From Fimbriiglobus sp. (GTDB lineage: Bacteria; Planctomycetota; Planctomycetia; Gemmatales; Gemmataceae): a stretch of 39,941 nt of DNA. The DNA lies in NCBI GenBank assembly GCA_025351325.1, contig JANXWE010000042.1, positions 1 to 39,941 of the forward strand, in the 5' to 3' direction. The notes beneath the pieces are model-generated. The model did no database searches, was not told where the DNA came from, and saw only the letters and a program-made list of their open reading frames with translations. Both the position numbers and the translations under genes were made by a program. Below are positions 1-39,941 of this stretch, in pieces. The stretch's first letter is position 1; each line of letters opens with the position of its first letter.

Positions 1-738
1 GCCCATTCGTATCACGACACCCAGCGGCATCTCCCGGCCGGGTGGACGTCCGACGCCGACCCGAAATCACTCACCTACCTCGGCTGGACTGCTCGGTTGC
101 TGCCTCACCTCGAGCGCGACGCCCAGTGGCGTCAGATCGAAGCCGCGTTCCAGTCCGACCCGGATCGACTCAATTTCTTCGACCACGCCCCGCACGCCGA
201 ATTACTCGGCACCGTGACCGTGCCCTTCACCTGCCCAAGCGACGGCCGCGTGTCGATGGCACAGTCGCCCCAATCGGTGGCGGTCGCGTTCACGTCGTAC
301 CTCGGTGTTCTCGGCCGCAACGGCTTCCAGAAAGACGGCGTGCTCTTCGCCGATTCCAAAGTCTCATTCGCCGACATCCGCGACGGCCAGAGCAACACCA
401 TCCTGATCGGCGAGCGGCCCCCATCGTCCGACTTCCGCATCGGCTGGTGGTACCGCGGCTGGGGTGCCTCGAAAGACGGCATCGGCGAAATGACCCTCGG
501 CGTCCGCGAGCGCAACTTCAGCGTAGATTATAAAGCCTGTCCACCCGGGCCGTATTCATTCGTCCGCGGCGATCTCAAGAACCCGTGCGACACCTTTCAC
601 TTCTGGAGTCTGCACCCAGGCGGGGCGAACTTCGCTTTCGCCGATGGTTCCGTTCGGTTTCTGAGTTACTCTGCCGACGGAATCCTGCCGGCATTGTCCA
701 CCCGCGCCGGCGGCGAATCGGTGGCGATCCCGGAGTGA
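1..738 (+). CDS. DUF1559 domain-containing protein, C-terminal part (5' truncated by window edge)
   Basis: An open frame runs in from the window edge in frame 1 and stops with TGA at 736-738. The visible part begins with a typical DUF1559 stretch (YLGWTARLLPHLE). It ends with the family's diagnostic C-terminal motif, HPGGANFAFADGSVRFLS, about 30 residues before the stop. Full-length family members are usually about 300-350 residues with an N-terminal pilin-like methylation/cleavage helix. Here about 245 residues are visible and the N-terminus is outside the window. These proteins are massively duplicated in planctomycetes and are thought to be type II-secretion or pseudopilin-like, but the function is not established. 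A DUF1501 gene follows on the same strand after 124 bases. Family assignment is firm; function is not. Confidence 0.93.
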   Translation, partial: AHSYHDTQRHLPAGWTSDADPKSLTYLGWTARLLPHLERDAQWRQIEAAFQSDPDRLNFFDHAPHAELLGTVTVPFTCPSDGRVSMAQSPQSVAVAFTSYLGVLGRNGFQKDGVLFADSKVSFADIRDGQSNTILIGERPPSSDFRIGWWYRGWGASKDGIGEMTLGVRERNFSVDYKACPPGPYSFVRGDLKNPCDTFHFWSLHPGGANFAFADGSVRFLSYSADGILPALSTRAGGESVAIPE

Positions 739-772
739 AACCCGTCCGATAGAGGAAAATCTTCTTTTTGAG

Positions 773-802
773 TTGCCAACCGCCGCGTCTCCGTGCGATG
801 AT
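773..802 (+). promoter_or_regulatory. Candidate sigma70-type promoter for the DUF1501 gene
   Basis: TTGCCA at 773-778 (5 of 6 to the -35 consensus) and GATGAT at 797-802 (4 of 6 to the -10) are separated by 18 bases. They lie about 60 bases before the preferred start at 863. This is an eye-read match only; planctomycete promoter consensus is poorly defined. Confidence 0.3.
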
Positions 803-862
803 GTTTCTAGACGATCTCCTGCGAGAGCGTTCCCGCCCCACGACCGTGTTCGGAGAAGTCCT

Positions 863-2236
863 GTGCTCACCATTTTCGGCAAGCCGCACCGTAACGGCGG
901 GTACTGCGATGGCGTGAATCGCCGTGACTTTTTGACCATCGGCGGCACGCTGCTGGGCGGTGGCCTGATGCTGCCGAACTTACTGGCGGCCGAAAAACAG
1001 GCGGGACTCGGTTCCTCACACCGCGCGGTCATCAACATTTTCTTGCCCGGTGGCCCGCCGCACCTCGACATGTTCGACTTGAAGCCGGACGCCCCCGTCG
1101 AAATCCGCGGCGAATTCAAGCCGATCAAAACGAACGTGCCGGGCATCGAAATTTGCGAGCATTTTCCGCTGTTGGCCAAGATGATGGACAAGTTCGCCAT
1201 CATCCGCTCACTGTCGGGCAGCAGTGGCGAACACGACGCGTACCAGTGCATGACCGGCCGGAAAAAAGAGCCGGCCAAGGCCGGGTTCTGGCCGTCGCTC
1301 GGGGGCTGGGTGTCCAAATTGCAAGGCCCGGTCGACCCGGCGATCCCGCCGAATCTGAGCATGATGTACCCGACCGGGGCCACCGGCTGGGGCCAGCCGG
1401 GCGACGGTGGTTTCACGGGCCTCGCCCACGCGCCGTTTCAACTGCTCGGCGCCAAGGCCACCGGCGTGAAGTCCGACAACATGACCCTCAAAGGGATCAC
1501 GCTGGAGCAATTGAACGACCGGGTCGGGCTGATGAAGGGGTTCGACGCGGTGGAACGCGGCATCGACAACAGCGGTCTGATGGAAGGGATGGATTCGTAC
1601 ACCCGCCAAGCGATGAACATCTTGACTTCGACCAAACTGAAGGACGCCCTCGATTTATCGAAGGAGCCGAAAGCGGTGCTCGAACGCTACGGTGTTGACG
1701 ACCCGATTTTCGAGCGTGACGGTGCCCCGCGGATGGTGCGAAACTTCTGCGTCGCCCGGCGTTTGGTCGAGGCGGGCGCGCGTGTGGTGACCATGAACTT
1801 CAGCCGCTGGGATTGGCACGGCCCGGACGGCAAAAACTTCGTCCAAGCCTGCAAAGACTTCCCACTGCTCGACCGGGCGCTGACATCACTCGTCACCGAT
1901 TTGCACGATCGGGGCCTCGATAAAACCGTCTCCGTCGTGGTCTGGGGCGAGTTCGGCCGCACCCCGCGCATTAACAAAGACGCGAGCCGCGATCACTGGC
2001 CGCAGGTGAGTTGCGCCTTGATGGCGGGCGGTGGCATGAAGACGGGCCAAGTCATCGGGGCCACGAACCGTTTGGCCGAACACGCCGTGTCCCGCCCGGT
2101 GACACACCAAGAAATCTTTGCGACGCTGTTCACCAACCTCGGGTTGAATCCGAGTGTGGATCGAGCCTTGGACACCAACGGACGACCGCATTTTTTAGTG
2201 GAAGATGGGGTTCAAGCCATCAAAGAATTGGCGTGA
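863..2236 (+). CDS. DUF1501 domain-containing protein with Tat-like signal
   Basis: The 457-residue protein starts at GTG 863, preceded by GGAGAAG at 852-858. The frame is open back to 773, but the start at 863 gives the usual family N-terminus: a short CDG segment, then the twin-arginine motif NRRDFLTIGG and a glycine-rich hydrophobic stretch. After it come the family hallmarks FLPGGPPHLDMFDLKPDA, ICEHFPLLAKMMDKFAIIRS, and near the C-terminus VVVWGEFGRTPRIN with DHWP. DUF1501 proteins belong to the alkaline-phosphatase/sulfatase-like fold and are predicted to be exported. In planctomycetes they usually accompany DUF1549/DUF1553 cytochrome-type proteins, which are absent here. The substrate is unknown. 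The 3' end overlaps the converging glycosyltransferase gene by 17 bases. Confidence 0.93.
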   Translation: MLTIFGKPHRNGGYCDGVNRRDFLTIGGTLLGGGLMLPNLLAAEKQAGLGSSHRAVINIFLPGGPPHLDMFDLKPDAPVEIRGEFKPIKTNVPGIEICEHFPLLAKMMDKFAIIRSLSGSSGEHDAYQCMTGRKKEPAKAGFWPSLGGWVSKLQGPVDPAIPPNLSMMYPTGATGWGQPGDGGFTGLAHAPFQLLGAKATGVKSDNMTLKGITLEQLNDRVGLMKGFDAVERGIDNSGLMEGMDSYTRQAMNILTSTKLKDALDLSKEPKAVLERYGVDDPIFERDGAPRMVRNFCVARRLVEAGARVVTMNFSRWDWHGPDGKNFVQACKDFPLLDRALTSLVTDLHDRGLDKTVSVVVWGEFGRTPRINKDASRDHWPQVSCALMAGGGMKTGQVIGATNRLAEHAVSRPVTHQEIFATLFTNLGLNPSVDRALDTNGRPHFLVEDGVQAIKELA

Positions 2237-3434
2237 GATGATCTGTCCACGCTTCGAGCTGGCACTGCTTCGAGAAGTGCTGTTGGTACACCTTCCAACA
2301 GTGCTTTTGCAGTGCCGAGCGTTCGGCGGGGTTCTCGGCGAGCCACTGCAATTCAATCGCTACTGCTGGGAGGTTGGTCGCATCGACGACCCAGCCGACG
2401 CGGTGTTCGTGGATCCACTTTGCAATTGCGGACTGATCCGAACCGGCGAAGAGGACGGCCCGTCCGACGGCAAGCGCCCCGAAGAATTTGGACGGCACCA
2501 CGGTGCCCGTCCACTCTTCCTGCAGGCTGACGAGGTGCAGATCGCACGCCGTGAGGCGGAGCTCCAATTCCGATTCCGGGGCGAAGCCGGCGAAGCGGAC
2601 GTTCACATCCGCAGCTTCCACCGCCGTTTTCAATTCGTCCGCTCGGTTCCCACGACCCGCGAAACAGAATTCGATCCCGGTGCCCCGGAGTCGGCGCGCG
2701 AGTGCCAGGAACTCGCGGTATCTGTGAGCCCGGCCGAAGCTGCCCGAATAGAGCAGCCCGAGTTTAACACCAGCGCCGAAGAGGTTGGCCCGCACGGTCG
2801 CGTCGGGTGAGACCACCGCCGACGGCTCGATGAGCGCCCATGGTGTGATGGTGGTAAGTGCGCTCGGCGAACTGTATTTCGTCAGCAGGTCCCGCATGCA
2901 CGGCCCTAGATTGGCGATGACCGAACAGCGGTGGTAGGCTTGCTTCAACAGGGCGGTGAGGGCTTTGGCGAGAAGTGAATTCGGCCGAACCAAACCGTCG
3001 GCCACGGCAGCTTCGGGGTAGAGGTCGAAGCACCAGTGGGCGACTCGGGAACCGGGCCGGAGGAACTTCCACGGCCACGCCACCAGCACGGACAGGACCG
3101 GATCGGTGCCGATGATGACGACCTCGCCCGGCGACCGCGGCAGGGTCAGCGCTTGCCAACTCCAGGCGGCGATCATCCAGAGCGCGTTGAGGATACGCCC
3201 CCGGTTGGACGCCTGCGCCCACGCGGGTCGCCAGAGCCGGCGGATCGTGCCACCGGCCCAAGTTTCAGCCGCTGGCAACGCGGTGTTATTCTTCCAAGTC
3301 CGGTTGCACGGGAGGGCCAGCACGTCGTACCCGCGCTCGGTCAACCCGACGGCGAGATCGGAGAATTGCCGGGCGCTCACGACGTCGTCGGGATGAAAGA
3401 AGTGATAGAGCAGGACGACTCGCGGACGCGTCAC
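2220..3434 (-). CDS. Glycosyltransferase, GT4-like (WcaI-type)
   Basis: The protein has 404 residues and a GTG start at 3434 that overlaps the upstream reductase stop (GTGA, 3431-3434), which indicates translational coupling. It begins with the GT-B N-terminal pattern [18 protein letters not shown]. The nucleotide-sugar half contains [27 protein letters not shown] and [20 protein letters not shown]. The last block resembles WcaI-type colanic-acid fucosyltransferases, in which the usual EX7E motif is replaced by a VPSK block. It probably adds one sugar to the lipid-linked glycan at the cytoplasmic face. Donor and acceptor cannot be read from sequence; a fucosyl donor would fit the preceding GDP-fucose-synthase-like gene, but that is inference. 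It is the last gene of the glycan operon and converges on the DUF1501 gene. Confidence 0.88.
2261..2316 (+). terminator. Nested inverted repeat, possible terminator of the DUF1501 transcript
   Basis: An outer pair GGCACTGC (2261-2268) / GCAGTGCC (2309-2316) encloses an inner perfect 7-bp stem CTGTTGG (2280-2286) / CCAACAG (2295-2301). The inner stem is followed by TGCTTTT on the plus strand. It lies 24 bases beyond the DUF1501 stop and inside the last codons of the converging glycosyltransferase. The T-run is short, so the terminator call is tentative. Confidence 0.33.
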
Positions 3435-4375
3435 GCCAATTTCCGATTGGCTTCATACCAGTTGATCGACTCTCGCAGACCCGTCCGGAAGTCGGTCTGC
3501 GCCCGGAATCCGAACCGTTCCGCCGCCCGCGAGACGTCCAAACAACGGCGTGGTTGGCCGTCGGGCTTGGTGGCGTCCCACCTCAGTTCGCCGGGAAATC
3601 CGCACAGTTCGCAGATCAACTCGGCCAGGGCCTTCACTGTGATTTCCATCCCGCTACCCAGGTTCACCGGCTCGGGGTCGTCGTACGCTTCCGTTGCCAA
3701 CGCGATTCCCTCGGCCGCATCGCGGACGAACAGAAACTCCCGTGACGCGCTTCCGGTTCCCCAGACATCAATGTGCCGTTTGCCGGCGTCGCGGGCTTCG
3801 ATCACCTTTTTGATGAGTGCAGGAATCACGTGGCTGCTCGCGGGGTCGAAATTGTCTTCCGGCCCGTATAAGTTCACTGGCAACAAGGTGATCGCATTGG
3901 TGCCGTACTGTTGGCGATAGGCTTGCCCTTGCACCATCACCGCTTTCTTGGCGATTCCGTAGGGGGCATTGGTCTCTTCCGGGTAGCCATTCCAGAGGTC
4001 ATCTTCGCGGAAGGGCACCGGGGTGAACTTCGGGTACGAACAGATGGTACTAACATTCACAAACTTGCCGATGTCACGCCGACGAGCTTCTTCCAGTAGG
4101 AGGATGCCCATCACGGCATTCTCGTAGAAGTAGCGGCCTGGGTTTTCGCGGTTGGCCCCGATGCCACCGACGACGGCCGCGAGATGCACAATGGCATCCG
4201 GCTTGGTGTCGTCGAGGAGTTTGCGCACGAGAACCTGTTCAGTGAGATCGTATTGCGCCTTCCGGGGCACGATGATTTCGGCCGGGTCACGCCGGCGGAT
4301 CGCCGCGCAGACGTTCCGCCCGAGAAACCCAGCCCCCCCGGTGACGAGGATGCGTTTATTGGCGAGTGTGGACAT
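3431..4375 (-). CDS. fcl: GDP-L-fucose synthase-like NAD(P)-dependent epimerase/reductase
   Basis: This is a 314-residue extended SDR enzyme. The start is ATG 4375, preceded by AAAGGAACG; an in-frame GTG at 4387 would overlap the upstream stop and has no better ribosome site. The Rossmann motif GGAGFLG is followed by STICSYPK, which aligns with the Cys region of WcaG (with Thr in place of the first Ser). The catalytic pair is in APYGIAKKA (Tyr and Lys), and NLYGPEDNF and [11 protein letters not shown] include the family His. These match GDP-L-fucose synthase, which epimerises and reduces GDP-4-keto-6-deoxymannose at the end of GDP-fucose synthesis. The partner Gmd is not in the window. A close relative acting on another 4-keto sugar nucleotide cannot be excluded. 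It sits between the carbamoyltransferase and the terminal glycosyltransferase. Confidence 0.87.
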
Positions 4376-4383
4376 CGTTCCTT

Positions 4384-6075
4384 TCACGTTGCGGCAGTCG
4401 CTTTGGTCACGAGGAACGGCCCCAGAGCGACCGCGTCGAGTTCGCTCCGCTTCAAGGTATCGAGGGCCACTTCGGGGGTGCCGACGATCGGGGAGCCGTG
4501 CAGATTGAAGCTCGTGTTCAGGAGCGCGCCTACCCCGGTGTGCTTCCGGAAGGCCCGGATGATATCGCGGTACTCGGGGTTCGTGTCGTTCACCACTTGT
4601 GGGCGAATCGTCCGATCAAATGGGTGAGTTCCGGCCACGAGTCGCTCGGCACCTTCGGGTGTGGTGTCGAAGGCTTCGGTCATGAAGAAGGCCCACTCGG
4701 TCGTCTTCTGGATGTACCGATCTTTATCCTCGTCCAGAACCGACGCGGCGAACGGCATCCAGAAGTCGCGCTGCTTGATGGCGAAGTTCAGTTTGCGGAC
4801 GGAACGGAGGTCGCGGGGGTCGGCCAAGATGCTGCGGTTGCCGAGCGCCCGCGGGCCGATCTCTTCGCGGCCGAAAAAGCGTGCGACGATCTTCTCGTTC
4901 GCCAGCAGCCCGCCGACTTCTTCCGCCGGGTTGGCCATGCGGTGGTAAGGCAGGCCACTCGCTTGAGCGGCGGTTTCCATTTCCGCGTCGGTGAACTCCA
5001 ATCCCAAATACATGTTCTTGGGCAGGTCGAGCGCGGGGGTCGCACGGAGTTGTTTGCAGAGTTCGAGGTAACCGAGGATGGCCCCGCCGATCGGCGTCCC
5101 GCCGTCGTCGCTGGCCGGGTAGACGTAGAGTGCTTCCACTTCGGGTAACTCGCGGATCAACTTATTCGCCTTCACATTCAGAAACGCTCCCCCGGCCGCA
5201 ACGACTTTACGCACTCCGGTAGCACGAACAGCATTGCGCACCCACTCCACCATCATCTCTTCGAAGGCCAATTGGGTGGCTGCACAGATGTTGTCGAACC
5301 GGTGGTGATACAGCTTGCTATGAAAGTAACCATAAAGCCCGGTCGCGTACTTGCCGGTGTTGTTGCGGAACTTCAAGCCGTCGACGGTGAACGCCCCCCG
5401 GATCGCGGCGATACTGTGCTCGGATTGCCCGTACGGAGCCATCCCCATCACTTTGTACTCGTGCTCGTACGGCCGCAACCCAAGGTGGGCGGTGATCGCC
5501 GAGTAGAGTCCGACCGCCGGGCTATGGTACTTGGGTGTCTGCGAAACGACCTCGATGGCGTCCCCGCGGCCAACGCTCACACTGGCGCAAATTCCGTCCC
5601 CCGCACCGTCGAGTGTCAGAATCGTGGCCGGATCGGCCCAAGGTCGATGGAAGTGAGCCGTGGCCGCGTGGCAGAGATGGTGGTCGAACGTCTTGACCGG
5701 CTTGCCGGCCAAACCGAATTCGGTCAGGCAGCGGAGCAGGTCGGCCCGCTTGCGAAACTTGGGCAGCAGCCACCGGCCGACATTCGTCGCCCACTCCGAG
5801 CGGGCGAGCGAGGTGATCGTATGCATGACGGAATACGTCGGCTTTTGCCCGAGTTTTGGCACCGAATTGCGGATGGTGCCGACCAGCGCAATCAGGTCGA
5901 CATCCTGCGGGTTCACTCCCGTGCGGTCGAACATGGCGCGGATGGATCGCTCCGGGATCCCGGCATGATTCTTGAGATTCACTCGTCGCTCTTCGTTGCT
6001 GACGAGAAGGACTCGGCCGTCCTTCAGCAAGCAGGCGCCGGCATCGTGCCCGTCGTTGATACTCAAGACGATCAT
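4384..6075 (-). CDS. Carbamoyltransferase, NodU/CmcH/TobZ family
   Basis: The 563-residue protein starts at ATG 6075, overlapping the upstream GT stop as ATGA (6072-6075). The frame is open to 6345, but the protein clearly begins [20 protein letters not shown], as the family does. The N-terminal Kae1/YrdC-like lobe has [12 protein letters not shown] (His132, His133 and His136), LDGAGDG (about 155-161) and KVMGMAPYG (about 208). The C-terminal lobe carries [20 protein letters not shown] and [15 protein letters not shown]. Family members transfer carbamoyl from carbamoyl phosphate, through an adenylate, onto a hydroxyl of a sugar or antibiotic. Its position among GT genes implies O-carbamoylation of a sugar in this glycan. 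The accepting sugar is unknown. Length and motifs are complete, so it should be active. Confidence 0.93.
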
Positions 6076-7313
6076 GAGTGGTGAATCCTCGGGGGGTTGG
6101 GGTGGATAGTAGACAAAATTATCGAATACATAGCGGCCACGTCGGTGCCGACGCGATCCCAGCTCAGGTGCTCGGCGACGTACCGCCGACCCGCTTCCCC
6201 AAGGGGCGCTCGACGGTCGGGTTGGGCGAGCAATTGCGTCAGGGCCACGGTGACGGCATCGACGTCCAACGGCACCACAAATCCGGCGTTCGCGGCCAGG
6301 ACGTGGTCGCACGATTGCACCCGATCCGACACGATTACCGGGCAACCGCGTGCCATCGCTTCGACGACGACTAGCCCGAAGTTCTCTTGGTGGCTGGGTA
6401 GAACGAATCCGGCGGCCCCGTCAAAGAGTCCCCAGCGGTTGGCAGGGGCGATCGATCCCAGCAGTGCGACGCGATGTTTCAGTTTGAGGCGGGCCATGGT
6501 CGCTTCGATTTCGGCCAGATAACGAGGTGAACCGTCGGCACCTCCAGCAATGGCCAGGAATGCCGGTATGTTCAATCGAGCCAAGGCAGGCAGGAGAAAA
6601 TCGGCAACGCCTTTTTTAGGATGAATTCTCGAAAGGAACAGCAGGATCGGGAGATCGGCGACGTCAGGCCCACAGAGCCGTCGGAGCGCCATTGGGTCAG
6701 GCGGGGTCGTCCACGCTTGCGGGTCGATGCCGAGCGGAATGGTGTGCACTGCCGGCGGCAAGTGAAGCCGCCGCAATTCGTCCGCTTCCCCGGCGCTGGT
6801 CGCATGCCACGCTGCGGCCCGTGAGATCATCCGGCGATCGCTCCAGCGCCAGTACACCGCTTTCTTGAGTCGTCCGCGCGACCACGAATAGGGCGACATC
6901 ATTCCCGCCGGTCGGACGATGTACGGAACCCCGGCGCGGAATGCGGCCCGCCCGGCCGAGGAGGACACGAGCGACCAAAGCGTGTGGATGTGGATCATGT
7001 CATAATCGGCAGCGTGGACGCGGAGCCAACGGGTCAAATCGGGAGAGTACTTTAATTTTCCGCGGAATGCCCTTGCGAAGCGATGAACAGGAATTCCTCG
7101 GCCGATCAAATTCCCATCGCCAGACAGTGCTTCGCCGCTCGGTACCGTCGTGGCGATTTCGACTCGGATCCCTCCAATTCGGTTGAGGGCGGCACACAAC
7201 GGGCCGATTGCGAGACTCGGGCCACCCTCCGCAAAAGAGATCGAGGGTATGACGTGGAGACACCGCAAACCGGGGCCGGTTCGTATTCGCTCAGACGCGT
7301 GTCCAAGTTCCAT
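6072..7313 (-). CDS. Glycosyltransferase family 4
   Basis: The protein has 413 residues from ATG 7313, which lies 2 bases after the asparagine-synthase stop (TGAAAATG). The longer open frame to 7406 would overlap that gene and is not preferred. The GT-B N-terminus reads LRCLHVIPSISFAEGGPS, with HIHTLWS further on. The C-terminal half has LLFLSRIHPKKGVADF and LPSHQENFGLVVVEAMARG, which contains the EX7E motif (E-NFGLVVV-E) of retaining GT4 enzymes, then GCPVIVSD. It is predicted to use a nucleotide sugar at the cytoplasmic membrane. It lies between the amidotransferase and the carbamoyltransferase, so it may add the sugar that one of them modifies, but that is guesswork. Confidence 0.9.
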   Translation of the reverse strand: MELGHASERIRTGPGLRCLHVIPSISFAEGGPSLAIGPLCAALNRIGGIRVEIATTVPSGEALSGDGNLIGRGIPVHRFARAFRGKLKYSPDLTRWLRVHAADYDMIHIHTLWSLVSSSAGRAAFRAGVPYIVRPAGMMSPYSWSRGRLKKAVYWRWSDRRMISRAAAWHATSAGEADELRRLHLPPAVHTIPLGIDPQAWTTPPDPMALRRLCGPDVADLPILLFLSRIHPKKGVADFLLPALARLNIPAFLAIAGGADGSPRYLAEIEATMARLKLKHRVALLGSIAPANRWGLFDGAAGFVLPSHQENFGLVVVEAMARGCPVIVSDRVQSCDHVLAANAGFVVPLDVDAVTVALTQLLAQPDRRAPLGEAGRRYVAEHLSWDRVGTDVAAMYSIILSTIHPNPPRIHHS

Positions 7314-7315
7314 TT

Positions 7316-9241
7316 TCACGGTGGCGAATCCGAAGTGGCTCGGCATTTGGTATTCAACGAAGCCAAGTAAAGCCCCAAACTGCAAAGGCTGAAAGGTCGG
7401 CTCCAAGCCGGATCGCCTCGGTCTTTGAGGAAATTGTTCCAGATTGCGTACAGGCCCTGTTTCTGAACAAGTCCCGAAACGGCGAGGGTCGCCAAGCCCG
7501 ATTCGCAGAGGTCACGCAGCGGCCCGCGCATCCACCGTCCGAGCGGCAGCGAAAAGCCTTGTTTGGGCCGTTCGCTGATTCCGGGCCGGAGCAGCGGGCG
7601 GAACGCTTCGCGGAGGAGATGCTTGTCCGAAGCGCCTTTCGGCATGCGGATGTGTCCGGGTGCGGCGTGCGCCAAATCGAGCATCCGCCGGTCGAGCATC
7701 GGCACCCGGATCTCCAACCCGTAAGACATCCCGTTGACATCCGCATCGGGAAGCAGCATGTGGCCTTGATAAAAATGAGATTCGAATCGTGAGATGGTTC
7801 GAATCGGATCATTCGTGTCCGACTCGAATTCGAACTCCGCTTCGGGCGGAAGATAATTCTGGGTCAGTCCGAGTTCGGACGGTTGATAGCCGAGCGTCAC
7901 CAACTGTCGATCCGATAACACCCGTCGCCGCTGGAGATAAAGCGAAAGCGAACTGCCGTCGCTCCCGGCCATGTCGGTGAGCTTCCGACGCGCGTCCGCG
8001 GACCAGCCGACTGCAACTCCACGCGCCATGATCCGGCGAAGAGCCGGGGGCAGGAATCGAATCCGCCGGAGCAATCTTTGGATGCGTGGTACGTCGCGGA
8101 AACTCGGATACCCACAGAACAATTCATCTCCACCCAACCCGGACAACGCGACTTTAACCCCCTCGCGCCGGACGGCGGCGGAGATGATCGCCACGTTGAG
8201 GCCATCAATGGATGGCTGATCGATCCGGCCCAACCAAGCGGTCGCCTCCCGCAGTGCTTCCCCCTCGGTAATTTGAATGGCGGTGTGAGACTGTCCGAAT
8301 AGGTGTGCCGTCTCCGAAGCGAGCGCAACTTCGCTCGCGGTTTCGTCGCCGAAGCCGACCGTGAAGCTTCGCGCCGACGAAGTATGGCGGGCGGCCAAAC
8401 CGGCAATAATCGTGCTGTCGAGGCCGGACGATAGAAAGATGCCGACGGGGACATCGGCGACGAGATGGTCTCGGACAACGAGATCGAGAGTCGAGCCGAC
8501 TTCGGCAACGGTTTGTTCTTGACCGAGATCGGATCGCGGAGGCGGATAATCCCAGTGCCGTTTGGGTCGGTCGGAGGCCCAAGCCCCCGCACCGCAAGGG
8601 CGGAATTCTTGCCAGGTACCAGGGGGTAGTGCGCGAATCGACGCGAAGAGAGTTCGGGGCTGTTGCAAAGCCCCGTAGGCGAGGAAGCCGGCGACCGCTT
8701 GGCGGTCGATCGCTTGTGGGATGAGCCCGGTGGCGTGGAGTGCCCGAACTTCACTCGCAAATAGCAGCGAGCCATCGATCTCGGCAACAAAGAGAGGTTT
8801 GATTCCCGCCGGGTCTCGGGCGAGGAGAAGCCGCTGGCCGCGCCGGTCGAAGTAGGCGAACGCAAACATTCCTTCGAGCTTGGCAAGAGCGTCCTGTCCC
8901 CAGCGGGTAAGTGCTCGCAACAACACTTCTGTATCGCATTGACTCGTGAATCGTTCTCCCGCCGCTTCCAGTTCGATCCGCAGTCGGCGGAAGTTGTAGA
9001 TCTCACCGTTAAAAATCAGCAGGTCGCCCGTGTCCGGGTGAACCATGGGTTGGTGGCCCGCCGGTGAAAGATCGAGAATCGCCAGTCGCCGAAATCCCAA
9101 ACCGAGGTGGAGTGACCCCATCCGCCGGTATTCCAAGCCGGAGTCATCAGGCCCACGATGGGTCTGTGCTTCGACCATCGTGGGCAACGCCCTGCGCACC
9201 GTTGTCTCGACTGGGGAAAGAATCCCGGCAATACCGCACAT
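7316..9241 (-). CDS. asnB: Asparagine synthase (glutamine-hydrolysing)-like amidotransferase
   Basis: The 641-residue protein has full length for the AsnB family. It begins MCGIAGIL, so Cys2 is the class II glutaminase nucleophile. FNGEIYN is at 77-83 and CDTEVLLRAL at about 102-111. The synthetase half has the PP-loop as SSGLDST (271-277), where most enzymes have SGGLDS, followed by GLGGDELFCGYP. The family makes asparagine from aspartate, but many copies inside polysaccharide clusters are thought to amidate a uronic acid or other carboxylate (WbpS-type). Location in a GT operon favours the second role; sequence alone does not decide it. A 42-base gap separates it from the preceding GT, and no clear Shine-Dalgarno sequence is visible. 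Confidence 0.93.
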   Translation of the reverse strand: MCGIAGILSPVETTVRRALPTMVEAQTHRGPDDSGLEYRRMGSLHLGLGFRRLAILDLSPAGHQPMVHPDTGDLLIFNGEIYNFRRLRIELEAAGERFTSQCDTEVLLRALTRWGQDALAKLEGMFAFAYFDRRGQRLLLARDPAGIKPLFVAEIDGSLLFASEVRALHATGLIPQAIDRQAVAGFLAYGALQQPRTLFASIRALPPGTWQEFRPCGAGAWASDRPKRHWDYPPPRSDLGQEQTVAEVGSTLDLVVRDHLVADVPVGIFLSSGLDSTIIAGLAARHTSSARSFTVGFGDETASEVALASETAHLFGQSHTAIQITEGEALREATAWLGRIDQPSIDGLNVAIISAAVRREGVKVALSGLGGDELFCGYPSFRDVPRIQRLLRRIRFLPPALRRIMARGVAVGWSADARRKLTDMAGSDGSSLSLYLQRRRVLSDRQLVTLGYQPSELGLTQNYLPPEAEFEFESDTNDPIRTISRFESHFYQGHMLLPDADVNGMSYGLEIRVPMLDRRMLDLAHAAPGHIRMPKGASDKHLLREAFRPLLRPGISERPKQGFSLPLGRWMRGPLRDLCESGLATLAVSGLVQKQGLYAIWNNFLKDRGDPAWSRPFSLCSLGLYLASLNTKCRATSDSPP

Positions 9242-9283
9242 GGTTAGTTTGCGAGTCTCGGACCTGCTGACGAAAATGGAATC

Positions 9284-10354
9284 TCACTCACCAACCCACC
9301 TCCGCAGGATGGTGAGAAATCGTTCGCGGAATGCGGAAAATCGAAAATGTTCGTTCCAACGGGCCACGCCATTCGCACCCAAACGAGCCGCCAATACAGG
9401 ATCGCGGAAGAGCCGGATGATGCGCTCAGTCAGTTCGTCCGGGCGATCGAGACTGATGTTGTACCCGGTCACCCCGTTGATGTTCACTTCCACGGCGGCG
9501 TCGTGGATCGAACCGATCACGGGCAGTCCGTATCGCATCGCTTCGATGTACACCAAACCGAATCCTTCGCCCCGGCTCGGCATGGCGAAGACCGTCGCCT
9601 TCCGCCAATAGGCGTCGATGCGATCTTCCGGCACGAACCCTGCGAATTCCACCTGTTGATCCGTGAGTCCCACGTCACCGGCCATTTTGCGAAACTCGGC
9701 GGCACTGGGGCCACTCCCGACAATTGTGAGGAGGGCATTGGGCACGACCGCGAGCACCTTCGGCCAACAGCGGATCAATTCTTCATGACCCTTATAACGG
9801 TCGAGTCGGGCTAAAATAAGAACATTCGGACGTGCCGCCGGGGCCATCGGTGCGGGGGCCGTCTCCGCTTCCGTCGCGAGCCAACAGAGTTCGGCATTCG
9901 CCAAACTCGGATCCAATTCCCCCGCCCGACTGCGAGTGTAGGCCGTGATCGCCACCCGCCGATTGGCACGCAAGAGTGCTTCCACTTGTTTCGGGTGGCA
10001 CGTCCCTGTCCACGCTTCGATTCCCATTTGGAACACGAGGTTCGGCCGGCGTGGAAACGGGAACCACTGGTGGCTGCGGGCCATGCCTCCGCAATCGTAA
10101 ATGAAGTGCGAGTGCTTGAAGAGTGCCGCGTTGACGGCCAGCACGTATTTGGCCCGCGACCCTTTGGCATATTTCAGATCCAGCCCGAGTTCGGGGGACG
10201 GTCCCGGATCGCTCAGCACCACCCCGCCGACACGGCACCGTCCCGCCGCTTGCTCCGCGGCCAGCACCTGGGCCATGAGCCGGGCGACGCGACAGACCCC
10301 GCCGTTGCCGGCCCGGACGGATTCGAACCCGAGGAAGAAATTCGGGATGTTCAA
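9284..10354 (-). CDS. Glycosyltransferase family 4 (TTG start)
   Basis: I place the start at TTG 10354, which overlaps the upstream stop as TTGA (10351-10354) and has GGGGAAG eight bases before it. This gives 356 residues beginning with NIPNFFLGFESVRAGNGGVC. The frame is open to 10690, but that extension is Arg/Pro-rich antisense-like sequence without GT character. Conserved GT4 elements are LILARLDRYKGHEELI, LTIVGSGPSAAEF, VEFAGFVPEDRIDAYW and MPSRGEGFGLVYIEAMRYG, which includes EX7E (E-GFGLVYI-E). It is a predicted cytoplasmic retaining sugar transferase for glycan assembly. Substrates are unknown. Confidence 0.9.
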   Translation of the reverse strand: MNIPNFFLGFESVRAGNGGVCRVARLMAQVLAAEQAAGRCRVGGVVLSDPGPSPELGLDLKYAKGSRAKYVLAVNAALFKHSHFIYDCGGMARSHQWFPFPRRPNLVFQMGIEAWTGTCHPKQVEALLRANRRVAITAYTRSRAGELDPSLANAELCWLATEAETAPAPMAPAARPNVLILARLDRYKGHEELIRCWPKVLAVVPNALLTIVGSGPSAAEFRKMAGDVGLTDQQVEFAGFVPEDRIDAYWRKATVFAMPSRGEGFGLVYIEAMRYGLPVIGSIHDAAVEVNINGVTGYNISLDRPDELTERIIRLFRDPVLAARLGANGVARWNEHFRFSAFRERFLTILRRWVGE

Positions 10355-11619
10355 ACGCAGGACTTCCCCAGTAATCGCTCGACGAATTCCCGAATCGAAG
10401 CCCGGTATCGAACCCATCCATTCACCTGGGCGAATTCGTAAGCCGCCCGACCCATCTCGGCGGTTCGGATTGGATTCGACAGCATTTGCTCCAAATGAGT
10501 CGCCAAGGCCTCGTCGTCGCCATGTTCGTAGGTCACGCCTTCGACCCCTTCGGTGATGAAGCCGGGGGCGCCGGTGTTCGAACTGGCGATGATCGGAGTG
10601 CCGCAGGACAGGGCTTCGTTCAGTACCAGCCCGAACCCATCGCACGCCGAGGGGAAGATGAAGAGTTGGGCAGCACAGTAATGCTTCCAAAGTTCGCTTC
10701 GAGGCCTGTTCGGGATGTGTTCATACATGCCGGCGTATTCTGCCAAGAACGAAGGTTGCAAGAACTGTTTCCCGATCAACCGGAGGGTATGGGTGCGGTA
10801 CGCCCCGAGTTTTTTCCAAACTCGCAGGAGTCGGGGAATGCCTTTTGCACGGCTCAGCCGCCCGACATAAAGTACTGTGTTCTCACGGCCGCGCAGCGGA
10901 TGGAAATCCCGCCCTGTTTCGCAACCGTACGGAACAACGGTGACTTTCTCGGGGTGGATCTTCGCATTCACCAAACTCTGTTTGACGAAATGTGACGGTG
11001 CTAAAATGTGGTCGGCCGTTTCGATTTCACGGTTCTTTCGCTTCAAACGGTCATATCGAAAAGGCGAAGTATCCACTTCAATCGCTTCGGCAGTTGGAAA
11101 CTCAAGTTGTTCCACGTCACGGATCTTTCGGACGGCCAAATGGTGCGCCGTCGGCAAGTCGTACAGTGCCTTCGCTCCGACCCGGTGCCCGGCTCGGAAC
11201 GTCTGCAAGCAGCAATCTTCACGACCGATCACGAGCCGATCCGTCTTTCGTACTTTTCGAGATGCGGCCCGATCCAGCTTGGAAAAGATGGCATCATTCG
11301 AGATGTCTGAAGGCCGCTTGAGCCCGAATTTGGACAAGACTTCAGTCAGGATCTCGGCAATGGGATGGAAATGAACATCCTTCGTTGGGATCGCTTCTCG
11401 GATGCAACGATTTTCGGTCGAGAGTCGGGTGCGACGATTCAGGAGTGTATCGAAGTATGTCAAGGCTGTTCCGGTTGCGGAATCGTCGTGATACGCCGCG
11501 CCGCAAACCATCGCCCGGAGCCAGTTCGTTTCGGCCAATGCCAGCGTATATTGCCGGGTGTCGGTCGGCAACACAGGGGCGACGCAAACGACGGAACGGG
11601 ATTGAACAACCGGCATCAT
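10351..11619 (-). CDS. Glycosyltransferase family 4 with atypical acidic motif
   Basis: The 422-residue protein starts at ATG 11619, overlapping the stop of the polymerase-like gene as ATGA (11616-11619). The C-terminal half is standard GT4: HILAPSHFVKQSLV, VTVVPYGCETG, VLYVGRLSRAKGIPRLLRVW, and FPSACDGFGLVLNEALSCG. In the EX7E position the first acid is Asp (D-GFGLVLN-E), seen in a minority of GT4 enzymes. The N-terminal half is longer and less typical than in its neighbours; it contains IGREDCCLQTFRAGHRVGA and lacks the usual GGxE/GG loop. It should be a sugar transferase in the same pathway. The substrate is not predictable. Confidence 0.87.
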   Translation of the reverse strand: MMPVVQSRSVVCVAPVLPTDTRQYTLALAETNWLRAMVCGAAYHDDSATGTALTYFDTLLNRRTRLSTENRCIREAIPTKDVHFHPIAEILTEVLSKFGLKRPSDISNDAIFSKLDRAASRKVRKTDRLVIGREDCCLQTFRAGHRVGAKALYDLPTAHHLAVRKIRDVEQLEFPTAEAIEVDTSPFRYDRLKRKNREIETADHILAPSHFVKQSLVNAKIHPEKVTVVPYGCETGRDFHPLRGRENTVLYVGRLSRAKGIPRLLRVWKKLGAYRTHTLRLIGKQFLQPSFLAEYAGMYEHIPNRPRSELWKHYCAAQLFIFPSACDGFGLVLNEALSCGTPIIASSNTGAPGFITEGVEGVTYEHGDDEALATHLEQMLSNPIRTAEMGRAAYEFAQVNGWVRYRASIREFVERLLGKSCV

Positions 11620-12938
11620 CGCCGCCCCTTCAACCGGGCCTGCATCTCGAAGACCGAAACGAGACACATCAGCGCAATCGCTTGATAAGTCGCTTGCATA
11701 TGATCGAAGACGATACTCATATTCAATCCGAAGATAATTAAGAAGACGGTCGGCCACCACGCTGCATACTTTGCTTGTCGGTCATCGGATGCGATCGACT
11801 GAATCCATGCAATCAGGATGACGAGCGAGCCGATTCGAACGAGATAGATTCCGCAAAATCCTAGAATTCCAACCTCGTAGACGACCCGGGCGTGCTCGCC
11901 CTCGGTCGAGACGAATACCGTCAAACTATTCTCCTTGGCGGACACTTGCCCACTCATCTGCGAAGACCCCAAGCCGACCCCGAATGGATACTCGGCGGCG
12001 ACGGCGGGGAGATCCGAGATGATTGTTCCGAACGCCCGGTCTTCGATTCCGTCCCCGGCCGCTTTGTGGCGGCTCCAAATTGCGTTGTGAATGCCAGCAT
12101 CGTTCGTGGATGCCTCATCGAAAAATGAGCCTCCGAATCCGTAGCCGAACAGCCCGATTATGGCGATGGCGATTCCGACGAGCCTCAATTTTGAATTGAA
12201 GATCAAGACAAGCGAAATGAGCGCAAGGCTGTACAACAACCCGCTCCGACTCATGGCAACTGCTGTACAGGTGAGACCGGCGAAGACGTAAATGTATCCG
12301 AGGGGTCGGCGGGGGAACCCGCCGACCAGCACCGCACCGGCCCAAGCTGTGATGATGCATAAATCTGCCATGCCGGTGATGTAAGAAAAGGTGCCGCTGG
12401 CACGCAGGCGTCCGGCATCTTCAACCGCCGAAGTCAGTTCGGTCGGCTGCTGATTCAGAAAATGGTCACTTGGCGAGTAAAATTGGATGCCGCCGAGAAT
12501 CGCATTCGCGATGGCACAGCATCCCACCACATGACAGATCGCGATAATGTCCGAGCGACCTGTCAGATTGCGACCGAGTAGCCAAGCGACCCAAGGGAGT
12601 ATCAATCCATTGCGGAGGGTGATCACCGCCCCCATCGGGTTCAATCCCTCAATGGCAATGAGACTGCCCATGAGTACAAGTACGGTTCCCACTGTCAGCA
12701 ATTGAGCCATCGGGCCGAAGATTGTCGATGCGGGCCGTTTGGGGTGAAGTAATGTCGAAAATACAGCGATGGCCAGAGGGACATCTTTGCTGAAATACAT
12801 CAGCGCTTGCACGGCCGGGACGCTGTTCGGCAAGAGCCACTTCCGCGCCGCCCCCTCGAAGACGCACAGCAAGATACTGGCGATCGCGCACCAGCCGACG
12901 GTCGAGATGCTCGGAGAGGGATCGATTCGGGACTTCAT
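11616..12938 (-). CDS. Polytopic membrane protein, O-antigen polymerase/ligase-like (Wzy/WaaL superfamily)
   Basis: The 440-residue protein starts at ATG 12938, overlapping the upstream GT stop as ATGA (12935-12938). About ten or more hydrophobic segments are visible, starting with GWCAIASILLCVFEG and ending with ATYQAIALMCLVSVFEM. A long soluble loop (roughly residues 260-355) holds IWSRHKAAGDGIEDRAFG, AEYPFGVGLGSS and ENSLTVFVSTEGEHARVVYE. An FGxGLGxS-like turn and a loop ending in a hydrophobic VYEVGILGF segment are what O-antigen ligases and polymerases show. It may polymerise repeat units or attach the finished glycan to a carrier. Sequence similarity in this superfamily is low, so the exact role is uncertain. 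Confidence 0.75.
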   Translation of the reverse strand: MKSRIDPSPSISTVGWCAIASILLCVFEGAARKWLLPNSVPAVQALMYFSKDVPLAIAVFSTLLHPKRPASTIFGPMAQLLTVGTVLVLMGSLIAIEGLNPMGAVITLRNGLILPWVAWLLGRNLTGRSDIIAICHVVGCCAIANAILGGIQFYSPSDHFLNQQPTELTSAVEDAGRLRASGTFSYITGMADLCIITAWAGAVLVGGFPRRPLGYIYVFAGLTCTAVAMSRSGLLYSLALISLVLIFNSKLRLVGIAIAIIGLFGYGFGGSFFDEASTNDAGIHNAIWSRHKAAGDGIEDRAFGTIISDLPAVAAEYPFGVGLGSSQMSGQVSAKENSLTVFVSTEGEHARVVYEVGILGFCGIYLVRIGSLVILIAWIQSIASDDRQAKYAAWWPTVFLIIFGLNMSIVFDHMQATYQAIALMCLVSVFEMQARLKGRR

Positions 12939-14059
12939 TTGGCAGTTTTCACACCGGCGGAGCGCAATATTTCGAGATATCGATCCGTCACTGATTCCTG
13001 CGTGAACAGCTGATTGGCCCGAGCGGTGCCACGCTCCGACAACCAAGCGCGGCGAACCGGATCGTTCGCCAGCCCGAGCATCGCGTCTGCCCATTTTGCC
13101 GGCTCCGTTGCGGGAACGAGCACTCCGGCATCGGCGATCACCTCGGGGCAAGCCCCGTGGTCGGATGCGATCACCGGACAACCGCACGCCAAGGCTTCGA
13201 CCATCACGATCCCGAACGCCTCTTCGACTTGAGTGGGGACGACCAAGGCCCACGCCTTCCGGTAATTGTCTGCCAGATCGGATCCGCGACGACTTCCGAG
13301 AAATTCCACCGTGTCCGCGACGCCTTCCCGCTTCGCGAGCCGTTCGAGATTCACTCGTTCCGGGCCGTCTCCGACCACACGCAATCGGAATCGAAGCCCT
13401 TGTCGCCGCGCGAGCGCGAAGCCGCGGATCGCGACATCGAATCCTTTGATGGGCACTAGTCTTCCGACGATCAGAAACGCGGGTTCTGGTGTCACTTCAT
13501 GGTCGGCATAGAACGTGGCAGGATCGAAGAAGTTGCCAATCACGTGTCCCTGGCGACCGACGCGCTTAGCGATGGACTCGGAAATATACACTGTTGCTGC
13601 GGCCCGCCTCATAGCCCAACGAAGCACCTTATTCCGGGTGATCGCTTTCACGTTGGCGAGCGTGGATTGGTTCGAAACATCGCAACCCATGCATTTGCGA
13701 AAAGAATATTGGCACACGGCACCATTGCGCCACCCGATCCCGATGGGGCAAGTCGCAATCGGCCCCGAATGCACGAGCACAAATGGGATTCCCAACCGCC
13801 AGGCGATGGGCAGCATCCGTGTCGCTGGTCCTTTGGAAAGAAGAACGTCACACACCGCCACGATGTCGCGCCGGCGAACCGTTCCGGCCCGGACGACCCG
13901 GTACGGGCGATCCAGTTCCACTGCCGAACCGAGTGGCGTCTCCGCGAACACCGTGACCGATTCACCTCGCCGTGCGAGGGCACCCGCCAAGCCGTCCACG
14001 AACGTTTCGATTCCCCCCGTGGACGGATGGAAGAACGCGGTGTGGATTAAGATGCGCAT
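12935..14059 (-). CDS. Glycosyltransferase family 4
   Basis: The protein has 374 residues from ATG 14059. It opens with the classical GT4 start MRILIHTAFFHPSTGGIET, with the GGIE acceptor-side loop. Further on it has FVLVHSGP, AFLIVGRLVPIKGFDVAI, LRVVGDGPERVNLERLA and VEFLGSRRGSDLADNYRKA. VPTQVEEAFGIVMVEALACG contains EX7E (E-AFGIVMV-E), followed by CPVIASDHGACPEVI. All elements of an active retaining GT-B enzyme are present. It is coupled to the polymerase/ligase-like gene by a 4-base overlap and follows an FkbM methyltransferase after 9 bases. The sugar donor is unknown. Confidence 0.92.
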   Translation of the reverse strand: MRILIHTAFFHPSTGGIETFVDGLAGALARRGESVTVFAETPLGSAVELDRPYRVVRAGTVRRRDIVAVCDVLLSKGPATRMLPIAWRLGIPFVLVHSGPIATCPIGIGWRNGAVCQYSFRKCMGCDVSNQSTLANVKAITRNKVLRWAMRRAAATVYISESIAKRVGRQGHVIGNFFDPATFYADHEVTPEPAFLIVGRLVPIKGFDVAIRGFALARRQGLRFRLRVVGDGPERVNLERLAKREGVADTVEFLGSRRGSDLADNYRKAWALVVPTQVEEAFGIVMVEALACGCPVIASDHGACPEVIADAGVLVPATEPAKWADAMLGLANDPVRRAWLSERGTARANQLFTQESVTDRYLEILRSAGVKTAK

Positions 14060-14068
14060 GGTTTCACT

Positions 14069-14944
14069 TCAACCTCGCAAGCAACACCAACCGCGCGGGG
14101 CGAGCCTTACGCGCACCCGTTCGGGTTCCCGAGACGCGACGAGGCTTGGCGCTTCCCATGTGGACTGTCCGGCCGATTCCGGTGCGACGAGTGCCGGCCC
14201 GCGGAAACGTTTGGTCAATCCGAAAACGGAATACCCGCGATCTTCAAAGAATGCCGTCACAGGATTCGGGTGAGGGTCGTGACTCTCGAAGACGCAATCG
14301 CGAACTCGACCTTCACCGAATAGATTCTGCCCGCCATTCAGAACATTCATTTCATGGCCTTCGACATCGATTTTCATGACGTGGATGCGGGTATCGTTTG
14401 GGAACATGTCATCTAATGTGACGGCCCGACAGTGTTCGCCGACGATGTCGACTTGGGCGGTGACACTCGACAATCCCCGGTTCTGCGCAAAACCTTCCGG
14501 TGTGACGATTGTCAATTGGCCCGCTTGATCGGAGACGGCGGCATTCAACAAGTTCGGTCGTGGGCGACCGGCCACCGCGTTTCTCGCCGCATTGTGTTCG
14601 AGATCCGCAAAGTTCTCGGGGTGCGGTTCGAAGGCCCAGACCTGTCCCGAGTGTGCCCGGTGGGCGAGCAGAACAGTCATGTAGCCGATGTTAGCTCCGA
14701 TGTCGGCGACCCGGTCGGTCGGATCGGTCAAGCGCCATAACACTTCGGAAACCAGCAGATCGTAGACGCCCAACGTGAGGATCGAACGCCCGATGGTTTC
14801 GGTGGGGCGGACGCGCAGGCTGTCGCCCCAAGGCAGTGTTGCGAAGGCGAACGGTTGCCGAACCCGTTGGGAATATCGCAACCGACTCAACAGTTTCCAA
14901 GGCCGGTAAATGTATTCCGGCTTCCACATTCCCAATGGATTCAC
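14069..14944 (-). CDS. FkbM family SAM-dependent methyltransferase
   Basis: The 291-residue protein starts at GTG 14944, with GGAAG six bases upstream; ATG 14929 (MWKPEYIYRP) is an alternative. The SAM-binding motif I is VADIGANIGYMTVLLA (residues 79-94), with the acidic ribose-binding residue in VWAFEPHPENF (about 102-112). The FkbM signature is VMKIDVEGHEMNVLNGG (about 189-205). FkbM enzymes methylate hydroxyls, and in surface-glycan clusters they are taken to O-methylate sugars. This is the first gene of a pair with the other FkbM at 17847-18635. The two differ strongly in sequence, so they probably have different targets. The last 40 residues are Arg-rich and less conserved. Confidence 0.9.
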   Translation of the reverse strand: MNPLGMWKPEYIYRPWKLLSRLRYSQRVRQPFAFATLPWGDSLRVRPTETIGRSILTLGVYDLLVSEVLWRLTDPTDRVADIGANIGYMTVLLAHRAHSGQVWAFEPHPENFADLEHNAARNAVAGRPRPNLLNAAVSDQAGQLTIVTPEGFAQNRGLSSVTAQVDIVGEHCRAVTLDDMFPNDTRIHVMKIDVEGHEMNVLNGGQNLFGEGRVRDCVFESHDPHPNPVTAFFEDRGYSVFGLTKRFRGPALVAPESAGQSTWEAPSLVASREPERVRVRLAPRGWCCLRG

Positions 14945-14975
14945 AAATGACTTCCGGTGTGGCGCGTGCGGTGAT

Positions 14976-16085
14976 TCAAATGGACAGCAACTCGTCGATC
15001 AGATGGCGGCGGTGAAACCGACGTTCGTACAGGTCAAGGCTGGTACGGCGGAGTGTCTGTTGTCTACCCACCGACGACGCCACGCGGATGGCTTCCCGAA
15101 CGAAGCCCGGAACATCCCCGTCGGGTGCGAGTCCGACCGCGCCGGATTCGGCCCAGTACGGCTCGGTCAACCGGCCGGTGGTGGTGATCATCGGCAGACC
15201 GTTGGCCAAGCTTGCGAGCAAACTCGTGTTGCGTCCACTCGCTCCGCCCATCACCGCCTGCAACATCACTTGGCACCGGTGCAACTGACTCGGCACTTCT
15301 TCGAGTGGAACACTCCCCGTCGCCACGATCCGGTTGCGAAACGAATCGTGCAGCCGGAGAAATTCCTCTCGAAACGATTGGCTGCGGAGACCGATCAACA
15401 GGACGGACGCCTCCGGCATCGCGGACAACAACTCGGGCAAGATCGCGTGCAGCGGTTGGGCCGTCGACACTCCGAACGAACTGAAATGCCCGAAGGTGAA
15501 TTCGGGGGCGACCGATTCTCTCGTTTCGAGTTTCGGGACGCAACTCGGCACGGGGAGACGTCGGAAATCGGAACACTTCGGGGCGTACGGGCGGAGCACT
15601 TGTTCCCACATGGGGATCGTGCACCAGATGCGTGTTGCGGCCCGTAAAACGATGACAACCATCAACCGTTGAATCGCTGCCAGGAGGTGATGTCGCAGTT
15701 TTCCGCCGAAGGTCACGAATGCTTCGTGCACCATCAATTCGATCACATCGCCCCGGCACATCCGGCGATAGAGCCACCAGCAGAAGAGGAGGTTCATTGC
15801 CTTCCACCCGTAGCCGTGGGGCACCCATTGCACGAGCAGCCGACGGGGTTTCGGGAACGCATCCAACGCCCGATCCGCCTCCGCCAAGGCCGCACGTCCG
15901 AAATCTCCGAGGGTCGGGTGAACGGTCAACCCCGGCAAGTTTTGCTGATTTGCGGTCGGTGGACACCACACCGCCACGGTCAACCCGCGCTCCACGAGCC
16001 CTTCCGCAAGGATGCGGCAGAAATCGCTGACCCCCCCCGGCTCGGGCGGGTATTCGGGGGTGATGATGTGAAGGGAGTGGGTCAC
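14976..16085 (-). CDS. Glycosyltransferase, GT4-like, lacking an evident EX7E motif
   Basis: The protein has 369 residues from GTG 16085. The N-terminus SLHIITPEYPPEPGGVSDFC has the GG(V/I)xxF loop of GT4-type GT-B enzymes. The protein continues with LLVQWVPHGYGWKAMN and ELMVHEAFV. The C-terminal half reads FGHFSSFGV, SVLLIGLRSQSFREEF, ATGSVPLEEVPSQLHRCQ and then QAVMGGASGRNTSLLASLA. Where active GT4 enzymes have EX7E, this protein has GASGRNTSLLASLANG, without the two glutamates. It may belong to a GT group that uses other residues, or it may have lost activity. It lies 31 bases upstream of the FkbM gene and 48 bases downstream of the small methyltransferase. Confidence 0.82.
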   Translation of the reverse strand: MTHSLHIITPEYPPEPGGVSDFCRILAEGLVERGLTVAVWCPPTANQQNLPGLTVHPTLGDFGRAALAEADRALDAFPKPRRLLVQWVPHGYGWKAMNLLFCWWLYRRMCRGDVIELMVHEAFVTFGGKLRHHLLAAIQRLMVVIVLRAATRIWCTIPMWEQVLRPYAPKCSDFRRLPVPSCVPKLETRESVAPEFTFGHFSSFGVSTAQPLHAILPELLSAMPEASVLLIGLRSQSFREEFLRLHDSFRNRIVATGSVPLEEVPSQLHRCQVMLQAVMGGASGRNTSLLASLANGLPMITTTGRLTEPYWAESGAVGLAPDGDVPGFVREAIRVASSVGRQQTLRRTSLDLYERRFHRRHLIDELLSI

Positions 16086-16133
16086 TGAGGCTTTTCGGCA
16101 ATCACCAGCGAATGGAGTCCAAAATATCGGAAA

Positions 16134-16727
16134 TTATACAGGGAGCCTGTGAAGAATGGTCAATGAGTCCACTTCCTCAATCACTTGGAACCGTGGATCA
16201 CGTCGGATCATATCTTGCGTGTATCGAACGCTACCTGCTTCATGGATCGGCCTGAGTCGGGTGGATATGCTGTCGTGCAGCGAAATAATTCCACCCGGCT
16301 TCACCAGGGGCGACCATCCCTCCCAATCACCTTTTAACCCCTCCCAACTGTGATCCCCATCGATGAATACGAAATCCACTTCACCGTCGAGTTTCGGCGA
16401 CAGATCTCGGGCCGCGAATTCTCCGGTCTTCCGGATCCATTCGACCCTTCCGTTCGGGATACGGGCGACCTCCGCATGCGCAATTCGCAGTTGGAAGCTG
16501 AAACGCAACCGGCCAATCGGATAAGGATCGACGGCGTAGACGACCCCGTCGGACGCCATCGCAGCGCGAATCCGGCAAGTCGTGACCCCATGCCAGACGC
16601 CGATTTCGACCAGGCAACGCTTGCCCGCGGCGTGGCGAGCGATCGCGTCGCGTTCGTCCGCCGTGGTTTGCGTCTCGGCATCGGCCAATCCAAATCGCCA
16701 ACGCAAGAAGTGTTTGAGGTTGATCAT
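16134..16727 (-). CDS. Class I SAM-dependent methyltransferase (Methyltransf_24-like)
   Basis: This compact 197-residue protein starts at ATG 16727, overlapping the upstream GT stop as ATGA (16724-16727). Motif I is LVEIGVWHGVTTCRIRAAM (about residues 39-57), followed by VYAVDPYPIG. Then come VDFVFIDGDHSWEGLKGDW and LVKPGGIISLHDS. The FIDGDHSxxGxxxDW block is typical of the Methyltransf_24 group found in glycan and natural-product clusters. It probably O-methylates a sugar of the glycan. With the two FkbM genes it makes three methyltransferases in this operon. The acceptor is unknown. Confidence 0.87.
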   Translation of the reverse strand: MINLKHFLRWRFGLADAETQTTADERDAIARHAAGKRCLVEIGVWHGVTTCRIRAAMASDGVVYAVDPYPIGRLRFSFQLRIAHAEVARIPNGRVEWIRKTGEFAARDLSPKLDGEVDFVFIDGDHSWEGLKGDWEGWSPLVKPGGIISLHDSISTRLRPIHEAGSVRYTQDMIRRDPRFQVIEEVDSLTILHRLPV

Positions 16728-17917
16728 AGGTTTTCGCGGTTTGCGGGAGATTGGATCGCCGAGGTCACGCCGGCCAAATAGCGATCGGCGGAACGTTCCC
16801 AGGTGAATTCACCGGCGTCGAATTGAGCTTCCCGACCGAGCCGGGCAGTTAAAGATGGATCACGGAGTAACCGTGTCACCGCATCGCCTAAGCCGACTTG
16901 GTCTCCGACGGCGGCCAATAGTCCATTTTCGCCGTGCCGAATGAAATCCTTCATGCCGCAAGTATCGGTGCAGACCAACGCCAAACCGGAGGCAGCGGCT
17001 TCGAGCATCGTCAGCGGTTGCCCCTCGAACACCGACGGCAGTAGATAGATGGCGTGTCGGCGATATTCATGTAGCAAGTCATCGTCGGTAAGGATTCTGG
17101 GAACGACTCGAATGGACGCCCGGCAATCGAGTGGAAACCCAGCGAGGACCACTTCCTCACTCGCACCGCACCCGGCAATGGTCACCGGGAGGCCTGGGAA
17201 TTCCCGAATGACTCGAGTCAGCACTGGAATTGCGTCCGGCACCCCTTTGCGATCCAACCAACTCGCCATGAATATCACACCGGCGCCGGGTGATGCGCCC
17301 GGTGGACATTGCAGAAACGGCCCACCGGCCGCGCTGTGGATCACGGTGATCCGATCGGCCTTGAACCGCCGATTCGAAATCAGATGTTCGCGGTCTTCGT
17401 CGTTGAGTACGATCACATGGTCGGCATGTCGCAGTGCGAAATCGGACTGCCATAGCGTGGTCAGTCGGTACCCGTACTTTTGCTTGAGCGTCATGGGTAT
17501 TCTTTTCGCCGCCGCGTATCGAATCATTTCGCTGTGGGCACGCGATTCGACACCGTGGCTGATCACGACTAGAGGCGGTAATGTGGAATCGAACCGGCGG
17601 ACTGCGGCATAGGCGGCGGCCAGCGGCTCGTGAATTTCGACGGCGTCGTAACAGCGGCCTTCACGAGCCGCGCGGCGGACGAGTTGGATAATCCGCACCG
17701 GGGCACTGAACCGTCGAAACCGCGCGGGAGACTGCAGTTGGAGTTGCTCGCGGAAAAGAAAATCTACGCTGTGCCCACGAGCCACCAGATGTTCGCTCGT
17801 GGCATGCATCAGGCGCGTCATCCCGCCGGTTCGGCTATCGGCCACATCAGCTACCCGAAGAATTCGCAACCTCGGCCTTTCGTGTATTCGCAACTTCGAT
17901 GGGCCTATAGATTTCAT
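16724..17917 (-). CDS. Glycosyltransferase family 4
   Basis: The protein has 397 residues from ATG 17917. This start overlaps the upstream FkbM gene by 71 bases and has no clear ribosome site. TTG 17869, preceded by AAAGG, would begin with LRILRVADVADSRTGGM and cut the overlap to 23 bases, so it is a real alternative. GT4 features are the TGGMTRLM loop, VVISHGVESRAHSE, HVIVLNDEDREHLI, VIFMASWLDRKGVPDAI and LPSVFEGQPLTMLEAAASG with EX7E (E-GQPLTML-E), then LALVCTDTCGMKDFI. It is predicted to be a retaining cytoplasmic transferase. It is translationally coupled to the small methyltransferase that follows, which may act on the sugar it adds (inference). Confidence 0.9.
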   Translation of the reverse strand: MKSIGPSKLRIHERPRLRILRVADVADSRTGGMTRLMHATSEHLVARGHSVDFLFREQLQLQSPARFRRFSAPVRIIQLVRRAAREGRCYDAVEIHEPLAAAYAAVRRFDSTLPPLVVISHGVESRAHSEMIRYAAAKRIPMTLKQKYGYRLTTLWQSDFALRHADHVIVLNDEDREHLISNRRFKADRITVIHSAAGGPFLQCPPGASPGAGVIFMASWLDRKGVPDAIPVLTRVIREFPGLPVTIAGCGASEEVVLAGFPLDCRASIRVVPRILTDDDLLHEYRRHAIYLLPSVFEGQPLTMLEAAASGLALVCTDTCGMKDFIRHGENGLLAAVGDQVGLGDAVTRLLRDPSLTARLGREAQFDAGEFTWERSADRYLAGVTSAIQSPANRENL

Positions 17918-18635
17918 CGGAATAGGCGATTGAAATGCCCAACGCCATTTCGAGATCGAATCGTTCGAACCCGAGTGATGTTAAGATTTCGCACACTCGA
18001 GCGGTAGTTTTCGGACTGGTTTCGATAACAATCCACGGCCGCCATCGAGCCAGTGTGATCTTCGCACCTTCGAGGACTTCGATTTCGTGACCTTCCACAT
18101 CGATCTTTATAAAATCGATCTCCTCGTTGAGATTCAAATTGTCGAGAGTGACGCACTGAACCGGGATATTGATCGATTCGAATGGCTGATCGACTCCGGG
18201 AGTGCCGAGACTCGCCCATCCGTGATATTCCCTTCCGTTGACGACCGGAACGTGGAGGAATGATTCGGACGAGTTGTTCGAGAGTGCGATGCAATGCAGT
18301 TGTACGTTGGATGGCACGACTGATCGCCATGGCTCCGCAAAAGCCGCATTCGGTTCAAAAGAATGCACTTTGCAGAATCGACGGGAGAGTAGCAGCGATG
18401 TCATCCCGTCATTTGCTCCGATGTCGAGCGCGACATGCCGTCGGTTTCGCGGGAGATAGTCATCCATGCGAAACAATTCGGGTGGTCGTTTCGGATTCCA
18501 CTGCCACAGCAGCGTCGTGGCTCGGAGGCGTAAGCCGGGTGGCAACTTCGTGGCCACTTTTACGAGGATTCGATTCAAGATCGCATGTAACATGAACTTG
18601 CATTCTCGAAAGGCGAAAAAAGTGACCGCCCGCAT
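17847..18635 (-). CDS. FkbM family SAM-dependent methyltransferase
   Basis: The protein has 262 residues from ATG 18635, which directly abuts the stop of the Wzt-type gene (TAAATG). ATG 18593 (MLHAILNRIL) is an alternative start. Motif I is VALDIGANDGMTSLLLS (about 68-84), the acidic ribose contact is in VHSFEPNAAF, and the FkbM signature is FIKIDVEGHEIEVLEGA (about 175-191). It is predicted to O-methylate a sugar hydroxyl. Directly following the exporter ATPase, it could act at the chain end and cap the polymer before export, as terminal methyl groups do in some ABC-exported O antigens. That role is inference. A 60-base sample (18121-18180) has 28 G/C, well below the neighbouring ATPase core. 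Confidence 0.9.
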   Translation of the reverse strand: MRAVTFFAFRECKFMLHAILNRILVKVATKLPPGLRLRATTLLWQWNPKRPPELFRMDDYLPRNRRHVALDIGANDGMTSLLLSRRFCKVHSFEPNAAFAEPWRSVVPSNVQLHCIALSNNSSESFLHVPVVNGREYHGWASLGTPGVDQPFESINIPVQCVTLDNLNLNEEIDFIKIDVEGHEIEVLEGAKITLARWRPWIVIETSPKTTARVCEILTSLGFERFDLEMALGISIAYSDEIYRPIEVANTRKAEVANSSGS

Positions 18636-19871
18636 TTAGGCATTCAAAGCGCTGACCGTCTCGGCGTCGAAGTCGCAAGTCAGTGCGACGTATCCGCGTG
18701 CTCCATACTGCGTCGTGATGGACTGCGGAGCTGTGATCTCAAATTCGTTGAGCGATAGAAAATCACCGCCAGTAAACCCGGCACGGAGGAACAACCCGAT
18801 TGAATATGTCCCCTCGACGAGCTGGATGGGATCGAGGCGTACATTAAAGCGAAGCGTGTCGCCCGCATTCAATACATACGGCCCACTATCGGCGCGCAAA
18901 TCGACCAGTGAAACCCGCGTTCCAACTGCATCGTAAATCAATACGCTGAGATGATCGATCACAACGCCCGTCGGTGATGTGACGGCAAGCGTTAAATTCG
19001 CCGGGGAGCCAAGCTGGAAAGATTGTGGAAACATGGTGAATTCGGCGACCGATAATTCTGGGGACAATCGGCGGGGGAACGTCACTTCGGATGGTCGAAT
19101 CATTTCCGCATGGTATCTGGCGACCGCTCCTGCAATGTTTCCTTGATAGCCCACGGACCCGCGAGAAAGTACAATTCCAGACTGACACAGCGTCTGTATG
19201 ATGCCCATATTATGGCTCACGAACAGCACCGTGCGGCCGCCTTTGGCGACGTCGCCCATCTTGCCCAAGCACTTCTTCTGAAACTGGACGTCGCCGACGG
19301 CCAGCACCTCGTCGACGATCAGAATTTCCGTTTCGATGTGGGCGGCGACGGCGAAGGCCAGGCGGGTGTACATGCCGCTGCTGTAGTGCTTCACGGGGGT
19401 GTCGATGAACTTCTCGACCTCGGCGAAGGCGACGATTTCATCGAACTGGCGGACGATCTCGCTGCGACGCATCCCGAGGATGGCCCCGTTCAAATAGACG
19501 TTCTCGCGGCCGGTCAGTTCGGGGTGGAAGCCGGTGCCGACTTCGAGGAGGCTGCCGACGCGGCCGTGGATGTCGATAGCCCCTTCGGTCGGTTCGGTGA
19601 TCCGGGACAGAATTTTCAACAGCGTACTTTTGCCGGCGCCGTTGCGGCCGATGATCCCGAGAACTTCCCCGCGTTTCACTGCGAACGAGACATCCTTGAG
19701 CGCCCAAAACGGTGGGTGGTTTTCATCGCGCGTCCGCCGACGCCGGGTGAGGATGGCCCGGAGCGACGTCCACTTGCGGATCTGGTCGCCGAGGGTGCTG
19801 TACCGCTCCCGAGCGCCGCCTAAGCGGTACTGTTTGCCGACACCGTCGACTCGAATGGCCACGTCACTCAT
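18636..19871 (-). CDS. wzt: ABC transporter ATP-binding protein with C-terminal glycan-binding domain (Wzt-type)
   Basis: The 411-residue protein starts at ATG 19871, three bases after the permease stop. The nucleotide-binding domain covers about residues 1-255. Walker A is GRNGAGKS (75-82), the signature region is KHYSSGMYTRLAFAVA (161-176), Walker B is ILIVDE (183-188), and the H-loop is FVSHNMG (His220). The RVGSLLEVGTGFHPELTGREN block is typical of polysaccharide exporters. The roughly 145-residue C-terminal extension (about 265-411) is beta-rich and fits the Wzt_C fold, which in known systems recognises the glycan end before export. It pairs with the ABC-2 permease just upstream. Base composition shifts from about 60-70% to about 50% G+C between the two domains. 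Confidence 0.93.
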   Translation of the reverse strand: MSDVAIRVDGVGKQYRLGGARERYSTLGDQIRKWTSLRAILTRRRRTRDENHPPFWALKDVSFAVKRGEVLGIIGRNGAGKSTLLKILSRITEPTEGAIDIHGRVGSLLEVGTGFHPELTGRENVYLNGAILGMRRSEIVRQFDEIVAFAEVEKFIDTPVKHYSSGMYTRLAFAVAAHIETEILIVDEVLAVGDVQFQKKCLGKMGDVAKGGRTVLFVSHNMGIIQTLCQSGIVLSRGSVGYQGNIAGAVARYHAEMIRPSEVTFPRRLSPELSVAEFTMFPQSFQLGSPANLTLAVTSPTGVVIDHLSVLIYDAVGTRVSLVDLRADSGPYVLNAGDTLRFNVRLDPIQLVEGTYSIGLFLRAGFTGGDFLSLNEFEITAPQSITTQYGARGYVALTCDFDAETVSALNA

Positions 19872-19874
19872 GAT

Positions 19875-20801
19875 TCAAACAACATCCGCAAATGTCTTTT
19901 CCATCCGTTTGAAGTAGTACAGGCCGCCGGCCAAAAGTACGGTGACGACCACCGTGGAAACGGCCATCAGACCCCAGTCCGGCTCGGCAGTACTGAGGAT
20001 GGCCCAACGGGTTCCTTCGATCACGCCGGACATCGGGTTCAACCCGTAGAAGATCCGGTACTGCTCGGGAATCATGCTGGCGGGGTAGGCCACGGGACTG
20101 AGGAACAGCAAGAACTGTGTGAGGAACGGCAGGGTGTAGCGAATATCGCGGTATTGGACGTTCAACGCACTGAGCCAAAGCCCGATGGCCAGCGCCGTGA
20201 GGATGGCGAGTAACACGAACAGCGGTAAGGCCAAGATGGCGAAGCTCGGCACGACTTGGAACACGGCCAAGCCGACCATCACGAGAACGAGGGCCACGAC
20301 GAAGTCGACGAGGCCCGCTAAGACCGACGCCACCGGCACAATGAGCCGGGGGAAGTAGACTTTGGTGATGAGCCGCTGTTCGGCGACGAGGCTGTTGCTG
20401 GACTGCGTGAGGGCGTACGAAAACAATTGCCACGGAAGCAACCCGACCAGCACGAACAGGGCGTAGGGTTGGCCGTCGGATGGCAGGTTGCCGAGCTTGC
20501 CGAAGAAGACCGCGAAGACGGCCATGGTGGCGAGCGGCTGAATGACGGCCCAGGCCACGCCGAGGGCGGTCTGTTTGTAGCGGAGTTTGATGTCGCGGAG
20601 GGTCAGGAAGTAGAGCAGTTCCCGGTAGCGCCAAAGCTCCGCGAGGTTGAGGGCGCGCCAGCCACCGCTGGCACGGATGCGGGTGACTTCGGGTCGGACG
20701 ACTTCGGCCAAACTCATCCGGGGCGGAGTTTCTGAGGAGCGTGAATCGGGTGGAACAAGCGTGCGGCTTCGCCTTGGTGGGTCGCACTTGGGCGTTCCCA
20801 C
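19875..20801 (-). CDS. wzm: ABC-2 type polysaccharide export permease (Wzm-type)
   Basis: The protein has 308 residues from GTG 20801; ATG 20717 (MSLAEVVRPE) is an alternative that removes a poorly conserved leader. The cytoplasmic N-terminal segment LWRYRELLYFLTLRDIKLRYKQ is the hallmark of Wzm/KpsM-type permeases. It is followed by six hydrophobic segments, the first TALGVAWAVIQPLATMAVFA and the last near TVVVTVLLAGGLYYF. The FLSPVAYPASMIPE and LNPMSGVIEGTRWAI blocks are also typical. With the Wzt-type ATPase it forms the inner-membrane exporter for the finished lipid-linked glycan. It is the first gene of the 16-gene operon, and the operon promoter should lie in the 20802-21296 region. Confidence 0.93.
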   Translation of the reverse strand: MGTPKCDPPRRSRTLVPPDSRSSETPPRMSLAEVVRPEVTRIRASGGWRALNLAELWRYRELLYFLTLRDIKLRYKQTALGVAWAVIQPLATMAVFAVFFGKLGNLPSDGQPYALFVLVGLLPWQLFSYALTQSSNSLVAEQRLITKVYFPRLIVPVASVLAGLVDFVVALVLVMVGLAVFQVVPSFAILALPLFVLLAILTALAIGLWLSALNVQYRDIRYTLPFLTQFLLFLSPVAYPASMIPEQYRIFYGLNPMSGVIEGTRWAILSTAEPDWGLMAVSTVVVTVLLAGGLYYFKRMEKTFADVV

Positions 20802-21296
20802 AACGAGGTCAAAAGGTCTGATACTGAGCTATTCAACTGATGGTCATCTTACAAATTTGCGGGAAGAGACAATAGCATGTTTCGCAAAGGTTGATGAAGT
20901 ATCCACGGGTCGACCACGTTTTCTAATACACAAGTTTACCCGAGTGTCGGCAGGAAACTGCTCAAAACGAAGAAACCAGCCATGACACCAGCAAACACAA
21001 GAATTGGCACATCTCCGTTCAAAACGACCCGAACCCATGACTGGCCAACCGTTTATAATTGTGTCGCAATCGTCATTCTGTCTGCTGCACTTGTTTCCGC
21101 TGCTTCCATTGGTTCCGCAGGGGGGAGGGGGGTAATCTCCGCGGAAACAAGTACAAGTATCAGAGTAGTACCGGGATGGGCCAGCGCGACGCCAGAATTG
21201 GTTGGCGCACCGATACCCGCGAATTCCGTAAGCAAGTCTCCTAAGATTGGTAAAACAACTAGCCTGTTGCTATTCCTACCTGTTGCACGGATTCCG
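20802..21296. other. Divergent intergenic region between the glycan and RND operons
   Basis: This 495-base region has no convincing gene. It should carry both the leftward promoter of the glycan operon and the rightward promoter of the RND operon. The frame of the membrane-fusion protein stays open back to 20982, but the peptide it would add lacks family similarity and precedes a perfect lipoprotein signal, so I treat it as non-coding. The part around 20820-20960 is visibly AT-richer than its surroundings. I could not pick a confident -35/-10 pair for either direction. The main structure is the inverted repeat at 21089-21152. Confidence 0.6.
21089..21152. promoter_or_regulatory. 12-bp inverted repeat with G-rich loop upstream of RND operon
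   Basis: ACTTGTTTCCGC (21089-21100) and GCGGAAACAAGT (21141-21152) are perfect reverse complements. With one mismatch the pairing extends about three bases further outward. The 40-base loop contains two six-base G runs (GGGGGGAGGGGGG). It lies about 145 bases upstream of the membrane-fusion-protein start. It could be a repressor operator with two half-sites or a leader hairpin. Neither role is demonstrated. Confidence 0.4.
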
Positions 21297-22454
21297 ATGA
21301 CGAGATTACTCGGGTTGCCAATCGTGGGCCTCGTGGCCTTGCTGGGGTGTGTTCGTCCGCCGGCGGCGGTGGTGCCAACCGCACCGCCGAAAGTGGTTGT
21401 CGCCATGCCCGTGGTACGGACGGTCACCGATTACGAAGATTTCACGGGCCGCACGGTGGCATCGAAATCGGTCGAGATCAAATCGCGGGTGACGGGGCAC
21501 TTGGTGAAGCAGCACTTTATCGATGGTGCGGATGTCCAGGAGGGGGACCCACTCTTCGACATCGATCCGAAAACCTATGAAGCCGATTACGAGAAGGCCA
21601 AAGCCGCCGTGGTGCAAGCCGAAGCGAAAGAGGGCCGGCTGAACCGGGATTTCAAACGGGCCGAGGGTTTGCTGCCGACCAAGTCGATCAGCCCGGAGGA
21701 AGTCGACCGCATCACGGGGGAATTCGCCGAAGCCGTCGCGGCGGTCAAGGTGGCGATTCGCCAAGTGGAAGCCGCCAAGAATTTCGTCGACTACACGCAC
21801 ATCCGTTCGCCGATCACCGGCCGCATCAGCCGACGCTTCATCGACCCCGGAAATTTGGTGAAGGCCGACGAAACATTGCTCACGAGCATTGTCGCGGCCG
21901 ACCCGATGTACGCCGACTTCGATATTGATGACCGCACGCATATGCGGTTGAAGGAATTGCTTGCCAAAGGGGAGATTGCATCCGGCATCAACACCGTGAA
22001 GATCGGGTTGCCAAATCGCGACGATTTCTCCCGCGACGGCACCATCATCTTCGAAGACAACCAAATGACTCTGGGTACCGGGACGATCCGGCGTCGGGCC
22101 AAGATGGACAATGCCGACAAGCTGTTGACGCCAGGTTTGTTCGTCCGCATCCGCGTGCCGATTGGAACCCCCAAGTCGGCGATCCTCGTTCCCGAGGTTG
22201 CCATCGGAACCGATCAGGGGCTGAAGTATGTGTTCGTGGTCAACGAAAACAACGAAGTGGAATCGCGGCGGGTCGAACTCGGGCTTCCCCAAGAGTCGTT
22301 TCGCGTGGTACGGCCCGTACCCGGCGAGCCGAAATCGGGCGTGAAGGAGACCGACCGCGTGATCGTGAAAGGCCTCCAGCGCGTCCGCGAGAAAGCGAAA
22401 GTCGATCCGAAGTTTGAACCGGCACCGACCCCACCGACCGCCGATAAGGGGTGA
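21297..22454 (+). CDS. RND efflux periplasmic adaptor (membrane fusion protein), lipoprotein
   Basis: I take ATG 21297 as the start, giving 385 residues. The N-terminus MTRLLGLPIVGLVALLGC is a lipoprotein signal with lipobox LLGC (Cys18). Next come the AcrA-like blocks: DYEDFTGRTVASKSVEIKSR, the lipoyl-like half VTGHLVKQHFIDGADVQEGD and PLFDIDPKTYEADYEKA, an alpha-hairpin, then DYTHIRSPITGRISRRFIDP. The beta-barrel domain holds LTPGLFVRIRVPIGTPKSAI and LVPEVAIGTDQG. It should bridge the RND pump to an outer-membrane channel in the periplasm. It is followed after 6 bases by the first of two permeases, both presumably served by this single adaptor. No outer-membrane factor gene is present nearby. 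Confidence 0.93.
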   Translation: MTRLLGLPIVGLVALLGCVRPPAAVVPTAPPKVVVAMPVVRTVTDYEDFTGRTVASKSVEIKSRVTGHLVKQHFIDGADVQEGDPLFDIDPKTYEADYEKAKAAVVQAEAKEGRLNRDFKRAEGLLPTKSISPEEVDRITGEFAEAVAAVKVAIRQVEAAKNFVDYTHIRSPITGRISRRFIDPGNLVKADETLLTSIVAADPMYADFDIDDRTHMRLKELLAKGEIASGINTVKIGLPNRDDFSRDGTIIFEDNQMTLGTGTIRRRAKMDNADKLLTPGLFVRIRVPIGTPKSAILVPEVAIGTDQGLKYVFVVNENNEVESRRVELGLPQESFRVVRPVPGEPKSGVKETDRVIVKGLQRVREKAKVDPKFEPAPTPPTADKG

Positions 22455-22460
22455 TGTGCC

Positions 22461-25400
22461 GTGCTCGCACGCTTCTTCATCGACCGCCCCATCTTCGCGG
22501 CGGTCATTTCGATCTTGATCACTCTCGGCGGTGGAATTGCGGCGTTGCGGCTACCGTTGTCGCAATTCCCGCCCGTCACCCCGCCGACGATCCAAGTCGA
22601 TTGCAACTACCCCGGCGCCAGTGCCGAAGTGGTCTCGAAGACGATCGCCGCGCCACTCGAACAGCGGGTCAACGGCGTCGAACGCATGTTGTACATGTCG
22701 TCGCAGTGCACCAACGACGGTAGCTACACCCTCACCATCACGTTCGAACCCGGCACCGATTTGAACCTCGCCCAAGTGCTGGTGCAGAACCGCGTGAACC
22801 TCGCCATTCCGGAATTGCCCGAGGTCGTGCGCTCCACCGGCGTGACGGTGCGCAAGCGGTCGCCGGAACTGCTGCTCACGTTTGCGATCATGTCGAAGAG
22901 CGGTCGGTACGATCAAGTTTACCTCAGCAACTACGCCGTGCTGCACCTCCGCGAGACGCTCTCGCGGATCCCCGGCATCAGCGATGTCACCATCTTCGGC
23001 CAACGCGATTACAGCCTGCGGATCTGGATTCAACCGGGGCAACTCGAAGCCCGCCAGCTCACGGTGCTCGATGTCGTCTCGGCCATCAAAGCACAAAATG
23101 CCGAAGTCGCGCTCGGCAACGTCAACCCAGAGCCGCGCGAATTCACCATCACCAGTTTGGGTCGGCTGGGCACCGTCGAGCAATTCGAAGACATCATCGT
23201 GAAGACCGGGCCGGATGGGCAATTGGTACATTTGCGCGACGTGGCCCGTGTCGAATTGAGCGCCAAATCGAACGACATCACCAACCGTTTCGACCGCCAG
23301 CAGACGGTGGGATTGGCTATCTTCTTGACGCCGGACGCCAACGCCATCACCACCTCGGCCGAGCTTAAAGCGACGATGGACAAGCTGAGCGAAGACTTCC
23401 CGCCCGGCATGGAACACGAGATCGGTTACGACACGACGCCGTACATCGAGTCGTCGATATTCAAAGTCTTCGAAGCACTGCGCGACTCGATCATCTTGGT
23501 CGCCATCGTGGTGCTCGTCTTCTTGCAAAGTTGGCGGTCGGCACTCATCCCGCTGGCCACGGTGCCTGTCGCCATCATCGGCACTTGCGGCGTCATGGCC
23601 ATCGTCGGCTTCGGTCTGAACAACCTCACGCTCTTCGGGTTGGTGCTCGCCGTCGGCATCGTCGTGGACGACGCGATCGTCGTGGTTGAAGCGGTGCAGC
23701 ACCACATTGAAAAAGGGTTGGCACCGCGTGAAGCGACCGCCCAAGCGATGGATGAAGTGGCCGGGCCGGTGGTGGCCGTGGGCGTGGTACTGTGCGCAGT
23801 CTTCGTGCCGTGCATGTTCTTCCCCGGCATCGTCGGCCAGTTCTTCCGGCAGTTCGCACTCACCATCGCCATCAGCACGATGATCTCGACGTTCAACAGC
23901 CTCACGCTCAGCCCGGCCCTGGCGGCGTTGCTGCTGCAATCCAAAGATGCCCGCCCCGACTGGATCACCCGGGCGATCCAGTTCGCGTTCGGCTGGTTCT
24001 TTCGCATCTTCAACTGGGGTTTCGACCGACTCGGCCGGGGCTACACTTCACTTGTCGGTAAGTTGATTCGTGTCCCCATTTTGGTGCTCGGTTTGTACCT
24101 GGTACTGGTCGGTTTGGGCTACCGGGGTTACGTGAAATTGCCGACGGGATTCATCCCGTCGCAAGACAAAGGCTACCTGATCGCCAGCGTGCAATTGCCG
24201 GACGCCGCGAGTGCCGAACGCACCCGTGAGACGATGGATCGCATTGCGAAGATCGCCATGGAATGCACCGTGGATGTTCCCGCCAAGGCTACAGACGAAG
24301 GGGCCGTAGAAAAAGAGATCAACGGTGTGAAACGCTGGGTCAAACCGGTGCGGCCGGTGGCGCACGTCAACTCCGTGGCGGGTAACTCATTCGTACTCAG
24401 TGCCTACGGTTCCAACTTCGGCTCGATGTTCATCATTTTGAAGCCGTTCGCGGAACGTTCCGACCCGGCACTGTACAGCGAAGCCGTGGCACAGGAACTC
24501 CGCAAGCGAATGGGCGCGAGTGCCCCCGAAGCGCAGATCAACATCTTCGGTGCCCCGGCCGTGCCGGGATTGGGCCGTGCGGGCGGAATCAAGTTCATGG
24601 TGCAGGATCGCGGCGAAGTCGGCCCGCGCAGCTTGCAGGCGCAAACCGAGAACCTCATCGACAAGGGGAACAAGCAGCCGAGTCTGCTCGGGCTGTTCAC
24701 GGTCTACAAAACCAGTTCGCCGCAACTCTCGGTGAAGGTCGACGAAGCCAAGTGCAGTGACGAAGGCGTCGAACCGCTGGACGTCTACGCCACCATGCAG
24801 GCCACCCTCGGACAGCGCTACGTGAACGACTTCAACCTGTTCGGCCGGACTTGGCAGGTGAACGTCCAATCGGACGCCCTATATCGGCATACCCCCGAAG
24901 ACGTGAAATACCTGAAAGTGCGCAGCAAAAAAGGGACGTTGGTGCCGTTGAACACGTTGGCGGAAATCAAGTCGATCAGCGGGCCGCTCGTGATCACCCG
25001 GTACAACATGTACCCCGCGGCGGCCATCAACGCGAGCGTCGCCCCGGGGGCCAGCAGCGGCGACGCGACGGCCGTGATGGAGCAACTCGCCAAGTCCGAA
25101 TTGCCGACGAATATGGGGTACGAATGGACGGAACTGACGTTCATTGAACAGCGCTCGCGCGATACCGGTATGGCCGTGTTCGGCCTGGCGGTGTTGGTCG
25201 TCTTTCTGGTGCTCGCGGCACTCTACGAAAGTTGGACGTTGCCACTCGCCGTGATTCTGGTGGTGCCGACGTGCGTGGCTTGTTCGCTCGCCGGGATTTG
25301 GGTGACCAACTGGGATACCGTGCTGGTCAGCGACTTCGATGTCAGCTGGCTTCCGTGGAATCCGATGACTTCACTCGGGATCTTGAAACCGGACACGATC

Positions 25401-25910
25401 TACGGCGTGAACGTCGCCAGCAGTGTCGGGCTGACCAAGCAAGATGTGAACCTATTCACGCAGGTCGGCTTCGTGGTACTCATCGGCCTCGCTTGCAAGA
25501 ACGCCATCCTGATCGTCGAGTATGCGAAGCTCAAACGCGATGCCGGCGCTGACCGCCAGACAGCGATCCTGGATGCCTGCCGGTTAAGACTCCGCCCGAT
25601 TCTGATGACCAGTTTCGCATTCATTCTCGGGGTCATGCCACTGGCCTTCGCCAGCGGCGCCGGGGCCGAGATGCGGCAAGCCCTCGGCATCGCCGTCTTC
25701 TCCGGGATGCTCGGCGTGACTCTCTTTGGGGTACTACTCACGCCGGTGTTTTACGTCGTCGTCGACCGTGTCGCCGGGGGTCGTATATTCCATTCACGGT
25801 TGGCACACTGGCTCGGCGACGGATTGATGAACATCGTACTTTTGCGCTTTCCGCGGCGTGTGGCCGGTCTGATTTTGTCGAAGCTTTCCAAACGCCGCGT
25901 GGCTCGTTGA
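22461..25910 (+). CDS. RND efflux permease, HAE1/AcrB-type (first of two)
   Basis: The 1149-residue protein starts at GTG 22461, preceded by AGGGG. It is longer than AcrB (about 1050). It begins MLARFFIDRPIFAAVISILI, like the family. TM4 carries the proton-relay pair in VVDDAIVVVEAV (Asp403, Asp404) and TM10 carries the partner Lys1013 in ACKNAILIVEYAK. The C-terminal FILGVMPLAFASGAGAEMRQ block is also standard. The pump should export hydrophobic or amphiphilic compounds using proton flow; the substrate is unknown. Extra length lies mainly in a stretch of about 44 residues, rich in Trp and Asp, between TM9 and TM10 (nt about 25305-25440), and in a small insertion around nt 24295-24360. It is followed by the second permease after 27 bases. 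Confidence 0.95.
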   Translation: MLARFFIDRPIFAAVISILITLGGGIAALRLPLSQFPPVTPPTIQVDCNYPGASAEVVSKTIAAPLEQRVNGVERMLYMSSQCTNDGSYTLTITFEPGTDLNLAQVLVQNRVNLAIPELPEVVRSTGVTVRKRSPELLLTFAIMSKSGRYDQVYLSNYAVLHLRETLSRIPGISDVTIFGQRDYSLRIWIQPGQLEARQLTVLDVVSAIKAQNAEVALGNVNPEPREFTITSLGRLGTVEQFEDIIVKTGPDGQLVHLRDVARVELSAKSNDITNRFDRQQTVGLAIFLTPDANAITTSAELKATMDKLSEDFPPGMEHEIGYDTTPYIESSIFKVFEALRDSIILVAIVVLVFLQSWRSALIPLATVPVAIIGTCGVMAIVGFGLNNLTLFGLVLAVGIVVDDAIVVVEAVQHHIEKGLAPREATAQAMDEVAGPVVAVGVVLCAVFVPCMFFPGIVGQFFRQFALTIAISTMISTFNSLTLSPALAALLLQSKDARPDWITRAIQFAFGWFFRIFNWGFDRLGRGYTSLVGKLIRVPILVLGLYLVLVGLGYRGYVKLPTGFIPSQDKGYLIASVQLPDAASAERTRETMDRIAKIAMECTVDVPAKATDEGAVEKEINGVKRWVKPVRPVAHVNSVAGNSFVLSAYGSNFGSMFIILKPFAERSDPALYSEAVAQELRKRMGASAPEAQINIFGAPAVPGLGRAGGIKFMVQDRGEVGPRSLQAQTENLIDKGNKQPSLLGLFTVYKTSSPQLSVKVDEAKCSDEGVEPLDVYATMQATLGQRYVNDFNLFGRTWQVNVQSDALYRHTPEDVKYLKVRSKKGTLVPLNTLAEIKSISGPLVITRYNMYPAAAINASVAPGASSGDATAVMEQLAKSELPTNMGYEWTELTFIEQRSRDTGMAVFGLAVLVVFLVLAALYESWTLPLAVILVVPTCVACSLAGIWVTNWDTVLVSDFDVSWLPWNPMTSLGILKPDTIYGVNVASSVGLTKQDVNLFTQVGFVVLIGLACKNAILIVEYAKLKRDAGADRQTAILDACRLRLRPILMTSFAFILGVMPLAFASGAGAEMRQALGIAVFSGMLGVTLFGVLLTPVFYVVVDRVAGGRIFHSRLAHWLGDGLMNIVLLRFPRRVAGLILSKLSKRRVAR

Positions 25911-25937
25911 GACTCGCCGGTTATCCAAGGGTTCACC

Positions 25938-28900
25938 GTGTTCGCACGCTTCTTCATCGACCGGCCGATCTTCGCGGCAGTGCTGTCAATCCTCGTCACG
26001 CTCGGCGGAGGCGTCGGCTTGCAGCGCTTGCCGGTCGCGCTGTACCCGGAGATCACCCCGCCGACGATCGAGGTCTCCACGAGTTACCCCGGCGCCCACT
26101 CTAAGACGATTGCGGACACGGTGGCCGCACCCATCGAGCAGCAGGTCAACGGCGTCGAAGAGATGCTGTATATGACTTCCACTTCGACCAACGACGGCAA
26201 CTACACCCTCACGGTGACGTTCCGGCCCGGTGCCGACTTGAACATTTCGCAAGTGCTCGTCCAGAGCCGCGTGAACACGGCGTTCAAGAACTTGCCGGCG
26301 GAGGTTCAACGGCGCGGCGTGACGGTGAAAAAGAAATCGGCGAACGTCCTGATGATCGTCAACCTCAAATCGAAGGATCCGGCCCGCAAGGAGCTCTACC
26401 TCAGCAACTACGCCACGATCCAACTCCGCGACGAACTCGCGCGGATCGAAGGTGTCGGCGACATCGTCTTCCTCGGCCAGCGCGATTACGCCATGCGGAT
26501 CTGGATCGATCCGATCAAGCTCGCGTCGCGTGGGTTGACCCCCGAAGACGTCACGCACGCTATCGAACAGCAGAACGCGCAAGTCGCTGCGGGGCAAATC
26601 GGCCAGCCGCCGGTACCGACGGGGCAGGCCTTCCAATTCACAATCAACACGCTCGGCCGCTTGTCGGAACCGGATCAATTCAACGAGATCGTGCTGAAGA
26701 CGGACAAGGACGGCGCGGCCATCCGCATGAAAGACGTGACGGTCAAAATTGAACTGGGAGCCGTGACTTACGACCAACTCTGCACCCTCGACGGTCAGCG
26801 TTCGGTGGCCTTGTCGGTCTACCCGCTGCCGGGGGCGAACGCGCTGGCCACGGCCAAGCTCATCAAAGACAAAATGAAGGAATTGAAGGCCCGCTTCCCC
26901 GACGGCGTCGAGTACGAAATCGTCTACGATACGACGCCGTTCGTTCAGGAATCGATCGACGAAGTGTTCACCACGCTGCTGATCGCGGTCGTGCTCGTCG
27001 CCCTCGTCATGCTGCTGTTCCTGCAAAGCTGGCGCTCGGCGCTGATTCCTCTCGCCGCAGTACCCGTGGCGATCATCGGCACCTTCGGCGTCATGGCGCT
27101 CATGGGCTTCAGCTTGAACACGCTCACCCTCTTCGGGTTGGTACTCGCCGTCGGTATCGTGGTCGACGATGCCATCGTGGTGGTCGAAGCGGCGGAGTAC
27201 CACTTGGGCAAGGGATTGAACTCGAAAGACGCCACTGCCCAGGCGATGACCGACGTCGCCGGGCCGGTGATCGCGGTGGGGTTGGTGCTCGCGGCGGTGT
27301 TCATCCCGTGCATCTTCATCACCGGGATCGTCGGCCAGTTCTTCCGCCAATTCGCCGTGACCATCGCCATCAGCACGCTCATCTCGACGTTCAACTCGTT
27401 GACGCTGACACCGGCGCTCTGTGCACTGCTGCTCGAAAAAGAGGAGCACGGCGGCCGCCGGAAGTCGCCGTTGCCGAAGCTCGGGTGGGCGCTGCTGTTA
27501 GGCCTCGCCGGATATAAAGCGGTTCAGCAATTCTTACCGGGGTGGACGCTGCCCATTTTCAGTTGGTGGGATCAACGATTGACGAATCTCCATGTCACGT
27601 CCGAAACCGCACGGGTCGTGGGTACCGCAATCACGGTGGCGTTCCCGTTCGTTTTTGTAGGGTACTTCGTGTCACCGGTCTTGAACTGGGTCCTCAGTTG
27701 GCTCTTCTACGGCTTCAACATCGTCTTCGACTTCGCCACACGAGGCTACCTCCGCATCGTGCGCGTTTTGCTAGTCCTTTCGGTGTTGGTGCTGCTCATT
27801 TACGGCGGGCTGCTCTACGGCACCTTCCACGTCATGACGACGACGCCGACGGGCTTCATCCCGCAGCAGGACAAAGGCTACTTGATCGTCAACCTGCGCA
27901 TGACCGACGCCTCGTCGCTCACCGAAACGCAGAAGTCCGTGACCCTCCTCGAAGCGATGGCCCGCGACATTCCCGGTGTCAACCACACCGTCGCCGTTTC
28001 GGGGTTGTCGGCGCTTCTTGGCGGGAGTTCGTCGAACGTCGCCACCATTTATGTGATGCTCGACGAGTTCCATGACCGCCTCGGTCACGGTGGCACGGCT
28101 GACGACATTGCTGCGACACTCCGGGAAAGATGGCTGAGCGAAGCTCGCGACGCCACCATCACCGTGCTCGGTGCGCCGCCCGTGGATGGTCTCGGTGCTG
28201 CCGGGGGGTTCCGCATCATGATCGAAGATCGTGCGGCCAACGACACGCAAGGGTTCGCCCTCCAACGCGTCGGGGATCGCACCGTCGAGGAGGGCAACGC
28301 CGCCGTGGAATTGCAGGGGTTGTTCTCGGGGTTCCAAGCCGATTCCCCGTGGGTGGAACTGACGCTCGACCGCGAGAAGGCCGAGAGCAACGGGGTGCGT
28401 ATCCGCGACATCCAGGAGGCGATGGAGAAGTACTTCGGGTCGGAATACGTGAACGACTTCAACCGATTCGGTCGCACTTGGCAGGTGATCGTGCAGGCCG
28501 ACGCCAAGTTCCGCGACAAGTTGAAGACGCTCGGCCAAGTGCAAGTGAAGAACTCCAAGAACGAGATGGTGCCGCTGAAAGTGTTCCTTGGCAACCGGGA
28601 AACGGTGGGGCCGATGATGGTGGTGCGCTACAACTTGCACCCCGTGAACCCCGTCACCGGCAACGCCAAACCGGGTGTGAGTTCCGGCGAGGCCATCGCC
28701 AAGATGGAAGCGGTGACCAACAAGAATCTCGACCCCGGCATGAAGGCGGAGTGGACGGAACTGGCCCAACTCCAACTCGACAGCGGCAACACCGCCCTCT
28801 GGGCCTTCGTGCTTTCCGTAGTGTTGGTATTTTTGGTGTTGGCTGCCCAGTACGAAAGCTGGGCGCTGCCGCTGGCCGTGATCCTGGTGGTGCCGATGTG

Positions 28901-29294
28901 CTTGCTCTGCGCCGCCATCGGCGTGCGGATCGCCGGCCAAGACATCAACGTCTTCACGCAGATCGGCTTCGTCGTGTTGGTCGGGCTGGCCTGCAAGAAT
29001 GCGATTCTCATCGTCGAGTTCGCCCGCAACCGGCACGCGGCGGGAGCGACCCGCAAACAGGCCACGCTTGAAGCGTGCCAGCTCCGGTTGCGGCCCATCA
29101 TCATGACGAGCGTGGCGTTCATCCTCGGCGTGGTGCCACTGGTATTCGCCCGAGGGGCCGGGGCCGAAATGCGGCAAACCCTCGGCACCGCCGTGTTCGC
29201 CGGCATGATCGGTGTCACCGCGTTCGGTGTGTTCCTCACGCCCGTGTTTTTCTTCGTGATTCAATGGGCCAGCGACAAAGTGCGTGGAATTTAA
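25938..29294 (+). CDS. RND efflux permease, HAE1/AcrB-type (second of two)
   Basis: The 1118-residue protein starts at GTG 25938 with the N-terminus FARFFIDRPIFAAVLSILVT. It is clearly homologous to the preceding permease but not a recent copy. The proton-relay residues are Asp410-Asp411 in VVDDAIVVVEAAEYH and Lys1020 in ACKNAILIVEFARN. Between the end of TM6 (LLLEKEEHGG, residue about 498) and the TPTGFIPQQDKGY block (about 635) it has about 137 residues, against about 68 in its neighbour. The surplus contains two additional hydrophobic stretches. Tandem RND genes behind one adaptor suggest either a heterotrimer of the MdtBC type or two alternative pumps. A hairpin 11 bases past the stop probably ends the transcript. 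Confidence 0.95.
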   Translation: MFARFFIDRPIFAAVLSILVTLGGGVGLQRLPVALYPEITPPTIEVSTSYPGAHSKTIADTVAAPIEQQVNGVEEMLYMTSTSTNDGNYTLTVTFRPGADLNISQVLVQSRVNTAFKNLPAEVQRRGVTVKKKSANVLMIVNLKSKDPARKELYLSNYATIQLRDELARIEGVGDIVFLGQRDYAMRIWIDPIKLASRGLTPEDVTHAIEQQNAQVAAGQIGQPPVPTGQAFQFTINTLGRLSEPDQFNEIVLKTDKDGAAIRMKDVTVKIELGAVTYDQLCTLDGQRSVALSVYPLPGANALATAKLIKDKMKELKARFPDGVEYEIVYDTTPFVQESIDEVFTTLLIAVVLVALVMLLFLQSWRSALIPLAAVPVAIIGTFGVMALMGFSLNTLTLFGLVLAVGIVVDDAIVVVEAAEYHLGKGLNSKDATAQAMTDVAGPVIAVGLVLAAVFIPCIFITGIVGQFFRQFAVTIAISTLISTFNSLTLTPALCALLLEKEEHGGRRKSPLPKLGWALLLGLAGYKAVQQFLPGWTLPIFSWWDQRLTNLHVTSETARVVGTAITVAFPFVFVGYFVSPVLNWVLSWLFYGFNIVFDFATRGYLRIVRVLLVLSVLVLLIYGGLLYGTFHVMTTTPTGFIPQQDKGYLIVNLRMTDASSLTETQKSVTLLEAMARDIPGVNHTVAVSGLSALLGGSSSNVATIYVMLDEFHDRLGHGGTADDIAATLRERWLSEARDATITVLGAPPVDGLGAAGGFRIMIEDRAANDTQGFALQRVGDRTVEEGNAAVELQGLFSGFQADSPWVELTLDREKAESNGVRIRDIQEAMEKYFGSEYVNDFNRFGRTWQVIVQADAKFRDKLKTLGQVQVKNSKNEMVPLKVFLGNRETVGPMMVVRYNLHPVNPVTGNAKPGVSSGEAIAKMEAVTNKNLDPGMKAEWTELAQLQLDSGNTALWAFVLSVVLVFLVLAAQYESWALPLAVILVVPMCLLCAAIGVRIAGQDINVFTQIGFVVLVGLACKNAILIVEFARNRHAAGATRKQATLEACQLRLRPIIMTSVAFILGVVPLVFARGAGAEMRQTLGTAVFAGMIGVTAFGVFLTPVFFFVIQWASDKVRGI

Positions 29295-29304
29295 CGCAAA
29301 TTCT

Positions 29305-29344
29305 ACTTTCCGACAGTAACCCCCCACCCCTCTGTGGAAAGTAA
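29305..29344 (+). terminator. Hairpin terminator after the RND operon
   Basis: TACTTTCC-g-ACAG (29305-29317) pairs with CTGTGGAAAGTA (29333-29344): 12 base pairs with one bulged G, around a C-rich loop. It begins 11 bases after the second RND stop and lies between convergent genes. There is no long T-run, so termination may be weak, or the hairpin may protect the 3' end. Confidence 0.5.
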
Positions 29345-29445
29345 CTTCCTGCCAATCAAGCGACCAACTTTCTGAAACGACCATGTGACATCAGGACTTA
29401 CAACGAGAGGGATAATGGCCTTCCGCCAATAAGGATCATAACCGA

Positions 29446-32400
29446 TCACTTTTTCTCCGCCCCCTTTTCCAGCTCGGTGAGCAGCTTCTTGAAGTCCTCC
29501 CGGTCGCGGAGCGGGTCGAGGTCGGTGTCCTTCTTCATGTGGGCGGCATCTTTGTAGCCCGCCAGTATCGCTTTTTGCAGCCATTGCATCGCCCGGTCGG
29601 CATCGTCCTCGGCGAGCCTGGCGGCGTCCGCCCCCGGAGTCTTGGCCTGAATTGCAGCAGCCACCGCTCGAAAACAGGCACCATCGTACAGGCCACCAGC
29701 GTCCGTCCGGTTCAGCTTCTCCCACATCTCCGCCGTTGTTCGGCAGCCGGCGGGGTCGCCGCTCTTTTGGAAATATTGGATTCGAAGGCCAAAGGCATCT
29801 TTGAAGAAGCGAGGACGCACGGAGGGGCTGGTGCGAGACTTGGTGATGGACTCATCGAGAAGTGGGATCCCCTCGACGCCGCGATCCAGACGGATCAAAG
29901 AATCGGCCAAGGCAAGCATGCTCATGAGCGTATCCGGGTGATCTTTGAGCAGTACACTCTTGCGAATTGCGAGTGTCTCTTCCCGCAATTTGAGGGCGTC
30001 GGTGTGGCGATTCAGAGCCGCGTAGCTGATGGCGATATTGCTCATGGTCAACAGCGTATTCGGGTGATTCTGAGGCAGCACTCGCTTCTGGATCGCCAGA
30101 GTCTCTTCGCACAATTTGAGGGCGTCGACGTGACGGTTCAGGGCCGCGTAGCTGGCAGCCAAACTGTTCATGCTCGCTAGTGTGTCCGGGTCATCTTTGG
30201 GCAGGACTCGCCTCCGGATCGTGAGCGTCTCTTCCCGCAATTTGAGGGCGTCGGCGGTTCGATTCATAGCCGCGTAACAGATGGCTAGGTTGTTCATGCT
30301 CCCAAGCGTGTTCGGGTCATCTTTGGGTAGCACTCGTCCCCGGATCGCAAGCACCTCCTCGCACAGTTTGACGGCATCGGCGAGACGGTTCATAGCCGCG
30401 TAACTATTGGCCAAGTCGTTCATGCTCGCTACCGTGTCCAGGTGATCTTTGGGCAGCACTCGCCTCTGAATCAGCAGCGTTTCCTCTCGTAGTTTGAGGG
30501 CTTCGACGGGGCGGTTCATAGTCGCGTAACTTTTGGCCAAGTCGGTCACGCTCACGAGCGTGTTCGGGTCGTCTTTGGGCAGCACTCGCCTCCGGATCGC
30601 CAGCGTCTCTTCCCGCAATTTGAGGGCCTCGACGGGGCGGTTGAGGGCCGCATAGCAGATGGCCAGATTACGCATGCTCGACAGTGTATCCGCATGATCC
30701 TGAGGCAGCACCCGCTTCCGAGTCACCAGTACCTCCTCGAACAGTTTGACGGCATCGACGTGGCGATTCAGGGCTCCATAACTGTTGGCCACATTGCTGA
30801 TACTGGTCAGAGTTTTCGGGTGATCTTTGGGCAGTACCCGCTTCTGAATCAGCAGCACCTCCTCGAACAGTTTGAGGGCGTCGGCGTGGCGGTTCAGGAC
30901 TGAGTAAATAGTGGCCAAGTTGTTCAGGCTCGTCACTGTGTCAAAATGATCTTTGGGCAGCACCCGCTTCTGAATCGCGAGTGTCTCTTCCTGTAGTGCG
31001 ACGGCTTCGGCGTGGCGGTTCTGGTTGGCGTAGCTCATGGCCAGGTTGTTCATACTCTTGAGCGTATCCTGGTGATCCTTGGTTAGCACTCGCTTCCGAA
31101 TCGCCAGCGTCTCGACCCGCAACGCGAGGGCTTCGGCATGGCGGTTCAGTGCCGCGTAGATGTTGGCCAGATTGTGCATGCTCGACAGTGTGTCCGCATG
31201 GTCCAGGGGGAGCACCCGCTTCCGAGTCACCAGCACCTCCTCGAACAGTTTGAGGGCGTCGGCATGGCGATTCAGCGCTTCGTAACAGAGAGCCAGGCCA
31301 TTCATACTCGACAGAGTGTTTGGATGCTCTGAACCCTGAAATTGGGTGCAGAGTGCCCGTGCTCGCTCGAACTGGTCGCGGGATTGATCATACTCCGCTA
31401 AATTGTAAAACGTATTTCCCATCGCCATCCGCAGTTGGGCCTCAACGAGCGGCTGTGCGGCGAATCCCCGGTTTAGGGCAGGTAAACAGGCCACGATTGC
31501 GTTCCGAAGGGTGACGTCCACACCCAGCCCGCCGTCTTGTCCCTCCGGCCCGGCTGCGGCGAAGACATGCTCCCGGAAGAATTTCAACATCGCGTTCGCC
31601 TCGGCGGCTCTTGCCTGCGCTTCAACCTTCGCTTCGTCTGCCTTCCGCTCGTTCTCCTCGGCCATTTCGCGCTGTTTCGCCTCTGCTACGCGGGCGTTCT
31701 CCGCGCGAACCGCTTGCCAGCCCGTCCCGGCGATGCCGGCCAATAGCACACCCAGCACCACGCTCGCGGCGATCACTTGTCCCTTGTGGCGCCTCACAAA
31801 CTTCTTCAACCGGTAGCCGGTGCTCGCAGGACGGGCTTCGACGATCTCGTCGGCCAGGTAGCGCTGGATGTCCCGGGCCAAGCCGTTGGCGGTGTCGTAG
31901 CGGCGGGTGCGATCCTTTTCGAGGGCCTTCAACACGACCCAATCGAGTTCGCCACGCATGAGTTTGCTCAGCTTGGCCGGCTCGGTGCTGCGGTTGGCCG
32001 CGACGCTCGGCAGCGTGCCGGAACTGCTCAGTTTTTGGCTCGGTTTGGGCGCTTCCACTTCGCGGACGATCCGGAGGATTTCGAACATCGCCGCCTCGCC
32101 GAGCGATTTGCGATCCACCGGCGTCGATCCCGTCAGCAATTCATACAGCAGCACACCGAGGGAATAAACATCGCTGCGGGTGTCGATGTCAAGATTGTTG
32201 AAACTCGCCTGCTCGGGAGACATGTATTCCGGCGTGCCGACGACCGCGCCGTGTCCGGTGACCAAAGAAAAATCGGTGAGGGCCGCCCCCGTCGCTTTGG
32301 CCACGCCGAAGTCGATCACTTTGGGAACAGGGCGGTCGTCGTACAAAGCCACCAACACATTCGACGGCTTGATATCGCGGTGGATGATCCCCTTTTGGTG

Positions 32401-33039
32401 GGCGTGTTGGATTGCATTACAGACGGGCACGAACAGTTCCAAGCGTTGCCGGGGCGTCAGTTTTCGCTCGTCGCAGTACTGCGTGATCGGCACCCCCTTG
32501 ACCAACTCCATGACGAAGAACGGCCGGCCGGACTCGGTGGTGCCCGCGTCCAAAACCTTGGCGATGTTCGGGTGATCCATCATGGCGAGCGCCTGCCGCT
32601 CGGCCTCGAACCGCGCCAGCACGGCCCGGGAGTCCATGCCAGCTTTGATGACTTTCACGGCCACGGTGCGCTTCACCGGCACGGACTGCTGGGCCATGTA
32701 GACGCTGCCCATGCCGCCCTCGCCGATCGCTTCGATGAGCTTGTATTTGCCGCCGAGAATTACACCGATGTGTTCTTCGCGGCCGGGGAACGTGACCGTC
32801 GCCGCCGGGTCGGCCCCGGCGAACGTCCCGGTCGCGCCTTCGAACGACCCGGTGCGGGTCGGGTTTTCATCCGCCGGGGGTTGTTCCAGAAACTCTCCGG
32901 CGGCGGCGTGGGCGGCGAGCAAGCGCTCCACGCGACCCCGCTGAACGGGGTCGGGGGCGTTCGCGCCTAAGTATTGTGAGCGGCCATCGACATCGGGGAT
33001 GTCGATGGCGGATTGGAACAGGTCGCGGTCGGTCGGCAT
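29446..33039 (-). CDS. Serine/threonine protein kinase with C-terminal TPR array
   Basis: The 1197-residue protein starts at ATG 33039, with GGAGG upstream. An unstructured N-terminal region (1-95) precedes a Pkn-type kinase domain (about 97-395). The glycine loop is GEGGMGSV (106-113), the catalytic Lys is in AVKV (Lys129), the HRD loop is IIHRDIKPSNVLV (Asp222), and the metal-binding motif is DFG (243-245), with VGTPEYMSPEQ in the activation segment. All catalytic residues are present. A single membrane helix follows at about 421-440, then a charged coiled-coil (about 443-490), and then eleven 42-residue TPRs of kinesin-light-chain type (595-1056). The kinase domain should be cytoplasmic and the TPR part on the other side of the membrane as a sensor or scaffold. 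Such proteins are greatly expanded in Gemmataceae; targets are unknown. Confidence 0.96.
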   Translation of the reverse strand: MPTDRDLFQSAIDIPDVDGRSQYLGANAPDPVQRGRVERLLAAHAAAGEFLEQPPADENPTRTGSFEGATGTFAGADPAATVTFPGREEHIGVILGGKYKLIEAIGEGGMGSVYMAQQSVPVKRTVAVKVIKAGMDSRAVLARFEAERQALAMMDHPNIAKVLDAGTTESGRPFFVMELVKGVPITQYCDERKLTPRQRLELFVPVCNAIQHAHQKGIIHRDIKPSNVLVALYDDRPVPKVIDFGVAKATGAALTDFSLVTGHGAVVGTPEYMSPEQASFNNLDIDTRSDVYSLGVLLYELLTGSTPVDRKSLGEAAMFEILRIVREVEAPKPSQKLSSSGTLPSVAANRSTEPAKLSKLMRGELDWVVLKALEKDRTRRYDTANGLARDIQRYLADEIVEARPASTGYRLKKFVRRHKGQVIAASVVLGVLLAGIAGTGWQAVRAENARVAEAKQREMAEENERKADEAKVEAQARAAEANAMLKFFREHVFAAAGPEGQDGGLGVDVTLRNAIVACLPALNRGFAAQPLVEAQLRMAMGNTFYNLAEYDQSRDQFERARALCTQFQGSEHPNTLSSMNGLALCYEALNRHADALKLFEEVLVTRKRVLPLDHADTLSSMHNLANIYAALNRHAEALALRVETLAIRKRVLTKDHQDTLKSMNNLAMSYANQNRHAEAVALQEETLAIQKRVLPKDHFDTVTSLNNLATIYSVLNRHADALKLFEEVLLIQKRVLPKDHPKTLTSISNVANSYGALNRHVDAVKLFEEVLVTRKRVLPQDHADTLSSMRNLAICYAALNRPVEALKLREETLAIRRRVLPKDDPNTLVSVTDLAKSYATMNRPVEALKLREETLLIQRRVLPKDHLDTVASMNDLANSYAAMNRLADAVKLCEEVLAIRGRVLPKDDPNTLGSMNNLAICYAAMNRTADALKLREETLTIRRRVLPKDDPDTLASMNSLAASYAALNRHVDALKLCEETLAIQKRVLPQNHPNTLLTMSNIAISYAALNRHTDALKLREETLAIRKSVLLKDHPDTLMSMLALADSLIRLDRGVEGIPLLDESITKSRTSPSVRPRFFKDAFGLRIQYFQKSGDPAGCRTTAEMWEKLNRTDAGGLYDGACFRAVAAAIQAKTPGADAARLAEDDADRAMQWLQKAILAGYKDAAHMKKDTDLDPLRDREDFKKLLTELEKGAEKK
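29872..31257 (-). repeat. Eleven tandem 126-bp units encoding 42-residue TPRs
   Basis: Eleven in-register 42-codon units encode a consensus of the type ALKLREETLAIRKRVLPKDH followed by xDTLxSMNNLAxSYAALNRH. A degenerate unit flanks each end. Units differ by substitutions but never in length. Two units share nearly the same first half (KLFEEVLVTRKRVLP), which points to duplication or conversion among copies. Confidence 0.9.
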
Positions 33040-33134
33040 CGGGAATCCTCCGGGCGTGTCCCCAGAATGCGGAATCCGCGGTTGATCCGCGCCAATTATT
33101 TTTCATTTTTCCGAAAGTCGCTCGAAAAGCCGTT

Positions 33135-33965
33135 TCAATTCCACTTCGCCACTTGGCGGCGGGCTTCGTTTAGGAAGTCCTTGACCACTTCCGCGTCGTC
33201 CGAATCTGGGGATCGTTTCAAATAGAGTGTCAGCGGGTCGATGGCGAATCCGGGCTGATTGGCGTGAACCAGGGTCACGCCCAAGTCGCGCAGTTGGCTC
33301 GGGTCGCCGGGGTTGAGGGGCACCAGCCATTCGATGACCTTGGCCGCCTTGTCGAACTGCGCGTTTTGCAAATAGACCGCCTTCAAATTGTTCAGCATCC
33401 GCGTGGCGACGATTCCGGGCGGGGTGGCCCGCAAATTCGCTTTGGTCGCAGCAAATGGTTGGCCGACGACGGTGCCGACCAGTTCGCCGCATGCGGCCGG
33501 TGTGAGGAGCGCCCCGCCGTGGAAGGGGTCAAACAGCACTTCTTCGGAACCGTCGATCACCTTGGCGATGAAGTGCCCCGGCAGGCCGACACCTTGCACG
33601 TTCAAACCGCAGCGCTCGCCGACGGCGATGGCCAGCACCGAGAGCGAAATAGGGATGCCGAGCTGTCGGTCGAGGACTTCGTGCAGGAAGCTGTTGCGGG
33701 CGTCGTAGTAGTTGTCGGTGTTGCCGGCGAAGCCGAGTTCCTCGAAGAGGAAATGGCCGAGTTCGAGCGTCCGGGCTTCCAGGGAATTTGCCGTTTCCAA
33801 ACGCGGGGCGAGTTCTTCGGCGAAATCGTCGAGTTTCGATAAATAGACGGGCCAGTCGAGTTCGGAGTCATCGACGCCGAGGGCGAATTGGAAGTTCAAC
33901 TCCGCCAAGTCGACGGGCGTCTGCGGGTCGGCACCGAGTTCCGCGAGTGTGGCGAGGAGGTTCAT
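33135..33965 (-). CDS. SirB1 family protein (transglutaminase-like fold plus TPR)
   Basis: The protein has 276 residues from ATG 33965. The hallmark block YYDARNSFLHEVLDRQLGIP then ISLSVLAIAVGERCGLNVQG and VGLPGHFIAKV marks the Transglut_core2/SirB1 family. DPFHGGALLTPAACGEL follows. The C-terminal third is TPR-like: MLNNLKAVYLQNAQFDKAAK and LVPLNPGDPSQLRDLGVTLV. SirB1 proteins are widespread and of unclear biochemical role; many are thought to be non-enzymatic or to have peptide-related activity. It lies 95 bases upstream of the kinase gene on the same strand. It is separated from the next gene upstream by the nested palindrome at 34012-34162. Confidence 0.92.
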   Translation of the reverse strand: MNLLATLAELGADPQTPVDLAELNFQFALGVDDSELDWPVYLSKLDDFAEELAPRLETANSLEARTLELGHFLFEELGFAGNTDNYYDARNSFLHEVLDRQLGIPISLSVLAIAVGERCGLNVQGVGLPGHFIAKVIDGSEEVLFDPFHGGALLTPAACGELVGTVVGQPFAATKANLRATPPGIVATRMLNNLKAVYLQNAQFDKAAKVIEWLVPLNPGDPSQLRDLGVTLVHANQPGFAIDPLTLYLKRSPDSDDAEVVKDFLNEARRQVAKWN

Positions 33966-34011
33966 GGAAACATATTAGCAGGCCAGGGTAAGTGTGGGTG
34001 AAAATGGTGCT

Positions 34012-34162
34012 GCGGCGCGTTGGAGTTCAACCTTGAGGTTGTCTTCGTCGGGCCGAGTCTTCGAAGCCCGACGTGCATTTGTCAGATGTCGTGCCTCGAA
34101 GACTCGGCCCGACTTTCCGTGCTGTCGGGCAACAACCTCAAGGTTGAACTCCAACGCTCCGC
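34012..34162. repeat. Nested palindromic element (long inverted repeat with inner hairpins)
   Basis: The outer arms, 34017-34042 and 34132-34157, are perfect 26-bp reverse complements (core GTTGGAGTTCAACCTTGAGG), and pairing extends outward to 34012/34162 with one mismatch. Inside them lies a second perfect 18-bp pair, GTCGGGCCGAGTCTTCGA (34047-34064) with its complement at 34096-34113. Two smaller hairpins are also possible: CGTCGGGC/GCCCGACG at 34046-34053/34066-34073, and GCCCGAC/GTCGGGC at 34107-34113/34124-34130. The element starts 11 bases past the stop of the upstream gene. It could be a MITE/REP-like mobile repeat, a structured RNA or a strong transcription terminator. No open frame crosses it. 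Confidence 0.85.
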
Positions 34163-34173
34163 CGTGGTGAAAT

Positions 34174-34932
34174 TTACTGCTTCCCCAATACCAAATCGAC
34201 GACCCAACACCCCCGGACATGCTCACCCGGTTTCCGGCAGTGGAGCAGCACATCGGCGTTCGTACACCCGGCTTCTTCAAAAGCATCCGCGAGGATCGGC
34301 AGCCGGTCGAAGGCGCGGTCTTCGTAGATGGAGGCGGCAATGGCTTGGACGGTGGGCGTGAGCCATTCGGGATCGGCGACGATGGGACGGAAGGGGTTGC
34401 CCGCGACATCCCGGAACTGATTACAGAACTCGCGATGAACACGCTCGGGATAAGCGGCACGCTCTACGTCCAATTTTTTCAAGAAGGCTGCACGCTTCTC
34501 CACTTCCTCTTTGCGTTTTCTCGCCGACCTCCCCCGATGCGATTGACTGAAATCGACTCTGTCGTCGAGCTGTGGGAAATAGAATGCGGCCGCTTGAGCA
34601 GCAGACACAGCGGCTTCGATAAAGTTGTCGTCGCGAAGGGCCGCATTGAATTGTTCCACCCATTCGCTCCACTCGGGCGGTGGTCCTAATCTGCCAGGGA
34701 AAAAATCGAACGGATCGGATTCAAAAGTCAGCGTTTTCGGGTCCTCGCCTTCTCCGGCAGTCCAAGAGAGAAAAGCATCAAACCATTGGCGTCCTTCCCA
34801 ACCGAGCAAATTGTAGATTCGCATGCCCCAATCCGTGACCAGCCAACGGAACCTCATCGGATCGAATCGGTCACGGCCGTATTCTCCGAATTTCAGTGGA
34901 TCGACGCAGACCAACCAACCCCTTCCGGTCAT
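34174..34932 (-). CDS. Hypothetical protein with Gemmataceae-type C-terminal module
   Basis: The protein has 252 residues from ATG 34932, with GGAGG eight bases upstream. I do not recognise a named domain. The C-terminal block is NPFRPIVADPEWLTPTVQA, then YEDRAFDRLPILADAFEEAG and CTNADVLLHCRKPGEHVRG with CWVVDLVLG at the end. To my knowledge this recurs at the C-terminus of many Gemmataceae hypothetical proteins. The middle part has a basic, charged helix (RGRSARKRKEEVEKRAAF). No signal peptide or membrane segment is visible, so it is probably cytoplasmic. It follows ftsY after 16 bases and is likely co-transcribed, though a functional link to targeting is not implied. Confidence 0.8.
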   Translation of the reverse strand: MTGRGWLVCVDPLKFGEYGRDRFDPMRFRWLVTDWGMRIYNLLGWEGRQWFDAFLSWTAGEGEDPKTLTFESDPFDFFPGRLGPPPEWSEWVEQFNAALRDDNFIEAAVSAAQAAAFYFPQLDDRVDFSQSHRGRSARKRKEEVEKRAAFLKKLDVERAAYPERVHREFCNQFRDVAGNPFRPIVADPEWLTPTVQAIAASIYEDRAFDRLPILADAFEEAGCTNADVLLHCRKPGEHVRGCWVVDLVLGKQ

Positions 34933-34948
34933 CGCCCACCCTCCAAAA

Positions 34949-35860
34949 TCACTCCTCGAACAGTGCCGCGACGAACTCGTCGGCGTTGAACGGTTCCAAA
35001 TCTTCCATCTGTTCGCCGACGCCGATGAACTTCACGGGGAGGCCGACCTTCGATTTGATGCCGAAGACGGCCCCACCTTTGGCGGTGCCGTCCAGTTTCG
35101 TCAGAATCAAGCCGGTGCATTTCACGGTCTTGGTGAACTGCTCGGCCTGGGTAATGGCGTTCTGGCCGGTGGTGGCGTCGAGCACGAGGAGCACTTCGTG
35201 CGGGGCGCCGGGGATCTGTTTGCTGACGATGCGGTGGATCTTTTCGAGTTCGCGCATGAGGTTCGTCTGGGTGTGCAACCGGCCGGCGGTGTCGACGATG
35301 AGCACGTCGTACTGCCGGGCCTTGGCACGCTCGCAGGCATCGTGGGCGACGGCGGCCGGGTCGGAGCCTTGCTGTTGCTTCACGATGTCGACGCCGATGC
35401 GGTCGGCCCAGATTGTGAGTTGTTCCACCGCGGCGGCGCGAAAGGTATCGCAGGCGGCCACGAGCACCTTTTTACCGTCGTTTTTGAAGCGGAGGGCCAG
35501 CTTGGCAATCGACGTGGTTTTGCCGGAGCCGTTGACGCCGGCGATCATGATGACGGTGACCCCGCCCGGCACGAACGCCAACCCCTCGGCCGGATCGAGG
35601 AGTTGTTCGCGGAGTTGCTGGCGAACGAAGAGTTTGACGTCTTCGCCGACCTCTCGGTCGAGGTAGCCTCGGCGAACCTTCTCGACGATTTGCGAGGTCG
35701 CCCCAAGGCCGACATCGGCGAGCAGCAGTTGCTCTTCGAGTTTGTTCAGGAAGACGGCATCGACGCGGTAGGCACCGGTGAAGAGGCCGACGACCCCGGA
35801 GAAGACGGAACGGGTTTTGGTCAGGCCCTTTTTGATTTTTGCGAAGAACCGCCCGAGCAT
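34949..35860 (-). CDS. ftsY: Signal recognition particle receptor FtsY
   Basis: The 303-residue protein starts at ATG 35860 (MLGRFFAKIKKGLTKT), although the frame is open to 35920. It is a minimal NG-type FtsY: the N domain covers about 1-95 and it lacks the long acidic A domain of E. coli FtsY. The GTPase motifs are complete: P-loop GVNGSGKTT (108-116), DTFRAAA (138-144), DTAGR (190-194) and TKLDG (254-258), with GVGEQMEDLEPF at the end as in the family. It docks the SRP-ribosome complex at the membrane for co-translational insertion. It is a housekeeping gene. It is preceded by a hairpin that separates it from the coiled-coil gene and followed closely by a hypothetical gene. Confidence 0.97.
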   Translation of the reverse strand: MLGRFFAKIKKGLTKTRSVFSGVVGLFTGAYRVDAVFLNKLEEQLLLADVGLGATSQIVEKVRRGYLDREVGEDVKLFVRQQLREQLLDPAEGLAFVPGGVTVIMIAGVNGSGKTTSIAKLALRFKNDGKKVLVAACDTFRAAAVEQLTIWADRIGVDIVKQQQGSDPAAVAHDACERAKARQYDVLIVDTAGRLHTQTNLMRELEKIHRIVSKQIPGAPHEVLLVLDATTGQNAITQAEQFTKTVKCTGLILTKLDGTAKGGAVFGIKSKVGLPVKFIGVGEQMEDLEPFNADEFVAALFEE

Positions 35861-35925
35861 GATCGCCGCCTGAATCGTGGGTGTAGATTGAAATGAAATT
35901 GTACGACGGGCACCCGTCAACGCGA

Positions 35926-35952
35926 AGAGCCGACCTGATTCAGGCCGGCTCT
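35926..35952 (-). terminator. Hairpin between the coiled-coil gene and ftsY
   Basis: AGAGCCG at 35926-35932 pairs with CGGCTCT at 35946-35952, and inner CCTG/CAGG extends the stem across one mismatch, leaving a three-base loop. It begins 22 bases beyond the stop of the minus-strand coiled-coil gene (35974) and about 65 bases before ftsY. No T-run follows on the minus strand, so it may be a weak terminator or an mRNA 3'-end structure. Confidence 0.5.
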
Positions 35953-35973
35953 CGTGTCGTCAATTTTCGTCGA

Positions 35974-37581
35974 CTACTTCGGCGTTTCTTCAACCGGGGT
36001 CGCGTTCGTCCGCAGGTATTTCGCGGCGGCTTGGTTGATCGTCTCTTCGTTGACGTCGAACTTCACCGTGTAGCCGATGCTCGGGAAGAATTCGCGGTAG
36101 CGGATTACCTTGTTCCCCTTTTTCTTGGCTTCGTCACGGGCCGCACTGATGCCGTTGATCAAGTCGCCCTTTTCTTTGACGAGCAGATCGCCCGCGGTGG
36201 CGGATGGCACGGCACCTTCGACGGCGAACGTGGTCCGTTCGGTCGGCCCGCCACCGATCCACTTGCGACTCGAGAGGTCGTAGTAACCGTCGACCACGAT
36301 GCCCATTTTGTTGAGCTGGCGGGCGACGGTTTTGATGTCGTCCGAGCCGTCACCGTCGATGTCGAAGATCCCGTAGAGAACAACGTGATCGACGCTGCCC
36401 TTGCGCCACGCGGAATTGTACAAGAGATCGGACTTGAGGATCGGATCACGCAACGCTTCTGCGGTTTCGGTAATCCGTGCCCGGCTGAGGTATGGCCCGA
36501 TGACTTCGATCACTTCGATCTTGGCTTTGGGGACGACCCGTTCGACGTACCGACCATCTTCGAGGATTTTCCGCTTCCGAGATTCGAAGCCACGATCCTT
36601 GACGTCGCGCGGGAAGATGTTGAAGGTCAGTCCGGATTTCACGTTGTCGGCCGAGCCGAGGTTGATCTCGACGGTGTTCTGAGTCGGGAATACTGCGGTG
36701 ATGTCGCCTTTCGGATTATCGAATGTATTCGTGTCATCTTTGTCGGCTTGTTTCGAGCGTTCTTTTTCGAGCTGCTCTTCGATGCCCTTCAACTTCAAAT
36801 TGATCTCGTTGTTCGTTTGAACCGCCAGGTCGTAGTCGTTTCGCGCTTTTGCAAGGGTCGGCCGGTACTCTTTGCCGGCATCGAGGAACTCCTGTTTTTT
36901 AACGTCGAGGTCTTTGGCCAAGGCCTGACGGATTTCATCGAGTTTCTTGGGGATTGCGGCGGTGGCGAGACTGAGTTTGGTGCGTTCCGTGTCGTACAGT
37001 TCCTTGGCCGCTTTCAAGTCGTTTTCCAACGTGCTGACCGTCTTCTGCTCGCCGAGCAGTTTCCGCATGGCCATCTCGCGTTCTGCGCGGAGCTTCACAA
37101 TGGTCACCATCAAGGGGCCAGGCGACGGGGAGGCGAGCATCTCACCGTTGGCCGGCCAAGGCCATGAAAAGAGTTCCGCCGGCTTTGCTTGAAAATTGCC
37201 ATTCCCGACGAATGCCGTTTTCTCGGCTTCGATCGCCGTTTGGAGTTTGGCGTTGAGCAGACCGATAATCTTGGCGTGTTCGTCTCGGAGCGCGTCTTTC
37301 TCGGCTGCGGCCGCGAGCTTGGCGCGGTCGTCTTCTGTCCCGGTTCCCAAAATCACTTGGTAGAGGCGAAGGCGGCCTTGCTCTTTTGAAAGTTCCGCCC
37401 GTGCGGTCTTGGACTCTTCCTTGGCGGTGTCCGATTCTTTCTTCACCGCATCGAGATCACCTTGGTAGGTGAACGCGAGGACACCGGCTATGATGGTCGC
37501 CAACACGAAGAACACCAGAGCGATGATCAGGGGTGTTTTCTTTTCGCCACCGCTACTGGGGTTGGGTCTGCTGCGAGCCAT
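35974..37581 (-). CDS. Membrane-anchored coiled-coil protein of unknown function
   Basis: The protein has 535 residues from ATG 37581. A short basic N-terminus is followed by one membrane helix (TPLIIALVFFVLATIIAGVL, about 16-39) without a signal cleavage site. Charged heptad-rich segments then cover roughly 40-75 and 155-290, broken by a Pro/Trp-rich stretch (ELFSWPWPANGEM). The C-terminal part (about 295-535) is predicted to be globular. It holds DITAVFPTQNTVEINLGSAD, KSGLTFNIFPRD and VLYGIFDIDGDGSDDIK, the last with a DxDGDGxDD acidic loop that resembles a calcium-binding repeat. The body should face the periplasm. I do not recognise a characterised family. It lies between a MacB-like permease and ftsY, each with its own spacing. 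Confidence 0.83.
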   Translation of the reverse strand: MARSRPNPSSGGEKKTPLIIALVFFVLATIIAGVLAFTYQGDLDAVKKESDTAKEESKTARAELSKEQGRLRLYQVILGTGTEDDRAKLAAAAEKDALRDEHAKIIGLLNAKLQTAIEAEKTAFVGNGNFQAKPAELFSWPWPANGEMLASPSPGPLMVTIVKLRAEREMAMRKLLGEQKTVSTLENDLKAAKELYDTERTKLSLATAAIPKKLDEIRQALAKDLDVKKQEFLDAGKEYRPTLAKARNDYDLAVQTNNEINLKLKGIEEQLEKERSKQADKDDTNTFDNPKGDITAVFPTQNTVEINLGSADNVKSGLTFNIFPRDVKDRGFESRKRKILEDGRYVERVVPKAKIEVIEVIGPYLSRARITETAEALRDPILKSDLLYNSAWRKGSVDHVVLYGIFDIDGDGSDDIKTVARQLNKMGIVVDGYYDLSSRKWIGGGPTERTTFAVEGAVPSATAGDLLVKEKGDLINGISAARDEAKKKGNKVIRYREFFPSIGYTVKFDVNEETINQAAAKYLRTNATPVEETPK

Positions 37582-37631
37582 GGTGTTTCCTCATTCGATG
37601 CGGGGTGGCCAGACGACGTGGGTCTCTAGGT

Positions 37632-37637
37632 ACTATA
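37632..37637 (-). promoter_or_regulatory. Candidate -10 element for the coiled-coil gene
   Basis: On the minus strand TATAGT (5 of 6 to TATAAT) lies about 50 bases before the ATG at 37581. No good -35 is visible at 16-18 bases upstream. Confidence 0.25.
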
Positions 37638-37751
37638 GCCATACCACCAAGTTTAAATGGGATGGTAGGCCTGTCAATCGAAAAGGGTCGAGTTCGCCCG
37701 GATGGGAGCGCGGTGGTAGCGGTCGTGCTGGGACAGGGTGGCTCAGGCCGA

Positions 37752-39362
37752 TTACTCGTACCGGAGCGCTTCGACCGGTTGCACCCGCGATGCCCGCCGT
37801 GCCGGATAGAGCGCCGCCCCGGTGGTGATGAGCACGGCGAAGCCGACGGTGCCCAAACAGAGCCAGAGCGGGAACTCGAAAACAGTGCTGCTTTGAATCG
37901 GTTCGGCCGACTGTTGCTGAATGAGTCGCCGGACGAAACCATCGCCGGGAATCGACAGCAACCAACCGAGCAACAGTCCCAGGCCACCCCCGAGGAACCC
38001 GAGTGCCGTCCCTTCCGAGAGGAACATCAGCAAGATTTGCGAGTCGCGGGCGCCCAGTGATTTCCAAATCCCGATCTCGCGGGTTCGCTCCAACACGCTC
38101 GTGAAGAGGGTGTTGGTGATGCCGATGGCCGCCACCAGCAGTGAAATCAGCGCGAACAGGTTCAACCCGGCCGAAATCAGCGTCACTTCGCGCTTCACCG
38201 ATTGGTAAAACTTCAAACTGGAGTAGCAGTCCATGCCATCGGCTTTGATGCCGTCGACCACTGCGGGGAGGTCGCCACCCGGTCGGACTTTCACGTCGGC
38301 ATGGGTTTGGCCGAAGGTGGCGAGTTCGGGGAATTGGCCAAACAGAACTTCGCCACCGTCGGTGGTGAGGAATAGCCGCATCTGATTGGCGACCATCGTG
38401 TGGGAATTCAGCGGATCGAACACTTCTTCGTCTTTTGAGGTTTCCCGGAGGACACCGACAATTCGGAACTCGGCGACGGCGGACAACTCTTGCGGTTCCG
38501 GGGTGGCCGCGGTGCTGCGTTTGCGCTTCATGACGAGTTTCACCAGCGCTTTCTCCGCCGGCGTCAGATCGAAGTGGTCGATTTTCTGCGGGAGCTGGTC
38601 GGCGATCTTCGTGAGCGTTTGCGACTGACTGCGGGTGATTTCGTCCTCGAGGTCGCCGCTGCCAGGGGTCAGAATATTGGCGAGTGCTCCGGCTTTCTGG
38701 AACTCGGATTTGCCCAGCGTGACGCGGACAGTCTTCCCAAGTGCCCCATCGAGTTCGACGTCCGTCCGCAGTCCCAATTGATACAAGAGCAGTTCGGTGA
38801 CAGTCACTTCGTCCGCCGCCGTGGCCAATCGACCTCGAATCAGGCGATCATCCAGTGCCGGCTTGAAGGTGTCGAGCCGGCCCGCATACGTTTGCCCTTC
38901 GGTCAACGTGTCCCCGAGACCGATCTTGCCGAACCGAGTCCGGAAGATCTGCACTTCTTCGACGTCCGGCAAGGCTTTCAAAAGTGCGACCCGCTCAGGC
39001 GTGATCAGTTTGATGTCGGGAGACGAGTGCATCTGGCGGTAATCGCGGATCAATCGTCCGCGCAGGCGGAGCCGTCGTTCTTCGGGCATCTCCCCTTTCA
39101 CTGCGACTTTCTCCGGCGAGATATCCTTCTCGTCAATGGTCGCTTGGCCGCGATTGGCCGGGTAGACGGTGACCCACCAGAAATCGTCGCGCGAACGGAA
39201 CTGATTGTCGATGAGGGAACGCAGACCCAACCCGAGCGACAAACTGAACGCCAGCGCACACGAACCGACCGCCACACCCAACAGCGTGAGGGCCGTGCGT
39301 GCTTTTTGCCGCCACAAGCCGCCCACTGCCGCGCGGATGATATCGATGGTACGCATGGCCAT
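37752..39362 (-). CDS. ABC transporter permease, MacB/FtsX family
   Basis: The protein has 536 residues from ATG 39362. It opens with IDIIRAAVGGLWRQKARTAL then TLLGVAVGSCALAFSLSLG, the TM1 region of MacB/LolC-type permeases. A large extracytoplasmic domain of about 350 residues follows. The FtsX-type C-terminal region has three helices: FALISLLVAAIGITNTLF, a segment ending ILLMFLSEGTALGFLGGGLG, and the last one leading into LYPARRASRVQPVEALRYE. LERTREIGIWKSLGA is the conserved coupling segment. It needs a separate ATPase, which is not on this side of the window. Such permeases move lipoproteins, peptides or drugs by mechanotransmission; the substrate is unknown. A 97-base divergent region separates it from the YetA-like gene. 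Confidence 0.93.
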   Translation of the reverse strand: MAMRTIDIIRAAVGGLWRQKARTALTLLGVAVGSCALAFSLSLGLGLRSLIDNQFRSRDDFWWVTVYPANRGQATIDEKDISPEKVAVKGEMPEERRLRLRGRLIRDYRQMHSSPDIKLITPERVALLKALPDVEEVQIFRTRFGKIGLGDTLTEGQTYAGRLDTFKPALDDRLIRGRLATAADEVTVTELLLYQLGLRTDVELDGALGKTVRVTLGKSEFQKAGALANILTPGSGDLEDEITRSQSQTLTKIADQLPQKIDHFDLTPAEKALVKLVMKRKRSTAATPEPQELSAVAEFRIVGVLRETSKDEEVFDPLNSHTMVANQMRLFLTTDGGEVLFGQFPELATFGQTHADVKVRPGGDLPAVVDGIKADGMDCYSSLKFYQSVKREVTLISAGLNLFALISLLVAAIGITNTLFTSVLERTREIGIWKSLGARDSQILLMFLSEGTALGFLGGGLGLLLGWLLSIPGDGFVRRLIQQQSAEPIQSSTVFEFPLWLCLGTVGFAVLITTGAALYPARRASRVQPVEALRYE

Positions 39363-39458
39363 AGTGTACGGAGAAAGGGACTCCGTTCGCCGCGCGAGCG
39401 GTATGTTGAAGCTGTCGGTGCAATGGTTGATTATCTGTTAATCCTGGGAGACGGTCGA

Positions 39459-39941
39459 ATGTCGGTTGAAGTGGAATTAACGGGTTGGAGTGCGGAACCG
39501 TGCGAACGCCGTGGCGAGCCGGTGACCGTCGGAGTTCCCTGGCCACGCGGGATTCTGCACGATGACGCCCATCTGGGCTGCATCGGGCCAGATGGCGAAG
39601 TGCCGCTGCAAACGGAGGTGCTCGAACGCTGGCCGGACGGCAGCATTCGCTGGGTACTGTGCGATACGTTGCTGAACACGACCGGGAACGGGGCGACGGG
39701 GTATCGGTTGGTGGTGAGTAACCATCGCCGCGAGTCTACGAGCGTCGGGCGCGGGGTGAGGTCTCCGCTTCGACCCATCAATGTCGTTTTGATCGACGAA
39801 TCGACATTCGGTCAAAACCCGATACCCATCGAAGGATTTGTACTGCCGGCGCCGGTTGGCGAAGGCGTGAATCGCATTCGGACCGTCTTTTGTTTCGAGA
39901 CGGTGTCAAAACTTTTGATTTCTGGCTTTCGTGATGACTTC
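39459..39941 (+). CDS. PcRGLX/YetA-like RIFT-barrel protein, N-terminal part (3' truncated by window edge)
   Basis: The frame starts at ATG 39459, with GGGAG eight bases upstream, and stays open to the window edge (161 codons). The translation begins MSVEVELTGWSAEPCERRGE and continues with VTVGVPWPRGILHDD, DGEVPLQTEVLERWPDGSIR and WVLCDTLL. The GxPxPRGxL and PLQTxxLxRWPDGSxRW blocks are typical of the N-terminal RIFT-barrel domain of PcRGLX/YetA-like proteins, which are linked to polysaccharide lyases (rhamnogalacturonan exolyase). The full protein should continue for several hundred residues. No signal peptide is seen with this start. A short palindrome, GATTA-TCTGT-TAATC, lies about 20 bases upstream. 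Confidence 0.82.
   Translation, partial: MSVEVELTGWSAEPCERRGEPVTVGVPWPRGILHDDAHLGCIGPDGEVPLQTEVLERWPDGSIRWVLCDTLLNTTGNGATGYRLVVSNHRRESTSVGRGVRSPLRPINVVLIDESTFGQNPIPIEGFVLPAPVGEGVNRIRTVFCFETVSKLLISGFRDDF

Follow-up and report, generated by a model that had tools for sequence, protein, structure and literature searches.

A putative O-carbamoyltransferase linked to GDP-fucose genes and an AsnB-like enzyme with an altered acceptor pocket flank a glycosyltransferase in a planctomycete glycan operon

The window, a 39,941-nucleotide stretch of DNA from Fimbriiglobus sp. (contig JANXWE010000042.1), contains an operon in which a carbamoyltransferase gene and a gene for a complete class II, AsnB-like amidotransferase flank a single glycosyltransferase gene, GT_b (Table 1). 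Coordinates, strand and Pfam domains agree with this arrangement as it had been read from the sequence alone, including the tight coupling of the three genes. The AsnB-like gene runs from ATG 9241 to a stop at 7316 and is separated by 2 bases (7314-7315) from the ATG of GT_b at 7313, whose stop forms a 4-base ATGA overlap (6072-6075) with the carbamoyltransferase ATG at 6075; a mechanically assigned TTG start for the latter at 6345 was set aside. Coupling continues beyond 4384-9241 into Fcl and GT_a, both of which matter for interpretation, through 4-base GTGA overlaps at the carbamoyltransferase/Fcl (4384-4387) and Fcl/GT_a (3431-3434) junctions. GT_a comes after Fcl in sister operons as well. 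All domains of the trio scored above curated Pfam cut-offs (Carbam_trans_N, 126 bits; Carbam_trans_C, 179; Asn_synthase, 220; GATase_7, 138; GT4, 85), and these full-length matches together with conserved catalytic residues exclude chance open reading frames. The three methyltransferases noticed earlier in the same operon were recognised by Pfam as two FkbM types and one Methyltransf_24 type. Pfam recognised no uronate-making gene among the operon proteins scanned and no exosortase among the window proteins scanned. The top NCBIfam match of GT_b was HpsP (235 bits, below the cut-off of 550), and a search of 102 genomes of the order placed GT_b in 6 of them at E <= 1e-60.

Table 1. Genes of the operon and the evidence for their assignment
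Feature	Coordinates	Strand	Basis
GT_a, GT4 glycosyltransferase	2220..3434	-	WcaI as top NCBIfam match, sub-threshold (77 bits vs 276 cut-off)
Fcl-like GDP-L-fucose synthase (SDR, 318 aa)	3431..4387	-	Pfam Epimerase, NCBIfam GDPFucSynFcl
NodU/CmcH-type O-carbamoyltransferase, 563 aa (predicted)	4384..6075	-	Pfam, phmmer, residues, clade
GT_b, GT4 glycosyltransferase, 413 aa	6072..7313	-	Pfam Glycos_transf_1 and Glyco_trans_4_4
AsnB-like glutamine-dependent amidotransferase, 641 aa, altered acceptor pocket	7316..9241	-	Pfam, residues, trees
GT_c, GT4 glycosyltransferase, start uncertain	9284..10417	-	Pfam
GT_d, GT4 glycosyltransferase	10351..11619	-	Pfam
Membrane protein	11616..12938	-	Weak Wzy_C/O-antigen ligase match (19 bits, below 31.7 cut-off)
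GT_e, GT4 glycosyltransferase	12935..14059	-	Pfam
FkbM-type methyltransferase	14069..14944	-	Pfam
GT_f, glycosyltransferase	14976..16085	-	Weak Glyco_trans_1_4 match
Methyltransf_24-type methyltransferase	16134..16727	-	Pfam
GT_g, GT4 glycosyltransferase	16724..17917	-	Pfam
FkbM-type methyltransferase	17847..18635	-	Pfam
Wzt-like ABC transporter ATPase	18636..19871	-	
Wzm-like ABC-2 permease	19875..20801	-	

The carbamoyltransferase matched TobZ, GdmN and novobiocin carbamoyltransferases (phmmer, E 1e-52 to 1e-38) and has the Kae1-like (Carbam_trans_N) and YrdC-like (Carbam_trans_C) domains. It is not NodU proper, scoring 92.9 bits against a cut-off of 1000 for the NCBIfam NodU equivalog. GdmN has two His and two Asp metal ligands and a general-base His (PMC9633730). 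With GdmN residues as the reference, these roles were assigned by alignment and motif alone, and HHxxH (H132 and H136, with H133), D156, D323-324 and H10 are conserved without exception in the 7 close relatives compared. The protein looks like a catalytically complete class III O-carbamoyltransferase and is predicted from its sequence to transfer carbamoyl to a hydroxyl group. It shares the two-domain family and the HHxxH and Asp metal-binding residues with NodU, NolO, TobZ, GdmN and WapO of Pseudomonas LPS; these class III enzymes use hydroxyl acceptors and some are encoded in glycan loci. WapO carbamoylates heptose (PMC8005017) and another relative carbamoylates GlcN of Nod factors (PMC4881576). 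Unlike these enzymes, the window carbamoyltransferase belongs to a clade of its own that has archaeal members and is linked to GDP-fucose genes.

This 31-row clade (support 100) spans Planctomycetota, Patescibacteria, Myxococcota and several archaeal phyla, including Asgard and DPANN members. Its 30 scanned loci (L148-L173, L179, L185, L188 and L207) were first chosen at about 40% identity or more, leaving L174, L178, L180, L181, L206 and L220 outside at 40-44% in the best segment, and the tree recovered exactly the chosen loci plus the window as a single clade. Fcl or Gmd was found nearby in 10/30 clade loci compared to 0/50 loci outside, a contrast whose Fisher p value ignores shared descent. 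All 11 Fcl/Gmd-labelled rows, the window included, lie within the clade. Fcl or Gmd directly adjoins the carbamoyltransferase gene in the window, L149, L160, L207, L161 and L166 and is one gene away in L159 and L164. Neither was found in the fetched flanks of the remaining 20/30 loci, including the long flanks of G095 and G099. The window Fcl scored 289.5 bits for NCBIfam GDPFucSynFcl, below the equivalog cut-off of 500, and its epimerase Cys and His as well as its YxxxK align with those of E. coli Fcl. The genome also encodes Gmd and one UDP-glucose dehydrogenase (UDP-glucose 6-dehydrogenase), both on contig C101; the host can therefore make UDP-GlcA, and the glycan may contain a uronic acid. 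The gene linkage implies that the carbamoyltransferase probably modifies a fucose-like sugar.

The AsnB-like enzyme keeps the glutaminase residues Cys1, Asn74, Glu76 and Asp98, as well as Ser234, Asp238 and Lys449, with the PP-loop SGG reading SSG, and looks catalytically complete. It shares the class II glutaminase site and PP-loop domain with asparagine synthetases, differing in its glycan operon setting and its acceptor pocket, where Leu, Asp and Val occupy AS-B positions 348, 387 and 390. The aspartate-binding Glu is gone, and the K/R-x-D/N-R/K motif has lost both of its basic residues. AS-B Glu348 and basic 387 are equivalent to human Glu364 and Arg403, which bind aspartate, and the human E364A, E364Q and D367A variants are inactive (PMC6748925). 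In the window AsnB clade, 25/25 members have no acidic residue at 348 and have Asp or Glu replacing Lys/Arg at 387, whereas 23/23 housekeeping copies have Glu348 and Lys/Arg at 387. The AsnB set comprised open reading frames with MCG and more than 450 aa in the collected loci, after dropping 10 duplicate or overlapping entries and adding G045, G038, L207 and later WbqG by hand; copies were labelled housekeeping on the strength of their identity and the Glu348 they have in common, and the tree then gave one group. Outside Planctomycetota, sampling covered carbamoyltransferase neighbourhoods and E. coli, so confinement of the window clade to the phylum is not claimed.

The sequence-only reading had raised the case of a sole AsnB grouping with housekeeping enzymes, and had proposed a search for a second copy. 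A housekeeping-type AsnB was found on contig 33 (C33), ruling out the window enzyme as the genome's only asparagine synthetase, and the window AsnB fell apart from the housekeeping enzymes in both IQ-TREE and FastTree trees, with 25-28% identity to the C33 copy and E. coli AsnB. AsnA is absent from the genome, and two further PF00733 matches (C183 and C60) are partial, at 26-29 bits. The window AsnB exceeded the cut-off of NCBIfam TIGR01536 asparagine synthase (375.8 vs 267.1 bits), as 7/7 AsnB-like proteins scanned did, E. coli AsnB among them; because WbqG and the C33 copy pass too, this model cannot discriminate asparagine synthases from other AsnB-like enzymes. GT-like genes lay within about 1.5 kb in 12/19 window-clade loci compared to 0/19 housekeeping loci with similar flanks, the latter having been extended from about 0.3 kb to about 1.5 kb for a fair comparison.

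AsnB-type amidotransferases WbpS, WbqG and PGN_1234 make uronamides in glycan loci (PMC7468200), and further cases are H. pullorum WbpS (PMC6025236) and the b-Cool locus (PMC12407052). The window enzyme resembles them in AsnB architecture, glycan locus and an overlapping or adjacent GT4 gene after AsnB, as wbqG likewise abuts a GT4 gene. In contrast, WbqG, a genetically shown uronamide enzyme, keeps Asp348/Lys387/Arg390, as do 8/8 members of its clade, which is separate from the window clade (support 100 each); this placement comes from FastTree because WbqG joined the set only once IQ-TREE had been run. Judged by its pocket residues and clade, the window AsnB is not an ordinary asparagine synthetase, and it is no WbpS/WbqG-like enzyme either; the pocket comparison proposed earlier sets it apart from true asparagine synthetases and from WbqG. 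The enzyme is also related to the XrtA/PEP-CTERM amidotransferase TIGR03108, scoring 368.9 bits, far below the cut-off of 816.9.

Co-occurrence of the three genes held in part. The contiguous AsnB-GT4-carbamoyltransferase arrangement is also seen in a congener, G045, and Gottesmanbacteria/Patescibacteria have the three genes contiguous in a different order. However, AsnB and carbamoyltransferase genes are separable, each occurring without the other, and AsnB (>150 bits) was near 9/30 clade loci and 9/50 other carbamoyltransferases (Fisher p 0.27), so a specific partnership of AsnB with the clade is not supported; at E <= 1e-10, it was near 22/80 carbamoyltransferase loci. In two of the nine AsnB-bearing clade loci, L167 and L170, the AsnB lies at a distance of about 5 kb and carries Glu348 and Lys387, and L173 is outside the pocket table. 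A sister operon in G016 retains GT_c, GT_d, GT_e, GT_b and Fcl (50-79% identical) and lacks AsnB; at the carbamoyltransferase place it has a hexapeptide-repeat (acyltransferase-like) gene and a stop-ridden C-terminal carbamoyltransferase remnant, and G011 has a 53%-identical hexapeptide-repeat-type gene there. The G096, G038 and G216 loci are cut at contig ends. In G046, a third species of the genus, the contig ends inside AsnB, and no carbamoyltransferase was found elsewhere in that genome.

It had been suggested that carbamoylation and amidation take place on the same sugar, possibly a uronic acid, which would make AsnB a WbpS/WbqG-type uronamide synthase. The precedents for AsnB-type uronamide synthesis, the GT4 gene abutting wbqG and the UDP-glucose 6-dehydrogenase on C101 are consistent with this idea, but the distinct clade and pocket of WbqG, the lack of a Pfam-recognised uronate-making gene, the separable genes and the GDP-fucose linkage make it improbable. 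Moreover, C6 of a 6-deoxy sugar carries no carboxyl that could be amidated; placement of both groups on one sugar is therefore not supported for a fucose-linked carbamoyltransferase. Still less credible, to the point of being very improbable, is that the AsnB-like enzyme is still an asparagine producer or has a role in general nitrogen metabolism, its place in the operon being due to chance: the TIGR01536 score would fit, but it is shared with WbqG and the C33 copy, and the separate housekeeping-type copy, the loss of aspartate-pocket residues throughout the clade and the GT-like neighbours all argue against it.

A more serious alternative, though one we consider rather unlikely, is that the carbamoyl group goes to another sugar, such as a residue added by GT_b, that Fcl merely reflects the commonness of fucose, and that AsnB acts on another residue. 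The genes for GT_b and the carbamoyltransferase overlap in the window and lie side by side in G045 and G096, Fcl is common in the order (48/102 genomes), the heptose and GlcN acceptors of relatives offer precedents, and other operon GTs could supply other acceptors. Against this, Fcl or Gmd repeatedly turns up near the carbamoyltransferase in bacterial and archaeal phyla alike, yet in none of the 50 loci outside the clade.

We lean, with little better than even confidence, to reading the locus as the decoration part of an operon for a surface glycan exported by an ABC transporter, yielding carbamoyl-fucose and an amide on a different building block, a model drawn from homology, gene linkage and trees. 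Fcl, with Gmd from C101, would make GDP-L-fucose, and L-fucose would be placed by a neighbouring glycosyltransferase, GT_a here or an adjacent GT2 in relatives. The carbamoyltransferase, with carbamoyl phosphate and ATP, would then form an O-carbamoyl group on the fucose-type residue before or after transfer, the enzyme type being assigned by homology and the acceptor by gene linkage. The AsnB-like enzyme would hydrolyse glutamine, adenylate an acceptor other than aspartate and so convert it into an amide, or a related group, within another building block of that glycan. The two enzymes would thus be separable decorations rather than successive steps on one sugar, and the two nitrogen groups are probably added to different sugars.

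Carbamoyl and amide groups affect how a cell surface is recognised, as well as its charge and hydrogen bonding. In a mainly abstract-level literature survey on carbamoyl-fucose, carbamoyltransferases with asparagine synthase, and planctomycete enzymes, with few subscription journals, we found no description of a carbamoyltransferase-AsnB pairing and no planctomycete glycan to which either group had been assigned. Gene linkage provides a concrete candidate acceptor, fucose, for a carbamoyltransferase clade spanning bacteria and archaea. A simple sequence rule, read from positions 348, 387 and 390, tells asparagine synthetases and WbqG-type enzymes apart from each other and from a third group, which score-based annotation labels asparagine synthase. 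More speculatively, and with considerable doubt, two putative unnamed groups may meet at this locus: a bacterial and archaeal fucose O-carbamoyltransferase family and a Planctomycetota-widespread "RD-x-D" AsnB-like group with a charge-reversed pocket, whose product would be neither asparagine nor a WbpS-type uronamide. The "RD-x-D" acceptor is possibly a neutral or amine-bearing sugar, and an amidine is a conceivable product. Patescibacterial AsnB-like enzymes beside carbamoyltransferases of the same clade also lack the pocket residues, which, if the model is true, would mean an acceptor in common with the window AsnB. The Gottesmanbacteria/Patescibacteria loci also carry related ABC genes.

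On the minus strand of a contig that makes up the entire window (C237; Gemmataceae-like planctomycete genome of 5.09 Mb, 382 contigs, 96% complete), a tightly packed gene series runs from Wzm/Wzt through to GT_a. The final four junctions, from the AsnB-like gene to GT_a, are one 2-base gap followed by three 4-base overlaps. The sequence-only reading had correctly placed the AsnB-like, GT_b, and carbamoyltransferase genes, joined by a 2-base gap and an overlap, and its three methyltransferases in the operon were borne out (two FkbM and one Methyltransf_24). At 2220-2236, the 3' ends of GT_a (-) and a DUF1501 gene (+) converge with a 17-base overlap. Transcribed away from the glycan operon, a HlyD-type adaptor gene precedes two tandem AcrB-family RND pump genes (20982-29294, +), and 29446-33039 (-) encodes a 1197-amino acid protein in which a protein kinase domain precedes numerous TPR repeats.

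Features of the glycan gene series in the window
Feature	Position	Strand	Remark
Wzm/Wzt	20801-18636	-	start of gene series
Glycosyltransferases; two FkbM and one Methyltransf_24 methyltransferases	between Wzm/Wzt and AsnB-like	-	
Membrane protein	between Wzm/Wzt and AsnB-like	-	weak O-antigen ligase match
AsnB-like	7316-9241	-	
GT_b	6072-7313	-	
Carbamoyltransferase	4384-6075	-	
Fcl-like	3431-4387	-	
GT_a	2220-3434	-	

The AsnB-like protein retains glutaminase residues Cys1, Asn74, Glu76, and Asp98 and synthetase-site residues Ser234, Asp238, and Lys449, but is not a housekeeping asparagine synthetase. A second full-length AsnB is encoded on contig C33, and no AsnA was found in the genome. A tree built from 88 AsnB-like proteins, with thin sampling outside Planctomycetota, places the C33 copy within a 23-row housekeeping group (support 99) and the window protein in a distinct 25-row group (support 100), whose rows all come from Planctomycetota genomes. 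The window copy is therefore neither the sole AsnB nor grouped with housekeeping enzymes. Known enzymes conserve two residues of human asparagine synthetase, Glu364 and Asp367, and the E364A, E364Q, and D367A variants of the human protein lack activity (PMC6748925, excerpt); in a modelled complex, its Arg403 touches the aspartyl carboxylate (PMC11615228, excerpt). By alignment and numbering offset, human positions 364, 367, and 403 correspond to 348, 351, and 387 of E. coli AsnB. All 23 housekeeping rows have Glu348, Lys or Arg at 387, and Arg390. By contrast, the window clade has Leu, Thr, Ala, Val, or Ile at 348 (25/25), Asp (24/25) or Glu (1/25) at 387, and Arg390 in 0/25. The motif lies at a constant distance ahead of an LExRxP anchor in the anchorable rows (21/25 clade, 18/23 housekeeping), and residues of unanchored rows were taken from the alignment alone. 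Moreover, a GT-like gene lies within ≈1.5 kb at 12 of the 19 window-clade loci with such flanks, compared to 0/19 housekeeping loci.

AsnB-type amidation of glycans is already known. WbqG of E. coli O121, a WbpS homologue, is needed for uronamide formation (PMC7468200, excerpt). However, the suggested likeness of the window protein to WbpS/WbqG did not hold. WbqG (sequence from strain RM8352) and all eight members of its clade have Asp348, Lys387, and Arg390, and in a FastTree tree of 89 rows, the WbqG clade, housekeeping enzymes, window clade, and four Gottesmanbacteria/Patescibacteria proteins each form one group (support 100). Given the separate clade and altered pocket, aspartate is probably not the acceptor, and the true acceptor is probably not handled as WbqG handles its uronate. 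The wbqG gene and the next GT4 gene overlap by 46 bases (locus L231, 31095-34099), echoing the AsnB-GT4 pair of the window.

The carbamoyltransferase contains both family domains, and its PDB sequence matches include TobZ, GdmN, and novobiocin carbamoyltransferases. HHxxH, Asp156, Asp323-324, and His10 are unchanged in 7/7 close sequences; in GdmN, the metal ligands are two His and two Asp, and a His is the general base (PMC9633730, excerpt). Carbamoylated heptose formed via WapO (PMC8005017, excerpt) and carbamoylated Nod factors (PMC4881576, excerpt) have been described. Among the best 80 of 97 relatives from named genomes, true Fcl (own profile, >370 bits) or Gmd (>350 bits) flanks 10/30 loci of the window's clade compared to 0/50 other loci (Fisher 1.8e-5, ignoring shared descent); the fetched flanks of the other 20 clade loci contained no Fcl or Gmd, partly because contigs end. 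The window and these 10 loci (11 in total) all fall inside a single 31-row clade (support 100), whose bacterial members come from Planctomycetota, one acidobacterial MAG, Patescibacteria, Chloroflexota, and Myxococcota, and whose archaeal members include Thorarchaeota, Heimdallarchaeota, Aenigmatarchaeota, and Woesearchaeota. The Fcl/Gmd label takes eight changes on the tree, implying that linkage was gained and lost repeatedly. The carbamoyltransferase gene directly adjoins Fcl or Gmd in the window and at L149, L160, L207, L161, and L166, and the order is Gmd-Fcl-GT-carbamoyltransferase at L159 and L164. In two Asgard archaeal MAGs (Thorarchaeota, L166; Heimdallarchaeota, L168), both Gmd and Fcl lie near a window-clade carbamoyltransferase. 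On contig C101, the source genome encodes a Gmd above the NCBI cut-off next to its sole UDPG_MGDP_dh match, a UDP-glucose 6-dehydrogenase; Fcl is widespread in the order (48/102 genomes). Relative to the literature searched, two findings are new: one carbamoyltransferase clade is tied to GDP-fucose genes in bacteria as well as archaea, and one AsnB-like group carries a pocket of reversed charge.

This linkage points to fucose as the putative carbamoyl acceptor. GT_a would be the fucosyltransferase, as suggested by a sub-threshold WcaI-family match, the AsnB-like enzyme would act on a non-aspartate acceptor, and Wzm/Wzt would export the glycan. A 6-deoxyhexose has no C6 carboxyl; hence, if fucose bears the carbamoyl group, the amide must be elsewhere. 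The sequence-only reading had instead proposed that one sugar, possibly a uronic acid, is both carbamoylated and amidated. A uronic acid acceptor may be compatible with an AsnB-like protein outside the WbqG clade, but a single uronic acid bearing both groups is the less probable reading and, in our judgment, unlikely. Carbamoylation of a fucose-type residue with amidation elsewhere is the explanation that we favor, at slightly better than an even chance.

Among 102 genomes of the order, close carbamoyltransferases (E<=1e-160) occur in seven (G000, the source genome; G045, same genus; G033, G095, G096, G099, and G038), close AsnB proteins (E<=1e-100) in six (G000, G045, G046, G068, G071, and G038), and close GT_b proteins (E<=1e-60) in six. 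AsnB and carbamoyltransferase genes are linked (same contig, <=6 kb apart) in G000, G045, and G038, but each is also found without the other: G068 has AsnB-GT_b without carbamoyltransferase, and G033 has carbamoyltransferase-Fcl without AsnB. G096 has GT_b-carbamoyltransferase on a 5.3-kb contig that begins inside GT_b. In another planctomycete (G279:C23, 4797-10098; locus L251), a window-clade AsnB is followed by a distant carbamoyltransferase (31%) within an 835-amino acid open frame and by a 50% identical GT_a, with no Fcl or Gmd within the 15 kb of the locus. Across the same best 80 of 97 relatives, AsnB (>150 bits) appears in the fetched flanks of 18 loci, 9/30 in the window's clade compared to 9/50 in the rest, and thus the AsnB association is not specific to the clade. 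A single GT4 gene separates AsnB and carbamoyltransferase at L148 (Fimbriiglobus sp. MAG, the closest of the named relatives), L160, and L165, and two or three genes do so at L207 and L171. The Patescibacterial order, (Fcl)-carbamoyltransferase-GT4-AsnB-GT4-Wzm-Wzt, is unlike that of the window, and the four AsnB proteins of this set have Leu348 and non-basic residues at 387 and 390. In the Gottesmanbacteria cluster (L160), a NeuB-family gene (17875-18936) downstream of Wzm/Wzt hints at nonulosonic acid in its glycan. In Lentisphaerae GWF2_50_93 (L198), four AsnB-profile matches, three full length, lie in 17 kb around one carbamoyltransferase.

Hexapeptide-repeat proteins of glycan loci are frequently O-acetyltransferases. 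In G016, from the same family, an operon of GT_f, GT_e, GT_d, GT_c, GT_b, GT2, Fcl, and GT_a parallels the window's order (scored matches 49-79% identical), with no AsnB between GT_c and GT_b. The carbamoyltransferase site of this mostly colinear operon is occupied by a 203-amino acid hexapeptide-repeat gene (26.7 bits, just below the 27-bit cut-off), and between it and the GT2-Fcl pair lies a short, stop-containing remnant of the carbamoyltransferase C-terminus (G016:C19, locus L270, 3152-3232, -). G011 has the order GT_b, GT4, hexapeptide gene, GT2, Fcl, and GT_a, where the hexapeptide gene (45.6 bits, above the cut-off) is 53% identical to that of G016. These two genomes are suggestive of a conserved backbone on which one hydroxyl decoration has replaced another and from which the AsnB decoration is likewise missing.
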